Origin: Nibricoccus aquaticus
GTDB lineage: Bacteria > Verrucomicrobiota > Verrucomicrobiia > Opitutales > Opitutaceae
Length of the DNA stretch: 64,000 nucleotides
Direction of reading: 5' to 3'
Assembly: GCF_002310495.1 (NCBI RefSeq)
Contig: NZ_CP023344.1
Location: 3,117,501 to 3,181,500, forward strand
A model generated the notes under the pieces. That model worked only from the letters and a program-made list of their open reading frames with translations. It made no database searches and was not told where the DNA came from. Made by a program: the position numbers and the translations under genes. This document shows, in pieces, positions 1 to 64,000 of the stretch (its first letter is position 1; the number at the start of each line of letters is the position of its first letter).

Positions 1-1931
1 GCGCTGACGGCTTTCCAGCGCGCGACGACGCGGCGGTAGTTATCTTCCGGTGACAGGCCGTGGGCGGCGCGGAGGATTTCTGGCGTGCTGCCGTGCTCGA
101 CGAATTTATCCGGCCAGCCGATGCGTTCGACGGCAGTGGCTGATCCGGCGTCTTGCAACGCCTCGAGCACCGCGCTGCCGAAGCCGCCGGTGAGCACGTG
201 GTCTTCCATCGTCACGATGAGCGGTACCGTCGCGGCCTGGCGGAGCAGGAGCGTGCGATCAAGGGGCTTGATGAAGCGGGGATTGACCACGCCGACGGAG
301 AGTTGGTGTTCGGTGGCGAGGCGGCTGGCGATGGCGAGCGCCTCGGGGATCATCGGACCGAGTGCCCAGATGATGAGATGCGTGCCCTCGCGGAGAACTT
401 CGGCCTGACCGAGCGGGATCGTGGCGGGAGTTTCTTTGAGTTGAACGCCGACGCCCGCGCCGCGCGGATAGCGGATGAAGGTGGGCGCTTTGGTTTGCAG
501 GCTCGTGTGGAGCAGATCGACGAGTTCGTCCTCATCCTTTGGCTGCATGACGATCGCGTTGGGCACGCAGCGGAGGTAAGAAATGTCGAAGAGCCCGTGG
601 TGCGTGGCGCCGTCGTTGTGCGAGAGGCCGGCGCGATCCATGCAGAACGTGACAGGCAAGTTTTGCAGGCAGACGTCGTGGACAACCTGGTCGAAGCCGC
701 GCTGGAGAAAGGTCGAGTAGATCGCGCAGACCGGATGGATGCCCTTGGTGGCGAGGCCAGCGGCGAAGAGGACGGCGTGCTCCTCGGCGATGCCGACATC
801 GAAGAACTGGCGCGGGCACTCGGCGGCGAGGTGGTTGAGGCTGGTGCCGCTGGGCATGGCGCCGGTGATGCCGACGATGTTGGCGTTGGCCTTGGCGAAG
901 CGGACGAGCGCGCGGCCGAAGACTTCCTGGTAATTGGGCGGGGTGCCGGGAGCGGATTTTTTGCTCTCGCCGGTCGCGGGGTCGTAAGGGCTGGCTCCGT
1001 GAAATTTCTCCGGATGCTCCACGGCGGCGGGCAGGCCGCGGCCTTTTTTGGTGAGCACGTGGAGGACGATCGGGCCGTCGGCGTGTTTTGCGAACTCCAG
1101 GTTTTTGGTGAGCTCGTCGAGGTTGTGGCCGTCGATGGGACCGAGGTAGCGGAGGCCGAATTTTTCGAAGAGGCTGGATTCGACGAAGAAGTCTTTGGTC
1201 TCACGTTTCCACTTCGTGTACAGGCGGTTCATGTCCTGGCCGTGGGGCAGGCCGAGGAAGAATTTTTCGAGATCGTGGTGGATCTTGTTGTACGTCGGGT
1301 TGGTGCTGATGCGGTTGAGGTACTTCGAGATGGCGCCGACGTTTTTGGCGATGGACCACTCGTTGTCGTTGAGGATGACGATGAGGCGCTTGGTGGAGGC
1401 GACGACGTTGTTGAGCGCTTCGAGGGTGACGCCGCAGGTGAAGGCGGCGTCGCCGCAGAGGGCGACGACGTGCTCGCTGGTGCCGCGCAGATCGCGGGCG
1501 GTGGCCATGCCGAGGGCGGCACTGAGTGCGGTGCCCGCGTGACCGGCGCCGAAGGCATCGTGCGGGCTTTCGGCGCGTGTGAGGAAACCGGATGCGCCGC
1601 CGGTCTGGCGGAGTTTTTTGAAGAACTCGCCGCCGCGGCCGGTGAGGAGTTTGTGGACGTAGCCTTGGTGGGCGACGTCGAAGACGAACTGGTCGTCGGG
1701 CGTGGAGAAAACACGGTGAAGCGCGATGGAGAGCTCGACGACGCCAAGATTGGGGCCGACGTGGCCGCCGTTTTTGGCCGTGACGGCGATGATCTCGTCG
1801 CGGATTTCCTGCGCGAGCTGCGGGAGCTGGGCGGGGGCGAGGCCTTTGACGTCGGCGGGGCTGCGGATCGAATCGAGCAGGCGTGGTAATGGAGCGGCGG
1901 AGACGGCAGAGGCGTCGGCGGGAGGATTCAT
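1..1931 (-). CDS. dxs: 1-deoxy-D-xylulose-5-phosphate synthase (3' end cut by window edge)
   Basis: Thiamine-diphosphate enzyme that condenses pyruvate and glyceraldehyde-3-phosphate to DXP, the first step of the MEP isoprenoid pathway, in the cytoplasm. I translated the minus strand directly. The frame is open from an ATG at 1931 to the left edge, giving about 643 residues, so the C-terminus lies outside. Visible landmarks are the N-terminal GGHVGPNLGVVELSIALH, the TPP/Mg motif beginning GDAAFTCG and ending NDNEWS, the transketolase pyrimidine-binding part with RAGLSHNDGATHHG, and the C-terminal transketolase domain with an ITMEDH-like VTMEDH. The third residue of the usual GDG is Ala here. 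xseB lies 70 bases upstream on the same strand, an arrangement often seen near isoprenoid genes. Long antisense open frames opposite it are composition artefacts. Confidence 0.96.
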   Translation of the reverse strand, partial: MNPPADASAVSAAPLPRLLDSIRSPADVKGLAPAQLPQLAQEIRDEIIAVTAKNGGHVGPNLGVVELSIALHRVFSTPDDQFVFDVAHQGYVHKLLTGRGGEFFKKLRQTGGASGFLTRAESPHDAFGAGHAGTALSAALGMATARDLRGTSEHVVALCGDAAFTCGVTLEALNNVVASTKRLIVILNDNEWSIAKNVGAISKYLNRISTNPTYNKIHHDLEKFFLGLPHGQDMNRLYTKWKRETKDFFVESSLFEKFGLRYLGPIDGHNLDELTKNLEFAKHADGPIVLHVLTKKGRGLPAAVEHPEKFHGASPYDPATGESKKSAPGTPPNYQEVFGRALVRFAKANANIVGITGAMPSGTSLNHLAAECPRQFFDVGIAEEHAVLFAAGLATKGIHPVCAIYSTFLQRGFDQVVHDVCLQNLPVTFCMDRAGLSHNDGATHHGLFDISYLRCVPNAIVMQPKDEDELVDLLHTSLQTKAPTFIRYPRGAGVGVQLKETPATIPLGQAEVLREGTHLIIWALGPMIPEALAIASRLATEHQLSVGVVNPRFIKPLDRTLLLRQAATVPLIVTMEDHVLTGGFGSAVLEALQDAGSATAVERIGWPDKFVEHGSTPEILRAAHGLSPEDNYRRVVARWKAVS

Positions 1932-2001
1932 CGAGTCGGGAGGCGGAGACGTAAAAGGGCGCGGGCGAAGGTGGTGCGGGAGGACGGCGGCGGGCAGGCG
2001 C

Positions 2002-2247
2002 TCAGGCGTCGCCGGGCGATGAGAACGCGGTGAGCGTGTGGGTACCGGACTGTTTTTTGAGGAGCTCGATCTTCAGCTCGGCGTCCTTGAGACGGGTTTC
2101 GCAGATTTTGAGGAGCTTGGTGCCGTCCTCGAAGCGAGCCATCAACTCGGCCAGTGGCACGTCGCCGGATTCCATCGCTTCGACGATGGATTCGAGCTGG
2201 GTGAGTGCTTCCTCGAAGGAAGGTTGCGGATGCTTTTTGTCGGCCAC
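2002..2247 (-). CDS. xseB: Exodeoxyribonuclease VII small subunit
   Basis: Small subunit of exonuclease VII, which degrades single-stranded DNA together with XseA. It has 81 residues, the normal family length. The core SFEEALTQLESIVEAMESGDVPLAELMARFEDG is the family signature (the stretch from residue 10 on, quoted here in parts: SFEEALTQLE, then VEAMESGDVPL). The start is GTG at 2247. It reads toward dxs and is probably cotranscribed with it; xseA is not in the window. Confidence 0.93.
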   Translation of the reverse strand: MADKKHPQPSFEEALTQLESIVEAMESGDVPLAELMARFEDGTKLLKICETRLKDAELKIELLKKQSGTHTLTAFSSPGDA

Positions 2248-2590
2248 AGCGGGTCAATGTGAGCCGTGAAAAGGGGTTTTCAACACCTAGTTTGAGAGGC
2301 TCTTTGCGTGAGTGATTTCTCCTCCGGGACCGCCACGGGCTTCACGTTCTTGCGAGGCATCGGATGGCTCGCGCCCATTTGCGTTTTGAGCGGAGGTGGG
2401 TTTTCTGGGCGTGTTTGCGTGGTCCATATAGGACATTCACCCCAACCCCAGGAGGCTCTCGCATGTCATTTACAGTCTGTTGACCGTGTTCGCTATTGCG
2501 GGTGCCTGCCTGTGACCGATCAATAACTCCACTGCTCGCAGCTGAGCTTTGTTTATTATCCATCCTATCCAAACTCGTTCGATATATCCT
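2248..2590. promoter_or_regulatory. Divergent intergenic region between xseB and the pilin gene
   Basis: 343 bases without a convincing gene. It must hold the promoters of the leftward xseB-dxs unit and of the rightward pilin gene, but I see no clear sigma-70 or sigma-54 box pair. A short inverted repeat (GTCC, 5 bases, GGAC) lies at 2422-2434. The bases before the pilin start at 2591 show no strong Shine-Dalgarno sequence. Short open frames here lack codon bias and family resemblance. Confidence 0.4.
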
Positions 2591-3118
2591 ATGAAACTTA
2601 ACCGCTCCAAGAAGGGTTTTACCCTCGTTGAAATCATGATCGTTGTCGTCATCATCGGCCTCTTGGCCGCCATGGCGATTCCTGCCTTCCAGAAGGTCCG
2701 TCGGAACTCCATCGGTAAAGCGATGATCAATGACGCCCGTCAGCTCGGTTCCGCTCTCTCCCAGATCGCCACCGACTTCGGTGCAGCTCCTGGCGAAACC
2801 TTCCCGTTGGATTATGTAGCCGCTAGCGGCCTCATCGATAACAACGCTCCCGTTGTGCTGCTCAATACCCGCACGATTCCGGCTAATGAGCTGGGCAAGT
2901 ACGTCAAAGTCCTCAGCAAGAACTACACGCTCTCCGCAGTTGCCACCTTTGGCGCTGGCGAGACGACGGTTACCCGCGCTGACGACACCGCTTTCACCAT
3001 CCAGCACGCACAGGTTCGTCCTGACGAGCTCCAAGGCGGCGTCACGAGCCCAGTCGCTGGCAACAATCTGGCGACTTTCACGGCCGTTGCGTTCGATATC
3101 GAAGGCAAGCTGCTCTGA
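2591..3118 (+). CDS. Type IV pilin-like / type II pseudopilin-like protein
   Basis: A prepilin of 175 residues. After a short basic leader (MKLNRSKK) comes the prepilin peptidase site G9-F10 and the motif FTLVEIM with Glu at mature position 5, followed by a hydrophobic helix rich in V, I, L and A. The rest is a globular domain with an AVAFDIEGKLL end. I chose the ATG at 2591 because it places the leader at normal length; an upstream in-frame start at 2549 would add 14 unlikely residues. It stands alone between minus-strand genes and ends in its own terminator, so it is probably a major or abundantly made pilin. The 'AMAIPAFQKVR' continuation is typical of Verrucomicrobia pilins as I remember them. 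Pseudopilin versus true pilin cannot be settled from sequence. Confidence 0.88.
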   Translation: MKLNRSKKGFTLVEIMIVVVIIGLLAAMAIPAFQKVRRNSIGKAMINDARQLGSALSQIATDFGAAPGETFPLDYVAASGLIDNNAPVVLLNTRTIPANELGKYVKVLSKNYTLSAVATFGAGETTVTRADDTAFTIQHAQVRPDELQGGVTSPVAGNNLATFTAVAFDIEGKLL

Positions 3119-3151
3119 GCTAGTTTAGCTTAATAGCTCTCGTTTACTCTC

Positions 3152-3183
3152 AGCCGTGGGCGCTTGTCGCTCACGGCTTTTTT
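3152..3183 (+). terminator. Rho-independent terminator after the pilin gene
   Basis: Seven-base perfect arms AGCCGTG (3152-3158) and CACGGCT (3172-3178), whose loop can extend the stem through GGCG/CGC pairing, are followed by a run of six T at 3178-3183. It lies 34 bases past the pilin stop. Confidence 0.85.
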
Positions 3184-3203
3184 GCGAGCTCTACCGAAGC
3201 AGA

Positions 3204-3899
3204 CTATCGGGACCAGGTGTTGTACTTGGCGATGGCGTAGAGGGCGCGGAAGCCGTCGCGCCAGCCGATCTTTTTGCCTTCGGCGTAGGTGCGTCCTGAG
3301 TACGAGACGCCTACTTCGAAGATGCGCACGCCGAGGCGGGCGACTTTGGCGGTGATCTCGGGTTCGAAGCCGAAGCGGTTTTCGACGAGGTTGAGGGACT
3401 GGATGATCTCCCGCTTAAACATTTTATAGCAGCACTCCATGTCGGTCATGTTGAGGTTAGTCGCCATGTTGGAGAGCAGGGTGAGGAAGCGGTTGCCCAC
3501 GCTGTGCCAGAAATAGAGGACGCGATGCGGCTGGCCGGCGAGGAAGCGGGAGCCGAAGACGACGTCGGCTTTGCCGGAGAGGAGCGGGACGAGCAGTTCG
3601 GGGAGTTCCTTCGGGTCGTACTCGAGGTCGGCGTCTTGGACGATGACGTAGTCGCCGGTGGCGTGCTTGAAACCGCTGCGGAGGGCGGCGCCTTTGCCTT
3701 GGTTGGTTTCGTGGTAGATGATCTGGGCGACGAGGGGGGCGATCTCGGTTTTGAGGATGTCGCGGGTGCCATCGGTCGAGCAGTCGTCGATGATGATGAT
3801 CTCGATGGAGCCGACGCCGCAGTCGCGGACGGCATCGACGATGCGGCGGATGGTGGCGCGTTCGTTGTAGCAGGGGATGACAACGGAGAGGGTCGGCAT
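3204..3899 (-). CDS. Family 2 glycosyltransferase (DPM1/polyprenyl-phosphate type)
   Basis: GT-A fold sugar transferase of 231 residues. It opens with [10 protein letters not shown], has the nucleotide-binding [12 protein letters not shown] (DD at 38-39) and the metal-binding D89-A-D91 in [10 protein letters not shown]. This is the pattern of dolichyl/polyprenyl-phosphate sugar synthases, which load a sugar on a lipid phosphate at the cytoplasmic face. No C-terminal membrane segments are present. It is transcribed leftward, diverging from the GT2 gene starting at 4044. Donor and acceptor are unknown. Confidence 0.9.
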
Positions 3900-4043
3900 G
3901 GCGGGGATAACCTGTGGGGCTCGGGGAAAGGCTAGCGAGTCGAAAGGTGCGCGTACGGACCGCGGGCGTGAATGGACTTTCTTTTTGGGGGAGTGCGATC
4001 AAGCGTAGCGACTTTCGTCATTCAGCCACCCACACCACGCCTC

Positions 4044-5012
4044 ATGGAGCCGCTCGTCGCCATCGTCATCCCAGCCTACAAGGTGCGCGACACCGTGCTG
4101 GCGGTGATCGAGTCTGTCCCGGCGAGCGTGGCGCGGATCTACGTGGTGGATGACGCTTGTCCGCAGGAGTCGGGCAAGTGGGTGGAAGCGCAGTGTCGCG
4201 ATGCGCGAGTCGTGGTGCTGACGATGGAGAAAAACGGAGGCGTCGGCGCGGCGACGTTGCGGGGGTTTAACCAGGCCTTCGCCGATGGCGCGGAGATCGC
4301 GGTGAAGCTCGATGGCGACGGGCAGATGCGCGTCGAGTACCTGCCTGACTTGCTGGCGCCGATCCTCGCGGGGCGGGTGGACTTCGCGAAGGGGAATAGG
4401 TTTTTCGATTTGAAGCGGTTGCGGCAGATGCCGGTCGCGCGGCTGGTGGGTAACATCGGGCTTTCGTTGCTCGTGAAATTCACCAGCGGACACTGGCACA
4501 TCGCCGATCCCACCAATGGATTCATCGCGATCCACCGGGCGGCTTACGTGCAGCTGTCGGAGGAGTTGATTGCGAAGCGGTTCTTTTTTGAGACGAGCCT
4601 TCTGGTGAACTTAAATATCGTGCGAGCCACGGTGCTGGATGTGCCGGTGCCAGCGCGCTACGGAGATGAGGTGTCGAACCTGAGTGTGATGCGCAGCCTG
4701 CTGGGATTTCCGCCGAGGTTATTGAGGCACTTTTTCCGGCGACTTTTGTTTCGCTACTGCCTGCTCGATATCAACGCGGCCAGCGTGTTTTTCGCGCTCG
4801 GCACGCTGTTGTTTTTTGGCGGCGCGAGTTTCGCGATCTACCGCTGGCATCTGGGTGCGGTGAGCGGAGTGCCGCAGACATCGGGTACGGTGGCGCTCGC
4901 GCTCACGCCCACCATCCTTGGCGCGCAGATGATTTTGCAGGCCATCCTGATCGACATCATCACGCCGCCGGCGCATCCGCTGCAAAGCTTGTACCGGCCT
5001 CACAAGAAGTGA
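4044..5012 (+). CDS. Family 2 glycosyltransferase with C-terminal membrane segments
   Basis: 322 residues from the ATG at 4044, where the sequence begins MEPLVAIVIPAYK; an earlier in-frame ATG at 3972 would add 24 residues with no family resemblance. Motifs are IPAYK, YVVDDACP and the metal-binding KLDGDGQM. The last ~90 residues hold two hydrophobic segments, as in GtrB/DPM-type enzymes that make undecaprenyl-phosphate sugars. It is followed 13 bases later by a small DMT-type membrane protein, suggesting a make-and-flip pair. Confidence 0.9.
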   Translation: MEPLVAIVIPAYKVRDTVLAVIESVPASVARIYVVDDACPQESGKWVEAQCRDARVVVLTMEKNGGVGAATLRGFNQAFADGAEIAVKLDGDGQMRVEYLPDLLAPILAGRVDFAKGNRFFDLKRLRQMPVARLVGNIGLSLLVKFTSGHWHIADPTNGFIAIHRAAYVQLSEELIAKRFFFETSLLVNLNIVRATVLDVPVPARYGDEVSNLSVMRSLLGFPPRLLRHFFRRLLFRYCLLDINAASVFFALGTLLFFGGASFAIYRWHLGAVSGVPQTSGTVALALTPTILGAQMILQAILIDIITPPAHPLQSLYRPHKK

Positions 5013-5025
5013 GGCTGTCATCGCC

Positions 5026-5382
5026 ATGCGTTACTATGCACTTCTGACCGCGTACATCGTCACGACCACATCGGCTATCGTGCTATTCAAGCAAGGTGCG
5101 GGGCGGTCGTCGTGGAGTTTTTCCAACGGGCTTTTCTCCGGCGGGATCGATGGGCGGGTGCTGGCGGGAATTTTTTTATACGGGATTTCTTTCGCGCTTT
5201 GGTTGCTGCTGCTGACGGGGAGGCCGGTGGTTTATATCGTGCCGCTGACCACGGCGCTGGTTCACGTGGCCATCGTGGGGGCGAGTGTTGCGTTCCTACA
5301 TGAGCGAGTGACGGCGCTTCAACTGGTGGGCATCGGTCTGGTGGTGGCGGGTGCCGCGTTGATTTCGATCAAGCCGGCATGA
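5026..5382 (+). CDS. Small DMT/EamA-type membrane protein, possible lipid-sugar flippase subunit
   Basis: 118 residues with four predicted membrane helices: an N-terminal YIVTTTSAIVLFKQG, a central LYGISFALWLLLL, then VYIVPLTTALVHVAIVGAS, and a C-terminal VGIGLVVAGAALIS. The size and the Glu after the third helix (LHERVT) match small multidrug-resistance/EamA half-transporters such as ArnE and ArnF, which flip undecaprenyl-phosphate-aminoarabinose. Its position between GT2 genes and GT-C-like proteins supports a role in flipping a lipid-linked sugar. That role is inferred. Confidence 0.75.
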   Translation: MRYYALLTAYIVTTTSAIVLFKQGAGRSSWSFSNGLFSGGIDGRVLAGIFLYGISFALWLLLLTGRPVVYIVPLTTALVHVAIVGASVAFLHERVTALQLVGIGLVVAGAALISIKPA

Positions 5383-6437
5383 AGGCCGAGAATCCGGTAT
5401 CACCGCTGGCGGTGTTGATCTGCGGGTACAATCAACGGGTGTATCTGCCGGATTGTCTGGAGGCGTTGCGGGCGCAGCGGCAGCGGGATTTTTCGATCTA
5501 CTATCTGGATAACGATTCGAGCGATGGGTCGGCGGAGTATGTGGAGACGAATCACCCCGAGTGCGTTGTGGTGCGGCTCGGAGCCAATCTTGGTTTTGCG
5601 GCCGCTAACAATGAAGGGATGCGGCGGGCGTTCGCGGCGGGGGCTGAGTTTTGTGTGTTGCTGAACACCGACACCGTAGCGACGCCGGGCTTTCTGGAAG
5701 AACTGATCGGCTCCTACCGGGCGCTCGGGGTGCAAGGCACGCGCGTGGGGCTGGTGCAGGCGACGGTGCTGCTTCACGAGGAGCGCGATCGTATCAATAC
5801 CACGGGGAACGCGCTGCACTATCTCGGCTATGGTTTTTGCCGGAATCACCACGAGCTGCACGATTCGCAGCTGGCGGACCGGAGGATTTTGTCGGCGAGC
5901 GGCGCGGCGGTGTTGGTGGCGCGGACGTATTTTGAAACGGTGGACGGGTTTGAGGACGCATTTTTCATCTACAACGAGGATCAGGATCTCTCGTGGCGCG
6001 GCTGGCTGCTGGGGTACACGCATTACGTGTCGGCGAAGAGCATCGTTTATCACAAGTACGATTATCGGGAGCATCCGTTCAAAATGTATCACTCGGAAAA
6101 AAACCGGGCGATGATGCTGGTGCAGAATTACTCCACGCGAACGCTGTGCGTGCTGCTGCCGATGCTGATTCTCAACGAGGTCATGATCTCGGGGCACGCT
6201 CTGCTCAATGGCTGGTTGGGCGCGAAGCTACGGAGCTATGGCTATGTTTTGAAATCGTGGCGGCCGATTCTGGCGCGACGACGGGTGATCGCCGCCACGC
6301 GGACGATCAGCGATGCCGCGATTTTTCCGATGATGGATTCGGCGCTGGATTTTCATGCGTATCGCGGGGTGTTGGTGCGGCGGGTGGTCAGCCCGCTCAT
6401 GCGAGCGTATCACCGGTTCGCCTCGTTATGGGTGTGA
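5379..6437 (+). CDS. Family 2 glycosyltransferase (WbbL/rhamnosyltransferase-like)
   Basis: 352 residues; the ATG overlaps the preceding stop (ATGA), so the two are translationally coupled. It has the GT2 core LAVLICGYNQ, YYLDNDSSDGS, the N-rich LGFAAANNEG motif and the metal site LLNTDTVAT. The C-terminal half carries FIYNEDQDLSWRG (ED-type catalytic acid region) and a hydrophobic patch VLLPMLILNEV. This layout fits WbbL-like transferases that add rhamnose or related deoxysugars to lipid-linked glycans. The donor is not readable from sequence. Confidence 0.9.
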   Translation: MKAENPVSPLAVLICGYNQRVYLPDCLEALRAQRQRDFSIYYLDNDSSDGSAEYVETNHPECVVVRLGANLGFAAANNEGMRRAFAAGAEFCVLLNTDTVATPGFLEELIGSYRALGVQGTRVGLVQATVLLHEERDRINTTGNALHYLGYGFCRNHHELHDSQLADRRILSASGAAVLVARTYFETVDGFEDAFFIYNEDQDLSWRGWLLGYTHYVSAKSIVYHKYDYREHPFKMYHSEKNRAMMLVQNYSTRTLCVLLPMLILNEVMISGHALLNGWLGAKLRSYGYVLKSWRPILARRRVIAATRTISDAAIFPMMDSALDFHAYRGVLVRRVVSPLMRAYHRFASLWV

Positions 6438-6518
6438 TCGATCAAGGCATCCGATGCGGGCGCGGCGAATTTTCTTCTGGAGCCCGTCTCCGCGTGTTGC
6501 GGCAATGCTCTTCTTCGA

Positions 6519-9500
6519 GTGAGTAACCGCACCTCTTCAACTGACGACGGACAACCTGGGCCTGCGATGCGTTCGCCGGCATCGGCCTTGGCGATGGTTA
6601 TGGCGATCGCCTTGGTCGTGCTGGCGGTAGGGTGGCGATGGATCGATGTCACGGGCGGCGATGCGGGGCCGATCGATGAGTGGGCGGGGCAGTTGGAAAC
6701 TGTTTACCGGCCGCTGGCGCAGGATGCGTTGGAGCTGAGTGTGGGCCGCGATGCGGTGGCGACTGGATGGAAGGCGTTTTGGTGCGGGCTGAACGGGCAC
6801 TGGGATGCGCGCGTGCTGGCGAGCGCGAGTGCGGTGGTGTTCGCGGTGGGATTTGGGTGGTTGCTCAGCGGCTTGCTCGGATCGGTGAGGCGGTTGTGGC
6901 ATTTCGCGGCGTTGATCGCGGTGGCGTTCGCGGCGTTGCTCCATCCGACTGCGGGAGAATTTTTCGTGTCGGAGGCGGCGGGGAAGTGGGCTTGGGTGCT
7001 TTTGTTTTCGGTGATGCAGCTGCGCTGCCATTTTTCTACGCAGGCGACACCGGTGCAGATTTGGCTGGGGGCGGTCGCGGGAGGGTTGAACGTGTTGGGC
7101 TCGGTGGAAGGAGGCGGTGTCGCGGTGGCGTTGATGATCGTGAGTGGGGCGAGGTTGTGGGGTGCGCAGGCGCGGAGTCGCAGCGATGTGTGGGTGTTCA
7201 GCGTGAATGCGGGGTTGAGCCTCGTGAGCGTGGTGTTCGCGGTGCGCTCGGGGTATTTGTTTTCGATGGCTGGCTGGAGCGAAGGCCTTGCTCGTGTGTA
7301 CGGCGGTACGTCGGGGGCTGCGTGGGTGTGGCTGATCCTGAGCGTGCCGGCGATCGGGTGGATGTTTTGGGAAATGCGGCGTGGCGATGGCGATGAAGAG
7401 ACGAGTTGGCTGAGCTCTCTGGCAGTGTGGTCGCTCGTATTGCCTTTGTGGATCGCGCTCGGGGGAAGCCGGGGTGGCGTGGCCGACTGGGGCGCGATGA
7501 GTGCGGTGGCGTTAATCAATGCGGCGTGTCTGCTTGGCCAGGTAGCGAGGGCGTCGAGTGCGAGCCGTTTGCGCGCGGCGTGGGTGACGGTGTGGGCGCT
7601 GGCGGCGGTGCATGTGTTTATCCAGATCGAGCCGGATCTGGAGAGGGAACGCGTGGAGCGGGAGCGGACGGCTGCGTGGGTGAAGGCCTGGCATGGCAAC
7701 GACGCACCGGGGCTGGCGCGGGCGCTGCGGATTTCCGATGCGGAGGCTGGCGAGATGCTGGGGATGAAAATGGATGCGCGTGTGGCCAACATGCTTCCGC
7801 CGACATTTCGCGGGAGTTTGCCGGTGGTGGCGAGCGATGCGGGCGCGGGGGATTTTTTTCGCGCGGGCGGAGTGCCGGTGTTGCGTGGCGAGGCGGCGGG
7901 ATTGGCGGCGTGGGGAACTTGGGGCGGTGAGCCGAGGAGTGGGGCGGCGCAGTTTTTGAGCAGTGCGGTGCAGGTTTCGGAGCCGGTGATCCGCGTGTGG
8001 ATCGCGGGTGAATGGCGGGCGGGAGCGTTTTCCATTTTTCTGAAAACGAAGGATGGTCGGGAGGTTTTGCCGTTGAACACACCGGCGCCGGAGGCGGATC
8101 GCTGGGTGCGTGTGAATTTTGAGAATCCGGGTGAGCCGTTTCAGCTGATGGCGCGTCTGGATGCGACAGATGGGTGGGCGGCGGTCTCGGGGCCGGTGTC
8201 GGTCGGACTGCTTTCGTGGGTGATGCCGAAAGTGACGGGGTTGTGGGGATGGCTGTTGGGCAGTGGGGCGATCCTCGGCGTGGTGAGCGGGTGGTTTTGG
8301 GCGCGGAGATCATCAGGATTGAATGCGGAGCAGCCGGGTGTTTTGAGCGGGAAGGATGCGCGGTTTTTGCCGTGGCTGGCGCTGGCGGCGTACGCGGTGA
8401 TTGTTGCGCAAGGGGTCGATAGTGCCGCGGGGGGCAGCGATTCCTCGGGTTATCTCAACAACGCGCGAATGATGCTGGAGGGGAAACTGAGCATCCCGCC
8501 GAGGGCGGTGGCGGGGGTGTCGGTGGAGGAGTTCGGTTTGGATATCGTGTCGCCGATGCCGTTCAAGGAGGCGGCGGTGGCGGGGGAGATCGCGCCGATC
8601 ACGGCGCCGGGGCTGGCGTTGATGTGCGCGGCGGTCGGGTGCGTGCTGCCGCTGCACACGGCGGTGTCGGTCGTGATTTTCGCGAATCTGCTGCTGGGCA
8701 TTTTATTCACGCGACTGCTGGCGGAGGAGTTTGGGCTGTCGTGGAAATGGGCGTGGGTGGCGGGCTTCGGGATCGGGTTGTCGCCGCTTTATCTGTTCAT
8801 CGGGTTGCAGCCGCTGAGTGACGGGCCGTCGCTGACCTGGGTGACTGCGGCGATTTATTTCGCGTGGGTGAGCCGGCGGAAAGCGGGCTACGCCTGGCTC
8901 GCGGGTGGGGCCACGGCGATCGCGGTGTTGCTGCGGCCACCGAACTTTTTGTGCGTGGTGCCGATCCTCCTCTGTCTGGCGGGTTCGTGGCACCGGTGTG
9001 TGTCGTGGGCGGTGGGCGGGATTCCGGGAGCGGCGTTTCAGTTTTGGTACTCGTGGCGTGTGTGGGGGAGTCCGTTTACGAGCGGTTACGATAAGGTGGG
9101 CGATGTGGTGAAGCTGGAGTATCTGCCGGCGAACGCCGCGCACTATGCTTTCTGGCTGCCGTGGTTGCTGACGCCGGTGGTGCTCTTCGTTTTCGCGCTT
9201 CCGTTCATCCGCCGGCCGGGTGGGCTGGCGCGGATGGTATTGGGAACGTGGATCGGTGTGTTTCTGGGTTTCTACGGGGTGTTCGCCTTTACGCGCGAGG
9301 CGTGGTGGTTTTTGCGTTTCATCCTGCCGGCATTTCCGGCTCTGATGATCGCGGCGTTGCTGGGTGCGCGCGAGATGAGCGAGCGGTTCAACGCATCGCG
9401 TTTTCTGGGAGGACCGCGTCGCAGCCGGGAGCTTCTGGCGATCGGGATGCTGGGGCTTTTGCTGCTGGCGGTGCATGAGCGCCGGGTTTTTTTCTGGCTC

Positions 9501-9830
9501 GGGAGGGACCGTAATTTGATCCAGGCGGCGAAGTGGCTAAAAGAGAACGCGGCGCCGGGGTCGCCGGTGTTGTCGGTGCAGGGCGCGGGCACGGTCTTCT
9601 ATTACACGGACCTGCCGGTGATCCTGTATTTCCACGATGTGGTGCGCGAATCGCCGGACTTCGCCCGGGCGTTGAAGGATGGGGGCAAGGATGTGTACGC
9701 GTTCATGTTTCATTTCGAGCGGCCGGATGCGCGGCCGGATTTTCTGGGGGAGTGGGAGCAGATGGCTTCGTTCCAGGAGGATGGCGTGAAGATTTGGAAA
9801 CTGCGGCGGCCGGAGGCGGGGAAACCATGA
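6519..9830 (+). CDS. Very large GT-C-like membrane protein with a central soluble domain
   Basis: 1103 residues from a GTG at 6519 (an ATG at 6567 is an alternative). The N-terminal ~340 residues contain many hydrophobic helices. A soluble stretch follows at about 390-580. The C-terminal half (about 625-1090) is again polytopic. That half has the hallmark of GT39/ArnT-type GT-C transferases: the first loop after a helix contains GSDSSGYLNNARMM, and RPPNFLCVVP and RFILPAFPALM follow later. Both halves have multi-helix architecture, so this may be a fusion of two membrane modules. Long antisense open frames across it are composition artefacts. It is likely to act in the inner membrane on polyprenyl-phosphate sugars, although no family can be named with certainty. 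Confidence 0.75.
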   Translation: MSNRTSSTDDGQPGPAMRSPASALAMVMAIALVVLAVGWRWIDVTGGDAGPIDEWAGQLETVYRPLAQDALELSVGRDAVATGWKAFWCGLNGHWDARVLASASAVVFAVGFGWLLSGLLGSVRRLWHFAALIAVAFAALLHPTAGEFFVSEAAGKWAWVLLFSVMQLRCHFSTQATPVQIWLGAVAGGLNVLGSVEGGGVAVALMIVSGARLWGAQARSRSDVWVFSVNAGLSLVSVVFAVRSGYLFSMAGWSEGLARVYGGTSGAAWVWLILSVPAIGWMFWEMRRGDGDEETSWLSSLAVWSLVLPLWIALGGSRGGVADWGAMSAVALINAACLLGQVARASSASRLRAAWVTVWALAAVHVFIQIEPDLERERVERERTAAWVKAWHGNDAPGLARALRISDAEAGEMLGMKMDARVANMLPPTFRGSLPVVASDAGAGDFFRAGGVPVLRGEAAGLAAWGTWGGEPRSGAAQFLSSAVQVSEPVIRVWIAGEWRAGAFSIFLKTKDGREVLPLNTPAPEADRWVRVNFENPGEPFQLMARLDATDGWAAVSGPVSVGLLSWVMPKVTGLWGWLLGSGAILGVVSGWFWARRSSGLNAEQPGVLSGKDARFLPWLALAAYAVIVAQGVDSAAGGSDSSGYLNNARMMLEGKLSIPPRAVAGVSVEEFGLDIVSPMPFKEAAVAGEIAPITAPGLALMCAAVGCVLPLHTAVSVVIFANLLLGILFTRLLAEEFGLSWKWAWVAGFGIGLSPLYLFIGLQPLSDGPSLTWVTAAIYFAWVSRRKAGYAWLAGGATAIAVLLRPPNFLCVVPILLCLAGSWHRCVSWAVGGIPGAAFQFWYSWRVWGSPFTSGYDKVGDVVKLEYLPANAAHYAFWLPWLLTPVVLFVFALPFIRRPGGLARMVLGTWIGVFLGFYGVFAFTREAWWFLRFILPAFPALMIAALLGAREMSERFNASRFLGGPRRSRELLAIGMLGLLLLAVHERRVFFWLGRDRNLIQAAKWLKENAAPGSPVLSVQGAGTVFYYTDLPVILYFHDVVRESPDFARALKDGGKDVYAFMFHFERPDARPDFLGEWEQMASFQEDGVKIWKLRRPEAGKP

Positions 9831-9912
9831 GCCCAGGCGAGGCGGGCGGTGACGGCGGCGTGGCAACTCTCGCCTTGAATCCACGGCGGTTGGGTTGTGC
9901 CCTGATCTTATT

Positions 9913-11520
9913 GTGACCGCGATCAGCCGTATCCTGAAATTGGTGTTTCGCCCGAGGACGGCTTATGTCGCGACGGTGGCGGTGTTCTTCTGGCTGGTGG
10001 CGGCGTTTTATCTGCCGGGGAAGGGCTTCACGGTGTTTGTTTCGTTCGGGGAAAACACGGCGGAGCGTTATCTGCCGGAGCTGAAGGGCATGGATGTTTA
10101 CATCGAGCCGGAGTCGGGCGGGTACGATGCGCAGCATTATGCGCAGATCGCGATGCGGCCGCAGATCCGGGATCCGGAGCTGGCGGCGGCAGTGGACAAT
10201 ATCTCGTACCGGGCGCGGCGTATTCTGTTTTCGTGGACGGCGTGGGTGCTGGGCGGGGGCGATCCGGAGCGGGTGCTGCATGTGTTCGCGATGCAGAACA
10301 TCGTGTACTGGCTGGCGCTGGCGGCGTTGCTGCTGCGATGGTTTCCGGCAGACAGCTGGGGGAATTATCTGCGCTGGGTGGCGGTGCTGTTTTCTTACGG
10401 GGTGTGGTTCAGCGTGCGCGGGGCGCTGGTGGATGGGCCGAGTTTGTTGCTGATCGCGGCGGGGGTGGCGCTGGCGGAGCAGGGGCGCACGTGCTGGTCA
10501 GCAGTGGTGCTGGGCGTGTCGGGGCTGGCGAAGGAGACGAACATCCTGGCGGGAGGGGTGTTGTTGGATTTCAAGGACCGGACGCCGGCGGGTTGGGGGA
10601 AGCTGGCGGTGCGGAGTGCGCTTGTGCTGCTGCCGCTGGCGGTGTGGGTGAGTTATCTGTGGAGTATTTTTGGCGGAGCGGGAGGAGCGGGTGAGCGAAA
10701 TTTTGCGGTGCCGCTGGCGGGGTTTCTGGAGAAGTGGGGACAGACGCTCGCGCAGTGGGACAGCGCGAGACCGAGTCCGCTCAATTACCCGAGCTTGCTT
10801 TGGATGATCACGGTGACGGTGCAGTTTTTATTCATCGTGCTAAGGCCGAGGTGGGACGAGCTGTGGTGGCGGGTGGGGGCGGCGTTTGCGGTGTTGATGG
10901 TTTTTCTCGGCGCGGCGGTGTGGGAGGGAGAGCCGGGGGCGGCGGGGCGGGTGCTGCTGCCCATGGGGCTGGCGTTTAATGTCCTGCTGCCGCGCGGCCG
11001 GGCGTGGCTGGCGGTGTTGTTGCTGGGCAATCTGACGATCTTCGGGATCGGGCGGAATTTGAACCTGCCGGGGTATCAGAGTTTTGAAGTCAGTGGATCG
11101 CCGGAGCTGCGACTGGACACTGCGAGCAGGCAGCGGGTGGAAGTGATGTTCACCTCGGGCTGGTATCCGCCGGAGCGCTCGCGGGCCGAGTACTGGCGTT
11201 GGAGCAACGGGCCGACAGCGGTCGCGATTGTGAATCCGCACGCGAGCACGCTGGTCGCCGATGTCCAGTTCGGGCTGAGAAGCCGGGCTGTGCGTCAGGT
11301 GACGATCCGCTCTTCGGCGGAAAATACGGTGATCTGGTCGGGCGCAGTTACGGATGAGGTGGTGCCGGTGGATCTGCGCGGGGTGCGTTTCGGGCCGGGG
11401 GAAACGGTCTGGCGCTTCGAGACGGATGTGCCTGCGGAGGTGCCGGGGCCGAACGATTCGCGGGCGGTCGCGTTCAGCTTACGCAATCTGGTGATCCATC
11501 TGGAGCGGGCGGGAGAGTAG
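9913..11520 (+). CDS. GT-C-like polytopic membrane protein with C-terminal beta domain
   Basis: 535 residues from a GTG at 9913 (MTAISRILK); a TTG at 9895 is also possible. The first loop contains GGYDAQHYAQIA, with a D-x-x-x-Y arrangement like that of PIG-M/GT-C mannosyltransferase-like proteins. About ten hydrophobic segments follow, including SGLAKETNILAGGVLL. The last ~130 residues are soluble and begin TSGWYPPE, then EYWRWSNG and NPHAS. This tail resembles the ends of the proteins at 14227 and 24068. It follows the 1103-residue protein in the same direction. Confidence 0.72.
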   Translation: MTAISRILKLVFRPRTAYVATVAVFFWLVAAFYLPGKGFTVFVSFGENTAERYLPELKGMDVYIEPESGGYDAQHYAQIAMRPQIRDPELAAAVDNISYRARRILFSWTAWVLGGGDPERVLHVFAMQNIVYWLALAALLLRWFPADSWGNYLRWVAVLFSYGVWFSVRGALVDGPSLLLIAAGVALAEQGRTCWSAVVLGVSGLAKETNILAGGVLLDFKDRTPAGWGKLAVRSALVLLPLAVWVSYLWSIFGGAGGAGERNFAVPLAGFLEKWGQTLAQWDSARPSPLNYPSLLWMITVTVQFLFIVLRPRWDELWWRVGAAFAVLMVFLGAAVWEGEPGAAGRVLLPMGLAFNVLLPRGRAWLAVLLLGNLTIFGIGRNLNLPGYQSFEVSGSPELRLDTASRQRVEVMFTSGWYPPERSRAEYWRWSNGPTAVAIVNPHASTLVADVQFGLRSRAVRQVTIRSSAENTVIWSGAVTDEVVPVDLRGVRFGPGETVWRFETDVPAEVPGPNDSRAVAFSLRNLVIHLERAGE

Positions 11521-11567
11521 GGCGTCCGCCCAGGTGCGGCTGGAGAGCACGGGGCGTGCGCGGCGGG

Positions 11568-13226
11568 TCACCAGCTGGCGATGGCTTCGAGGCGGCGGCG
11601 GTAGCGGGCGCCGATGGCTTCGGCGGAGAATTTTTCCTCGATGGTGGCGCGGGCGGCGGTACCGAGGCGTTCGCAGAGGGCGCGGTCGGCGTGGAGGCGG
11701 CGCATCCAGTCGGCGGCGTGGGCGATGTCGGGATCGGCCCACGTCTGGCCTTTGGAGTAGGGGCCGTGGTTGCGGTCGAGGGTGACGAGTTGAGCGCGGA
11801 CGGGGCAGCCGTTGGATTCGTTGAGATACTCGGCGGTGGCGGACCAGTCGGTGGCGATCACGGGTTTGCCGAGGTACATGCACTCGGCGACGGCGAGGCC
11901 GAAGCCTTCGGCGCGGTGGAGGGAGACGAAGCAATCGCAGGCGGCTTCGAGGGCGGTGATGTCGGCGCGGGAGAAGGAGTCGGTCAGCAAGACGGTGCCG
12001 GGGAGATCGGCGACGGCGGACTGCAGGGCGAGGAGATCGGCTTCGTTGCCGGCGGTGCCGTGGACCTTGATGACGAGGGAGGCTCCTTGCGCGGCGAGGC
12101 CGGAGGCGCGGAAGGCGGCGAGGACGGCGCGGGGATTTTTGCGTTCGGAGTAGCTGTGGAGGTCGTAGAGGAAGAGGAAAAGAAACTTGTCTGCTGGGAG
12201 GCAGAGGCGGGCGCGTAGTTGAGACGTCGATTCGACGGGGCGGCGGAAGGAGATGGCGTGGGGCATCGTGACGACGGGGAGCGGGGATTTGTCGGCGATG
12301 GCGGAGCGGACGAAGTCGGAGGGGCACCAGATCTCGTGGAGGAAATCGAAGTAGGGAATCCAGGCGTCGGGGAATTCGGGGAGTTCCCAAGCCCAGTAAC
12401 CGATGTTGTATTTGCCGGCGCGGAAGTTTTTTCCGTGGTGGGTGTCGATGTCGGCCGAGGCGGGGGCGTCGAGGTGGAAGACGTTAACGCCGTGGGGATT
12501 TTTTTCCTGAAGGAAGGGGGAGAAGCTGTTGTCGCCCATGCGGGCCTTGCAGGGGAGTTTGAGCGGGACGGCGGCGGCGGGGAGTTGGGCGGCGTCGGCG
12601 GCGCGGACCATGCAGCGGGCGGATTCGCCGATGCCGAGATCGGCGGAGAGGAAGCCGACGATGTTGAGGCCGAGGCGGGCGTGTTTGCGGGCGAAGGCGG
12701 GGGAGTAAGGGCTGTGGCGGTTGCCGAAGTCGTAGACGAGCTCGCCATCCGCCTCAACGCGGGAGACGCGGAGCTGGCGGTTTTTGTTTTGCAGGCGGAA
12801 GCGTTGAAGAGAGGCGGCGAGGGGCCAGCTGGAGAAAACGCGGGCGAGCCAGGCGAGGGTGTTGGTGAAGGTGACGCCGCGAAGGGCGAAACGGACGATG
12901 AAGCCCTGGGCGGCGTTTTCTGAGGGGACATCGAAGACGATTTCCCAAGGGCCGGGGCGCGGATCGGAGAGCGTGGCGACGATTTTTTCGTCGATGAAAA
13001 CGGCGAGGGAGGGGAGGCCCGATTCTCGGCCGTGAGCGTCGGGATGAGCGAGAAAATCGCCGCGGAGGACGATGCGGCGGAGTTCGGGGAGAGGGGGAAA
13101 GAGGACGGCGGCGTTTTCGCGGATGTAGGCGGAGTCAGGTGCGAAGGTGTCGAAGACGAAGCCGGTCTGGCGAGTGGAGCGGCGGGAGAAGACGCCTTCG
13201 GCGGGGAGGGTTTCGGGTGAAGGCAT
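11568..13226 (-). CDS. Family 4 glycosyltransferase with extra N-terminal domain
   Basis: 552 residues from the ATG at 13226 (MPSPETL); a start at 13262 would add 12. The first ~170 residues form a beta-rich segment not normal for GT4 enzymes. The GT-B core starts near LNIVGFLSADLGIGESAR. It has the donor-site region LYDLHSYSERKNP and the E-x7-E motif HRAEGFGLAVAECMYLGKP. These are retaining transferases that usually use nucleoside-diphosphate hexoses. It is the only minus-strand gene inside this plus-strand block; it converges with the gene ending at 11520 and diverges from the methyltransferase at 13359. Confidence 0.9.
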   Translation of the reverse strand: MPSPETLPAEGVFSRRSTRQTGFVFDTFAPDSAYIRENAAVLFPPLPELRRIVLRGDFLAHPDAHGRESGLPSLAVFIDEKIVATLSDPRPGPWEIVFDVPSENAAQGFIVRFALRGVTFTNTLAWLARVFSSWPLAASLQRFRLQNKNRQLRVSRVEADGELVYDFGNRHSPYSPAFARKHARLGLNIVGFLSADLGIGESARCMVRAADAAQLPAAAVPLKLPCKARMGDNSFSPFLQEKNPHGVNVFHLDAPASADIDTHHGKNFRAGKYNIGYWAWELPEFPDAWIPYFDFLHEIWCPSDFVRSAIADKSPLPVVTMPHAISFRRPVESTSQLRARLCLPADKFLFLFLYDLHSYSERKNPRAVLAAFRASGLAAQGASLVIKVHGTAGNEADLLALQSAVADLPGTVLLTDSFSRADITALEAACDCFVSLHRAEGFGLAVAECMYLGKPVIATDWSATAEYLNESNGCPVRAQLVTLDRNHGPYSKGQTWADPDIAHAADWMRRLHADRALCERLGTAARATIEEKFSAEAIGARYRRRLEAIASW

Positions 13227-13358
13227 CGCGTGTTTGGGTCCTAAGATTGTGCGCGCGCCCATCGAGGCAAGCGACGAGGTGAAGACAACCCCGGAGCTTT
13301 GATGGTTGATGAAGGAGTTGCGCTGAGGAGTTACGGGCCGGCAGGCTGGGGCTTTCCA

Positions 13359-14096
13359 ATGAATCCTGACGAGTACGACAAGATGGCGGAGGTTGAGGAC
13401 CGCATGTGGTACTACCGGGCGCTTCATGCGCGGCTGGGCGATTTTTTGCGTCGGGGATTGGCCAATACAGGCGCTGCGCGCGTGCTTGATGCTGGCTGCG
13501 GGACGGGCGGACTACTCCGGCGGCTGGAGGGCGAGGAGCCGGCGTGGACGTTAAGTGGCGTGGATCATTCGGCGCTGGCGTGCAGCTATGCGGTGCGGAG
13601 AACGGGAGCGGACATTCGCGAGGCCTCCGTGACGGCGCTGCCTTTTGGGGCGGCTTCGTTCGACGGGATTGTGTCGGCGGATGTGCTTTATCAGATCGAA
13701 CGGCCGGTGGAGGCATTGAAGGAGTTTTACCGCTGCCTGCGTCCGGGCGGAGTCGTGGTGATCAATGTGCCGGCTTATCGCTGGCTGTGGTCTTATCACG
13801 ACGAGATGGTGCAATCTAAACACCGCTTCGGCAGAGGAGAGATGATCGCGCTGATGAAGGAGGCGGGCTTCGCAGTCGAGAGGAGCACTTATTGGAACAC
13901 GCTGCCATTTCCGCTGGTGGTTGTGCGGCGGAAGTTGATTCGCGTGAGGCCGAGCGAGGGTGATGTGAGGATGTATCCGGCGTCGGTGGAGGCGGCTTTC
14001 AACGCGGCGATGACGTTGGAACGTGCGTGGCTGAGAAACGTGGGAGGGCTGCCGTTTGGGTCGTCGGTGCTGGTGGTGGGGCGACGATCAAGGTGA
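13359..14096 (+). CDS. Class I SAM-dependent methyltransferase
   Basis: 245 residues starting MNPDEYDKMAEVEDRMWYYR; upstream in-frame starts exist back to 13299 but add no recognisable sequence. The SAM-binding motif VLDAGCGTGGLL, the acidic GVDHS and the post-motif FDGIVSADVLY are clear, and LRPGGVVVINVPAY ends the Rossmann core. In this setting it may methylate a sugar, a glycan end or a lipid carrier. The 'EYDKMAEVEDRMWWY'-like opening is common in methyltransferases found beside GT2 genes. Confidence 0.9.
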   Translation: MNPDEYDKMAEVEDRMWYYRALHARLGDFLRRGLANTGAARVLDAGCGTGGLLRRLEGEEPAWTLSGVDHSALACSYAVRRTGADIREASVTALPFGAASFDGIVSADVLYQIERPVEALKEFYRCLRPGGVVVINVPAYRWLWSYHDEMVQSKHRFGRGEMIALMKEAGFAVERSTYWNTLPFPLVVVRRKLIRVRPSEGDVRMYPASVEAAFNAAMTLERAWLRNVGGLPFGSSVLVVGRRSR

Positions 14097-14226
14097 GGCT
14101 GTGAATGCGTCGTCGGAGACGGCAGCTTGTTGAGGCAGTGTGAAAGGGGTGACCTGCAGTTTGTGCTTTCCCTCGGACGGATGGTCAGCACGTTACCGGA
14201 CCAGCTTACTTGGTCGCTACCCTCCC

Positions 14227-16521
14227 ATGAGTTTCTTTTTAGCAGGCTTCGGTCTGTTGCTGCATATTTTGATTTGGGGGGCGGGGTTGGCGCTGCTGTT
14301 CACGCCGCGCCCTTGGGCTCGTTTCTGGCCGTTGTTTGCAGCTCCAGCGGGACTGGCTCTGCAATCTGCGGTTGTTTGGTGGGGGGCTTTGACGCATCTG
14401 GCGGGTACTGATTCGTATGCGTGGTTGTGTGAGGTGATCCCGGTGCTGAGCTTGGTGGCGGGGCTGAGGAGTCGGGGATGGTTAACGCTGATCCAGTTGA
14501 GAGCTGATTTGGGCAGGGTGGGAGCGGTATGGCTCATGATGGTGGTGACATTGAACGCGCTGCTGATTCCGATGACGACGGCTTCGAAGGTTCTCACGAC
14601 CTCCTCGCTCGGAAGCTGCGATGCGGCGGACTATGCGGCGGGAGCGCGGGTGTTCCAAGAGTTCGCCAGTAACGATCGGAGTGGGTTCATCGGGCTGACG
14701 GAGGTGGTGCGGGTGGGATCGGCGGATAATTTTTTCGATTTCTGGACGCGGCTGAATCATTTCACGCCGTCGGCGTTGGTGGCGTTTAACGATTCGATCT
14801 TCGGGCTGGCTCCGCACGAATCGATCAGCGTGATGACGGCGGTATTTGTTTCGCTGACACTGCCGATGGTTTTCTGGCTGGCGCGGGCGGGATTGCGGCT
14901 CGGGCCGGCGGCGGCGGTCGCGGTGGCTCTGGTTTATGGGGTAAGTCCCGTTTTGTGGTACGCGGTTTATCACGTGGCGATGGCCCAGTTGCTGGCGGCA
15001 CTGGCGGTCGCGCTGCTGACGTGGTGCGGTCTGGCGCTCTGGAAGTCGGGTGCCGGCTGGCGGCGTGGCTGGCGGCTGGCGGGGTTGCTGGTAGTTGCTT
15101 ACTGGCTGCTGCTGGGGGCGTATAATTTTATCCTCGTTGTGGCGCTGGTACCGGCGGCGGCGTACGCGGGTGGCCAAACGCTGGTGAGGCAATCGTGGGC
15201 ACAATTAGGACGCTGGTGCGTCCTGATGGCTTCGCCGTTGGTGCTGGCCGGGATTATTTTTAGCGGACGGGTGAGCGGGCTCGTGGAGCGGTTTCAGCTT
15301 TTTCAGCAGTATGATTTCGGCTGGAAAATCCCGGCGATGACTCCCGAGGGTTGGCTTGGCATGGTGGCGGATGAGCGACTTCATGGGTATGCGAACTGGC
15401 TGCGATGGGTGCTGGGTGGCGCGATGGTGCTGGTGCTTGGGCTGTCGTTGATGCGGTCGATCATGAGACGGGACCGCACGGTGTTCGCGGTAGTCTGCTT
15501 CACGGTGCCGATATTGATGGGATATGGATTCTTGCAGTTGCGCGGTGCGAAACTGGGCACGAACGCGAGCTACGATGCGTACAAGCTACTGGCGGTTTTT
15601 TATCCCGGGATACTCGGCGCCATGTGTTATTGGCTGAGTCTCTGGCGGGCTAAATCGGTTGTTTTGAAAGGGACGGTAGTCGCTCTGCTGGCAACGGTAC
15701 TGGCGTTTAATTTTTTTGCGGCCTGGCGTTTCAGCAAACGGATGCAGTCGCCGCCGTTGATGGTGGATCGCTGGCTGGTGCAGCTGCAGGGGGTGGAGCG
15801 GATGGAGCGATTCAGCTCGTTTAACATGCTGGCGAACGACGGGTGGTCGCGCTTGTGGGCCAATGCGTTTTTGCTGCGCAGGCACCAGTACTTTGCCGTA
15901 CACACCTACGAAGGCCGGCTGAACACTGAGCTTAAGGGCGACTGGGATTTGTTGTGCGGGGTTATCTCAATCCGCCTGCCGGAGGATGGAGACGCGGTGC
16001 CCGATTACATTGATTTGTCGAGGCCTGGTCCCGGAGCCGCATCGAAGCGCAAGCCATCGCCCGGGCCGGGTCCGCAGTCGGGGCCGCTGCCTTTCAGTCT
16101 GGTGAATACGAAGAGCGATTATTTTATCCGCGCCCGGATGGATGAGGGCTGGTACGACGCGGAGCAGATCCCTCGCATGGGCACGCGCTGGCGTTGGACG
16201 CGGGGCGATGCGAAAATCCGGATCGAAAATCCACACGCGTATCCGCTCAAAGTGGCGTTTCGATTTAATGCGCGCGGCACCGTCGAGCGTGATCTGCAAA
16301 TCTGGATCGGTGACCGGCGTTTGCGCACGGCCAAGATCGGCAAGGAGCTCAAGGTCGTGAGTGTGGCCAGCATTGAAATCCCGCCGGGCGAGACGCTGGT
16401 GGAGTTGCGCTCGAATCTGCCGGCGCTCTCGCCGGGTGGAGGCGATGGCCGATTGCTGGGTTTTGCGGCTTATGGGATTGAGTTGAACGTGAGACCAAAC
16501 GAAGAGGTTTTGGAACCATGA
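14227..16521 (+). CDS. Large GT-C-like membrane protein with C-terminal beta domain
   Basis: 764 residues from the ATG at 14227 (MSFFLAGFG). Roughly twelve hydrophobic helices precede a soluble tail of about 200 residues. The loop region has GSCDAADYAAGARVF, an acidic D-x-x-D-Y site like that of GT-C transferases. The tail has DEGWYDAE, RWRWTRGDAKIRIENPHA and a Pro-rich linker (PGPGAASKRKPSPGPGP). This tail clearly parallels the end of the 9913-11520 protein. The stop overlaps the next gene by 4 bases, so it is coupled to the SDR enzyme. Its role as an inner-membrane glycosyltransferase is inferred. Confidence 0.72.
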   Translation: MSFFLAGFGLLLHILIWGAGLALLFTPRPWARFWPLFAAPAGLALQSAVVWWGALTHLAGTDSYAWLCEVIPVLSLVAGLRSRGWLTLIQLRADLGRVGAVWLMMVVTLNALLIPMTTASKVLTTSSLGSCDAADYAAGARVFQEFASNDRSGFIGLTEVVRVGSADNFFDFWTRLNHFTPSALVAFNDSIFGLAPHESISVMTAVFVSLTLPMVFWLARAGLRLGPAAAVAVALVYGVSPVLWYAVYHVAMAQLLAALAVALLTWCGLALWKSGAGWRRGWRLAGLLVVAYWLLLGAYNFILVVALVPAAAYAGGQTLVRQSWAQLGRWCVLMASPLVLAGIIFSGRVSGLVERFQLFQQYDFGWKIPAMTPEGWLGMVADERLHGYANWLRWVLGGAMVLVLGLSLMRSIMRRDRTVFAVVCFTVPILMGYGFLQLRGAKLGTNASYDAYKLLAVFYPGILGAMCYWLSLWRAKSVVLKGTVVALLATVLAFNFFAAWRFSKRMQSPPLMVDRWLVQLQGVERMERFSSFNMLANDGWSRLWANAFLLRRHQYFAVHTYEGRLNTELKGDWDLLCGVISIRLPEDGDAVPDYIDLSRPGPGAASKRKPSPGPGPQSGPLPFSLVNTKSDYFIRARMDEGWYDAEQIPRMGTRWRWTRGDAKIRIENPHAYPLKVAFRFNARGTVERDLQIWIGDRRLRTAKIGKELKVVSVASIEIPPGETLVELRSNLPALSPGGGDGRLLGFAAYGIELNVRPNEEVLEP

Positions 16522-17537
16522 CTGTTATTCGTAAATCACTCGGTGGCCCTGGGCTGATCCGCAGTTTTTCCGGAAGGAAGGCGCTGGTTACGGGCGGCGT
16601 GGGGTTCATCGGATCGAATCTGGCGCGGGAACTGGTGCGGCTCGGAGCGGAGGTGACGCTGGTGGATTCGATGATCCCGGAGTATGGCGGGAATTTGCGG
16701 AATCTAGCGGGGATCGAGAAGCGGGTGCAGGTTCACTTCACGGATGTGCGCGACGGGCATTCGCTGCCGCATCTGGTGCGCGGGCAGGATTTTTTGTTCA
16801 ATCTGGCGGGGCAGACGAGTCACATGGACTCGATGACGGACCCGCAGACGGATTTGGAGATCAACGCGCGGGCGCAGCTCTCGATCCTGGAGGCGTGCCG
16901 GTTGCACAATCCGGGGATACGGATCGTGTTCGCGAGTACGCGGCAAATTTATGGCAGGCCGGATTATCTGCCGGTGGATGAAAAGCATCCGCTGAGGCCG
17001 GTGGATGTGAACGGGATCAATAAACTGGCGGGCGAATCGTACCATCTGCTTTATCACCGCGTGCATGGCATCCGCAGTACGGTGTTGCGGCTGACGAACA
17101 CGATCGGTCCGCGTATGCGAATCAAGGATGCGCGGCAGACGTTTGTGGGCTTGTGGATCAAGCAGGCGTTACAGGATGACGCGTTTGAAGTGTGGGGAGG
17201 CGGGCAGCTGCGGGATTTCACGTACGTCGATGACGCGGTGGAGGCGTTTTTGCTGGCGGCGGCGAAGGATGCGGCGGCGGGGGAGATTTTTAATGTGGGT
17301 GGAACGAAACCGGTGACGCTGGAAGAGCTGGCGGCGGAAGTGGCGATGGCCTGCGGCGGCGGGCAGTATGTGGTGAAGAGTTTTCCGGGGGATCGGAAAC
17401 GGATCGATATTGGAGACTTTTATGCGGATGACCGGTTAATCCGCAAGAAGCTGGGCTGGCGGCCGCGGACGAAGCTGCGCGAGGCGCTTGAGAAGACGTT
17501 CGCTTACTACCGGAAGGAGATAGCGCACTATGTCTGA
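16518..17537 (+). CDS. Extended SDR sugar-nucleotide epimerase/dehydratase-like protein, atypical active site
   Basis: 339 residues, of normal length for the dTDP-glucose dehydratase/UDP-galactose epimerase superfamily. The NAD-binding GGVGFIGSN (26-34) is intact, and the Ser/Thr-bearing region FASTRQIYG and the RDFTYVDDAVEA segment are present. The usual active-site Tyr-x3-Lys is altered: the sequence is DVNGINKLAGE, with Asn165 where Tyr is expected before Lys169. Other enzymes with a 'DVNGINK' variant may exist, so this may be a defined subfamily rather than decay. The gene overlaps its neighbours by 4 and 8 bases and precedes an aminotransferase, suggesting an amino-sugar route. Confidence 0.88.
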   Translation: MTVIRKSLGGPGLIRSFSGRKALVTGGVGFIGSNLARELVRLGAEVTLVDSMIPEYGGNLRNLAGIEKRVQVHFTDVRDGHSLPHLVRGQDFLFNLAGQTSHMDSMTDPQTDLEINARAQLSILEACRLHNPGIRIVFASTRQIYGRPDYLPVDEKHPLRPVDVNGINKLAGESYHLLYHRVHGIRSTVLRLTNTIGPRMRIKDARQTFVGLWIKQALQDDAFEVWGGGQLRDFTYVDDAVEAFLLAAAKDAAAGEIFNVGGTKPVTLEELAAEVAMACGGGQYVVKSFPGDRKRIDIGDFYADDRLIRKKLGWRPRTKLREALEKTFAYYRKEIAHYV

Positions 17538-18714
17538 GCCACGGGACGGAGCGCAGGCTGCGAAGACGGGTGGTGGAGGGTCATCGATGGAGCGGTTGCT
17601 CACGGCTGATCCGAAGGCGGGGTTTCTGGTGCACGCGGAAGAAATCCGCGCGGCGATCGAGCGCGTGCTGGTGAGCGGGCACTATATCCTGGGGCCGGAG
17701 GTGGCGGCGTTTGAGTCGGAGTTTACGGCGTATCAAGGCGGCGGGCACACGGTGGGCGTGGCGAACGGGACGGAGGCGCTGGAGATCGCGTTGCGGGCGC
17801 TGGGCGTGAAGGCTGGAGATCTTGTGGCGACGGTAGCGAACACGGTCACGGCGACGGTGTCGGCGATCGAGCAGATCGGGGCGCGGCCGGTTTTCGTGGA
17901 GATCGATGCGGCGACGATGCTCATGGATGCGGGGGCGCTGGAGTCGGTGCTGGTGCGGGAGGGTGGGGCGATGAAGGCGGTGGTGCCGGTGCATTTGTAC
18001 GGCCAGATGGCGGATATGGCGGCGATCTGTGCGGCGGCGAAGCGGCACGGGGCGGCGGTGGTGGAGGATTGCGCGCAGGCGCATGGCGCGAGCATCGGGG
18101 GGCGCAAGGCGGGGACTTGGGGCGAGGTGGCGGCGTTTAGTTTTTATCCGACGAAAAATCTGGGGGCGCTCGGCGATGGTGGCGGGGTATTTACGCTCGA
18201 TGGGGCGCTGGCTGAGCGTGTGAAATTGATGCGGCAGTATGGGTGGCGCACGCGTTATGTGGCGGAGGCGGCGGGACGGAACAGCCGGCTGGACGAGATG
18301 CAGGCGGCGGTGTTGCGCGTGAAGCTCCAGTATCTGGATACGGAAAATGCACGCCGGCGGGAACTGGCGGCCCGGTATGTTGAGCGGCTGCGAGCTGTGG
18401 CCGAGGCAAGGGGGATTGCGCTCCCGAGTGTGAATGACGGTGGGGAAAATGTGGCGGTGTTTCATCAGTTCGCGGTGAGAGCGGAGAAGCGTGAAGCGTT
18501 GCGTGGGCATCTGGATTCGAGGGGGATCGTGTGTGGCGTGCTTTATCCCGTGCCGGTGTACCGGCAGCCTGCGTTTGCGGATGAGGTGCTGTCGTTACCA
18601 GAGACGGAGCGGGCGTGCGCGGAGGTGTTGTGCCTGCCCTGTCACCCGGGATTGACGGCGGGTGACGTTGACAGGGTATGCGACGAAATCCTTCGTTGGG
18701 GCACCCCGTCATGA
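17530..18714 (+). CDS. DegT/DnrJ/EryC1/StrS family sugar aminotransferase
   Basis: 394 residues; the ATG at 17530 overlaps the preceding gene by 8 bases, and an in-frame ATG at 17587 would give the more typical N-terminus. PLP enzyme that aminates a keto group of a nucleotide sugar, usually with glutamate as donor. Visible are GVANGTEALEIALRAL, the PLP-ring Asp in VVEDCAQAHGA, the Schiff-base Lys209 in FSFYPTKNLGALGDGG, and a C-terminal VCLPCHP-like end. The upstream SDR could provide its keto substrate. Confidence 0.93.
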   Translation: MSEPRDGAQAAKTGGGGSSMERLLTADPKAGFLVHAEEIRAAIERVLVSGHYILGPEVAAFESEFTAYQGGGHTVGVANGTEALEIALRALGVKAGDLVATVANTVTATVSAIEQIGARPVFVEIDAATMLMDAGALESVLVREGGAMKAVVPVHLYGQMADMAAICAAAKRHGAAVVEDCAQAHGASIGGRKAGTWGEVAAFSFYPTKNLGALGDGGGVFTLDGALAERVKLMRQYGWRTRYVAEAAGRNSRLDEMQAAVLRVKLQYLDTENARRRELAARYVERLRAVAEARGIALPSVNDGGENVAVFHQFAVRAEKREALRGHLDSRGIVCGVLYPVPVYRQPAFADEVLSLPETERACAEVLCLPCHPGLTAGDVDRVCDEILRWGTPS

Positions 18715-19646
18715 GCAACACCCCTGCGCTCAGTTTTGTCATACCGCTGTATTTTAGTGCCGGTACGATCCGTCCGTTGGTGAAGGCGATTGAGGCGCTC
18801 GTCATTGAAGGCGGGCACGAGATTGTGCTCGTTAACGATGGCAGTCGGGACGAGACGGCGGCGGTGTGCCGCGAATTGGTCCACGAGGCGAAGGTGCCGT
18901 TGGTCTACATCGAGCACGCGCGGAATTTCGGCGAACACAACGCGGTGCTGACCGGTTGGCGCCATGCCTGCGGAACGCACGTGGTGAATCTCGATGATGA
19001 CGGCCAGAATCTACCGGCGGAAGCGGTGCGACTTTGGGAGCAAGCGAAGGCGGAGCGGTTGGATGTCGTTTATGGTTGGTATGCCGAGAAGAAGCATTCG
19101 CCTTGGCGCAATGCGGGCAGCTGGCTCACGAATAAAATGACGGACTGGGCGCTGGATAAGCCCAAGGGATTTTATCTTTCGAGTTTCCGGTGTGTGAGTG
19201 CGTTTGCAGCGGGAGAAGTGGCGGCGAACAGCGGGCCGTTTCCCTATATTGATGGGTTGCTGCTTCAGGCGACGCAGCGGATCGGATCGCTGGAGGTGCG
19301 CCATGCGGAGCGGGTGGTGGGGAAAAGCGGATACACGCTGCGGAGGCTGGTGCGATTGTGGGCGAGTTCGTTTGTGAATTTTTCCGTGATGCCGCTGCGT
19401 ATCGCGACTTTGCTGGGCGTGACCATGGGCCTGGGTGGCATGATTGCGGTGGGCGGGGTTGTTTATCTGTGGGCGACCGGGCGGGGGCCGGTTTTTGGGT
19501 GGGGTTCGCTGATGGCTGCGTTGTTGTTATTCTCGGGTGTGCAGCTGCTGTTGCTCGGTGTGATCGGCGAGTACATCGGGCGGATGTTTCTGACGATCAA
19601 TCAGCGGCCGCAGGCGGTGGTGCGCGAAGTGACGCGGGGCGGGTGA
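18711..19646 (+). CDS. GtrB/ArnC-like polyprenyl-phosphate glycosyltransferase
   Basis: 311 residues from an ATG that overlaps the aminotransferase stop by 4 bases. The GT2 core has SFVIPLYFS, VLVNDGSRD, HARNFGEHNAVLTG and the metal site VNLDDDGQNLP. The RFxxxH-like and LRIATLLG regions precede two C-terminal helices (GMIAVGGVVYLWATG and LLLLGVIGEYIGRMF). The family moves a sugar, or here perhaps an amino-deoxysugar made by the two upstream genes, from a nucleotide onto undecaprenyl phosphate for use in the periplasm. Confidence 0.93.
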   Translation: MSNTPALSFVIPLYFSAGTIRPLVKAIEALVIEGGHEIVLVNDGSRDETAAVCRELVHEAKVPLVYIEHARNFGEHNAVLTGWRHACGTHVVNLDDDGQNLPAEAVRLWEQAKAERLDVVYGWYAEKKHSPWRNAGSWLTNKMTDWALDKPKGFYLSSFRCVSAFAAGEVAANSGPFPYIDGLLLQATQRIGSLEVRHAERVVGKSGYTLRRLVRLWASSFVNFSVMPLRIATLLGVTMGLGGMIAVGGVVYLWATGRGPVFGWGSLMAALLLFSGVQLLLLGVIGEYIGRMFLTINQRPQAVVREVTRGG

Positions 19647-20588
19647 TCAGCCGCGGGCCGGGAGAATTTTGTCCCAGCGGGAGAATTCGTTATCGAGAGC
19701 GTCGGCCATGCGGCGGAGGGCAACGACGGGCGGTCGGGAGGTGAGGCCGGCGGCGTGGAGGCCGGCTTGAAGGACGTCGAGCGGGGAGGTGGCGACGGTG
19801 GCGGCAGTGAGTTCGCGGGCGAGATAGTCGCGGCAGACGGCGCGGTGGGAAAGGCGGGCGAATTCGGGGCGCCAGCGGGAGGCGAGGAGGTGGGAGTTTT
19901 GTTCGTCGCGGAGTTTGCGGCCGGGGGAGCTGCTGACGTGGTGGTGGATGATGCTGCGTTGAGCGACGGCGGTGGTGAGGCCGAGGCGGGCGGCGCGGAG
20001 GCAGAGGTCGACGTCTTCGCCGCCGTTGATGAAGGCGGTATCGAAGCCGCCGAGACGGAGCCAGAGTTCGCGGGCGATCAGGAGGCAGGCGCCGGTGACG
20101 GCGGGGACGGGTTTGAGCGCGGGAGCGAAGGGCGGGAGTTCGCGGTCGTGGACGGGTTTGGCCTTCGCATTGATGACGATGCCGGTGTGGTCGATTTCGC
20201 CGGTGCGGATGGAGAGCTGGACGTTGCCGACGATGCCGGCGCGCGGACCGAGGGCGGCGTGAGCGGCGAGCATGGGCTCGAGCCAGCGAGAGGTGAGGAC
20301 GAGGTCGTTGTTGAGGAGGACGAGTAAGTCGCCGGTGGCGATGGAGGCGGCGCGGTTGTTGGTGGCGGCGTAGCCGAGGTTGCGGTCGTTGATGAGGACG
20401 CGAAGGTTTGGAAGCGTGGCGTCGGACGAAAGTGTGCGGAGCCAGTCGCGGGTGCCGTCGGCGCTGCCGTCGTCGATAAGGATGATCTCGTGGTCGAGGC
20501 CGACGGGGAGTGTGGCCTGGAGGGAGTCGAGCATGGCCTGCGTGAGGGGCAGGCAGTTGTAGAGCGGGATGAGGAAGGAGACGCGCAC
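19647..20588 (-). CDS. Family 2 glycosyltransferase
   Basis: 313 residues from a GTG at 20588. It opens VSFLIPLYNCLPLT and has IILIDDGSADGT, RNLGYAATNNRA, the metal site LLNNDLVLT and GGEDVDLCLRAARLG near the catalytic base. It is a soluble cytoplasmic transferase of the WbbL/rhamnosyltransferase-like group. Its stop abuts that of the convergent plus-strand GT2 with no gap, marking the boundary between the two glycan blocks. Confidence 0.9.
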   Translation of the reverse strand: MRVSFLIPLYNCLPLTQAMLDSLQATLPVGLDHEIILIDDGSADGTRDWLRTLSSDATLPNLRVLINDRNLGYAATNNRAASIATGDLLVLLNNDLVLTSRWLEPMLAAHAALGPRAGIVGNVQLSIRTGEIDHTGIVINAKAKPVHDRELPPFAPALKPVPAVTGACLLIARELWLRLGGFDTAFINGGEDVDLCLRAARLGLTTAVAQRSIIHHHVSSSPGRKLRDEQNSHLLASRWRPEFARLSHRAVCRDYLARELTAATVATSPLDVLQAGLHAAGLTSRPPVVALRRMADALDNEFSRWDKILPARG

Positions 20589-20604
20589 GCGAGCGGAGTT
20601 TTGG

Positions 20605-20633
20605 ACCGCGAATGGACGCGAATCGACGCGAAT
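20605..20633. repeat. Short tandem repeat (10-base unit, about three copies)
   Basis: Three copies of a unit ending CGCGAAT (accgcgaat, gacgcgaat, gacgcgaat) at a 10-base spacing, in the gap between rfbA and the GT2 gene. It resembles dispersed intergenic repeats of environmental bacteria, but copies elsewhere in the genome cannot be seen from here. Confidence 0.5.
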
Positions 20634-20701
20634 ATTTGGGGGAGGATCGGAGCCGCGCGCGATGACGCGTGGCGGTGTGGACCAAGGTCCGGCCTTAAAG
20701 A

Positions 20702-21574
20702 TCAGAGTTTTTTCAGGTACTGGCCGTAGTTGGATTTGCCGAGGCGCTTGATCTGTTCGTCGAGCTGGGCGCGGTTAATCCACTTCTGTCGGTAGGCGAT
20801 TTCTTCGAGGCAGGCGATTTTGAGGCCCTGGCGGTTCTCGATGACTTCGACGAACTGGCCGGCGGCGAGGAGGGAGTCGTGGGTGCCGGTGTCTAACCAG
20901 GCGGTGCCGCGGCCGAGGAGTTCGACGTGGAGCTTGCCGGCTTCGAGGTAGAGACGGTTGAGGTCGGTGATTTCGAGCTCGCCGCGCTTGGAGGGTTTAA
21001 GGGCTTTGGCGAGGGCAACGACGTCGTGGTCGTAGAAGTAGAGGCCGGGGACGGCGTAGTTGGACTTTGGTTGCGCAGGTTTCTCTTCGAGGGAAACGAC
21101 GCGGCCGTCGGGGGCGAACTCGACCACGCCGTAGGCGGTGGCATCGGCGACGTGGTAACCGAAGATGGTGGCGCCGGTGGTACGTGCGGTGGCGGACGCG
21201 AGGGATTTTACGAGGTCCTGGCCGTAGAAGAGGTTGTCGCCGAGGACGAGGGCGGAGGGTGTCTTGTCGTCGAGGAAGCCGACTTGATTGGCGATGACGA
21301 AGGCTTGGGCGAGGCCGTCGGGGCTGGGTTGTTCGGCATAGGTGAGTGTGAGGCCGAATTGAGAGCCGTCGCCGAGAAGACGTTTGAAGAGGGGAAGGTC
21401 GAGCGGTGTGGAGATGATCAGGATCTCGCGGATGCCGGCGAGCATGAGGATCGACAGCGGGTAGTAGATCATCGGCTTGTCGTAGACGGGCATCAGCTGT
21501 TTGGAGACGGCGATGGTGAGGGGATAAAGCCGGGTGCCGGATCCGCCGGCGAGGACGATGCCTTTGCGATTCAT
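20702..21574 (-). CDS. rfbA: Glucose-1-phosphate thymidylyltransferase
   Basis: Makes dTDP-glucose from glucose-1-phosphate and dTTP. It has 290 residues, matching the short RmlA/RfbA class. The nucleotide-binding loop [16 protein letters not shown], the [17 protein letters not shown] segment, [10 protein letters not shown] and [20 protein letters not shown] are near-canonical. The enzyme feeds rfbB, which lies upstream in transcription across a repeat-bearing 231-base gap. It supplies both the rhamnose-like and the Fuc4NAc branches inferred for this locus. Confidence 0.97.
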
Positions 21575-21629
21575 GAGTGAGGGAGTGGGGACGATGAGGA
21601 GCGGGGAGGCGGGGACCGATTCGGAAAGG

Positions 21630-21785
21630 TTACACAGAGGGCACGAGGGGTGGCACAGAGGTCACGGAATCGGAATCTTTAACCACGGATTTCATAGATG
21701 GGAACGGATAAGAGAAGAGGGAGAACTGGAGCGCGGTGGATTGAGCTTTGTGATCTCTGTGCATACTCTCGTGGCCTCTGTGTAA
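21630..21785. repeat. Long intergenic inverted repeat between rfbB and rfbA
   Basis: The outer arms are TTACACAGAGGGCACGAG (21630-21647) and its near-perfect complement CTCGTGGCCTCTGTGTAA (21768-21785), differing at one base. A second nested pair, GGCACAGAGGTCA (21652-21664) and TGATCTCTGTGCA (21751-21763), also matches. The middle holds AACCACGGATTTCATAGATG. 'ACACAGAGG' and 'ACCACGGATT' style repeats are widespread between genes in several environmental phyla, as I recall. This could be a mobile MITE-like unit or an RNA hairpin. Confidence 0.7.
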
Positions 21786-21805
21786 TTGGATCGAAAACGA
21801 GTTGG

Positions 21806-22873
21806 TCAGGCTTTGGTGCCGAGGCGTTCGCGGGCGTATTTTTTCGAAGTGATGTCGGCGGCCCAGGTGCGGTTTTTGAGATACCAGTCGACGGTTTTCT
21901 CGATGCCGGTGTCGAAGTTTTCCTTGGGGGACCAGCCGAGTTCTTTGCGGATTTTGGTGCTGTCGATCGCGTAGCGGCGGTCGTGACCGGGGCGGTCGGC
22001 GACGTAGGTGATCTGCGTGATGTAGGGTTTGCCGTCGGCGCGGGGCGATCGTTTGTCGAGGATCGCGCAGATGCGGTTAACGATTTCAAGATTCGGGCGT
22101 TCGTTGAGGCCGCCGACATTGTAGGTTTCGCCGACGCGGCCTTTGGTGAGGGCGAGCCAGATGGCGGTGGCATGGTCTTCGACGTAGAGCCAGTCGCGGA
22201 TTTGCTGGCCGTCGCCGTAAACGGGGAGCGGTTTTCCCTCGAGGGCGTTGAGAATCATCAGCGGGATGAGTTTCTCGGGAAAGTGGAAGGGGCCGTAGTT
22301 GTTGGAGCAGTTGGTCGTAACGGTGGGGAAGCCGTAGGTGTGTTGAAAGGAGCGGACGAGGTGGTCGCTGGAGGCCTTCGAGGCGGCGTAGGGTGAGTTG
22401 GGTTCGTAAGGGCATTCCTCGTTCCAAGGAGCATCGCCGGCGGCGAGGGTGCCGTAGACTTCGTCGGTGGAGACGTGGAGGAAGCGGAACGCTTCTTTTT
22501 TCGACGTCGGGAGTTTTGCCCAGTGGAGACGGGCGGCGTTGAGGAGGCGGAGGGTGCCGACGACGTTGGTTTGGATGAAGGGCTCGGGGGAATCGATGGA
22601 GCGGTCGACGTGAGATTCGGCGGCGAAGTTAACGACGGCGTCGATGGCGTGATCGGCGAGGAGTTTTGAAACGAGGGCAGTGTCGCCGATGTCGCCATGC
22701 GCGAAAACGTAGCGTGGATCGGAAGCGAGGTCGGCGAGATTGGCGGGGTTGCCGGCGTAGGTGAGGGCGTCGAGGTTGACGAGTTTCGTGAGAGGCGAGC
22801 CGGTTTCGGTGAGGCGCTGGCGGATGAAGTTGGAGCCGATGAAGCCGCAGCCGCCGGTGACGAGGATATTCAT
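21806..22873 (-). CDS. rfbB: dTDP-glucose 4,6-dehydratase
   Basis: Converts dTDP-glucose to dTDP-4-keto-6-deoxyglucose with bound NAD. It has 355 residues, the family length. Landmarks are [27 protein letters not shown], the catalytic Thr-Asp-Glu in [18 protein letters not shown] with the Tyr-x3-Lys pair, TNCSNNYGP, and [11 protein letters not shown]. The product is the branch point for both the epimerase-reductase-like enzyme directly upstream (22914-23783) and the WecE aminotransferase at 29498. Confidence 0.97.
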
Positions 22874-22913
22874 GTAAGCGAAATTGGGTGGAATCAGTGT
22901 GGGCGGTTACGGT

Positions 22914-23783
22914 TCAGGCTTTTTGCCAGGCGCGGAGAGCTTGCTCAATAGAGTCGCGGACGGGTGTCATCTGGATGCCGACGCTGGCTAGTTTGGCGGA
23001 GGTCATGACGCAGTTGGAGCGGGGAGTTTTTGCAGCGAGTTTCATGAATTCGGCTTCGCTGGCGAAGAACTCATATTTTTTCGGGTGAACGCCGCTTTTC
23101 TCGATGAGGGAGACGACTTCCCGGGTGGTGACATGGCCGGGGTTGGTGACGTTGTAGGTGCCGAAGGGAACGCGGTTTTCCCAGCAGGCGAAAGTGGCGG
23201 CAACGAACTCGTGGAGTTGCGAGATGGAGTTCTCTGCTTCGAGGAGTTTTGCGTAGCGCATCAGCTTGGTGAGGTAGTTGCGGGGGCTGTCGACATGGTC
23301 GAAGGGGATGCGGAGGCGCCAGATGTAGACGTTGGGTTTGTCCGCAAGGATTTCTTCGCCGAGGGCTTTGGTGCCGCTATAGAAGGAGCAGTTGTTGGTG
23401 CGGAAGCTGAAGTTGGGAGTGTCAGTTTCAGTGAACCCGGTGCCGTCGGGGCGGGATCCGGTGTAGATGCATCCGGAGGAGACGTGGCCCCAAGGGACGC
23501 CGGCGGCGGTGCACGCCTGGGCGATGAGGCCGGGGAGGACGGCGTTGCCGAAGAGGCACTCGGTTTTGTGGAGTTCGCAGGCGTCGACGTTGGGTTTGCC
23601 GGTGTAGCCGGCGGCGTTGATGAGGAAGGCGGGCTTGTCGGCCTTCAGCGCGGCGGCGAGAATGGCGGGATTGGTGTAGTCCAGTTCCGCGCGGCGGAGG
23701 TTGCGGAATGGGATGTTTTTGCGGAGGAGGAGGGCTTGATAGGCCTGACCAACGTAACCGGAGCCGCCGAGGAGATAGATCAT
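22914..23783 (-). CDS. Bifunctional 3,5-epimerase/4-reductase-like (NRS/ER, UER1-like) rhamnose synthase
   Basis: 289 residues from the ATG at 23783. It has the NAD(P)-binding GGSGYVG (6-12) and the Y135-S-G-T-K139 pair. From memory it matches plant UER1/NRS-ER and the mimivirus homologue at blocks such as NAAGYTGKPNVDACELHK, GFTETDTPNF, FYSGTKALGEE, SPRNYLTKLMRYAK and TPRSN. In the plant enzyme, a Cys in a GCIF motif and a Lys in the RNxxTK motif are important for epimerisation; both are present here (C105 in SGCIY, K173). It probably turns dTDP-4-keto-6-deoxyglucose into dTDP-L-rhamnose in one protein. No rmlC or classical rmlD is seen in the window. Simple RmlD-type reductase is the alternative. 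Confidence 0.82.
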   Translation of the reverse strand: MIYLLGGSGYVGQAYQALLLRKNIPFRNLRRAELDYTNPAILAAALKADKPAFLINAAGYTGKPNVDACELHKTECLFGNAVLPGLIAQACTAAGVPWGHVSSGCIYTGSRPDGTGFTETDTPNFSFRTNNCSFYSGTKALGEEILADKPNVYIWRLRIPFDHVDSPRNYLTKLMRYAKLLEAENSISQLHEFVAATFACWENRVPFGTYNVTNPGHVTTREVVSLIEKSGVHPKKYEFFASEAEFMKLAAKTPRSNCVMTSAKLASVGIQMTPVRDSIEQALRAWQKA

Positions 23784-23885
23784 GCTGAGTGGTAGGAAAG
23801 GCGGGGGAGTGGGGGCGAACAAGTGTTTTTGCCTGCGTTCAGGGTTAACTTGAGAGGCGTTTCAGCGTGGGCATATGGGGACAAG

Positions 23886-23920
23886 AAAACCGCCGTCTCC
23901 TTGGCGGGGGCGGCGGTTTC
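23886..23920 (-). terminator. Intrinsic terminator downstream of the 24068-26311 gene
   Basis: Perfect nine-base arms AAACCGCCG (23887-23895) and CGGCGGTTT (23911-23919). Read on the minus strand the second arm is followed by TTTTCTTG. It lies 150 bases past the stop of the membrane-protein gene and before the epimerase-reductase gene, so rfbB-rfbA probably have their own promoter at 23784-23885. Confidence 0.75.
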
Positions 23921-24067
23921 ATTTCCGGGCGGGTGGCCCGGTTTTGACGGTCGCGGGTTTCGCGATCTGTGCTCGTCTGGGAGCGATGGTAAGATGCGGT
24001 GTGAGATATCTGGCGTCAAATGGGTGGAGAGGTTGTGCGGTGAGTATTAGCGGAGCTGGCTGGGACG

Positions 24068-26311
24068 TTATGGTGCTGTGGGCAGCATGGGGAAGAGTGG
24101 GGTCGTTGAGATGCTTAGCTGGCTGAAGCGAATGGCGAGGGGGCGGGTGTCGGCTTTGCCTTCGGTTTGGAGCGGGCTGGCGGCACCGGCGGGGTTTTCG
24201 ATTTCGAGGGGTTGTGGAGATGGGCTTCCATGTATGGCGATGGAGAACGCGAGCGGAGTGGCGGTGATGTTCGCAGGGATTTCGAGCACACGATCTTGCT
24301 GCCGGAGAAGGATGGGACCGCGGGCGACGGGGTTGTAGCGCTTGTCGATGCGGACGTTCAGGAAGATGGGGTCTTTGGAGTCTATTTCTAGTTTGAGGTG
24401 GGCATCGCTCCAGCCGAAGAGGGCGGGGCGTTCCCATCCGTGAAAGCCCGATGCGATCCGCCAGCGATAAAGGGGAACCCAAGTCAGAGCGGGAGGGGCG
24501 GATGAGGTCGTTATCCATTCGACGCCGGCGGGTTGGCGTGTGATCCAGGCGTCGGTCAGCCGGAATGAAATGAAGCGGTTATCGGCGGGAGGGCTGGCGG
24601 GAGCGCTGCCGTGGGTGCTGCGAAGTGCGAGCCATTGTTCGCCCCTGGAGATCGGCAGCGAGATGATGTCGCGAAGAAAGCCGGTGTGTTCCCGGGCGGT
24701 GATGTTTCGATGACTAATCTCGATTTGCGAATCGGAGGGCAGGTGGGGAGAGGATTGGACCACCTGAAAGTTAATGAAACCGTCGTGTTCGGACTGTATC
24801 CAGAGAGTGGAGTTATCGGCCATCCAGCGTTCATGGCCTTCGGATTCGTGGGTTAGCAGCCAGGCGGTGCGATTTTCAGGCCACCAGGGTTGCCAAGAAT
24901 CGGGGCGAGTGGAGATTGCGAAGAAGGAGAGGTTGCGGGTTTTGAGCCAGGCTAGCTTGTGGCCGAGGGCGATGCTTTCGCCGTCGGGGTGGATGAGGCG
25001 GCCGACGCTGGAATCGGTTTGTTGGAAATCGCCGGTGCGCAGGAAGGCGGACACCCAGGCGATTTTTTCATCGGTACTAGCGGTGAGTGCAGCGAGGGAG
25101 GAGTGCGTGAGTCCAGCGGTTCCAGGCCAGGTGGCTACGGGCCGTTGCAGCATGTGAGTGAAAGGTAGAATTGCGACCAAGCCGACCAGCAGCACTGTCG
25201 CGTATTTGAGGGCTGGCCTGGTTTGTGAGGCACCCCAGAAATACAAGCCAAGCCAGAGTGGGATGAGGAGTGTTACATAGCGCGAAGCCATGCCGGCGGT
25301 TATTCCCAAGTGGATGCGGCCAACTGCGGTGAACGCTGCGAACGCCAGTCCCGAGCCGAGGAGAAGGACGATGGCTTCATTGCGGCGGGATTGGGTGTCA
25401 TTGCGAAAACCACGGGTTGCAGCGACAAAGAAGACGACAGCACATGCAGCCAGCAGCACTCCGCCTGCTAGTTGCTCGAAGATGGTGGCGGTGTGATCGC
25501 CGCCAGCGGGATGCACCAGCATGAGCGCGAGAAAGCGGGTGTAGTCGAAAAGCGGCGTGTGCGGGAAATGATAACCGTCGCTCGCGGGGTTAAACCGGTA
25601 ACCGCGCAGAAATAAAGTCCACCCGATCACCGTGATCGCCAAACCCAGGAAAGCCCAGCTGAGCTCAATTTTTTGCCTGCGCAGGGCTGCGTGGAGTAGA
25701 GTACCCGAGAGAAGCGCGGTTAAAACGACTCCGTTGAATATACCAAAGCCGGTGAAAATCGAGAAGGTGGCGAGCGCGCCAGAGGCAGGCAGGCGTATGG
25801 CCGATTTAGTACTGATCCAGATGTGAGCCGATAGCACTATCAGCAAAAGGGGAAATACGCTGTGAGAGGCGTTTGGCACTGAGATCACGGAACCCCATTG
25901 GGCCAGCGTCAGAATCAATAGCGGTATGAGCGTATCAGCTAACTCCAGACGTCCCGAGAGTTTCCTTTTCAGTCCGAGCGCGAAGACGGCGGTCGCCGCA
26001 AGGATGGCGATCATCCAGAGACTTTCGATGCGTGAGTCCCAGTGACTAGCGTTCATGATCCACGAGCTGAAAATGAACGCGAGGCCCTGCCGGTGGGGGC
26101 CGTGTTGGTAGTTAAAGAGCGCGAGCGAGCCTTCGCCGTTGAAGAGTGGATTAAAAAAATCCCACTGATCCCAGATGGGGACGTTTACTTGGAAGCGGGC
26201 GACGGAGGCCACCCAGTTGAGGATCTGGAGTGCGGTTACTGAAGCCAGTATCCAAAATACCGGTTGCTTCAAGAGTGAGCGGGCTGGTGTTGGAGGGCTG
26301 TTGGCGGGCAT
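24068..26311 (-). CDS. Large GT-C-like membrane protein with C-terminal beta domain
   Basis: 747 residues. About eleven hydrophobic segments run to residue ~420 and a soluble part follows. The first periplasmic loop contains PIWDQWDFFNPLF, an acidic site (WDQWD) of the GT-C kind, then HGPHRQGLAF. The C-terminal part has ASGFHGWERPALFGW and ends RPLAIRFSQLSIS, reminiscent of the tails of the 9913 and 14227 proteins. It starts 15 bases after the stop of the triple glycosyltransferase, so the two are probably cotranscribed. The substrate is unknown. Confidence 0.7.
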   Translation of the reverse strand: MPANSPPTPARSLLKQPVFWILASVTALQILNWVASVARFQVNVPIWDQWDFFNPLFNGEGSLALFNYQHGPHRQGLAFIFSSWIMNASHWDSRIESLWMIAILAATAVFALGLKRKLSGRLELADTLIPLLILTLAQWGSVISVPNASHSVFPLLLIVLSAHIWISTKSAIRLPASGALATFSIFTGFGIFNGVVLTALLSGTLLHAALRRQKIELSWAFLGLAITVIGWTLFLRGYRFNPASDGYHFPHTPLFDYTRFLALMLVHPAGGDHTATIFEQLAGGVLLAACAVVFFVAATRGFRNDTQSRRNEAIVLLLGSGLAFAAFTAVGRIHLGITAGMASRYVTLLIPLWLGLYFWGASQTRPALKYATVLLVGLVAILPFTHMLQRPVATWPGTAGLTHSSLAALTASTDEKIAWVSAFLRTGDFQQTDSSVGRLIHPDGESIALGHKLAWLKTRNLSFFAISTRPDSWQPWWPENRTAWLLTHESEGHERWMADNSTLWIQSEHDGFINFQVVQSSPHLPSDSQIEISHRNITAREHTGFLRDIISLPISRGEQWLALRSTHGSAPASPPADNRFISFRLTDAWITRQPAGVEWITTSSAPPALTWVPLYRWRIASGFHGWERPALFGWSDAHLKLEIDSKDPIFLNVRIDKRYNPVARGPILLRQQDRVLEIPANITATPLAFSIAIHGSPSPQPLEIENPAGAASPLQTEGKADTRPLAIRFSQLSISTTPLFPMLPTAP

Positions 26312-26326
26312 CGCTGCCGGTCTCGC

Positions 26327-29300
26327 TTAGCGGGGGGGAAAGGCGAGCGAAAAGCCACCGCCGTAGAGGGCGAGATTCCGGTTGTAGGCGGGATCATGGA
26401 GATGGGTTGAGCTCCAGCGTTGAAAAAGCGCGATGCGATCGGTGTGGGGGATTTCGAATCGGGTGTTGGTGGCGCGCATGAGTTGCGCGTGTGGTGTGTT
26501 GATTACGCGAAGTCCGGACTGGCGTATGCGGAGGCACAGATCGATGGCGGCGCTTTGGTGGCTGGCAAAGGACTCGTCGAAGCCGCCGAGGCGGAGGAAG
26601 AGATCGCGTTTGATGGCGAGACCGTCGGCGCTGAGGGCGGTGTAGTCCTGAACCAGGCGCAGGCGGTTGTTGTAGCCATCGCTGTTTGGATCAGACCAGG
26701 CGAATGCGGAGAGAGCGGTAAAGCGGTCACCGGCGACCGAGGGCTCGATGATGATGCCGGTTTGAAGGATTTTTTTGTCTGGGCCGATGATGTGGCCGCC
26801 GACTGCTCCGATCTCTTTTCGGGAGAGCTGTGAGACGAGTTCGTCTAGCCAGCCGGGATTCGTGGGAAAGAGATCAGGATCGAGGAAGGTGAGGATTTTT
26901 GCGTTTGAGGCGCGAGCGAGCTGATTGGCGTAACTGGCGTAACCGGGTGAGCCGTTGCAGATGAGGGAGCTGATCCGTGCGACGGTGCGAGAGCAGCTTA
27001 CTTTGGTAGGGGCCGGGTTTGAGGCGGCGTGATCAGCATGCATTCCGACAAGAAGGCGGCTGCTGTCATAGGAAGTCGCCGTGTGAATTTTTTCAGCGGA
27101 CGCGAGGGCGTCGATTATCCGATCGATAAGGGGCAAAGCTATGCAGACGGTCGGCGCAGGAGACGGCAGGGTGTATTTGATACGCCAATGCTGACCGGGA
27201 GTAGGGAGTAGTTCGGCGCTTGTGGCGGTGCGGGTGAGATGGTCGGTGAGGGCTTTGCGGGCGGCGCGTTGCGGGTAGCTGTTTTTCTCGTTCAGGTGCA
27301 GGGCGGTGGAGCCTGGCGCAGCACGCCAGTGGTATAGGACTTTGGGAATGTGGTGAATTTTATCGGGGCCGAGGCCTTCGGTGTATCGCAGTGCGAGATC
27401 CCAATCCTGGCTGCCTTCGTAGCCTTTTCGGAAACCACCGATCTGCCGCAGGCGTTCGGTGCGGAAGATGATGAGATGGCAGAGGTAGTTTTGCGCGAGG
27501 AGAAGATCGGGATTCCAATCGGGCTTGAAATAAGGAGCGAAGCGTTTGCCGTAGTCGTCTATCTTATCACGATCGGAGTAGAGGAGATCGAGGCCCGGGT
27601 TTTTAGATAGGGCGAGGGCGGCTTCTGCGAGCGCGTGGGGATGGAGTTCATCGTCGTGGTCGAGCAGGACGACGAAGGCGCCGGTCGCGAGGGTGAGTGC
27701 GGAGTTGGATGCCTCGGAGATGTGGCCGTTACGTTCGCGGTAGATGATTTTGATGCGAGGATCGGACGCGGATTCTTTCGCTAGCAGGCGGCGGATGGGT
27801 GGCTCGGTGGATGCGTCGTCGGCAATGCAGAGTTCCCAGTTTGGATAGAGCTGGTTGCGAACTGAATCTATGGCGCGGGTGAGCCAGCGTGGGTCGGTGT
27901 TGTAGACCGGCATCAAAATGGACAGCCGGTGCTGAGCGGGGATGGGAAGCGAGTTGAGGGTGTTACGAACGGAGGCAGTCTGTGCGGAGCTGCTGCGGTC
28001 GTGTTGTTTGAGCCAGCGCGTGTACTCAGACTCGATGAAAGGGCCGGGTGATTCCGGCTGATGTTCTGTGTGATCCGGCCAGAGAAAATTCCTGGCGTCG
28101 TTTATCCAGTTTGAAACAAGAGGTGGGATGATTTTCCTGGCGAGCGGACGAGGGCGTGAGTTTGCCAAGACTTCTTCATAAAACTTCAAAAGGTCCTGAG
28201 TGTTTTTTTGAAGATCGAAATGTTGGCGGGCAAATTCACGCCCGCCTGCGGATAGCCGAGCTGCGAGCGCGGGATCGCTGAAAACGCGAAGGCACTGGTC
28301 GGCGATCTCTTGAGCAGAACCTGTTTTGAGCAAAAGAGCGTGCTCACCTTCGATGATGTGGTGACCGATATTTGCGCGAGGGATAATTGTGGCGCGTCCG
28401 CTGGCCAAGAACTCGGGTATTTTAGAGGGGAGGCGGTAGTCGTTGAAGTTGTCGGGTGCGCCGGGCTGCACGAGTGCATCAGCTAAAGATAACAGCGAAG
28501 GGATTTCTGTTTTATCGACGAAACCCAGATCGATGATGTACTCGCGAGCGAGGGTGTCCAACTGGGCTGCGAGCGCAGCTGGATTGATCCCGGTGCGTAT
28601 GAGCTTACAGGGCGTGCCCTGTTCGTTCAGCATATGCACGGCGATCAGGAGTGTGCGGATGTCCGCCAGATTGGCGAAGGTGGTGCTTCCGGTGTAAACG
28701 ATCCATTTCTCGCCTGAAAGCCGGCTGTCTGGAAGTGCCAGACGACTTTGTGCCGCGGCTTCACGTGTTGTGAACGAGGGCAGTTCAATTCCTGGATACA
28801 GGAGACGTGAGTGGATTGCGGGGGGGCAAAATCTTTTGAGGCGTTCTGTTATGCACGTGATCCCGTCGCTTTCCTTTAAGAATTCGCGATATCGGAAGGG
28901 ATGTGCGAGCTGGGGTGGAATGACGCTACGCAGCGCTTTTGAGGGAAGGGACTGCAGCTCGGCGATGGATTTGCCTGAATAGGTTTCGAGGAGGATTTCT
29001 TCGTTGTCCTCCAAGTGTATGATCAAGCGCGCCAGGGGAGCTTGCTGGCGACATGCGGTGACGAATGTCCGGACGCATTCGCGCGGAGTCCATGCGTGAA
29101 CGATGTCGGGTGGTTTGTGATTGGGGAATGGCGATGAGCGTATGCACTCGTCATAAGAAACTATCGGAGGAGAGTTCCTTTTTATTATTGAGCGCAACCT
29201 GCCCAATTGAGGGAGGGTTATAGCACTTGAATGCCCAGCCTGCCGGGCCGCAGATGCGAATCCGTAGATGTGATTGAGACTGTTACTGGTCTCGTTCCCG

Positions 29301-29353
29301 TAATTTACGAAAAGTATGTTCACGGGCTTTCCATAAAAAGCAGACGACCTCAT
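26327..29353 (-). CDS. Three-domain glycosyltransferase fusion (GT4–GT2–GT2)
   Basis: 1008 residues. Residues 1-400 form a GT-B (GT4-like) domain: ILFVNYGNETSNSLNHIYGF opening, IVYTGSTTFANLAD donor-domain start, and FLASGRATIIPR near the donor site. A GT2 domain at about 480-720 has LSILMPVYNTDPRW, IADDASTEPPI, GHISEASNSAL, LLDHDDEL and the ED-type EGSQDWDLALR. A second, weaker GT2-like domain at about 735-985 has LTFLDPDLFP and GGFDESFAS, but its N-terminal donor site is degraded. Such chains build several linkages of a repeat unit. Its composition is lower in GC toward the 5' end, as in the neighbouring operon. Confidence 0.88.
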   Translation of the reverse strand: MRSSAFYGKPVNILFVNYGNETSNSLNHIYGFASAARQAGHSSAITLPQLGRLRSIIKRNSPPIVSYDECIRSSPFPNHKPPDIVHAWTPRECVRTFVTACRQQAPLARLIIHLEDNEEILLETYSGKSIAELQSLPSKALRSVIPPQLAHPFRYREFLKESDGITCITERLKRFCPPAIHSRLLYPGIELPSFTTREAAAQSRLALPDSRLSGEKWIVYTGSTTFANLADIRTLLIAVHMLNEQGTPCKLIRTGINPAALAAQLDTLAREYIIDLGFVDKTEIPSLLSLADALVQPGAPDNFNDYRLPSKIPEFLASGRATIIPRANIGHHIIEGEHALLLKTGSAQEIADQCLRVFSDPALAARLSAGGREFARQHFDLQKNTQDLLKFYEEVLANSRPRPLARKIIPPLVSNWINDARNFLWPDHTEHQPESPGPFIESEYTRWLKQHDRSSSAQTASVRNTLNSLPIPAQHRLSILMPVYNTDPRWLTRAIDSVRNQLYPNWELCIADDASTEPPIRRLLAKESASDPRIKIIYRERNGHISEASNSALTLATGAFVVLLDHDDELHPHALAEAALALSKNPGLDLLYSDRDKIDDYGKRFAPYFKPDWNPDLLLAQNYLCHLIIFRTERLRQIGGFRKGYEGSQDWDLALRYTEGLGPDKIHHIPKVLYHWRAAPGSTALHLNEKNSYPQRAARKALTDHLTRTATSAELLPTPGQHWRIKYTLPSPAPTVCIALPLIDRIIDALASAEKIHTATSYDSSRLLVGMHADHAASNPAPTKVSCSRTVARISSLICNGSPGYASYANQLARASNAKILTFLDPDLFPTNPGWLDELVSQLSRKEIGAVGGHIIGPDKKILQTGIIIEPSVAGDRFTALSAFAWSDPNSDGYNNRLRLVQDYTALSADGLAIKRDLFLRLGGFDESFASHQSAAIDLCLRIRQSGLRVINTPHAQLMRATNTRFEIPHTDRIALFQRWSSTHLHDPAYNRNLALYGGGFSLAFPPR

Positions 29354-29489
29354 TTTTGAGAAGTCTGCATTATGGCGCAGGGCGAATAAATCAGACCTTT
29401 AAGTGCGGCAATTTCACAAAGCTATCAAATCGAGAATCAGAGCCTTTGACGGCTCCAAGCGTAGTTGCCCTTTCGATGCAAAACGAACG

Positions 29490-29514
29490 AAAATAATTTA
29501 GGCGGCGCTAAATT
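29490..29514 (-). terminator. Possible intrinsic terminator overlapping the wecE stop
   Basis: AATTTAG (29495-29501) and CTAAATT (29508-29514) form a seven-base stem with a six-base GC loop. On the minus strand it is followed by ATTTTCG. The stem is AT-rich and includes the stop codon of wecE, so it is weaker evidence than a GC-rich hairpin. Confidence 0.4.
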
Positions 29515-30640
29515 TTTGGACAGCATTGATTACCCGGGATTGGTCATCTTGAGTCAGGGTATTGTAGAAGGATAATCGTAGCAGGCGATCACTCACGTCT
29601 TCAGTAACCGGGCACTGCCCTTTTTTGCCACCCCAGCGGCTGGCATATTGGGACAGGTGCAGGGGAAGGTAGTGAAAAACAGCGAGTACGCCATGGGCCT
29701 TAAGATGTGCGATCAGTGCCTGCCGGGATTGGAGTGAAGGGAGAAGCAAGTAGTACATATGCCAGGCCTGTTCGCAGTAGGAGGGAACCGTGGGTTGGGT
29801 GACTCCGTTCCGGGCAGCCCAACCCGAGAGTTCGGAGTGGTATCGATTCCAGAGTAAGCGACGTTTTCCTTGAATGTCCTCCCAACGCTCAAGCTGGGCA
29901 TAGAGGAATGCCGCCAGCACGTCGCTCATAACATAGCTGCTGCCAACATCGACCCACGAATATTTGTCGACCTGCCCGCGGAAGAAGTTCGCCCGGTTGG
30001 TGCCTTTTTCGCGGATGATCTCCGCGCGCTCGGCATAGCGATGATCATTGATCAACAAGGCACCACCCTCCCCACAGGTGATGTTCTTGGTCTCGTGAAA
30101 ACTCTGAGTGGCGAGCGCGCCGATAGTGCCCAGCCAGCGCCCTTTGTATTTACCGAAAAGGCCGTGGGCATTGTCTTCCACTACTGGTATTCCATGCCGT
30201 GCCGCGATGGCGTTTATCTCATCCATGGCGCAGCTTACGCCGGCGTAATGCACCACGACAATCGCCTTGGTCCTAGGGGAGATCAACTCTTCGAGTTTGG
30301 CCTCATCTAGGTTAAGCGTATCGTGGCGAACATCGCAAAAAACCGGCCGGGCGCCGCGTAAGACGAAGGCGTTGGCTGTAGAGACAAAGGTGAATGATGG
30401 AACGATCACCTCATCCCCTGTCTGGATATCGAGCAGAATTGCCGTCATTTCTAAGGCGTGGGTGCAAGATGTCGTGACGAGCGCCCGCTTGGTGCCGAGG
30501 ACATCCTCCAGAAGCTTGTGGCATTTTTTAGAAAAAAGCTGGTCACCGGCAATCTGGCCAGCCTCCAAGGTTAGGTTAATGTATTCCAATTCGCGTCCCG
30601 CCAGGGACGAACGATTGAAAGGAAGATTAGGGGTGGTCAT
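29498..30640 (-). CDS. wecE: dTDP-4-amino-4,6-dideoxygalactose transaminase
   Basis: 380 residues from the ATG at 30640, which overlaps the wecD stop by 4 bases. PLP-dependent sugar aminotransferase that adds an amino group to dTDP-4-keto-6-deoxyglucose to give dTDP-Fuc4N. It matches WecE/RffA in the opening (FNRSSLAGRELEYI), the VTTSCTHALEM segment, VVEDNAHGLFG, and the Schiff-base Lys185 in SFHETKNITCGEGGAL. The DSRxxGTNR-like EKGTNRANFFRG is also family-typical. It works with WecD directly upstream and uses the product of rfbA-rfbB. Confidence 0.93.
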   Translation of the reverse strand: MTTPNLPFNRSSLAGRELEYINLTLEAGQIAGDQLFSKKCHKLLEDVLGTKRALVTTSCTHALEMTAILLDIQTGDEVIVPSFTFVSTANAFVLRGARPVFCDVRHDTLNLDEAKLEELISPRTKAIVVVHYAGVSCAMDEINAIAARHGIPVVEDNAHGLFGKYKGRWLGTIGALATQSFHETKNITCGEGGALLINDHRYAERAEIIREKGTNRANFFRGQVDKYSWVDVGSSYVMSDVLAAFLYAQLERWEDIQGKRRLLWNRYHSELSGWAARNGVTQPTVPSYCEQAWHMYYLLLPSLQSRQALIAHLKAHGVLAVFHYLPLHLSQYASRWGGKKGQCPVTEDVSDRLLRLSFYNTLTQDDQSRVINAVQKFSAA

Positions 30641-31404
30641 TGTAATTCGTGCGTCGAGGGAAACCAGTGATGGAACCATACTGAGGACTCAATGTGGCGG
30701 AAGCCGACAGCTTGGTAGAGTCGGAGTGCGGGCAGATTCGATGCTTGGGTCGCTACATTTACGATGCTGCAATGCGAAGCTCGAAACCAATTCAAGCCTG
30801 CATGAACAAGTGCTCGACCGATGCCTTTCCCTTGGGATTGCGTGTCGACAGCGATTAATCCGATGCGCCCTTGCCGGATCTCGGGATCAATTTGGCAGGT
30901 GATGTAGCCTGCCGGCCGATCACGTTCTCCCGGACAAGTTGCCATTATCACGTGATGTATCTTCAGGTCGCGTTGAATCCACTCTCCATAAAGATCCTGC
31001 GCTCTATGACGGGGAAAACCTAGGTCCTTGAAAAAGCGGGTGTCGTAATGTGATTTTCTCGCGAGGGCTTGTAAATTGCCCAAGTCCGTTGGACTAGCAG
31101 ATCGGATTACATCCTCAGGTTCAGAATAAGCAGATGTCGATTCAAGTGAAAGCGCCAGCTCGACACGGACATCAATAAATTGAAAGCCGGCCCTGAATGC
31201 GAGTTGGAGTGTTTCGGCGTGCGTCCCGTCACCTGAGAAATACAAACACCGAATATTCTGTTTCTCGCTCCACTCAAGAATCGCGGCAGTGGAAATCTCG
31301 GTTAATTGCGAATCCTTAACTCGACCGATGCGAAACCCAAAGAAATTAGTGTCCCAAGGCAAAAGAACACAGGGTTGGGGATCTTGTGCAGTAGAGTTGA
31401 TCAT
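30637..31404 (-). CDS. wecD: dTDP-4-amino-4,6-dideoxygalactose N-acetyltransferase (GNAT)
   Basis: 255 residues. It resembles WecD/RffC: LPWDTNFFGFRIGRV near the N-terminus, SHYDTRFFKDLGFPRHRAQ in the middle, then the GNAT acetyl-CoA loop QSQGKGIGRAL and the family end LYQAVGFRHIESSVWFHHW. The enzyme acetylates the amino group made by WecE to give dTDP-Fuc4NAc, a building block of enterobacterial common antigen and of some O-antigens. No other ECA genes are near, so the sugar is likely part of this locus' own glycan. Confidence 0.9.
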   Translation of the reverse strand: MINSTAQDPQPCVLLPWDTNFFGFRIGRVKDSQLTEISTAAILEWSEKQNIRCLYFSGDGTHAETLQLAFRAGFQFIDVRVELALSLESTSAYSEPEDVIRSASPTDLGNLQALARKSHYDTRFFKDLGFPRHRAQDLYGEWIQRDLKIHHVIMATCPGERDRPAGYITCQIDPEIRQGRIGLIAVDTQSQGKGIGRALVHAGLNWFRASHCSIVNVATQASNLPALRLYQAVGFRHIESSVWFHHWFPSTHELQ

Positions 31405-31450
31405 TTGTTCGGTGTCGACGGTGGCTCAATGAGGGCATGTCCAATGGATC

Positions 31451-32395
31451 TCAATGACCGGAGGGGAGTATTTCACTGACGATGAAGGACGGGCGACGCT
31501 TCACTCCCTCGAAGATCTTGCCAACGTAAAGGCCTACGATTCCGTTGATCAAGATGATGAGACCAGCCAAAACCCATACTGAGACAATCAAGCTGGAATA
31601 ACCTAGTACGGTGATTTTTTCCCTCAGGGCTTGCACGATTGTGTAACCGGCAAACACGAACCCCGTTGCTGAGATTATCACGCCAGTCTTGACGGCAAGC
31701 TTGAGGGGCTTGTCCGAGTAGGCCAATGCGATATCGCAAGCGAGGTTGAACAACTTGGACCAGTTGTAGCTGGATGGGCCTTCAGGGCGTGCGGCGTGGA
31801 CCACATCGATGGAGGTGGACCGGAATCCAACCCATCGCACCATCGTAGGGAAGTAGCGGATACTCTCTGGCATTGCGTTGATCGCCGCGACGACCTTGCG
31901 ATGATAGATACCAAAATTTGCCACAGCAGGGTCCAGTTTGCTGCCCGTGAGATAACTTAGGCCTCTATAAAAAAGGCGGGAAGTGGCTCTTTTAAGGAGG
32001 TTGTCCTGGCGGACTGAACGGCGGGCGAGGACAATGTCATGCCCCTCCAGGGCTTTGTTTAGCAAATTCGGTATTTCTTCCGGCTGATCTTGTAGATCGC
32101 AATCCATGACGATAACCCACTCGCCGCGGGAAATATTTAGTCCTGCCGAGATAGCATAGTGCTGGCCGAAATTTCGGCTTAGCCGCAGGCCAACAACATG
32201 GGAATTTTGGGCACACAGACGTGCGACAGCATTCCAACTGGCATCCGGGCTACAGTCTTCAACCAGAATGATTTCGTATGTAATGCCGATTTCCCCAAGC
32301 ACTTTTGTTAGTCGACTGATCAAAAGATCGAGCAATTTTTCTGCTCGATAAACCGGACTAACAATAGAAATTTTGATCGCTGGATTCGAAGACAT
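31451..32395 (-). CDS. GtrB-like polyprenyl-phosphate glycosyltransferase
   Basis: 314 residues from the ATG at 32395; a TTG two codons upstream is an alternative. It has SIVSPVYRAE, LVEDCSPDAS, LSRNFGQHYAISAGL and the metal site VMDCDLQDQPEEI, followed by two C-terminal helices (GVIISATGFVFAGYTIV and VLAGLIILINGIVGLYVG). This is the standard layout of bactoprenol glucosyl/GlcNAc transferases. In the same operon a GtrA domain (41052-42125) and two GT-C-like proteins could complete a flip-and-transfer system. Confidence 0.93.
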   Translation of the reverse strand: MSSNPAIKISIVSPVYRAEKLLDLLISRLTKVLGEIGITYEIILVEDCSPDASWNAVARLCAQNSHVVGLRLSRNFGQHYAISAGLNISRGEWVIVMDCDLQDQPEEIPNLLNKALEGHDIVLARRSVRQDNLLKRATSRLFYRGLSYLTGSKLDPAVANFGIYHRKVVAAINAMPESIRYFPTMVRWVGFRSTSIDVVHAARPEGPSSYNWSKLFNLACDIALAYSDKPLKLAVKTGVIISATGFVFAGYTIVQALREKITVLGYSSLIVSVWVLAGLIILINGIVGLYVGKIFEGVKRRPSFIVSEILPSGH

Positions 32396-32415
32396 GGGCA
32401 AGGAAGTAGGTGGGC

Positions 32416-34179
32416 TTACAAGCCATAGGCTGCCGCTAGAGGCGCCTTTGGGGTGTGCCTAAGGATGTCGGGATCAGATGATGATTTTAGCTGGAGTGTA
32501 CCTTGGTCCACAGTGGCATTACCTTCAATACGACTCCATCGACCTTGCCCTTCATGGGTCATCACAATGACATTTTTGTCAGCTGGCTGTTGTGTGGAAT
32601 CCTTAGGAAGCATGAAATAATAAGTCGGTTTCCATGCATACCCTGATTCTTTTTGTTGGATGGCTGTGGTCAGCTCGGGAGCAGTTAAAATAACTGTTGG
32701 GGGACGCGTTATTGGCTGGTTGAGAGTGGCGGCTTCCGCGATGCTTACGGCTCCGTATCTATAAAGTGCACCGGGTAAAATCTCCGCACCCCAACTGAAT
32801 AAATCGATGTATCGTACGGGCGGCAGGTTTTTATCGAGTACAACTACAAAGGTGCTTTCGCCTGCGTCTGCACATTGGCGACCATAGGCTTGCCAAAAAC
32901 TTCTTTGAAAGAACCAGCTGTTCGCGTAATCGCGTTGTACTAAAGTACCGAATCCGGCGAATGCCGTGAACACAAAGACAGGCAGTGCAAAAGTGAGTGG
33001 CCGGAGGCGATACGACAATAACTTCGTAAGGAGCAGCACACAGCTGGCAAATATGAGGCAGCTGCCTAGCTCGGCAATTACATGTACGCCCGACATAAAT
33101 CCAGTCCGCCAGTTTGCTGGAGCCCATGGAGCCCGGAAATAAGCGAAATAGACTGCCAGCATGATTACGCTTCCTCCTGCCGCCAAGGCGACGATCCCGG
33201 TCCATTTTGAGGAAGATTCCGGTGTTGCTATAGAGGCTGAATTGCCTCCGGAGGACCGGAGTGAATCTGCCGAGTTAAGCCACCAGAGTATGAATGCCGA
33301 GATTGCACCGACCGCGAGCATAGTCGTGAAGACTTCTCCGTCAGCTTCTCTAAATGGCTGTATCAAGCGCTCTGCAATTAAGTCAAAATGGGTATGGAAC
33401 CCCGTTGTAGACGTTGTTAACCCGCTCTTCAAAGTAAGGAGGGGATTGGCCGTCATTTCTGAAACTCTTTCGCTGCCCCATGGATCGCCGATGATCTGCC
33501 GGCAGATCAAGACAGCCAAGACTGTTCCTGTCCATCGCAGTACATGACGGAAACTCCACCACAGCCAATCTCGATCCAATCGAACTCCCAGGCAAAGTGG
33601 GGCGAAAAGGGCGAACATCGCTACGGGTTCGACCATGAGAAGCCCCATCGCGAGAAAGAGTATAAATAGAATACTTCGTCCGCGTAACGCCGCCAAGGCT
33701 GCAAGCAGGCAGGTTGTTACAGCGAGTTCGAAGTTATAAGCGTAAACCAGCGAGTTTTGAACGGTATCAACTGGGGCAAGAAGATAAAATCCTGCTGAGC
33801 TCCAGGCAATCAATGGCGGGTGATACGCTTTGAGTAACCGGTAGATCAATACCCCGTTGGTTGAAGCAATTAGGAATCCCGCAAAATGGAGGCCGACCAC
33901 GCCGCCCAAGCTGTAAACGATGTAGGGAAGCAGGGAAAGATTCACTCCCATGCCCAAGGGGCGACCTTGTGGCCACTTGGTGAGGCACCATTTGAAATGG
34001 TCGATTGCTTCGTTCCAGCTACGATTGATCACTCCACCGAAAAAAGCATGGTCATCGCCATAGAAACCGAATTCAGCGAAACGACGAAAGTAAGCGAGGA
34101 ATACCATGACCACCATGCCGGCCACCGGCCAAAATGTACTGCGACGGCAAAAGATTCCAGAAAGACTGAATGAAGGCAT
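32416..34179 (-). CDS. GT-C-like polytopic membrane protein
   Basis: 587 residues with about ten hydrophobic helices in the first ~430 and a soluble C-terminal tail. The first loop contains FGFYGDDHAFFGG, with an Asp-Asp pair where GT-C enzymes carry their catalytic acids, and KWPQGRPLGMG shortly after. Similar proteins of unassigned function accompany O-antigen modification genes. It lies between the GtrB-like gene and another GT-C-like gene, so it may be the periplasmic transferase (GtrC role). No named family was recognised. Confidence 0.7.
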   Translation of the reverse strand: MPSFSLSGIFCRRSTFWPVAGMVVMVFLAYFRRFAEFGFYGDDHAFFGGVINRSWNEAIDHFKWCLTKWPQGRPLGMGVNLSLLPYIVYSLGGVVGLHFAGFLIASTNGVLIYRLLKAYHPPLIAWSSAGFYLLAPVDTVQNSLVYAYNFELAVTTCLLAALAALRGRSILFILFLAMGLLMVEPVAMFALFAPLCLGVRLDRDWLWWSFRHVLRWTGTVLAVLICRQIIGDPWGSERVSEMTANPLLTLKSGLTTSTTGFHTHFDLIAERLIQPFREADGEVFTTMLAVGAISAFILWWLNSADSLRSSGGNSASIATPESSSKWTGIVALAAGGSVIMLAVYFAYFRAPWAPANWRTGFMSGVHVIAELGSCLIFASCVLLLTKLLSYRLRPLTFALPVFVFTAFAGFGTLVQRDYANSWFFQRSFWQAYGRQCADAGESTFVVVLDKNLPPVRYIDLFSWGAEILPGALYRYGAVSIAEAATLNQPITRPPTVILTAPELTTAIQQKESGYAWKPTYYFMLPKDSTQQPADKNVIVMTHEGQGRWSRIEGNATVDQGTLQLKSSSDPDILRHTPKAPLAAAYGL

Positions 34180-34245
34180 GTGAGCTGGGTAAAACGGCAG
34201 TCGCTTTGGGCAATCGCGGGTTTGGGAATTAGTTAAGGCTTCGAG

Positions 34246-35991
34246 CTAGCGGAATGCCGTGAGTGCGGTCTTTGCCGGATTTTGGAGGTCTTTTCGGATA
34301 AGAAAGGCCGCATCAGGCAGCATGCGAACCAGCCGGTAGGGTCTATCTGAAGTTTTCTCAGCATCCAATTCAACGGCTTTAGCGAAAGCATCTCTAGCCT
34401 TTAGGAATCCTTCATAGTTAGCCGAAGTAGCACTCGGCAGCGGAATTTTGCCGGAAATGTATCCGAATTGCCACTTCTCGCTTAGTATTATAGCATGAAA
34501 CTGCCGATCCCATGCTGCGAATGGTTCCCATACGGGCTCAATAACGAGTCCTGGTTGTGAGTCGGGCAGGAAAAGAAAGGGATCGTAGGCTATTCGTAAA
34601 GTCTCTGACGGGTGATCGCGTCGATGGGTATCCGCAATCGCCTCAATGATGAAGAGTGCTTCCCTATAAGTAGCCAAACCGCTTTGAAAGACTGGATCAT
34701 CTGTGCGCTTGGCCAGAAGGTCGAATTGCTTGAGCGCTGCCCGATTGCTCATTATCAAGGCAGGCAAGGCCGCCGAGCAAGCGATGATGATGACGGTGAG
34801 ATTCAATGCTTTGTATCTTCGCTCGGTTGAGCTGGCACGTATCAAGTATTCTCCAGCAAGAACAACTCCGAGAACCGCCAGCATTTCTGCGGGATGCAGA
34901 TAGAATCCCCACAGCCGTTTGACTAACATGATAATCGGTACTCCTAGCGCCGTCGCCATGAAGAGCAGCACCAGAGGGCTTTCTGCGGCTACCAGATCTT
35001 TCCAACTTTTCCATTTGCGAGCCATGGCGATGATGGCGGCTAGGAGTAGCCCGATTACCACCAAAACCATTAATCCGATTGCAAAAGCTGACGCGTAACT
35101 TCTCACCGCATCGCCGCCAAAAATGGAGCGAAGCCAAGTCAAGGGTGTCACTTGAGCATCGTCACTCCCATGCCCTGTAGCTTGAAAAGTCCACTGTAGA
35201 TAAGATTGGAGCCGGCTCGGTGTTGGCCAGAAAAGCATGGGAACGGCGAGACACCATCCAAAGACAAAGGCGAAAGCTGCCTGCACTCCTGCACGAATAT
35301 GTTTAAGCGGAGATTCACGAGTTTGCAGGACTGCAAGAAGTCCGGCAGCTGCGCATAGTGGTAACGCAGAAATCTTGGTGCCAAATGTCAGGCCGAGAAA
35401 AAGCCAGTGCCAGCCGAACCCGTATTGTCGGCGAACCGCCAATGCCAGGAAAACGGCGAGAAACAGCATCTGCAGCGGTTCAGGCTTGGGCTGAGTAAGA
35501 TAGTAATCGGTGAAGGGGAGACTGGTGAGTACAACCAGAGCGACAAACCTGCCTTGCCAACTGCGCAGCAATGTCAGGCACAGGAGGACGTAGCTTCCGA
35601 GCAAGAAGACGACCTGGGCACTACGCATGGCGACGATCAGTCCCGCATCGCCCCAAATACGATAGGGTATCGAGGAAATCAGGGCCGTGGCGTTGTAGAA
35701 TATGCGACCATAACGATGATCCCCTCCGTCGGACACTGCCCACCAGAACTGCTCAGAATCAGGAGCGGTCAGGATGCGCTTAACCCCATCGAATGGGATC
35801 ATCTCGTCCATGAAAAGGAATGGGCGTCCGACGATGAGGTCGGAGTTCGCGTAGGTGGCGATTCCAGCCACGTAAACCAACCAAAGCCAAAAGCTGATCT
35901 GAGTCAGACGTGAAGTCCAAGTCAGGTTTTGGCACAGTGGCAGTGAATGGCCCTGACTTGTTTCAGTAGCCGCTCCAATGGGCCGATTCAT
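34246..35991 (-). CDS. GT39/ArnT-like polytopic membrane protein
   Basis: 581 residues with about ten hydrophobic segments. The first loop reads LFMDEMIPFDGV, an acidic M-D-E motif at the position where ArnT/PMT-type GT-C transferases have D-E. A soluble tail of about 160 residues follows. Its ATG overlaps the GDPD-like gene by 4 bases, so it is part of the operon that starts at 42125. A role transferring a polyprenyl-linked sugar in the periplasm is inferred. Confidence 0.72.
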   Translation of the reverse strand: MNRPIGAATETSQGHSLPLCQNLTWTSRLTQISFWLWLVYVAGIATYANSDLIVGRPFLFMDEMIPFDGVKRILTAPDSEQFWWAVSDGGDHRYGRIFYNATALISSIPYRIWGDAGLIVAMRSAQVVFLLGSYVLLCLTLLRSWQGRFVALVVLTSLPFTDYYLTQPKPEPLQMLFLAVFLALAVRRQYGFGWHWLFLGLTFGTKISALPLCAAAGLLAVLQTRESPLKHIRAGVQAAFAFVFGWCLAVPMLFWPTPSRLQSYLQWTFQATGHGSDDAQVTPLTWLRSIFGGDAVRSYASAFAIGLMVLVVIGLLLAAIIAMARKWKSWKDLVAAESPLVLLFMATALGVPIIMLVKRLWGFYLHPAEMLAVLGVVLAGEYLIRASSTERRYKALNLTVIIIACSAALPALIMSNRAALKQFDLLAKRTDDPVFQSGLATYREALFIIEAIADTHRRDHPSETLRIAYDPFLFLPDSQPGLVIEPVWEPFAAWDRQFHAIILSEKWQFGYISGKIPLPSATSANYEGFLKARDAFAKAVELDAEKTSDRPYRLVRMLPDAAFLIRKDLQNPAKTALTAFR

Positions 35992-36626
35992 GTGGCGATT
36001 GATTCAGTCGTTACAGGTGCTGCAAGTGCATTCATCCATGTCGTAGCATGCGAAAGTGCGGTCATTACTGCGGATGGTTGAAAACTCAGTTTTCGCATTT
36101 GTGCGGCATATGCAGGAATGTCTGCTGGCCGGCCCCAACGTTCCGGGCAAACGAGACATGTGGAAAAGCCTTGAAGGGCGGCGACAGTTTTGTGGTCAAG
36201 CGGCAGTCGTGTATTTGAGTCTATCCAGACCCAGTCGATCTTCGTGTGATAATTAAGCACAGTTTCTATCGCTTCATCTTCTGAGTAACGCATGGCGATG
36301 CGCCGTTCTCCTGCGCGACTTGCCCGGTAAATGTAGGGGAACTCTACATCGAGTAGAAAGAACCGTTTGATCCCTCGCGCTTCTACGAGCCGGATGACTT
36401 CGGCCTCAATGCCTGCCTCTTTAATATTTAGTACGAGCAGACCGTGTTGATAGCCATCTAACCAATCCGTGAAGTATTCGCCGCCTTTGAATGGGTCGTG
36501 GTTTAGCACGAGCTTACTCCCTTCGGCTCGAAGATCGATCTCGGCTCCGAAGTGACGGGGAATGTCCGCAAGTCGCGCGCGTTCGTTGACGCGATGGATG
36601 ACAAGTTCTGGGCGGGGTATGTTCAT
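35988..36626 (-). CDS. Glycerophosphodiester phosphodiesterase-like TIM-barrel protein
   Basis: 212 residues from the ATG at 36626, which overlaps the upstream GT2 stop by 4 bases; a start at 36695 would run deep into that gene. The N-terminus carries the GDPD-type triad in order: H11-R12 in VIHRVNE, E29 and D31 in GAEIDLR, and H43-D44 in LVLNHDPF. The length is a little shorter than typical GDPDs. The family hydrolyses glycerophosphodiesters or related sugar phosphodiesters. Beside a nucleotidyltransferase and a 2H phosphoesterase it may act on a phosphodiester-linked sugar or polyol. No signal peptide is visible, so it is cytoplasmic. Confidence 0.7.
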   Translation of the reverse strand: MNIPRPELVIHRVNERARLADIPRHFGAEIDLRAEGSKLVLNHDPFKGGEYFTDWLDGYQHGLLVLNIKEAGIEAEVIRLVEARGIKRFFLLDVEFPYIYRASRAGERRIAMRYSEDEAIETVLNYHTKIDWVWIDSNTRLPLDHKTVAALQGFSTCLVCPERWGRPADIPAYAAQMRKLSFQPSAVMTALSHATTWMNALAAPVTTESIAT

Positions 36627-37360
36627 AGCTTGCCAGTCCGGATATCGCGGCGCAGTTGACCGATAAAGGCCCACGTGCGTTTGATGAGTTTCCATTTCAA
36701 GCGGAGCGAGCCAGCGCCTCCCTTGGCCTCGCCAAATGTGCGGCGTGCGAAGACCACCGGCATGCGCTCTATCGAATAGCCGAGACGACGGCCTAGGAAG
36801 AGCATGTAGAGATCGAGCGAGAAATCATGAGGAGGATTTTTCACTTCATCGAAAAGAGCCCGAGGGAAAAGCTTGGGCTGTGCGTTTACGTCACTTACTC
36901 GGATGCCAAGTGCGAGGCAGGAAAGCAGGGTCATTCCTGCGGTGAAAAAGGCATCGAACGCATTACGTCCTACACGTCTTCCTTGCAGAATTGTCCGGTC
37001 AGGCCGGGGACTTGCGATCAGGCGTTTGAAGCCTTCGACCACATAGTGCGGGTCATATTGTGAGTCGGCATGGGTCCAGCCAATGAATTTTCCCTGCGTG
37101 GCACGCAGACCCGCGAGGATTCCGAAACCGTAGCCTTGATTGACCGTCACATCGACCAATCGCGCCCACTGACGCCCAGGCTGTGCGAGCTGAATTGCGA
37201 AGATGTCACTGGAGTTATCCTTGGATCCGTTATTAACGAATACGACTTCAAGATCATTACGTCCCTCCAGGACTTCATCGAAACGAGAAAATAGCTGAGG
37301 CAGGGTTTCGCTTTCGTTGTAGCAAGGAAGAACGACTGAAAAGACGGGAGTCATCGACAT
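36623..37360 (-). CDS. Family 2 glycosyltransferase (DPM1-like)
   Basis: 245 residues from the ATG at 37360. A TTG at 37381 would overlap the upstream stop by 4 bases and is also possible. It has FSVVLPCYNESETLPQL, VVFVNNGSKDNS, NQGYGFGILAGL and the metal site WTHADSQYDPHY. The composition DVNAQPKLFPRALF is also found in polyprenyl-phosphate mannose synthases. There is no C-terminal membrane pair. Donor and acceptor are unknown. Confidence 0.9.
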   Translation of the reverse strand: MSMTPVFSVVLPCYNESETLPQLFSRFDEVLEGRNDLEVVFVNNGSKDNSSDIFAIQLAQPGRQWARLVDVTVNQGYGFGILAGLRATQGKFIGWTHADSQYDPHYVVEGFKRLIASPRPDRTILQGRRVGRNAFDAFFTAGMTLLSCLALGIRVSDVNAQPKLFPRALFDEVKNPPHDFSLDLYMLFLGRRLGYSIERMPVVFARRTFGEAKGGAGSLRLKWKLIKRTWAFIGQLRRDIRTGKL

Positions 37361-37377
37361 GGCGGCGCTCGATTCGA

Positions 37378-38187
37378 TCAACGTTTTTCAAGTACGATCT
37401 GACGCTGAAGTGCGAAGTGCTGCGGGGCGATTGCGCAGAGCAGTCCATCCAAGGCGTTAACCAACCCCAAAAATACTTTTGGGAGATTGATGGTTTTGGT
37501 CTTTGCGATTACTCCACCTGACAATGGAAACAGCATGAACTCGGTGAATTTTTTGTGCGTTATCTTGAAGGCGGTTTGCTCTCGTTCAAACCGCGCTTGA
37601 TCGTCGAATAGGATGCGCGGTATGGCGCAGTTGGCCGACCAAAGATCACGGGGGTCGTTGCAGATCACATCGAAGGAGAACACATCAGGTTCGAAACTAT
37701 AGCCCTCGTGGCGCATAGCCCGTAAAATAGCTCTCATGGCAAGCGAGGTGTTGATCTCTTGAATAATTATCCGGCCGCCTGGTTTGAGCACTCGCTGGCA
37801 TTCCTTAAAAAATTGAGCCGGTGTCGCGAGATGATGAATCATGTTACTGGAGACGATGTAGTCGAGAGAGGCGTCAGCGTAAGGCATGTTGAGCGCATCG
37901 ACTTTGACCTCCACCCACGGGTGATCTGCGTAGTCTGTCAGAATGAAATCAGGCGCGACTATAAAGAGTTTGGAGAGTCCCGTTCCGCAGCCTACTTCGA
38001 TGCCTGATTCGCCGGGGCGAATGAAATCATTCATCCATTCGAATCGTTTGCGTAAGAGGTAGGTTAGATTGGAGGGCCGGTATTTGAGGTAGTTTTCTCT
38101 GGCTCTGACGACGTCACCGACGTGGTTCATTCGGTTGGCGTTGGGATCGGGAAAATACGGCTTACGGAGTAATAATTTATCTATCAT
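37378..38187 (-). CDS. Class I SAM-dependent methyltransferase
   Basis: 269 residues. SAM-binding IEVGCGTGLSKLFI, the acidic strand end ILTDYADHPWVE, then DALNMPYADASLDYIVSSNMIHHL and LKPGGRIIIQE form a full Rossmann core. The C-terminal helix region (LPKVFLGLVNALDGLL) is hydrophobic and could touch the membrane. It is 18 bases downstream of the nucleotidyltransferase gene. Substrate unknown; a sugar or glycan-end methyl group is likely. Confidence 0.9.
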   Translation of the reverse strand: MIDKLLLRKPYFPDPNANRMNHVGDVVRARENYLKYRPSNLTYLLRKRFEWMNDFIRPGESGIEVGCGTGLSKLFIVAPDFILTDYADHPWVEVKVDALNMPYADASLDYIVSSNMIHHLATPAQFFKECQRVLKPGGRIIIQEINTSLAMRAILRAMRHEGYSFEPDVFSFDVICNDPRDLWSANCAIPRILFDDQARFEREQTAFKITHKKFTEFMLFPLSGGVIAKTKTINLPKVFLGLVNALDGLLCAIAPQHFALQRQIVLEKR

Positions 38188-38205
38188 GAACGTCGGTGTG
38201 AGAGT

Positions 38206-38976
38206 TTAGCTGTGACTTAAAAAGTAGCCGCGCCAGTAGTTGTATGTGTCGAGGTCTCGGGGCGTGCCCCAGCAAATGTAGCGGTCAACTTCAAAGGGGA
38301 GTCCATGAGCGCCGCGTGAGAGGGCAAAGTTGATGGCGTTATCGACGTAGAATTCGTTTTTGATGCGGGAATTTGCGCGAATCATGTCGTCGCACGCATC
38401 GAGGAACAGACCTGCTCGGCGAAAACTGAAAGCTCCGATCACTGCATGATCCTTCATGGGGGTATCGCTCAGCGGAACTTTGACGGAAACTCCTGTGATT
38501 TGTCCGTCTTCGCCCGTCTTTACCCAGCCGTACATGCGCGGATCTTGCTGCACCGCCGGATTGTTCCGAAATGTCCAGACGAGGAAATCGCTGCGCGGAT
38601 CGCGCATCACCCGTTCGTAATCAGCCGGAGCCCATGTCATGGCGTTGTCGCAGGCGCCGATGTGAAGCTCATCATCGGGGCGCAATTCATCGCGCGCGAG
38701 CAGGCAGGTGCAGGCCTGGCCTTCGGTCAGATGATCGACGGTTATGACGATGCAGGGCTGGAAAAGTTTTTGGAGCGTGAGGTCGATCCTCGCTTGGGCG
38801 ATATGCTCGGCACGGCAGACAAAAATCCAGAGATCCGGTTTGGGAAGGCTGCGAGCGGCATGGACGATCATGGGTAGTCCGCCGACATCGATCAGCGGCT
38901 TGGGCACTGTGTAACCAGCATCGACGAAACGCTGACCAGCGCCGGCCATGGGGATGAGATTTACGCGTCGCGGCAT
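38206..38976 (-). CDS. NTP-transferase (sugar-phosphate nucleotidyltransferase-like)
   Basis: 256 residues from the ATG at 38976 (a TTG two codons upstream is possible). The loop LIPMAGAGQRFVDAGYTVPKPLIDV is the NTP-transferase signature (G-x-G-x-R ... P-K-P). LLARDELRPDDELHIGACDNAM supplies the metal-binding region, and KVPLSDTPMKDHAVIGAFSF follows. This subgroup is common in capsule and O-antigen loci with non-standard activated groups. The nucleotide and substrate cannot be read; a cytidylyl-activated polyol or phosphate compound is one option. Confidence 0.88.
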   Translation of the reverse strand: MPRRVNLIPMAGAGQRFVDAGYTVPKPLIDVGGLPMIVHAARSLPKPDLWIFVCRAEHIAQARIDLTLQKLFQPCIVITVDHLTEGQACTCLLARDELRPDDELHIGACDNAMTWAPADYERVMRDPRSDFLVWTFRNNPAVQQDPRMYGWVKTGEDGQITGVSVKVPLSDTPMKDHAVIGAFSFRRAGLFLDACDDMIRANSRIKNEFYVDNAINFALSRGAHGLPFEVDRYICWGTPRDLDTYNYWRGYFLSHS

Positions 38977-38993
38977 AATCAAAAGAGCAGATG

Positions 38994-39614
38994 TCAGCCC
39001 GCAGTCCCGGTCAGGGCAAGTTCGGTCAATCGGTTATGATGATCTGCCATGACCTGCCAGATGGAGATGGTGTTCACGTGTAATTCGTGGATGGGCGAGC
39101 CGTTCATCAAGCTGGCGAGCAGTGGATCGTTCGCAGGCAGGCGCGGTGAGCCGATCGTGAAATGGGGAATCCAATGAGGCCCTACAAAGGGAAAACCGAA
39201 GTGTTTAAGGCTGCTGGCAAACGGTTCGCGATCGGCAAGCGGGTGCTGGAGGGACGAGGACTCGCGGAAAGGCGCGACGACTTCAGCTATGGTTAGCTGC
39301 AATCGGAGGAGCTCTGGGGAGAGTTTAACACGGTAAGCAACGGTGTGACCGCCTGCCGCCTGGAGATCGTTGGGGAATTCCTGCCAGGCATCGGTTGCGA
39401 GCCGGAAGGGAGGGAGGGAGTTGACGGCCGCTCGTAATTTCCCGGTCCAGATTTCAGGGGAGCCATACTCGCCAAACAGCAGGGTGCTGTGTGGTGGGTG
39501 GCTTGTGTAGGCTTGCCCGGGCATCGCCAGCTCGAGGATTTTTTTTCGTTCGATCAGCGAGGTGCGAAGCGTGCCTTGTGGCTCGATGAAGATGGCGGTT
39601 CGCGGGAGGTTCAT
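38994..39614 (-). CDS. 2H phosphoesterase (2'-5' RNA ligase-like)
   Basis: 206 residues whose ATG overlaps the upstream gene by 4 bases. It has two H-x-T motifs of the 2H superfamily, H42-S-T44 in HPPHSTLLFGE and H151-F-T153 in WIPHFTIGSP, spaced as in 2'-5' RNA ligases and cyclic phosphodiesterases. The family opens 2',3'-cyclic or 1'',2''-cyclic phosphates, or forms 2'-5' links. Its setting in a glycan operon suggests hydrolysis of a cyclic sugar phosphodiester, not tRNA repair. That is inference. Confidence 0.82.
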   Translation of the reverse strand: MNLPRTAIFIEPQGTLRTSLIERKKILELAMPGQAYTSHPPHSTLLFGEYGSPEIWTGKLRAAVNSLPPFRLATDAWQEFPNDLQAAGGHTVAYRVKLSPELLRLQLTIAEVVAPFRESSSLQHPLADREPFASSLKHFGFPFVGPHWIPHFTIGSPRLPANDPLLASLMNGSPIHELHVNTISIWQVMADHHNRLTELALTGTAG

Positions 39615-41065
39615 ATGCGGTGCGCGACGAGCGCATCGGTGATGCGCGCCACTTGTTCTGGGGTCAGGTCGAGATAGCTGCGGCCATCGAGGCGAAGCAG
39701 CGCAACCGTCTCCAGGTGATCAACCGGGATCAGGTGCCACTGATGACGTGGGATATTCAGCCCTGCGCCCAGCAGGCAGCGAAGGACGACATTGTGGGAA
39801 ACGACAAGCGATGGGCGTTCATCGAGACCGGCAATGAACGACTGCAAGCGTTCGTGAACATCGCTGGTATTTTCGCCCCCCGGAAAGCGTGGGTCTTCGT
39901 GGCGGGACCAAGCGGCGAAAAGTTCCGGACGCTCTGTGCGGAGTTTTGCGATGCTGAGTCCTTCTGCCGAGCCATAATCTATTTCGTGAAGGCGTGGATC
40001 GACCTCGATGAAGACTGCAGGCGCGAGCGCTGCAGCGGTTGTCTGGCAGCGTATCGCCGGGCTGGAAAAAATGCGGGAAGGGCGCGCAGCCAATGGCGGA
40101 GGAAGCGTGAGAATGCCGGGATCGCGCCGCTGCCCTAGAAAGGAGCCATCGTTGAGGGCGGTTTTCCCGTGGCGTAGGAAGAGATGACGGGTGGCGCGCC
40201 GTTGCCAGGTATCATTGAGATGGTCGGCGAAGGCCGTGATAAACTCCCGGGTGTGGCTGATGGTATCGACGGGGAAGCTGCACTCCCGCTCCTGTTTGAT
40301 CGCCGCAATTTTCGAGAACCACTCGATGAAGGGAATGCAGGCGGGAAGATAATCCCTCCAGAAGGCGAAGAACTCCTGTTGCGACAGCTTGTGGTTACGA
40401 CCGGCAACCAACTTGGCGTAGTTCGCTACGAGATTATTGACGATATGGTAGGCGTATTCGCCTTGGTGGCGTGGGTCTAGGTTCAGTCGCTCGGCTTGCT
40501 CGCAGCAGCCTGAGGAGGAAAATTCGTAACGGCGAAAGCTGATGGAGCCGGCGGCGAGATCATCGAGGTAGTTGTTGAGGCTCCGGCGAGCATCAAGAAA
40601 ATGCCGGGGAAAAAGCGCGAGGACAGGATAGATGTCGCGTAGTGATGAACCGAGTACATGCGTGCTGCGTTCCCAGTCGAGGCAGGTGAACGGACTTTTC
40701 AGGACGTGCTCACGATGCCCCTGGAGATCGTAAATCATGAGGTGGACAACCACCAGGCCGGGTTCGTCGAATTTGAGCGGACCGAAGGTGTCGTTGATGC
40801 GCAGCTGGTGGGAGGGGAGTCCGAGCAAGGCTGGCGAAATAGCTGTAGTGGCCTTGCGGCACGCCGAGAAAATTTCCTCGGTCAACGCGTCGACGATCAC
40901 GATGACGTCGATGTCGCTGATTCCGGTGAGTCCGGGCTTTTCAACGAAGGAGCCCGTGAAGGTGACCGAGCGGATGCCCGGAATTTCCCCGAGGCTGAGG
41001 GCGAGCGCGGAAGCGAAGGTCTGCTTGGAGGAATCGGTGAGGGTGATGCGGTTAGACAGCCTCAT
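39611..41065 (-). CDS. Nucleotidyltransferase–histidine phosphatase fusion
   Basis: 484 residues. N-terminal minimal nucleotidyltransferase domain: FTGSFVEKPGLTGISDIDVIVIVD, with G38-S39 and the metal-binding D51-x-D53. A helical middle (about 100-290) resembles no family I recognise. C-terminal histidine phosphatase domain: R298-H299-G300 in LFLRHGKTALN, SSPAIRCQTT, the acid in HEIDYGSAEG, and the second His in VVSHNVVLRCLL. All four catalytic landmarks are intact, so the phosphatase is probably active. It is coupled to the 2H gene by a 4-base overlap and overlaps the GtrA fusion by 14 bases. A sugar-1-phosphate or nucleotide-linked substrate is likely. Confidence 0.85.
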   Translation of the reverse strand: MRLSNRITLTDSSKQTFASALALSLGEIPGIRSVTFTGSFVEKPGLTGISDIDVIVIVDALTEEIFSACRKATTAISPALLGLPSHQLRINDTFGPLKFDEPGLVVVHLMIYDLQGHREHVLKSPFTCLDWERSTHVLGSSLRDIYPVLALFPRHFLDARRSLNNYLDDLAAGSISFRRYEFSSSGCCEQAERLNLDPRHQGEYAYHIVNNLVANYAKLVAGRNHKLSQQEFFAFWRDYLPACIPFIEWFSKIAAIKQERECSFPVDTISHTREFITAFADHLNDTWQRRATRHLFLRHGKTALNDGSFLGQRRDPGILTLPPPLAARPSRIFSSPAIRCQTTAAALAPAVFIEVDPRLHEIDYGSAEGLSIAKLRTERPELFAAWSRHEDPRFPGGENTSDVHERLQSFIAGLDERPSLVVSHNVVLRCLLGAGLNIPRHQWHLIPVDHLETVALLRLDGRSYLDLTPEQVARITDALVAHRI

Positions 41066-42125
41066 GATTATTGGAGGTCTGCAGGCGCATGATCTGACGG
41101 GCTGGATTTTCCGCCATGAGTACAGATGACCCTGAGACGACGAATTCCACGTTGAGCAGGTGGACGTTTTTTTCGTTCACGCCTCCATCGATGCAGATTT
41201 TGAAGTGAGCGCGTCCAGACCACTTGTTGATGGCTTCAATTCGTTCAAGGGCTTCGATCTGGAAGCTCTGGCCTGACTGGCCGGGCCGGGCGATGGTGAG
41301 CAGCATCAGCAGGGTGATGCGGTTGAGAAAGGGAGTGGCCGCATCGAGGGTGGTTGCATGAGTCAGCGCGAGTCCGGGCTGCCGTCCTGCGTCCTCGATG
41401 GTTTTAAGCACCTGCGCCAAGTCTTCATCGATTTCATGATGTACGATCACCGTATCGGCGTAGGGCAGAACTTCAGACAGCCATCGTGTGGGGCGGCGGG
41501 TCATCAGGTGGACATGGATTTTGCGCTGTGGCCAGTAAGCTCGAATAGTCTCCAAGCGGTAGGAGCGTACATCGGTGTCGGAAGCGCCGAAGGAGGCGTC
41601 GATGAGATCGACGTGAATGAAGTCGGGGAACTCGCCGATTTTCTCCCGGATGCCACGGATGTCTTCCACGCCGTTTGCGTAAATGGCCACGCCCACCTGC
41701 TTGCGATCAGCGAAGGAATACCGGCGGTGCAAAATATACCCGAATGAAAACAAAACTGCCGAAACCCCGAAACGGGCTTGTTCGTAGCTCCAGCCGAGAT
41801 CGAGCAGCTGTGTCCGGAAAGCGTAGTTGAGAAGTGCGGACAATCCGGAGATGCCGGCAAAATACAGCAGTGCGCGGTTCCTCTTCGCGACTGGAACCTT
41901 GAAGTTGAACCTGACGTTCATCCAGTAGGCAAAGAGCACGCTGATCGTAAGCCCGCAGGATTGGGAGGCGAGCAGCGGAAGGCCCAGGTAGTGAAGTCCC
42001 CGCAGCAGGAGGATTTCGATCCAAAGCGACGTCACCCCGAAGACTATGTAAACGAGCAGAAATCGATGACGGTAGAGACGAAATTGCAGTCCGGCGTAGA
42101 AGGAAGGTGCGAGGACGTCTTTCAT
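41052..42125 (-). CDS. GtrA-like membrane domain fused to ribulose-phosphate 3-epimerase-like domain
   Basis: 357 residues; first gene of the tight minus-strand operon. Residues 20-140 form a GtrA-like four-helix domain, with WIEILLLRGLHYLGLPLLAS, the conserved ISVLFAYWMNVRFNF and FSFGYILHRRYSF. Residues 145-350 form an RPE-like TIM barrel. The epimerase landmarks are IHVDLIDASFGA (H171, D173, D176), IHVHLMTRRP (H206), HHEIDED, ARPGQSGQSF, CIDGGVNEKN (D313) and VVSGSSVLM. These include the metal ligands expected of pentulose-phosphate 3-epimerases. GtrA proteins flip undecaprenyl-phosphate sugars. The join is not at a frame shift: the reading frame is continuous and the linker short. Confidence 0.85.
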   Translation of the reverse strand: MKDVLAPSFYAGLQFRLYRHRFLLVYIVFGVTSLWIEILLLRGLHYLGLPLLASQSCGLTISVLFAYWMNVRFNFKVPVAKRNRALLYFAGISGLSALLNYAFRTQLLDLGWSYEQARFGVSAVLFSFGYILHRRYSFADRKQVGVAIYANGVEDIRGIREKIGEFPDFIHVDLIDASFGASDTDVRSYRLETIRAYWPQRKIHVHLMTRRPTRWLSEVLPYADTVIVHHEIDEDLAQVLKTIEDAGRQPGLALTHATTLDAATPFLNRITLLMLLTIARPGQSGQSFQIEALERIEAINKWSGRAHFKICIDGGVNEKNVHLLNVEFVVSGSSVLMAENPARQIMRLQTSNNHEAV

Positions 42126-42256
42126 GGCGTGGCTGTGACATTCAGCCTCACGGACTCTGCTGATGACACCCGGTTCATGTGGATGAGTCTTATGTGATGC
42201 ACCGAAGGCGGACGACGAGTTCGTTCACTCCGCCGGCTAGTTGAGTGTCCGTGCAA

Positions 42257-42988
42257 TCAGGGGGCCGTCCAATAGACGTTCGCAGAGAAGGCGCGGCCGA
42301 AGTCTTCGTAGCTATCTTTGGTGATCGGCTTCCAGCTGGCTTCATACGCCTGTTTGGACATGGCGTAGGTGTCGGGATTCGCGTCGATCTCGGCCAATGG
42401 CACGAAGCGGGTCAGCGGGGAGGCGTTGGCGTAGAGATACGGGATAAGCCCATTCACCCAAGAGCGGCCGTTTTTGCGGAGGATGGCGTCGAAGCAGTGG
42501 AAAGAAGGACGGCCGGGCTTCAGGATGCGATTGATGTCTTTAAGGACATTGACGCGGATATTTGCGTCTTCGGGGGTGTGCTCCAATGCAGAGATCGAGA
42601 AGACAAAATCGAAATGGCGGTCGGGGAGCTCCTGATTGAACGAGCCGACGTAGTCGTAGACGATGCGGTAGTGAGGGGAGGTAAACTTGATCGGGCCGTT
42701 GCCGAGACCTTCGCACTTGTCCGCATTCCAGCACTCATAGTCCTTGGCGAAGAATTTGAGAATGCGACTGTCGCCTCCGCCGACCTCCAGAATGCGGGAG
42801 CCTGAGGCGATGTTTTGTTTGATGAAGCAATACACCAAGTAGTCCTGATAAACCTTCAGGTCGCAGATCTCGGGGTTTGGGTCACCGACGTTGTAGGATT
42901 GAAAGGGGAGCCCGCGGAAGAGTTCAAAGTGGGAGAGTTTGGAATAAGAGAACTCGGCGATATTGGCGGGAGTGGGGGATGCGGGCAT
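42257..42988 (-). CDS. Class I SAM-dependent methyltransferase
   Basis: 243 residues. It has ILEVGGGDSRILKFF (SAM motif I), then HFDFVFSISALEHTPEDANI and ILKPGRPSFHCFDA. The C-terminal part ends DTYAMSKQAYEASWK and YEDFGRAFSANVYW, which recurs at the end of the 44094-46094 protein. The gene lies 131 bases upstream of the GtrA fusion and 9 bases downstream of the GT-A gene, so a promoter for the phosphoester operon could lie in 42126-42256. Confidence 0.88.
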   Translation of the reverse strand: MPASPTPANIAEFSYSKLSHFELFRGLPFQSYNVGDPNPEICDLKVYQDYLVYCFIKQNIASGSRILEVGGGDSRILKFFAKDYECWNADKCEGLGNGPIKFTSPHYRIVYDYVGSFNQELPDRHFDFVFSISALEHTPEDANIRVNVLKDINRILKPGRPSFHCFDAILRKNGRSWVNGLIPYLYANASPLTRFVPLAEIDANPDTYAMSKQAYEASWKPITKDSYEDFGRAFSANVYWTAP

Positions 42989-42997
42989 GGTGTGTGA

Positions 42998-44050
42998 CTA
43001 GTTGATTGATGCTGATGAGGTGGCTTGAAGGGCGAGTTCGCGAGTGGCGGCGAGGAGCTGGCGGCGTTTTTCCTTAATCTCGGTTTCGAGCTGACGGATC
43101 TGGCGGTCTTTGCGGATGATTTCCGTGCGGGCGTGGCCGAGTTTTTCCCCGGGAGAGAAGACTTGCTCGACCCACCACGTGTGCGTGAGCGACTCCAGAA
43201 AGCGGAGGTAGAAAATGAGGTTGTCCACGTCTTGCGATGGTTCGAGCGGGATGGGCTCCGGGCCGATCGTGAGCGGATAGACCGGGAGGTTGGCCATCGG
43301 GCTGGCGAAGTTGGTGTGGGTCGCGTCGGGGCCGTAGCCGATGTTGGCGATGAGATTTCTGCCCGGCATGATATGCACGGAGCCGTGGCGCCAGCAGCTG
43401 AAGAAGACCTGGAAGTCCCAGGTGTCGATGCCGCCGGCTTTGAGAGCGCGGTAGATTTCGCGCCAGTAGGCGGCTTCGGTGGGGTTGGGGTGGGTTTTTT
43501 GCAGCTGGGTCCACCACTCGTCATCGGAGAGCGAGTTGAGGGTGAAGTCGTAGCTCTTCCACGTACGCCGCCAGGTCGCCCAGCCCCACATCTGAAAATA
43601 CTTGGAGGCGTAGTGGGATTGTCGATGCGGGACGAGGTCGGGGAGAAAATGGGTTCCGGAGATGGTGGCGACACGAGGGTCGTCACGATAGCGTTCCAAG
43701 AGGGTGGCGCATACTTGGAAAAAATCCGGATGGGGCAGGCAGTCATCTTCCAAGATGATGCCTTCCTCGACGTGATCGAAGAACCAGGAGATGGCGCCGC
43801 TCACTGCGGGCCCGCAGCCGAGGTTGCGGTCACGGAAGAGGGTTTTTACCTCGCATGGCCAGTCGACCTTGGTGGCGATTTCGCGTGTCGCGCGGACGAT
43901 CTCGGCTTCGCCGGCCTTATTGTCGCGGGCGCCGTCGGCGGCGACGAAGAGTTTCGCGGGTTTGTGCGCGCGGATGGATTCAAAAACGCGTGCCGTTTGT
44001 GCCGGGCGGTTGAAAACCAGAAAGAGGACGGGGACTCCCTTTGCGCTCAT
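42998..44050 (-). CDS. GT-A nucleotide-sugar transferase with coiled-coil tail
   Basis: 350 residues. It starts VPVLFLVFNRPAQTARVFES, has FVAADGARDN, the metal site in EEGIILEDDCLPHPDFF, and MWGWATWRRTW, a pattern of GT13/GNT-I-like and related bacterial transferases. The last ~60 residues (about 285-345) are charged and heptad-like (IIRKDRQIRQLETEIKEKR), suggesting a coiled coil that could bind the coiled-coil proteins just upstream. Donor and acceptor are unknown. Confidence 0.85.
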   Translation of the reverse strand: MSAKGVPVLFLVFNRPAQTARVFESIRAHKPAKLFVAADGARDNKAGEAEIVRATREIATKVDWPCEVKTLFRDRNLGCGPAVSGAISWFFDHVEEGIILEDDCLPHPDFFQVCATLLERYRDDPRVATISGTHFLPDLVPHRQSHYASKYFQMWGWATWRRTWKSYDFTLNSLSDDEWWTQLQKTHPNPTEAAYWREIYRALKAGGIDTWDFQVFFSCWRHGSVHIMPGRNLIANIGYGPDATHTNFASPMANLPVYPLTIGPEPIPLEPSQDVDNLIFYLRFLESLTHTWWVEQVFSPGEKLGHARTEIIRKDRQIRQLETEIKEKRRQLLAATRELALQATSSASIN

Positions 44051-44093
44051 TAGAAGGGGCTAGGCAAAATCAGACGGTTCGGAGTTCGGCAAG

Positions 44094-46094
44094 TTATGAA
44101 ACGCCGGGCGCGTGTGCAGCGACTGGTGTAGGGCGGAGCGCGCCCCACCAGCGGCGAAGCGAAGCGGCCGGATTCCACGTGGTACGCGCGGGGGCCTGTC
44201 TCCAGGCGAGCGTGAGGCCGATGGCCTGGCCGAACTCGGCGTATGGTTTGCCGGTCGAGGCGCGCCAGTAGGAGTCGTAGGCGCGCTCGCTCATGGCGTA
44301 GAGGTCTTGCTCGTTGAGGATGTCGTCGATCACCGGCCAGTCCTGGATTCGAAAGCGTTTTTGGAGGTAGTCGTGGGCCGGGCCGGTCCAGAAATAATCA
44401 CGGTTCAAGACTCCGGGGCAGGCGTGGAGGTGGAGTCCGTGTGTGACGGTGCGGGCTGCGAAAAATGCGGCGATCTCTTCCATGGCCACCGGAGTGGTGA
44501 CTTGATTCAACCAGCCGGCGCTGACGATGGCGTCGAACTTTTCGGGTGCGGCGGGTGCAGCGTTTTTCTCGATGCCGAGCGGGTGCATGGGAACGGCATC
44601 GAGCGCGAAGCCCGATTTAATCCAGCGGCCGATGTCGGCGGGGGAGTAGCAGACAATGCTGGACGGCAGCTGGGCCAGCCAGAGTGGTGGGTGCGGATCG
44701 AGGTAGAGGATTTTTCCGCCTGCGGGGAGAGCGCGCTTCAGGAGATAGAAGACGATCCACTGGAGAAGCTGAGTGAGTTCGATTTGATCGGAAGCAGGGA
44801 CAGGCAGTCCGCTGTCGGTAAGCAATTTCCAGTGGCTCGCCCGTATGTGGGCGAATGCGCGGAGGTGGTCGTCTTGAAATGTTTCCGCTGCAGGCGGAGT
44901 CGGGTGGGTATTGCGCGGGCGGGCGGGCGTGATCCGGCCGATCCATGCGGGAGTGCCGTGGCTGGTGAAGGCGGGGCTGTCGTGGAAGGGCGCGGGCACG
45001 GGTTGTTTCGCGGCGAGGGATTGCCAGATCCATTCGCCGGCGTTTTCCATGCTGAGTTTGCCGGCGGCGGCGCGGACATTGCGGCGCATTTCCTGGCGGA
45101 TGCGCGGGGTCGTGAGTGTATGGAGTTTTTTGCGCAGGTCGGATTGTTCGTAGCGTGCGGACACGCCGGTTTTTAGCGCGGTGACGAAACGGCCGGCGGC
45201 GGTTTCCGGGCTGCCGAGTACGAGTACGGGGGTGTCGGTGCGGCCATGGAGGAAGAGCAGGCGCGATGGGAGGCTGAGACGGGAGAAGGCGATGTTGTCG
45301 TCGTCTTTGTCGAGGCTGCCGGAGGGGACAATGATGAAGGGGTACGAGGCGAGGGAGGCGACGAGGTCCTCTTCGGGGAGGTGCCCGAGGCAGCGGATGT
45401 TATCGGATTCCCATGCCTCGGGGCTGTCGGGCAGCCAGGCGGCTTGCGGGCCGTTGCCGTACCAGTCGATGTGCAGGCCGGAATCGCGGAGGAGTTTGCG
45501 CAGCTGCTGAAAGCGGCTCGCGGTCCAGATGTTACCGATCATCGCGGCGCGGATGGGCTCGCCGGTGACTGGCTGCCAGTAGCACGGGGTGAGCAGTTCT
45601 TGTTTTTCCAATACAGGGGGGAGCAGGTGAACGGGCCGACCGAATTTGTGGCTGTAGGCCGCGCATAGTTCGGGGGAGATGCCCAGGCAGAGGTCGGAAT
45701 TTTTCAGGAGTTCAGCGACCCAGTGATCGGCCACGTGCGGGGCGAACACGTTCTGGTCGTCCATGAGGTAAGTACACAGGGGGGCGCCTGTGAGCTTTTT
45801 AACGGCGATGGCGTGGACGAACTCGGAGCGGTAGTAAGGGACGCAGAGGATGCGACGGATGGTGCGGCCGGCGAGGAGGGTCTTGAGCCGGGCTTCTGTT
45901 TCCGTCGTGTTCATGAACCTCGATTTCAATTCGAGGTGTTCGTCGCCAAACGGCTCCTGGCCGCCGTACATGGTGGTCGAGCGCAGGCAGATGAATCCGG
46001 GGCCGGTGCCGAAGAGGCGCTGCAAAAATATACCAACACCGTGGTGGTGGTTGGTTTCGTTGGCGGTGATGAGCAGGTCGTAGGCTGCGGACAT
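44094..46094 (-). CDS. GT-B glycosyltransferase with degenerate methyltransferase-like C-terminus
   Basis: 666 residues. The N-terminal ~370 form a GT-B domain: ITANETNHHHGVGIFLQRLF opening, AAMIGNIWTASRFQQLRKLL starting the donor half, WYGNGPQAAWL and CLGHLPEEDLVASLASYPF. The C-terminal region (about 430-650) has a Rossmann-like ILYLDPHPPLWLA without the G-x-G-x-G of active methyltransferases. It ends DLYAMSERAYDSYWR and YAEFGQAIG, closely like the end of the methyltransferase at 42257. The tail is probably a related but SAM-defective fold. It is upstream of the GT-A gene in the same direction. Confidence 0.78.
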   Translation of the reverse strand: MSAAYDLLITANETNHHHGVGIFLQRLFGTGPGFICLRSTTMYGGQEPFGDEHLELKSRFMNTTETEARLKTLLAGRTIRRILCVPYYRSEFVHAIAVKKLTGAPLCTYLMDDQNVFAPHVADHWVAELLKNSDLCLGISPELCAAYSHKFGRPVHLLPPVLEKQELLTPCYWQPVTGEPIRAAMIGNIWTASRFQQLRKLLRDSGLHIDWYGNGPQAAWLPDSPEAWESDNIRCLGHLPEEDLVASLASYPFIIVPSGSLDKDDDNIAFSRLSLPSRLLFLHGRTDTPVLVLGSPETAAGRFVTALKTGVSARYEQSDLRKKLHTLTTPRIRQEMRRNVRAAAGKLSMENAGEWIWQSLAAKQPVPAPFHDSPAFTSHGTPAWIGRITPARPRNTHPTPPAAETFQDDHLRAFAHIRASHWKLLTDSGLPVPASDQIELTQLLQWIVFYLLKRALPAGGKILYLDPHPPLWLAQLPSSIVCYSPADIGRWIKSGFALDAVPMHPLGIEKNAAPAAPEKFDAIVSAGWLNQVTTPVAMEEIAAFFAARTVTHGLHLHACPGVLNRDYFWTGPAHDYLQKRFRIQDWPVIDDILNEQDLYAMSERAYDSYWRASTGKPYAEFGQAIGLTLAWRQAPARTTWNPAASLRRWWGALRPTPVAAHAPGVS

Positions 46095-46151
46095 GAATCG
46101 ATCAGACTTATGGGGGGAGGGACGCGCGAGGCGAGCAGTCGTGTGCCCGGT

Positions 46152-46973
46152 TTATTTTTGTTTGGGGGCGGGGGTCAGCCAGGTTTTGACGAGCAGTGGC
46201 CAGCGGACGAAGCGTGAGTTTAGCGAGGCCATGAGTTGATCGACAATCGTGTCGAGGCGGCGCGTTTGCTGGTCGTGGTGCTGCTGCATGGCGGCGGTGA
46301 GCTGTTCTGTTTTTTCGGCTGAGCTAGTGGCTGCCTGGCTCTGGATTTGCACGAGTTGCTCCAATAGCCGGATACGATCAGCCAGGGATGCCGTGAGCGT
46401 GTTTAGCTCGTTTTGCGCTGTCTGGGTTCTGTCATGGGCGGTTGTGACCTGAGTCTGAAAGGACTCCAGCTGGCTGGTGAGTTTACCCGCGAGATCTTTG
46501 TGCAGGGCTTCGGTGTGTGCCGGGAGCTTGTCGATCCGCGCGTGGATTTCGGTTTTGGCTGAGGTGACTGTGGTCTGGGTGGCGGTGAAGCAGGCGGTGA
46601 CTGACGACTGGAGCGTGCCTTGTCCGGCGGCGTTTTGTTTGTGAAGCGAGTCGAGCCCGTCGACCAAGTGTTTGTTTCTTTCTTCGATGGCGGTCTGGAT
46701 CGTGATGAGACGGCTGGACTCTTGCTGGTGGGTGAAGGCGAGGGCGCGGGCCTTGTCGGCTTCGGCAGTCATCAGGGCGAGCTCTTGCTGGAGCTTGGCC
46801 TGCGTTTCCTGCGCCTGAGCGGTCGATGTGCTTTGGCGTGTGCTGAGTGTTTCGAGGGCGGCAGCCTGTTCGCGGAGGACGCCAAGCAGGCGGGAGATTT
46901 CCTGATCTTTGGCTTCTAGGATTCCTTCCAGGTCGGCATCTCCCGGGGTGTCGTAGGCGGGCTGTGATTCCAT
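46152..46973 (-). CDS. Coiled-coil protein
   Basis: 273 residues. It is almost entirely heptad-like, rich in Gln, Glu, Thr, Ala and Leu, from residue 15 (LEGILEAKDQEISRLLGVL) to about 245 (MQQHHDQQTRRLDTIVDQL). No signal peptide or membrane segment and no catalytic domain is seen. The C-terminus is basic and hydrophobic (RFVRWPLLVKTWL) and could touch the membrane. It lies 12 bases downstream of the coiled-coil glycosyltransferase gene. It may be a scaffold or length-setting rod of the polymerising complex; that is inference. Confidence 0.8.
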   Translation of the reverse strand: MESQPAYDTPGDADLEGILEAKDQEISRLLGVLREQAAALETLSTRQSTSTAQAQETQAKLQQELALMTAEADKARALAFTHQQESSRLITIQTAIEERNKHLVDGLDSLHKQNAAGQGTLQSSVTACFTATQTTVTSAKTEIHARIDKLPAHTEALHKDLAGKLTSQLESFQTQVTTAHDRTQTAQNELNTLTASLADRIRLLEQLVQIQSQAATSSAEKTEQLTAAMQQHHDQQTRRLDTIVDQLMASLNSRFVRWPLLVKTWLTPAPKQK

Positions 46974-46985
46974 GATGGGTGAGTG

Positions 46986-48881
46986 TTAGCTGGAGCCGGG
47001 GAGGGCGATAGGGCTGATGCGGTGCTGGTTGGAGAGAGTATCGAGGAGGTGCTGGGTGTGGGAAGCCTGTCGTGCGTGGGCTTTTTTCAGCAAAGAGAGG
47101 CGGGAGTGTGCCAGTGAGCGGAGGCGTTGCGCGGTCTGCTCCTGGGCTTGGAGTTGCCCGAGGAGGCTCGCAATTCGCTGTTCCTGGGTGGCGGCGAGCG
47201 CAGAGGATTTTTCGAGCTGGGTCTGGAGTTTGTCGCGCTCGGCGGCGGCGGTGGCTTTATCGGCTGCAGCCTGCTGCTGAGTGGTGGCGTGTTTTCGTAT
47301 CGCTTGCTCGCATTGGGCTTTGAGCGACTCGATATACGCCGTCTGTTCGGCTGCGGTCTGTCCTAGCTTGGAGAGTTGATCGCGCAGGGATGCGATGAGT
47401 GCGTCCTGATCTGTCTGCTGTTTTTTGAGCAGGGAGATGAAGTTGTCCTGCTCGGAAAGGGAGGCCAGGTGCCGTTGAGATTCGGCGAGAACATGCGAGT
47501 GATCCTGGCGCAGTGATTCGCGCTCGGATTCGAGCGATGCGATGTAGGCTGCCTGCTTTTCCGCGATCTCTGTGAGTGGAGCGAGTTGAGGGGTGAGTGC
47601 CCTCGAGTTTTTTTCGTGACGGGTGGCTGTTTCGGCGGCGGCGCGGATCTCGGAGTCGAGCTGGTCGCGTTGTTTTTCCAGGCTGGCGATATAGGCGGTC
47701 TGCTCGTGAGCAGTCGCCGCGAGTTTGTCCAACTGGTCTTTCAGGGATGCGAGTGTGCGGTCGTGCTCGGCGTGCTGCGACTTGAGCTGGGCGATGAATG
47801 ATTCCTGTGTAGCGAGAGATTTAAGGTGGCGCTTAGATTCAGCGACGGAGAGGGCACTGGCCTGCTGAAGAGAGTCGCGCTCGGATTCGAGGGTTTTGAT
47901 GTAGGCGGTCTGCTCGGCGGTTGTTTTGGCGATGTGATCGCGCTGGGTGGCCGCGGTCACGGACTCACTTTGCAAGCGGTCGCGATCCTCGGTAGTGGCT
48001 TTGAGCGCGGCCGTTTGCTCGGCGACTATTTTGTCGAGGCGGTCGATCTCGGCGGCGGTGTCGTTGCGCGTGAAAAGCGAGGCTTGGAATTCGTCGATTT
48101 TGCGAAGCAAAACATCTTTGTAGTTCTGTAGGAAAAACGGGTCTGCCAATAGTAGTTTAAAGCGTACGATCAGCTCTAGTATCTGGCTGGCTTCGCGTTG
48201 TCCGCTCCAGATGCCGCCGACATGTTTGCGATAGGCGCCCATGTTGCGGCGTATGAATCCCAGTTTGCCGCTGAAGGTTAGCAGGATGTCGAGGTAGAGG
48301 TCGCTAGGCCGACGCAGATACCATTCGGGCAATGGTTCTGCGAATGCGGACCTGCGAAAAACCATCGAGCACGTGGGCTGACGGCTTAAGAGAGAATCGA
48401 TTATGTCGTGCTGAGAAAATTTATCTTTGGGAGAGTCAAAGTAACTTTTTTGGATCGTATCGCCATTTTGATCGACCAAACGCACGTCATGAAAACAGCC
48501 GGCACAGTCAGTATTGGCGCGTAAGTAATCTACCTGACTCTGGAGCTTTTTGGGGTCGGTCCAATAATCGTCACCTTCACAAAGCGCGATAAATTCGCCG
48601 TGCGCCTCGCGCAAGGTCATGCGGAAATTAAAACTTCCCCGGGGCCGTCCATCGATGAGGACTGCGTCTTTTCTGCTGCGAAGAAAAACTCTGATCTTTT
48701 CGGGATACCGGTGTGCGTAGTCCTGACATACTTCGCGAGTTCCATCGCTTGATTCATCTTCACCAACCAGAATTTCAAAGGGGAAGTCCGTTTTCTGCGC
48801 CAACGCACCTTCTATCGCTTTAGAGACAAAGCGTGCGTGCTGGTAGGTGATAAGGCAGACACTTAGCAACGGATGGGCCAT
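46986..48881 (-). CDS. Family 2 glycosyltransferase with long repeated coiled-coil tail
   Basis: 631 residues from the ATG at 48881 (MAHPLLSVCLITYQ); a start at 48974 would overlap the WbqC-like gene. Residues 1-260 form a GT2 domain with LVGEDESSDGT and the metal site CEGDDYWTDPKKL, then RRPSDLYLDILL. Residues 275-625 form a coiled coil with an internal duplication. Residues 325-395 and 444-515 align almost throughout (AYIKTLESERDSL versus AYIASLESERESL, AESKRHLKSL versus AESQRHLASL). The tail could act as a rod, measuring glycan length or tethering the enzyme to its partners. Confidence 0.87.
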   Translation of the reverse strand: MAHPLLSVCLITYQHARFVSKAIEGALAQKTDFPFEILVGEDESSDGTREVCQDYAHRYPEKIRVFLRSRKDAVLIDGRPRGSFNFRMTLREAHGEFIALCEGDDYWTDPKKLQSQVDYLRANTDCAGCFHDVRLVDQNGDTIQKSYFDSPKDKFSQHDIIDSLLSRQPTCSMVFRRSAFAEPLPEWYLRRPSDLYLDILLTFSGKLGFIRRNMGAYRKHVGGIWSGQREASQILELIVRFKLLLADPFFLQNYKDVLLRKIDEFQASLFTRNDTAAEIDRLDKIVAEQTAALKATTEDRDRLQSESVTAATQRDHIAKTTAEQTAYIKTLESERDSLQQASALSVAESKRHLKSLATQESFIAQLKSQHAEHDRTLASLKDQLDKLAATAHEQTAYIASLEKQRDQLDSEIRAAAETATRHEKNSRALTPQLAPLTEIAEKQAAYIASLESERESLRQDHSHVLAESQRHLASLSEQDNFISLLKKQQTDQDALIASLRDQLSKLGQTAAEQTAYIESLKAQCEQAIRKHATTQQQAAADKATAAAERDKLQTQLEKSSALAATQEQRIASLLGQLQAQEQTAQRLRSLAHSRLSLLKKAHARQASHTQHLLDTLSNQHRISPIALPGSS

Positions 48882-48945
48882 CTGTGAGTGGGATAGTAGC
48901 CGATGCGCAGGTCTGGTTCGCAAGTATTGTGTGCGTGGTTTGATA

Positions 48946-49665
48946 TCAGCCTGAAGTGTGTGCGGGGGCCGCACGCAAATGCCGGAGGATCTCTTCGGGC
49001 GAGTTCCACATCAGAACATCTATGATAGAAAGGTCCGGAACGAAATCGTAGCCTGGGGTAGTGTAGTGAAATGACCGATGCTCCTGAATAGTGAGTTTGA
49101 TCCCCTTTGCGGCAAAGGCTGCGGAGTCGAAAAGATCGCGTCCGCCGGGTGGATTGATGTATTCCGTGGCGTTTAGCGCCGACGAAATCTCAAGTGCCCA
49201 TTGGCCGGGGTGAGTGATCGGCGGAAGAGACAGGTTTAGAGAAGAGAAACAGCGAATTTTTAAACGTAAGCCTAGCAACTCACAGCAGGCGGTCATCAGT
49301 CGGACATTCACGTCTGCGATGGATGCTCCTGGAGTTCCGCTCAGCGTGGTTGAGAGAAATTCCGTGATAGACTGAAAATAGGGTGCCTTTTTCCGATAGT
49401 GTTGCAGTTGGCCGATGATGCGCTCGCACCAGTCATTTCCGGATGCGGCGAAGACATCTTTGATAGCCGTTTCGCGTGCGTGCTTTTGCAGTGGGACAAT
49501 CACGTACTGCCACGAAGTTGTCGGGTGCAGGATGCGGTTTCGATTAACCCAGCCGTGACGGATGTACTGTGCCGTGTCGAAAACGATCCACTCATCGCAT
49601 TGCCTGATCAGGTCAAAGTACCCCAGATATGGAGCGAAATACGGCTGCATGATGCCTAATTTCAT
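48946..49665 (-). CDS. WbqC-like protein
   Basis: 239 residues beginning MKLGIMQPYFAPYLGYFDLI, the WbqC family signature, followed by FDTAQYIRHGWVNRNRIL. WbqC-like proteins occur in O-antigen loci near sugar aminotransferases and are thought to act on amino sugars, but the exact reaction is not firmly known to me. It starts 22 bases after the aminotransferase gene's stop, which supports a joint pathway. No membrane segment is seen. Confidence 0.9.
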   Translation of the reverse strand: MKLGIMQPYFAPYLGYFDLIRQCDEWIVFDTAQYIRHGWVNRNRILHPTTSWQYVIVPLQKHARETAIKDVFAASGNDWCERIIGQLQHYRKKAPYFQSITEFLSTTLSGTPGASIADVNVRLMTACCELLGLRLKIRCFSSLNLSLPPITHPGQWALEISSALNATEYINPPGGRDLFDSAAFAAKGIKLTIQEHRSFHYTTPGYDFVPDLSIIDVLMWNSPEEILRHLRAAPAHTSG

Positions 49666-49687
49666 GCGAAAATTTCTTCAGTGTGAT

Positions 49688-50806
49688 TCAGGCCGGGGCT
49701 CGTGCATGAGCAACGAGAGTTCCGATGATTATTTCTTGCAGTTCCGGTGTCACAAGATCGGACATGGGGAGACAAAGAACTTTTTCAGCGGCAGACTCCG
49801 ATACAGGACAAGGGTGCCCGGATATGTATGATATACGATTGAGTGATGGGTAAAAGTATCGGCGTGGGTAGATGTTGAGCGCTGCGAGCGCTGCCAGGCT
49901 GCGTTCAACAGCAGATTCGGTTGGCAGTAGCACAGGGAAGTAAGCGTAGTTATATTCCAAGTTCACTGATTCGGGACGTGGAATGCGAACCGAAGTTCCG
50001 GAGAGCAGTTGGGAGTAGTTGTCGTGCTGGCGTCGGTGGCGCGCAAGATTGGCGTCCAAGTGGACCAGATTGCACAGCCCCATGGCTGCATGAAACTCGG
50101 AGTTCTTACCGTTAATTCCGAGATGGCGGTGGTCGTCGCGGTGATGTCCGAAGGCACGAGTAAGCCGTATCCGCTCAGCGAGGCTGGCGTCGTCATTGAT
50201 AACAATCGCGCCACCTTCGACGGTGTGAAAAATTTTGGTGGCGTGAAAGCTAAGGCAGCTCACATCACCGAAAGTGGCCAATGCACGGCCATCCAAGCGG
50301 CAGCCGAATGTGTGAGCTGCATCATAAATCACCTTTAGATTATGTCGCCGTGCGATGTCTGAGATTGCGGCAACGTCGCAGGGGAAACCGTAAACATGCG
50401 TTGCCAAGATAGCGCGAGTCCGGGGAGTTATGGCTGCTTCGATCAGATTCGGATCGATAGTCAGGTCGCCAAGGCGGATATCCACGAATACCGGCGTGCA
50501 GCTTTCCCATAGGACAGCACTGGTTGTAGCGACATAGCTAAAGGGAGTGGTTATGATTTCTCCCTGTAAATTCAGTGCTTTGATGGCGATCTGTAAGGCT
50601 GCGGTGCAGTTGGTGACAAACCATATGTGGGGGCTTGCTAAGTAGCTGGCCAAACGCTGCTCAAGTTCACGTACCAATGGACCATTGTTGGTCAGGCAAT
50701 GGGTATCCCAAATCTGACGAATATAGCCCAGATACTCTTCCAATGGTGGTAGGGTAGAGCGGGTGACCATGATTGGCACAGGTACTGATGAAGTCTGTGA
50801 GGTCAT
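49688..50806 (-). CDS. DegT/DnrJ/EryC1/StrS family sugar aminotransferase
   Basis: 372 residues. Landmarks are NNGPLVRELEQRLASYL, FVTNCTAALQIAIKAL, TTPFSYVATTSAVLW, the PLP-binding Asp in VIYDAAHTFGCR, and the Schiff-base Lys in SFHATKIFHTVEGGAIV. It is a complete aminotransferase of normal length for a nucleotide-sugar 3- or 4-keto substrate. It lies between the WbqC-like gene and a truncated relative. Composition here is lower in GC than at 3-28 kb. Confidence 0.92.
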   Translation of the reverse strand: MTSQTSSVPVPIMVTRSTLPPLEEYLGYIRQIWDTHCLTNNGPLVRELEQRLASYLASPHIWFVTNCTAALQIAIKALNLQGEIITTPFSYVATTSAVLWESCTPVFVDIRLGDLTIDPNLIEAAITPRTRAILATHVYGFPCDVAAISDIARRHNLKVIYDAAHTFGCRLDGRALATFGDVSCLSFHATKIFHTVEGGAIVINDDASLAERIRLTRAFGHHRDDHRHLGINGKNSEFHAAMGLCNLVHLDANLARHRRQHDNYSQLLSGTSVRIPRPESVNLEYNYAYFPVLLPTESAVERSLAALAALNIYPRRYFYPSLNRISYISGHPCPVSESAAEKVLCLPMSDLVTPELQEIIIGTLVAHARAPA

Positions 50807-50901
50807 GGCGAGTTGCGGGCGAAATATTTCAAGTTAGCGGGAGTGAAGATCAATTAGGGCGATAGTCGGCCGGTCGGTTTCGTCGATTGGTCAGATACGT
50901 T

Positions 50902-51576
50902 TCAGGTCGGGTCATGCGACAGAATTTTTTGCAGAAAGACCATCGCCATCCCTGCTTGGAATTCTGAAACCCGTCCGTTGGCGGTGGCCTTAACCTCAGT
51001 AAGTTTGCGAGCGCCGTAACTGCTACGGATGTTGCGATATTTCTCCGCCAAGAGGGAATCCGCTGTTAGAATGACGGCACAGACTGATGAGGGCACTGCG
51101 TTGTTTTCTCCAACGATCGCTATGGTGGCTGTTGGGTCATTTGCTGACAGTGAACTGAGTCGAGCATCGCGACTGAAGGCTGCATGCTTGAAAATTATAG
51201 TCGGCAGGCCCTGTTTCCGGGCGTCATCGAGTAATGAATTGTTCTTCGGGCGGGGCTCCATCTCGTAGCTGAGTACTGCAGTGAGTCCGGCTGTTGATGA
51301 GTCTGGTGAGCAAGCGACAGCCTCCAATCCAGCCCAAGTAGAGGCCTTGAGGATCGGCTCTGGGCAATGTGGAAGAACTCCGACGCGACCGCTAAGATTT
51401 AGCCCGGCCAGCGCCATCATGATGGCGAGAGATTCGTTGCTGACGACGACGGCGTTCGGCACGGAGAAGTATTTGCTTAGGGCGGTTTCAAGCTCCTGCG
51501 CTAACGGTCCATGGTTCGTGAAATAGCCAGATGCGTAAATGCGCTCTACGACGTCTTTGTAATTTCCCGGGGACAT
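50902..51576 (-). pseudogene. Truncated DegT-family aminotransferase lacking the PLP lysine
   Basis: 224 residues instead of about 370-400. The N-terminal SGYFTNHGPLAQELETALSKYF and VVSNESLAIMMALAGL match the family. The region of the Schiff-base lysine reads TIAIVGENNAVPSSVCAVI, so the lysine seems to be replaced. The protein ends soon after EFQAGMAMVFLQ, where a normal enzyme would have its ~140-residue C-terminal domain. The frame is open and the ATG abuts the upstream gene, so it may be an expressed non-catalytic subunit instead of simple decay. I labelled it pseudogene because of the missing catalytic residue and truncation. Confidence 0.6.
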
Positions 51577-52776
51577 TTATTTTGCGGGTGATGTGAAGAA
51601 TTCGGGCTCGCTCGCTGCGAACGCGATAAAGTCACAAACGGTAGAGACATCCTGCGGTGTCACTCGTGATCCACAGGGAAGGTTCAGATAGCGTGCTTCG
51701 GCCAATTCGGTTTGTTGCATCTCGCGAATGGCGACACTGTAGGAGTAAGTCTTCTGGTGGAGCGGGGGGGAATAATGCTTACGAGCCAAAATTGATTCCG
51801 AATTCATGGCGTTACAGAGAGCGTCCCGGTTGATCGGGAAGTTGTCCTGCACCTCGACGACAATATTCTTATAAGAGGTTTGCTCTTGTTCGTCGAATTT
51901 CAGCAAACGGATGCCGTTGAGTGACGCCAGTTGCTTTTGGTAAGCCCGATAAATGGTGCGGTTGTGATCTATATTTTTGTTGAGCTCATCCAACGCAGCC
52001 AAGGCAAAGGCTGCATGCCCTGGGTGGGGGAGACCGTTTAATCCGTAGTGGGACTCGTCAGGAAATGTCACGACCGCTCCTGTCCGGAAAATTTTCAAGG
52101 AGGCCGCGAAGGCCGCGTCGTTGGTGCAAACGTAGCCGCCCTCTAGGCCGTTGATCAACTTGCTGGCATGAAGGGAAAAAACCTCTCCCACTCCGAAAGA
52201 GCCGATTCGCTTTCCCGAGACGGTTTCATGCGCAGATTCCACGGCATCGAAAACAACTGGTACGCCCCGGCGTTTGGAGAGGGCGAGAATGCCTGAAACA
52301 TCGCAGCAATTGACGATAGGGTGCACCGCTAGGATCAACCCAGTCTCTGCACCAATATTCCGGTCTATTGCTTGTGGCGATATGCTGAGGTCAGCCGGAT
52401 CGATATCAACGAGTACGGGTGTCAGCCCTGCCCAAAATACGACATCAGCCAGTCGACGATATGTGAGTGAGGGGATGATGACTTCAGATTTTCCGGGGAG
52501 TGCTTTAAGTTTAATGGCAGAAACCAATGCCCAGAATCCGGTGGAAAAAAGAACGCAGTACTCAGAGTCATGATAGCGACGAAGCCGGTCAGCTAATTGG
52601 GCGCAAAGCGCCGGTTCTTGATCGGACTGTTTCTCAAAACCCTCTTCCAGATATCTCAGTACCGATCTTTTTTCGGGGGTGTACAGGTTCGATGTGGAAA
52701 TAGGCACCGAGAAAAGACCAGGCCCGCCAAGACGTTTGAGGCGGTTGCGAAGGCTCGTTTCACTGTGAGGCTTCAT
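51577..52776 (-). CDS. DegT/DnrJ/EryC1/StrS family aminotransferase
   Basis: 399 residues. It has STGFWALVSAIKLKAL, the PLP-ring Asp in VVFDAVESAHETVSG, and the Schiff-base Lys in SLHASKLINGLEGGYV. The family is usually a nucleotide-sugar aminotransferase; the divergent ILAVHPIVNCCDVSG region suggests a substrate different from the other DegT enzymes here. It overlaps the methyltransferase gene by 17 bases and abuts the truncated relative, so the three are probably translated from one message. Confidence 0.9.
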   Translation of the reverse strand: MKPHSETSLRNRLKRLGGPGLFSVPISTSNLYTPEKRSVLRYLEEGFEKQSDQEPALCAQLADRLRRYHDSEYCVLFSTGFWALVSAIKLKALPGKSEVIIPSLTYRRLADVVFWAGLTPVLVDIDPADLSISPQAIDRNIGAETGLILAVHPIVNCCDVSGILALSKRRGVPVVFDAVESAHETVSGKRIGSFGVGEVFSLHASKLINGLEGGYVCTNDAAFAASLKIFRTGAVVTFPDESHYGLNGLPHPGHAAFALAALDELNKNIDHNRTIYRAYQKQLASLNGIRLLKFDEQEQTSYKNIVVEVQDNFPINRDALCNAMNSESILARKHYSPPLHQKTYSYSVAIREMQQTELAEARYLNLPCGSRVTPQDVSTVCDFIAFAASEPEFFTSPAK

Positions 52777-53476
52777 GGCGTTTGCTCCAAATAACGTCGA
52801 ACCGATAGCGGTGTCCGTAAAATTCCGGCGGCATCTTCACGCACCTAGCTGAAAATCCCAATTGGGTTCCTAGGCTGACCAGCTCTTGCTGCGCCCACCA
52901 GACGCCGATGGGGGTGTGCGGATTACCCAGTTCGTAGGATGCTATCTGACGGGCAGCAAAGAAGTCAGCTGCGCTACTGATGTCAGGGACGTTACCCAGA
53001 AAAACCGTATCCACATTATGGAAGCGCGCGACTAATGCGCCAGACATTGCGCGAAAGTCGTCCCGGCTAAAATAGGACATGCATCCATAGAGCATGACCT
53101 TATCGATGGTTTGCGTCGCTGTGTGATTAGTCACGAAGGCGCGTGCGTCGCTTTCGATATACGCAACATTCTCATTGGGTCGGAAATATTCCCGGGCAAT
53201 TTCCAGAAGGTAGGGCGAGAAATCCACCCCTGTATATTTTGCTATGCGCTGAAAGAGGCGTGCTGCGAGCGCTCCGTTTCCACAGCCGATGTCGAGGAGG
53301 TGGCTAGTGGCGGAAAAATGTATGTGCCGTTCGATTTGTCCGACGATCAATTGGATGTCGTGTTCCGAAACAGGCTGGCCGTTTACCGTGCGTTTGATTT
53401 GAGACCAGAAGTCGTCGCGAGCGAATCGTTTTGGGTGCTCTTTATGGATAAAGTCTGGGTCGTCAGATTTCTGCAT
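52760..53476 (-). CDS. Class I SAM-dependent methyltransferase
   Basis: 238 residues from the ATG at 53476 (MQKSDDPDF); a TTG at 53527 would add 17. SAM-binding LLDIGCGNGALAARL, the acid in YTGVDFSPYLLEIAREYF, and TIDKVMLYGCMSYFS define the Rossmann fold. The N-terminal part, about 40 residues before motif I, is soluble. The gene starts 57 bases after wzt. Small methyltransferases next to Wzt often methylate the glycan end that Wzt recognises, but this one could equally act on a sugar nucleotide. Confidence 0.88.
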   Translation of the reverse strand: MQKSDDPDFIHKEHPKRFARDDFWSQIKRTVNGQPVSEHDIQLIVGQIERHIHFSATSHLLDIGCGNGALAARLFQRIAKYTGVDFSPYLLEIAREYFRPNENVAYIESDARAFVTNHTATQTIDKVMLYGCMSYFSRDDFRAMSGALVARFHNVDTVFLGNVPDISSAADFFAARQIASYELGNPHTPIGVWWAQQELVSLGTQLGFSARCVKMPPEFYGHRYRFDVIWSKRHEASQ

Positions 53477-53533
53477 GGTCGTATTGGCTGCAGTGTCATG
53501 TCCCCGTGTTCTGGCTATAGCACCCAACGATTC

Positions 53534-54925
53534 TCAGGATGCGATGACGGAGATTTGTGTGTCGAAATGCACGGGGCCATGGATGCCGAGATTGAACTGC
53601 GGGAGTATCGTGACGAAGGCGGCGTATGAGATGGAGTCAGCCACGGTTGAGCGTGAAAAATCGAGTGTTCCTTCGGGGAAAAAAGCGTCGTCAGAGAATA
53701 GGAAGAGTCCGGCGTAGAGCGAATAATCGCCCGATTTTAACGGCAACCGGAACGGCATGGTAACTACGACTGATCCGCCGGCGGGTATGTCCAGCCTGTG
53801 GCGATGGGTGCGGTCTGCACAGGAAAGCAGCTCTGTGCCCTGCAAGGTGACACATGATAAGCCGACACGAAATTGGCCGGAGTATCCTTTGGCGCTGTTG
53901 AGCACGTATACGGCGGTAATGTCTTCATCCCAGCGCATACATGCGGTGCGACTTCCCTTTTCTCCCAGGACAAAGAAGTTCGTGATTTGGACCTGAGCGG
54001 TACCTCGCCGCCTGATCCGGGCATTCTTTTCGAATTCAGTTCTGTCTTCGTTTATCCAGTTATTCGAGGAATGCTTGGGCAGACCCGGGGCGGCTGTGCT
54101 GGGCGCAAGATGTTCCTGATGGTCCATCCCCATGGCTCTGGCGCAGTCTCTGTTGTACGCTCCACAGACGTCTGCGGATATTCCTTGTCGCTGGCTGATG
54201 CTCCCGGCGAGCCACAGTGCTTTCTGACAAAAAGTCTGGATCGTGCCTGAGTCATGTGTGACAAGCAGGATAGTGCAGCCTCGTCCTTGGAGGTGGCGGA
54301 TTCGCGCAAAGCACTTTGCTTGGAAGGGCGCGTCACCTACAGAGAGCGCTTCGTCGATGATCAGCACTTCAGGTTCGACCGCTGTTTGCACTGCAAACGC
54401 CAGGCGGACCATCATGCCGCTGGAGTAGGTTTTGACGGGCTGTTCGATAAAGTCGCCGATGTCGGCGAAGGCGGCGATGGATTCGAATTTGGCGTCCACT
54501 TCGGTTCGCGAAAGGCCGAGCACGGCGGCGTTGAGGTAAACGTTTTCACGGCCGGTGAATTCAGGATTAAAGCCGCTGCCGAGTTCAAGGAGGGCGGCGA
54601 CGCGGCCGTTGACCTTCACGGTGCCGCTTGTGGGCTGAAGGGTGCCGGCGATGATCTGGAGGATCGTGCTTTTGCCGGAGCCGTTGCGGCCGATGATGCC
54701 GACGCTTTCGCCTTTTTTGACTTCGAAGGAGATGTCTTTGAGCGCCCAGAAGTCGCGGTAGTTTTTAGCGGCGCGATTTTCGAGGGACTGAGCCAGTGAC
54801 GAGCCTGCGGGAAACAGGCCGGCGGCTTTCTGAAAGATGGGGGAGGTGAGGCGGCCGGCGGGGGATTCCCAGATGCGGTAGGCTTTGCTGACACCCTGAA
54901 CGGAAATGGCGATCTCTTCACTCAT
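53534..54925 (-). CDS. wzt: O-antigen/polysaccharide ABC exporter ATPase with C-terminal glycan-binding domain
   Basis: 463 residues. The ATPase part has Walker A GRNGSGKST (79-87), the signature YSSGM (~168), and Walker B LIIDEALSVGD (188-198). Residues ~315-460 form a beta-rich Wzt C-terminal domain (VLNSAKGYSGQFRVGLSCV, then SGDYSLYAGLFLF), which in E. coli O8/O9a-type systems recognises the capped end of the finished glycan. Together with Wzm, just 3 bases upstream, it exports lipid-linked polysaccharide through the inner membrane. The C-terminal domain argues for a capped polymer. Confidence 0.95.
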   Translation of the reverse strand: MSEEIAISVQGVSKAYRIWESPAGRLTSPIFQKAAGLFPAGSSLAQSLENRAAKNYRDFWALKDISFEVKKGESVGIIGRNGSGKSTILQIIAGTLQPTSGTVKVNGRVAALLELGSGFNPEFTGRENVYLNAAVLGLSRTEVDAKFESIAAFADIGDFIEQPVKTYSSGMMVRLAFAVQTAVEPEVLIIDEALSVGDAPFQAKCFARIRHLQGRGCTILLVTHDSGTIQTFCQKALWLAGSISQRQGISADVCGAYNRDCARAMGMDHQEHLAPSTAAPGLPKHSSNNWINEDRTEFEKNARIRRRGTAQVQITNFFVLGEKGSRTACMRWDEDITAVYVLNSAKGYSGQFRVGLSCVTLQGTELLSCADRTHRHRLDIPAGGSVVVTMPFRLPLKSGDYSLYAGLFLFSDDAFFPEGTLDFSRSTVADSISYAAFVTILPQFNLGIHGPVHFDTQISVIAS

Positions 54926-54928
54926 GGG

Positions 54929-55753
54929 TTAGAGGACGTCGGCGAAGGCGGGCTTCATTTTTTTGAAGGCGGCGTGACCCAGCCAGCAGATGACGATGCT
55001 GACGATCCATAGGTAGGCGACGTGGTAGAGGTTGGGCGAGCGTTGCCAGAGCACGCCGTCGCGTGCGATTTCAATGGCGAGCAGGAGCGGGTTAAATTGC
55101 AGGATGGCCCAGACGAACGGGGGGGCTTTTTCGAGGATCCGGACTGCGGGATAGAAAACCGCGCTGGTGAACATGAGCACGGCGATGAGGAACTGAATGA
55201 TCTGGCTGACGTCGCGGAAGAAGACGCCGAGTGCCGAGCACAGCCAGGAGATGCCCAGGCCTGCGAAGAGTAGTGGGATGACGGCGACGGGCAGCCAGAG
55301 GACGCCGAAATCCAGTCCCTGCCCGAATAATGCGGCGCCCGCGAGTACGAGGCCGAGGGAAACCAGCAGGTGAAAAGTAGCGGCGCCGACAGCGGCGGCG
55401 GGAAGGATCTCCACCGGGAAGACGACCTTCTTGATGAAGTTGGGATTTGAAACGATCAGGGTGGGGGAAACAGCGAGGACTTCGGACGCGAAGTGAAAAA
55501 GGCTGAGCCCGAAAAATATGCCCAGGCCATAGTCGGTGCGGGTCTCATTGGGCAGAACGCCGAAGCTGCCACCGAAGATGAAGCCGAAGACGAAAACGTA
55601 AAGGCCCAGCATCATCAGCGGGCTGGCGAAGGACCAGATCAGGCCGAGGTGGCTGCCTTTGTGGCGCAGCTCTACGTTACGCTGTGTAAATTGCCAGAGC
55701 AGCTCCCGGTGTTGCCAGAGGTCGGCGAGAAATGGGGCCAGACGACGAAGCAT
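54929..55753 (-). CDS. wzm: O-antigen/polysaccharide ABC exporter permease
   Basis: 274 residues from the ATG at 55753 (MLRRLAPFLADLWQHRELL); an in-frame ATG at 55816 would add 21 unusual residues. It is an ABC-2 type permease with six hydrophobic segments. The N-terminal amphipathic stretch LLWQFTQRNVELRHKGSHLG and LIWSFASPLMMLGLYVFVF are typical of Wzm. It pairs with the Wzt ATPase immediately downstream. Neighbours gmd and an Rmd-like gene parallel the Pseudomonas A-band cluster. Confidence 0.94.
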   Translation of the reverse strand: MLRRLAPFLADLWQHRELLWQFTQRNVELRHKGSHLGLIWSFASPLMMLGLYVFVFGFIFGGSFGVLPNETRTDYGLGIFFGLSLFHFASEVLAVSPTLIVSNPNFIKKVVFPVEILPAAAVGAATFHLLVSLGLVLAGAALFGQGLDFGVLWLPVAVIPLLFAGLGISWLCSALGVFFRDVSQIIQFLIAVLMFTSAVFYPAVRILEKAPPFVWAILQFNPLLLAIEIARDGVLWQRSPNLYHVAYLWIVSIVICWLGHAAFKKMKPAFADVL

Positions 55754-56015
55754 GATTTGAGGGGTTGCTGGTACACGCTGAGTTGGGTGCCGCAAGGGAG
55801 ATTTTCGTGAGGGCAAAACGCAGGTTGGCGAAAGCCCGTTGCCCGGTTGCTTCGCGCGTACTGCAATGAATCGTTTGAGGACTGAACAGTGACTTTTTTC
55901 CAGCGGTGCGGAGCAGGCCAGCGGCCGGCGCTCCGAGCGCGGACGCAGAATGCCGACGGTGGACGTCCGGTGCTCCCGGCACCTGAGGCATCGACGCGAG
56001 GTCGAGCCCTACCGT
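55754..56015. promoter_or_regulatory. Intergenic region upstream of wzm
   Basis: 262 bases without a convincing gene. It probably holds the wzm-wzt promoter, though I cannot place clear -35/-10 boxes. It contains a small hairpin (GGTGC, 5 bases, GCACC) near 55970 and the string GAGGTCGAGCCCTACC, which may belong to a dispersed repeat. Confidence 0.35.
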
Positions 56016-56999
56016 TTAACTGAGCTTGGCCAGCTCGGATTGGACGAGGCGGGAGACCATTTCTTCGAAGGGGACCGTGTTTTCCCAGCCGAGGACGCGT
56101 TTGATTTTGCCGGGGTTGCCGCAGGGGGCGAGGGGCTCGACGGTGGTGACGAGATCGGAGCTGAACTTGACGTAGTCTTTCCAGTTCAGGCCGACGGATT
56201 GGAAGGCGAACTCGACCAGGTTTTGCACGGAGTGGAGTTTGCCGGTGGCGAGAATGTAGTCATCGACCGGCGAGCCTTGGAGGATCATCCACATGCCGCG
56301 GGCGTAGTCGGGAGCCCAGCCCCAGTCGCGCATACCGGTGAGGCTGCCGAGGGTGAGCTCGGTCTGGCGGCCTTTCTTGATGTTGGCGACGGCGCGAGCG
56401 ATTTTCATCGTCACGAAGTTCCCACTACGGCGGGGGGACTCGTGGTTGTAGAGGATGGCGGAGCAGGTCTCTAGTTTGTAGGCGATGCGGTAGATGCGCG
56501 CCATCTGCTGGGAGAACGCCTTGGCCGCGCCGTAGGGCGTGGTGGGGTTGACGGGGGTGTGCTCGTCTTGAGGCGAGTGGGGCGGGGAGCCGAAGACTTC
56601 GCTGCTGGAGGCGTAGAGGAAACGCGGGGGATTCGGAATGTCGCGGATGATCTCCAGCAAGCGGAGCGTGGCCATGCCGATGCTATCGACGGTGTTTTCC
56701 GGGAGCTCGAGGCTGATGCGGGGGCTGGACTGGCCCGCGAGATGGTAGAACTCGGTGGGCTTGGCCTTGCTGATGATGCGACGGAGGTGGGTGGCGTCTT
56801 CGAACGACCCGTTGTGTAGGAAGAGCTGTTTGTTGTAGATCTTCGGGTCGTTGAAGAGGTGCTTGATGTTGCTGCCGCCAAGCGTGTCGGGGCGATGAAC
56901 GAGGCCGTGGACCTCGTAGCCTTTTTCAAGCAGCAGTTCGCAGAGGTAGGAGCCGTCCTGTCCGGTGATGCCGGTGACGAATGCGCTTTTTTGGCTCAT
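56016..56999 (-). CDS. GDP-mannose dehydratase-family SDR, possibly GDP-6-deoxy-4-keto-mannose reductase (Rmd-like)
   Basis: 327 residues. It has the NADP-binding [19 protein letters not shown] and the catalytic YASSSEVFG and PYGAAKAFSQQ (Tyr-x3-Lys), with ILYNHESPRR (Gmd-like). The glutamate after SSS is typical of dehydratases; Rmd proteins differ in this region but are otherwise similar. It is shorter than gmd and lies 4 bases downstream of it. In the A-band rhamnan route, Gmd makes GDP-4-keto-6-deoxymannose and Rmd reduces it to GDP-D-rhamnose. Either a second dehydratase or this reductase role would fit. Confidence 0.82.
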   Translation of the reverse strand: MSQKSAFVTGITGQDGSYLCELLLEKGYEVHGLVHRPDTLGGSNIKHLFNDPKIYNKQLFLHNGSFEDATHLRRIISKAKPTEFYHLAGQSSPRISLELPENTVDSIGMATLRLLEIIRDIPNPPRFLYASSSEVFGSPPHSPQDEHTPVNPTTPYGAAKAFSQQMARIYRIAYKLETCSAILYNHESPRRSGNFVTMKIARAVANIKKGRQTELTLGSLTGMRDWGWAPDYARGMWMILQGSPVDDYILATGKLHSVQNLVEFAFQSVGLNWKDYVKFSSDLVTTVEPLAPCGNPGKIKRVLGWENTVPFEEMVSRLVQSELAKLS

Positions 57000-57003
57000 G
57001 GGT

Positions 57004-58092
<1,089 letters not shown>

Positions 58093-58150
58093 TCAGGAAG
58101 GGGGGTGTTTACACGCGTTCTCAGCGAGATGGTCAACAGGGGAGATCACA

Positions 58151-58186
58151 GGACCGGATACGCCGTCGGCCTCGCAGATCCGGTCC
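58151..58186. repeat. Inverted repeat in the gmd / efflux-pump gap
   Basis: Perfect nine-base arms GGACCGGAT (58151-58159) and ATCCGGTCC (58178-58186) around an 18-base loop. It is not followed by a T run on either strand, so an intrinsic terminator is not clear. It may be a hairpin at the end of the pump mRNA or an operator. The rest of 58042-58245 shows nothing recognisable. Confidence 0.55.
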
Positions 58187-58245
58187 CGAGGAGGGAATGC
58201 GGTCTGTGAGGGGGGAACCGCAGGGCACGGCCGGTGAAAAGCCGG

Positions 58246-61200
58246 TCAGATCGAGCGGGCGGCGCTGGTGGCGGGGAGCGTGACGGAGTGGGACTCGGGA
58301 GACGCGGGCGCGTTGTGGGAGGCCTGGGCGGGTGCTTTGGTTTTCTCGTGTCCGCTGATGAGGAGATAAAACGCGGGGATGACGTAGAGGGTGAGGGCGG
58401 TGCCGACGAGGAGGCCGCCGATGACGCCGAGGCCCATCGAAACGCGGCTTTCCGCGCCGGCTCCGAGCGCGAGCGCGATCGGTAGGACGCCGAGGATCGT
58501 ACAGAGCGAAGTCATCAAGATCGGACGGAAGCGCGAGGAGGCGGCTTCGGTCATGGCGGTTTTGGCGTCGACGCCGGCGTGGCGGCGCTGGGTGGCGAAT
58601 TCGACGAGGAGAATGCCGTTCTTGGTGACGAGGCCGATCAGCATGATGAGGCCGATCTGGGAGAAGATGTTGAGCGTCTCCTTGAAGAGCCAGAGCGTGA
58701 CAAAGGCACCGGCGAGGGCGAGGGGCACGGTGAGCATGATCGTGAACGGATCGCGGAAACTTTCGAACTGCGCGGCGAGGACGAGATAAACGAGGATCAG
58801 GGCGAGCGCGAAGACGAAGCCGAGGCTGGAGGAGCTTTCGATGAAGTCTTTGGAAGCGCCGGTGAACTCGGTGGTGAAGCGGTCGTCGAGCGTGGCTTTG
58901 GCGGCGGCGAGGAGGGCGTCGTTGCCCTGGCCGAGGGTGTATCCGTTGTTCAAGTTTCCCGAGATGGTGGCGGCGACGAAGCGGTTGTAGCGGTAGAGCT
59001 GGGGGGCGCTGCTGGTCTCGGTGAGGGTGATGAGGTTATCTAGCGGGATGGTTTCGCCGCTGGCGGCTTTGACGTTGATGGCGCCGAGGTCGCTGGTCTT
59101 GGCGCGGTCTTCGCGGAGGAGCTGGCCGAGGACTTCGTATTGTTTGCCGTTGAAGATGAAGTAGCCGAAGCGCTGGCCGCTGAGCGCGGCTTGCAGGGTG
59201 GAGGCGATGTCGGCCGCGGAGACGCCGAGGCTCTGGGCTTTGTCGCGGTCGATGGAGATGCGGACTTCGGGCTGGTTGAACTTCAGATCGGAATCGACGA
59301 AGGAGAAGGCAGGGCTCTTGGAGGCTTCTTGGAGGAATTTATCGAGCGCGCCTTCGAGATCGCTGAGTTCAGCGGCTTGAATGACGAGCTGGGCGGAGAG
59401 GCCGGCGCCGCGGCGTTCGCCGATGGAGGGTTCCTGCGAGACGGAGGTGCGCGCGCCGGTGAGCGGGCGGACGGCGGCCTGGAGTTTGGCGGCGAGTTCC
59501 TGCTGGGTAAATTTGCGGTCGCCTCGGTCTTTGAGGAAAACACGGACGAAGCCGGCGTTGGCGGAGCCGATGCCGCCGGGACCGCCGACGGGGGCCTGGG
59601 TCATGGTGACGACGTATTCATCGCCCAGCTGCTCGCGGACAATCTGGGTGAGGTCGTCGAGGTAGTTGACGGTGTAATCGTAGGAAGCGCCTTCGGGGGC
59701 GGTGGTGCGGACCCAGATGCGGCCGCGATCTTCGAGCGGGGTGAGTTCGCGGGGGAGGGCGCGGTTGCAGGCGACGATAATGGCGATGGAGCCTGCGAGG
59801 ACGACGAAGGCGAACCAGGGAAAGCGGAGGAAGCTGGCGAGGGAGTTTTCGTAGGCGCGGGTGAGTCCGGCGAAGAACGGCTCGGTGCGGTTGTAGAGCC
59901 AGTTTTGCTGTCCATGCGGTTTGAGCAGGCGGACGGACATCATCGGCGTGAGCGTGAGCGCGACGAAGGCGGAGATGATCACGGCGCCGGCGATGACGAC
60001 GCCGAATTCGCGGAAGAGTTTGCCGGTGAGTCCGCCGAGGAAGATCACGGGCATGAAGACGGCGGCGAGCGCGATCGTCGTGGAGATGACGGCGACGAAA
60101 ATTTCCTGGGTGCCCTTGATGCCGGCTTCGAAGGGCTCCATGCCCTGCTCGATTTTGGCGTAGATGTTTTCGAGGACGACGATGGCGTCGTCCACGACGA
60201 GGCCGATGGCGAGGACGAGGCCGAGCAACGTGAGGACGTTGATGGAGAAGCCCGCGAGATCCATGATCAGGAACGTGCCGACGATGGACACGGGGATCGC
60301 GAGCATGGGGATGAGCGTGCTGCGCCAGTCGCGGAGGAAAATGAAGATGACGAGGACGACGAGGCCGAAGGCGATGAGGAGCGTTTCCTGCACCTCGTGG
60401 ATGGCGGTGCGGACGTAGGTGGTATTATCGTAGCCGATGGCGAAATCGATGTCGGCGGGTTTTTCTTTTTCGATCTGAGCGAGGCGGGTGCGGAGCTGGT
60501 CGGAAATTTCAAGCTGGTTGGCGCCGGGCTGGGGACGAACGTACACGCCGATCATGGGTGTGCTGCCGACCTTGAGGATGGAGCGGAGATTTTGCGGTCC
60601 CAGTTCAGCGTAACCGATGTCGCTGAAGCGGACGATCTGGTCGCCGTCGCGTTTGAGGATGACGCGGCCGAATTCCTCGGGCGTGGCGAGGCGGCTGAGG
60701 GTGCGGACGGTGAGTTCGACGTTAGCGCCCTCGATGCGGCCGGAGGGGAGCTCGATGTTTTCGCGCTGGAGGGCGGAGCGGACATCAAGCGGCGTGAGTC
60801 CGTAAGCGGCGAGACGCGACGGGTCCATCCAGAGGCGCATCGCGTAGCGTTTTTCGCCGACGAGATCGATGTTGCTGACGCCGGGGACAGTCTGGAGACG
60901 TTCGCGGAGGTTGTCGGCGTAGGCGGAGAGTTCGAGGAGGCTGCGGGAAGGACTGCTGACGACGACGCCGAAGAAGGGGTTCGAGTCGGCGTCGGACTTG
61001 TTGACGATCGGGGGATTCGCGTCGGCGGGGAGATTGCGGGAGGCGCGGCCAAGCTGGTCGCGGACGTCGTTGGCGGCGGCTTCGAGGTTGATGTCGATGC
61101 CGAACTCGACGCGGACCTGGCTGGAACCCTCGCGGCTGATCGACGTGAGATTACTGATACCGGCTACGGCGTTGACGGCGGCCTCGATGGGCTCGGTGAT

Positions 61201-61386
61201 CTGCGACTCGATGACCTCGGCGCTGGCGCCGGGATAAGTCGTGATGATGGTGACGACTGGTGGATCAACGGCGGGATATTCGCGGACGCCGAGCCGGGTG
61301 GCGCTGAGCGCGCCGAGCAGGACGATGGTGAAGGAGAGGACGCCGGCGAGGACGGGGCGCCGGATGCTGAGGGAGGCGAGCGACAT
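58246..61386 (-). CDS. RND family (HAE1/AcrB-like) efflux permease
   Basis: 1046 residues, normal for the family. The N-terminal MSLASLSIRRPVLAGVLSF and EYPAVDPPVVTIITTYPGAS are the HAE1 opening. TM4 carries the proton-relay Asp pair in LAIGLVVDDAIVVLENIY, and GIGSANAGFVRVFLKDR and the porter domains follow. It exports drugs or other small molecules across the envelope by proton motive force, with the adaptor at 61405 and an outer-membrane TolC-like channel that is not in the window. A very long open frame on the opposite strand is an artefact of composition. Confidence 0.96.
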   Translation of the reverse strand: MSLASLSIRRPVLAGVLSFTIVLLGALSATRLGVREYPAVDPPVVTIITTYPGASAEVIESQITEPIEAAVNAVAGISNLTSISREGSSQVRVEFGIDINLEAAANDVRDQLGRASRNLPADANPPIVNKSDADSNPFFGVVVSSPSRSLLELSAYADNLRERLQTVPGVSNIDLVGEKRYAMRLWMDPSRLAAYGLTPLDVRSALQRENIELPSGRIEGANVELTVRTLSRLATPEEFGRVILKRDGDQIVRFSDIGYAELGPQNLRSILKVGSTPMIGVYVRPQPGANQLEISDQLRTRLAQIEKEKPADIDFAIGYDNTTYVRTAIHEVQETLLIAFGLVVLVIFIFLRDWRSTLIPMLAIPVSIVGTFLIMDLAGFSINVLTLLGLVLAIGLVVDDAIVVLENIYAKIEQGMEPFEAGIKGTQEIFVAVISTTIALAAVFMPVIFLGGLTGKLFREFGVVIAGAVIISAFVALTLTPMMSVRLLKPHGQQNWLYNRTEPFFAGLTRAYENSLASFLRFPWFAFVVLAGSIAIIVACNRALPRELTPLEDRGRIWVRTTAPEGASYDYTVNYLDDLTQIVREQLGDEYVVTMTQAPVGGPGGIGSANAGFVRVFLKDRGDRKFTQQELAAKLQAAVRPLTGARTSVSQEPSIGERRGAGLSAQLVIQAAELSDLEGALDKFLQEASKSPAFSFVDSDLKFNQPEVRISIDRDKAQSLGVSAADIASTLQAALSGQRFGYFIFNGKQYEVLGQLLREDRAKTSDLGAINVKAASGETIPLDNLITLTETSSAPQLYRYNRFVAATISGNLNNGYTLGQGNDALLAAAKATLDDRFTTEFTGASKDFIESSSSLGFVFALALILVYLVLAAQFESFRDPFTIMLTVPLALAGAFVTLWLFKETLNIFSQIGLIMLIGLVTKNGILLVEFATQRRHAGVDAKTAMTEAASSRFRPILMTSLCTILGVLPIALALGAGAESRVSMGLGVIGGLLVGTALTLYVIPAFYLLISGHEKTKAPAQASHNAPASPESHSVTLPATSAARSI

Positions 61387-61404
61387 GGGTGTGAGCGCGG
61401 GCGG

Positions 61405-62577
61405 TTACTCAGTGAGTTTCACGCGGATGACGGCGCCGTCGCGGAGTTGCTGAACGCCGGAAGTGAGGACGACATCGCCCTCTTTCAATCCCTCGACGAT
61501 CTGTACTTGAGTGTTGGTGCGGGCGCCGGTGACGACTTTGACGCGGCGGGCCTTGCCCTCCCGTTCGACGAAGACGTGGCGTTCTTCCAAGCCGGCGAGT
61601 ATCGAGATGGCGGGCACGAGCAACGAAGCCTCGGACTGCTGGACGGTGTACTGGACGCGGGCGAAGGTGCCGGGGAGGAGGGAGCCGTCGAGATTGCGGC
61701 AGATGGCACGCAGGAGAACGGAGCGGGTGGAGACATCGATGCGTGGCTCCACGGCGTAAACTTCGCCGGTGTACGTTTGTTTGCTGCCCGCGACGGTGAA
61801 GCGGATGGGGTCGCCGGGTTTGACGCGTGGAGCGTAGCGTTCGGGGACGGAGAAATCGACTTTGAGGTGGGTGATGCCCTGGAGCGTGGCGATACGGGCG
61901 GCGGGATTTACGTAGGCGCCGACGGAGACGAAGCGGATGCCGGCGACGCCGTCGAACGGGGCGCGGATCTCGGTCTTCTTAATGTCGGCGCGGATGAAGT
62001 CGGCCTCGGCATCGAGGACGGAGAGTTCGCCGCGAGCCTCGTCGTAATCCTGTTTGCTGACGCCGCCCTCCTCGACGAGACGGGCAAGACGCTGTTCGCG
62101 GAAGCCGGCGAGTTCGCGGCGGGACTGGGCGCGGCGGAGGTTGGCCTGGAGGGAGGAGTCGTCGATTTTGACGAGGACGTCGCCGGCTTTCACGCGCTGG
62201 CCCTCGGTGAAATTGATGGCGGCGATTTTTCCATTCACCTCGGTCTGGATCTCGACGGATTCCTCGGCGCGGAGGGTGCCGTTGGCGCTGATGGACTCGG
62301 TGAAAGGGATGGCGTGTAGTTTAATGCCGGTGACGGGTATGCCGGCGCCGGCGTTGCGAGCAGGCGTGGCGGCGGGTTTGGCGGCGGGTTTGAATTTTTT
62401 CCAGGCGAAGACGCTGAGCGCGCCGAGGGCCAGGAGGGTGATGAGGATGGCGATGAGTTTGCCGCGGCCTTTTTTCGACGAAGGAGGCGAAGACGGAGGA
62501 GCGTGGCGCGGCGGCGAGGGCGGTGCGGCGTGCGGGCGGGCGGCGACGGGTTCGCTGACGGAGAGTATGGTTTTCAA
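61405..62577 (-). CDS. RND efflux membrane-fusion (adaptor) protein
   Basis: 390 residues. The best start is TTG at 62577, as no ATG precedes the membrane anchor. It has a Pro-rich cytoplasmic N-terminus, one helix (KLIAILITLLALGALSVFAW), the lipoyl-like halves GTLRAEESVEIQTEVNGKI and GDVLVKIDDSSLQANL, a coiled hairpin (RRAQSRRELAGFREQRL), and beta-barrel VEGLKEGDVVLTSGVQQLRDG. It links the permease to an outer-membrane channel. It lies 18 bases upstream of the permease gene. Confidence 0.93.
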   Translation of the reverse strand: MKTILSVSEPVAARPHAAPPSPPRHAPPSSPPSSKKGRGKLIAILITLLALGALSVFAWKKFKPAAKPAATPARNAGAGIPVTGIKLHAIPFTESISANGTLRAEESVEIQTEVNGKIAAINFTEGQRVKAGDVLVKIDDSSLQANLRRAQSRRELAGFREQRLARLVEEGGVSKQDYDEARGELSVLDAEADFIRADIKKTEIRAPFDGVAGIRFVSVGAYVNPAARIATLQGITHLKVDFSVPERYAPRVKPGDPIRFTVAGSKQTYTGEVYAVEPRIDVSTRSVLLRAICRNLDGSLLPGTFARVQYTVQQSEASLLVPAISILAGLEERHVFVEREGKARRVKVVTGARTNTQVQIVEGLKEGDVVLTSGVQQLRDGAVIRVKLTE

Positions 62578-62754
62578 GCGAGGCGGAGGGCTGACGTGAG
62601 CGCGCGGATGCGGTGTGTGAACCGCGGAGTGCGGCGCGATCCGGCATCAGCAGAGGATATGCCGCTACTGGGGAAACGAGGTGGAGGACGGACGGGTTAA
62701 GCAGGATTCAACGCGCTGAGCGGGCGGTTGAGTTTTCGGCAAGCGAGGGGCGGG

Positions 62755-64000
62755 TCAGGCGTCGAAACGGAGGAGGCGGGAGCTGTTGAGGAGGACAAAG
62801 AAGGCGCTGGTTTCGTGGAGGAGTGCGGCGGTGAGCGGGCCGACGAGGCCGAGGCTGGAGACGAGGAGGGCGACGAGGATGATCGCAGTCGAGACGGCGA
62901 GGTTCTGATTGATGAGGCGGAGGGAGCGGCGGGAGATCTGGATGAAATGAACCAGTCGGCGAAGGTCGGGCTGGAGGATGGCGACGTCGGCGGTTTGCAC
63001 GGCGATGTGGCTGCCGGAGTTGTTGAGGGCGATGGAGAGGTCGGCGGCGGCGAGGGCGGGGGCGTCGTTGACGCCGTCGCCGACGACGAGGACGCGGCGG
63101 CCTTCGGCGCGGAGGGCGTGGACCTCGCGGGATTTTTCCTCGGGCAGGCAGTTGGCGACGAAGCGGGGAATGCCGGTGGCGGTGGCGATGGCTTGGGCGG
63201 AGTGGGCGTGATCGCCGGTAAGAAGGACCGCGCGGGTGAGGCCGAGGGTGCCGAGGGTTTCGACGACGTCGCGGGCTTCGGAACGGAGGCTGTCGCTGAG
63301 GAGAAAGCGGAGGGCGGGGCGGCCGTCGATCGTGGCGTAGACGGTGCGCTGGCCGGCGGATTCAGGGGGCTCGGGGGGCGGAGTGATGTTGTTTTCGCGG
63401 AGCCAGGCGGCGCTGCCGAGGAGGAGGGTGTGGCCATGGATGCGGCCGAGGAGGCCGCGGCCCGGGGTTTCCTGGACGTCGGAGGCGGTGGGAGCGGCGG
63501 CAGGTGACTCGGTCGTGAGAGCGTGAGAAGCGATGGCGTGAGCGACGGGATGTTGGGAGGAGGCAGCCAGCGCGCGGGCAAGTGGGAGGAAGTCGGATAC
63601 GGAGCGGGCGGGATCGCAGGCGGTGGTTTCGGCGACGATGAGACGGCCGTGCGTGAGGGTGCCGGTTTTGTCGTAGACGACGGTGTCGAGCGTGGAGGCG
63701 GTTTCGAAGTGGCGGGGCGTTTTGACGAGAATGCCGAGGCGGGCGCAGACGGCGAGGGCGGCGACCATAACGGCGGGTCCGGCGAGGACGAAGGCGCAGG
63801 GGAGGCAGACGACGAGGACGGAGACGGCGCGGTCGAGGTCGCGGGTGAGAATCCAGACCATGGCCGTGAGCATGAGCACGGCAGGCGTGTAGTAGCGGAG
63901 GTAGGTGTCGAGTCGGCGGGCGATGAGCGGTCGGTCGGTGGAGGCGGCTTCGAGGATGGCGCGGACTTTACCGATGACGGTGTCGGAGGAGGCTCGGGTG
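62755..64000 (-). CDS. Heavy-metal P1B-type ATPase (5' end cut by window edge)
   Basis: The C-terminal ~415 residues are visible; the frame is open to the right edge, so the start is outside. It has the actuator end (SSDTVIGKVRAILEAA), the phosphorylation site VVYDKTGTLTHG, the nucleotide-binding domain with HPVAHAIASHAL, and the hinge VVGDGVNDAPALAAADLSIAL. The TM6 metal motif reads VCLPCAFVLAGP where CPC or SPC is normal, and TM8 has LHETSAFFVLLNSSRLL, recalling the HEGGT-type motif of P1B-4 pumps. Specificity (Co, Zn, Fe or other) is unclear. It shares no operon with the pump genes across a 177-base gap that shows nothing else. Confidence 0.93.
   Translation of the reverse strand, partial: TRASSDTVIGKVRAILEAASTDRPLIARRLDTYLRYYTPAVLMLTAMVWILTRDLDRAVSVLVVCLPCAFVLAGPAVMVAALAVCARLGILVKTPRHFETASTLDTVVYDKTGTLTHGRLIVAETTACDPARSVSDFLPLARALAASSQHPVAHAIASHALTTESPAAAPTASDVQETPGRGLLGRIHGHTLLLGSAAWLRENNITPPPEPPESAGQRTVYATIDGRPALRFLLSDSLRSEARDVVETLGTLGLTRAVLLTGDHAHSAQAIATATGIPRFVANCLPEEKSREVHALRAEGRRVLVVGDGVNDAPALAAADLSIALNNSGSHIAVQTADVAILQPDLRRLVHFIQISRRSLRLINQNLAVSTAIILVALLVSSLGLVGPLTAALLHETSAFFVLLNSSRLLRFDA

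Follow-up and report, generated by a model that had tools for sequence, protein, structure and literature searches.

A run of overlapping and closely spaced genes on the minus strand at 35988–42125 of the window, the whole 64-kb stretch of DNA analysed here, may encode a side-branch module of the Gtr type that carries ribulose 5-phosphate to a polyprenyl-phosphate-linked pentulose for a surface glycan, a reading that we put forward tentatively, at somewhat less than an even chance. Its parts differ in strength: the Gtr logic of the operon is well supported, the identity of the transferred sugar as a pentulose stands a little under even odds, and the pentulose in question would probably be D-xylulose. 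The combination of a GtrA domain, a GT2 enzyme, and a multi-transmembrane (multi-TM) reading frame points to a flipped polyprenyl-phosphate-sugar donor, a point absent from the first-pass annotation of these genes. No description of the operon was found in the literature searched.

Organization of the operon

The seven genes reported at first as overlapping or nearly touching were recovered in the order and place claimed for them, all on the minus strand, and are listed below with the reading frame that follows them.

41052–42125, minus strand: GtrA-RPE, a fusion of a GtrA membrane domain and a ribulose-phosphate 3-epimerase (RPE) domain (PF04138, PF00834)
39611–41065, minus strand: NTase-HisPhos, a fusion of a Pol-beta-type nucleotidyltransferase and a CobC-like histidine phosphatase (His_Phos_1; NTP_transf_2 in relatives)
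38994–39614, minus strand: 2H phosphoesterase (PF13563)
38206–38976 (ATG) or 38206–38982 (TTG), minus strand: NTPT, a sugar-phosphate-type nucleotidyltransferase (PF00483)
37378–38187, minus strand: MT, a class I SAM methyltransferase (PF08241)
36623–37381 (TTG start), minus strand: GT2, a probable GtrB-like polyprenyl-phosphate-sugar synthase (PF00535)
35988–36626, minus strand: GDPD-like, a GDPD-fold phosphodiesterase-like protein (predicted fold)
34246–35991, minus strand: multi-TM ORF, a probable GT-C glycosyltransferase (hydrophobic segments and place)

NTase-HisPhos overlaps GtrA-RPE by 14 bases and 2H overlaps NTase-HisPhos by 4; NTPT, read from the ATG at 38976, lies 17 bases from 2H, MT lies 18 bases from NTPT, and GT2 overlaps MT by 4 bases. 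For the GDPD-like gene, alignment with relatives makes the ATG at 36626 a likelier start than that of the longest ORF (35988–36695), and from this ATG the gene overlaps GT2 by 4 bases, in agreement with the overlap of about that size given at first. The multi-TM ORF overlaps the end of the GDPD-like gene by 4 bases, so the gene run continues past the seven, and farther downstream stand a second multi-TM ORF, a GT2, a GNAT protein, and a DegT-family aminotransferase, as had been claimed. A scan for promoters and terminators gave no excess over shuffled sequences.

Recurrence in other genomes

GtrA-RPE, NTase-HisPhos, 2H, NTPT, GT2, and GDPD-like reappear, with their order unchanged, in five further genomes (L037, L039, L041, L124, and L125), at 27–67% identity to the window, and the six genomes with this order span at least two phyla. 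Additional ORFs are interspersed among the six genes in L124 and L125, one of them on the opposite strand in L124. An order kept in five other genomes is more than chance; it refutes the idea that the window holds a chance run of unrelated enzymes, which we consider extremely improbable and for which no point in favor was found. The proposal of a conserved gene set for an apparently undescribed glycan modification is thus upheld for six genes in five genomes, and co-occurrence fails only for the methyltransferase.

That methyltransferase (Methyltransf_11, 56.8 bits in Pfam) had been cast as an integral step, yet it is absent from all five other window-type operons and neighbours the GDPD gene in 5 of the best 80 of 134 loci of the survey described below. 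Relatives adjoin the module in Hirschia (46%) and in L038 (51%). On this distribution it is an optional tailoring add-on. A different addition is seen in L039 and L041, where AraD (ribulose-5-phosphate 4-epimerase) directly follows GDPD; missed by the aldolase seed and detected by Pfam, these two proteins score 312.6 and 318.7 bits, above the subfamily cut-off of 257, and 286.1 and 298.2 bits against the araD equivalog cut-off of 389.1, which they do not reach. AraD is absent from the window and from the examined stretches of L037, L124, and L125.

Domain assignments

Pfam bears out the domain names first given for six of the proteins, while the NTase domain falls below the cut-off and the GDPD-like protein is recognizable by predicted fold only. 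Both halves of GtrA-RPE are matched in one protein (40.6 bits for PF04138, cut-off 26.1, and 96.4 bits for PF00834), and H171, D173, H206, and D313, which we take to be the catalytic His/Asp set of RPE, are invariant in an alignment of four fusions. The fused RPE scores 93.1 bits against the 212.6 of the NCBIfam rpe equivalog (TIGR01163) and also matches the allulose-6-phosphate epimerase family (69.1 bits, NCBIfam); it is best read as a relative rather than an assured orthologue. A separate RPE above the curated cut-off sits elsewhere in the genome of the window organism, and the fused copy therefore looks dedicated. An RPE search matched 170 of 188 genomes of the class, a figure uninformative about the operon because nearly all of the matches listed cover the RPE part alone; the GtrA-RPE alignment gave no confirmed locus in viral_contigs.

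The phosphatase half of NTase-HisPhos reaches 98.4 bits for His_Phos_1 (Pfam), its closest NCBIfam family being alpha-ribazole phosphatase (72.3 bits, under the cut-off of 162.9). R298, H299, R339, E361, and H424 are invariant in four sequences, and R298, H299, R339, and H424 are presumably the R-H, R, and H catalytic residues of histidine phosphatases. In the NTase half, G38, S39, D51, D53, and D113 are invariant in four sequences, the first four making up the expected GS...DxD motif; NTP_transf_2 was matched in three of four members tested alone (best E 3e-5), the window member remaining below the cut-off at 15.4 against 21 bits. The NTase structure model, built from four sequences, is of low confidence (pLDDT 67.9), with no Foldseek match at E 0.001 and a best structural match at Z 7.9; a likeness to AadA, a weak row at Z 5.1, was set aside. 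All six full-length NTase-HisPhos genes found belong to window-type operons, and a plasmid search with this protein returned histidine-phosphatase matches only, in two Paracoccus records. The 2H protein scores 36.4 bits for 2_5_RNA_ligase2 (cut-off 27) and carries two H-x-S/T motifs, with H42 and H151 invariant in four sequences.

NTPT (NTP_transferase, 28.3 bits in Pfam) is most similar to the second domain of a double NTPT found in a widespread module, at 42–45% identity to E. coli-plasmid and Azospirillum proteins, and has one weak match among PDB sequences (4evw, E 2.1e-4); PDB sequence searches with the NTase, 2H, and GDPD-like proteins gave no convincing match. GT2 scores 59.7 bits for Glycos_transf_2 (Pfam), with an ArnC-type transferase as its best NCBIfam family (43.8 bits, far under the cut-off of 529) and a T-H-A-D-x-Q motif invariant in seven sequences. 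The multi-TM ORF has six hydrophobic segments and no Pfam or NCBIfam match.

The GDPD-like protein owes its name to a structure model of high confidence (pLDDT 96.1) that is predicted to adopt the GDPD TIM-barrel fold, superposing on the GDPD 4oec with a Z of 16.3 and an rmsd of 2.9 over 195 aligned positions. The window protein has no Pfam match, and no GDPD family appears among Pfam matches up to E 1 for 35 GDPD-like members. H10, E28, D30, H42, and K68 are invariant in 35 sequences, as is N66-x-K68; by comparison of motifs, the latter may stand in place of the E-x-K motif of canonical GDPDs, whose Glu is the third metal ligand.

Two front ends for one back end

The NTPT, GT2, and GDPD-like proteins are 27–47% identical to homologues in a widespread module, NTPT-GtrA-GT2-GDPD-[membrane::PRK]-HAD-aldolase, for which no published name was found. 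Its distribution was counted over the best 80 of 134 confirmed GDPD loci, ranked by similarity to a window-led query; many of the 80 are cut by contig ends, one pair (L086 and L091) is nearly identical, and another (L092 and L093) belongs to a single genome. Within these best 80, a phosphoribulokinase-like kinase (PRK), a HAD protein, and a class II aldolase (ALD) lie nearby in 62, RPE, NTase, and 2H stand instead in 3, and neither front end is present in 9, several of them incomplete, while PRK and NTase are together in none. Of the 49 loci whose flanks are wide, 43 show the trio of kinase, HAD, and aldolase, and one is of the window type. No PRK, HAD, or ALD relative was detected at E 1e-4 in the five other operon loci or in the whole window. 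The either/or pattern looks like the swap of one front end for another, and since the window type has no PRK-related kinase, the two cannot run the same steps. In a GDPD tree of 37 rows, of which 28 lie beyond the window clade and were hand-picked from the 80 loci, the window-type proteins fall in a clade of nine (support 100/100), one member of which, L042, has the kinase. The GDPD alignment found three loci in viral_contigs, two with the full common module.

Small plasmids of two E. coli genomes out of 5426 carry a related module, which has no tie to any known pentulose O-antigen. No link to an E. coli O-serotype could be made: a stretch from Yersinia proxima, like the plasmid module, matched only 2 of the 5426 genomes, in both on plasmids.

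These patterns bear on two other views of the enzymes. The operon might make an ordinary sugar donor, with the phosphatase, the 2H protein, and the GDPD-like protein confined to clearing damaged or stray nucleotide and cyclic-phosphate by-products, as would suit the retained catalytic-type residues of all three and the clean-up role common in the 2H and histidine-phosphatase families. That the genes keep the same neighbours and order in six genomes, and that they stand in an either/or relation to kinase, HAD, and aldolase, suggests a role in the main route, and we judge such housekeeping improbable. The other view is that a phosphodiester is put on a glycan or lipid, in which case NTPT would make a CDP-glycerol- or CDP-alditol-like donor for the GDPD-like protein to trim or transfer. 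The fold likeness to glycerophosphodiesterases, the presence of NTPT, and two polyol-type dehydrogenases near the module core in the archaeal Micrarchaeota bin L094 fit this proposal; it appears unlikely given that, in the best 80 of 134 loci, GT2 accompanies GDPD in 70 and GtrA, no more than 10.5 kb away and in the same orientation, does so in 51, which speaks for polyprenyl-phosphate sugars, and that Pfam finds no phosphoglycerol transferase, LicD, or reductase among 14 window proteins.

A possible route to a pentulose side branch

In the pentulose reading, ribulose 5-phosphate from the pentose phosphate pathway would be converted to xylulose 5-phosphate by the RPE domain, an activity suggested by its family and active-site residues. 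The histidine phosphatase would remove the 5-phosphate, freeing O5 for closure of the ketose into a furanose ring, and the two nucleotidyltransferases together with 2H and the GDPD-like protein would place an activating group on the anomeric C2, giving a nucleotide-pentulose. By the logic of Gtr systems, GT2 would then transfer the pentulose onto polyprenyl phosphate, GtrA would flip it, and a putative GT-C enzyme (34246–35991) would attach it to the surface glycan outside; a methyl group may be added to the residue by the methyltransferase. Most other carriers would supply this back end through the kinase, a 5-phosphatase, and the aldolase, acting on ribulose phosphates.

The middle steps could also run differently. 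Phosphate migration might replace a mutase: the NTase would attach a nucleotide to C1 of xylulose 5-phosphate, the phosphatase would remove the 5-phosphate, and the anomeric C2 hydroxyl would attack to give a 1,2-cyclic phosphate (through the GDPD-like protein), which 2H would open to the 2-phosphate for NTPT to make the true anomeric donor, a nucleotide-activated ketopentofuranose. The kinase, 5-phosphatase, and double NTPT of most carriers would be the parallel. We give this chemistry, which would be new, a small chance. The cyclic phosphosugar considered as a product at first may be at most an intermediate.

Both front ends point to pentulose phosphates, because of the families nearest to PRK and HAD, the window RPE, AraD, and a partial RPE that precedes NTPT-GDPD-NTPT-GT2 by a few genes in L094. 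The kinase scores 205.5 bits for a phosphoribulokinase subfamily (cut-off 236) and the HAD proteins 168.2 and 181.8 bits for ribulose-1,5-bisphosphate (RuBP) 5-phosphatase (cut-off 330). The substrates of RPE and AraD are C5 ketose phosphates, whose carbons are all retained. The pentulose reading also gains from reports that RuBP phosphatase yields a cyclised ribulose 1-phosphate (PMC9700705) and that xylulose occurs in nature as the furanose only (PMC9912281). Against it count the NCBIfam scores of the fused RPE, PRK, and HAD, all under their cut-offs, the equivalog shortfall of AraD and its limitation to L039 and L041 among the window-type loci, the lack of a PRK-related kinase in the window type, and the aldolase of the common module, which could cleave ribulose 1-phosphate rather than build a sugar.

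A Gtr-type module might instead transfer another residue, an aldopentofuranose, a hexulose, or a smaller aldolase-made unit (e.g., from dihydroxyacetone phosphate or glycolaldehyde), for which pentulose phosphates are merely the starting point. The class II aldolase has aldolase families as its best NCBIfam matches (65.5 and 60.4 bits, far under the cut-offs), and the families listed at E 1e-5 include no AraD; the combination of kinase, RuBP phosphatase, and aldolase would fit the haloarchaeal conversion of RuBP to dihydroxyacetone phosphate and glycolaldehyde outlined in PMC9700705; and the allulose-6-phosphate epimerase match of the window RPE is compatible with a hexulose. Window-type loci and the window itself have no relative of that aldolase, however, Pfam and NCBIfam scans found no aldose-ketose isomerase among the operon proteins, and the carbon-conserving chemistry of RPE and AraD argues the same way. 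A non-pentulose residue is unlikely on balance, though it deserves serious consideration.

Relation to known systems and significance

The run resembles GtrABC O-antigen cassettes in joining a GtrA family protein, a GT2, and a multi-TM ORF, and differs from them in its fusion of GtrA to an epimerase and in encoding sugar-activation enzymes of its own. Classical Gtr systems use the UDP-glucose of the host. With the widespread module it shares homologous NTPT, GT2, and GDPD-like proteins and the GtrA family, with RPE, NTase-HisPhos, and 2H replacing kinase, HAD, and aldolase. The common front end pairs a class II aldolase with a HAD closest to RuBP 5-phosphatase and in this recalls the haloarchaeal non-carboxylating pentose bisphosphate pathway. 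That pathway serves nucleoside breakdown (PMC9700705), whereas the present genes belong to a glycan module, and window-type loci lack relatives of both enzymes.

The proposed kind of product, a pentulofuranose side branch, is exemplified by L-xylulose in the Yersinia enterocolitica O:10 O-antigen, and the section of that source on the xylulose O-antigen names no gene for synthesis of the donor (PMC11380512); xylulose is also mentioned in chlorovirus glycans (PMC9614988). Our literature search found no genes or donor named for xylulose synthesis. Among other retrieved papers, CDP-ribulose appears in a passage on ribitol (PMC4924997), the xylulose mentioned alongside GtrA in PMC12826051 is the isoprenoid precursor, and the matching text of PMC9437320 consists only of references on chemical synthesis.

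The analysis thus offers two candidate gene sets, one of them very widespread, that can be tested in vitro for the synthesis of a xylulose-type ketose. It would also put a name to a sizeable block of surface-glycan genes whose present annotations stop at phosphodiesterase, uridine kinase, and aldolase.

Operon architecture

The window's ORF list has seven genes on the minus strand at positions 35988-42125, namely, fusions of GtrA with ribulose-phosphate 3-epimerase (GtrA-RPE) and of a pol-beta-type nucleotidyltransferase with a histidine phosphatase (NTase-HisPhos), a 2H phosphoesterase (2H), a sugar-phosphate-type nucleotidyltransferase (NTPT), a methyltransferase, a GT2 and a GDPD-like gene, and it bears out the coordinates and overlaps of the first-pass annotation. 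The start of the GDPD-like gene is placed where its relatives approximately begin, and its end overlaps a further ORF by 4 bases:

36626 (most likely start), minus strand: GDPD-like gene
34246-35991, minus strand: multi-TM ORF

The weakest domain call among the operon proteins is that of the NTase domain, to which relatives add support. The GDPD-like protein is without a Pfam match, and its predicted structure (pLDDT 96.1) matches glycerophosphodiesterases with a Z of 16.3.

Downstream on the same strand, the stretch 29498-32401 encodes a GT2 (31451-32401, 90 bits) along with a GNAT acetyltransferase and an aminotransferase of the DegT family; these may be a second decoration cassette, WecD/WecE-like and for an amino sugar. 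Elsewhere in the window, the translations of two ORFs at 46152-48974 contain long Gln/Glu/Lys/Ala-rich, coiled-coil-like stretches, one of them opening with a GT2-like region. The translation of 48946-49665 presumably resembles WbqC-family proteins, and we take the adjoining ORF, 49688-50806, to be a DegT-like aminotransferase.

Conservation and distribution

The operon is real and conserved, with six of its seven genes recurring in the same order in five other genomes. When genome contigs were scanned with the GDPD alignment, 134 loci were confirmed; among the best 80 of these, L037, L039 and L041 (metagenome bins, hence loosely labeled) carry GtrA-RPE, NTase-HisPhos, 2H, NTPT, GT2 and GDPD ordered as in the window. 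Searches with the NTase-HisPhos alignment recovered the gene in 4 of the 387 genomes searched in the window's phylum (the window genome, those of L124 and L125, and, to judge by contig number and positions, that of L037) and in 1 of 395 of L041's phylum, L041's own. Both L124 and L125 have the six genes in the window's order, plus an extra GtrA ahead of GT2 and other ORFs interspersed, one of which lies on the opposite strand in L124. Together with the GDPD-led loci, these searches place every full-length NTase-HisPhos found within this gene set (6/6 genomes), and the distribution of the operon is rare and patchy. The methyltransferase, by the first-pass annotation a member of the set, drops out of it: it has no relative in any of the five other operon loci, and a seed search located one near GDPD in 5 of the best 80 of 134 loci. 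In L125 (2860-8618), some of the ORFs interspersed in the operon have matches to 23S rRNA-intervening-sequence proteins, an ERCC4-type nuclease and a ParE-like toxin.

No recognizable description of the operon or of the wider module below was found in the open-access literature; as far as searched, the operon is undescribed, which does not prove novelty because most subscription papers lie outside that literature.

A wider module with alternative front ends

NTPT, GT2 and GDPD are members of a much wider, common module. E. coli, Azospirillum and Hirschia plasmids carry a GT2 adjoining the GDPD-like gene, near which are GtrA, a two-domain NTPT whose second domain is the best match of the window NTPT, a HAD phosphatase, a class II aldolase and a large protein that combines 8-10 hydrophobic segments with a phosphoribulokinase-like domain at its C terminus. 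Within the best 80 of 134 GDPD loci, kinase, HAD and aldolase occur together in 62, RPE, NTase and 2H in 3, and kinase and NTase in none (0/80); no relatives of the common-module kinase, HAD or aldolase were detected in the five window-type loci or the whole 64-kb window (E 1e-4). Common-module loci span many phyla, with Prochlorococcus and Paenibacillus among the carriers.

One such locus (L033, 6022-14984) comes from a human-stool E. coli, where it lies on an IncR plasmid of 33 kb; a 100.0% identical copy is on a plasmid of bullfrog E. coli (2/5426 E. coli genomes). Two viral contigs from IMG/VR (L121, L122) carry the full module and may be prophage or host DNA wrongly called viral. Two Cytophagaceae bins (L086, L091; about 3600-11300) have the GDPD-like gene and HAD, with no NTPT, GT2 or kinase in seed searches, just after an ORF run that we take to encode ribosomal proteins.

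The GDPD tree (37 rows) puts all six window-type operons in one nine-member clade (support 100/100), inside which they are not one group, two label changes being needed; L042, among the other three members, has a kinase front end. Given this placement and the mutual exclusivity of kinase and NTase, it is probable that one front end has replaced another while the back end was retained.

Identity of the sugar

The nearest families of the common-module kinase and HAD are, respectively, phosphoribulokinases and ribulose-1,5-bisphosphate 5-phosphatase, both below curated cut-offs. The window-type RPE domain retains invariant His and Asp residues, and the window genome has an ordinary RPE elsewhere. 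Ribulose-5-phosphate 4-epimerase (AraD) is encoded immediately after GDPD in L039 and L041, over the subfamily and under the equivalog cut-off; the window and the L037, L124 and L125 loci lack it. In bin L094, which is archaeal, the genes that follow a partial RPE encode two polyol-type dehydrogenases and a xylose-isomerase-like protein as well as NTPT-GDPD-NTPT-GT2. RPE, AraD and phosphoribulokinase have pentulose 5-phosphates as common substrates, so that, judged by sequence, the two front ends agree on the sugar and point to a pentulose. That a pentulose is the residue transferred is a tentative reading, to which we give slightly less than an even chance; it would be D-xylulose in the window and perhaps L-ribulose where AraD is present.

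Xylulose is present in an O-antigen (PMC11380512) and in chlorovirus glycans (PMC9614988). For Yersinia O:10, an L-xylulose transferase has been proposed in a section that names no donor-making gene (PMC11380512). No mention of CDP-, UDP-, GDP- or ADP-xylulose was found in the open-access literature searched, outside which most subscription papers lie; CDP-ribulose is mentioned as a product of mammalian ISPD (PMC4924997).

Proposed mechanism

The hard step would be activation of the ketose at C2. The phosphatase in both module types could clear C5, upon which the furanose could close; in haloarchaea, RuBP phosphatase reportedly yields cyclized ribulose 1-phosphate (PMC9700705), and xylulose is said to occur in nature only as the furanose (PMC9912281). 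Each module type also has a pair of nucleotidyltransferase domains. Phosphodiesters and, in related families, cyclic phosphates are substrates of the 2H and GDPD-like folds. Activation via a 1,2-cyclic phosphate is possible; equally open is a simpler route resembling CMP-Kdo synthesis, in which an NTPT would attach the nucleotide directly to the anomeric hydroxyl. One Asn is invariant in the GDPD family where canonical members presumably have a metal-ligand Glu, and the chemistry of the GDPD-like protein may thus differ from glycerophosphodiester hydrolysis.

The operon, with GtrA, a probable GtrB-like GT2 and a putative membrane transferase, very likely follows the logic of Gtr-type O-antigen modification cassettes. 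The sugar would accordingly be loaded onto polyprenyl phosphate, flipped, and then attached outside.
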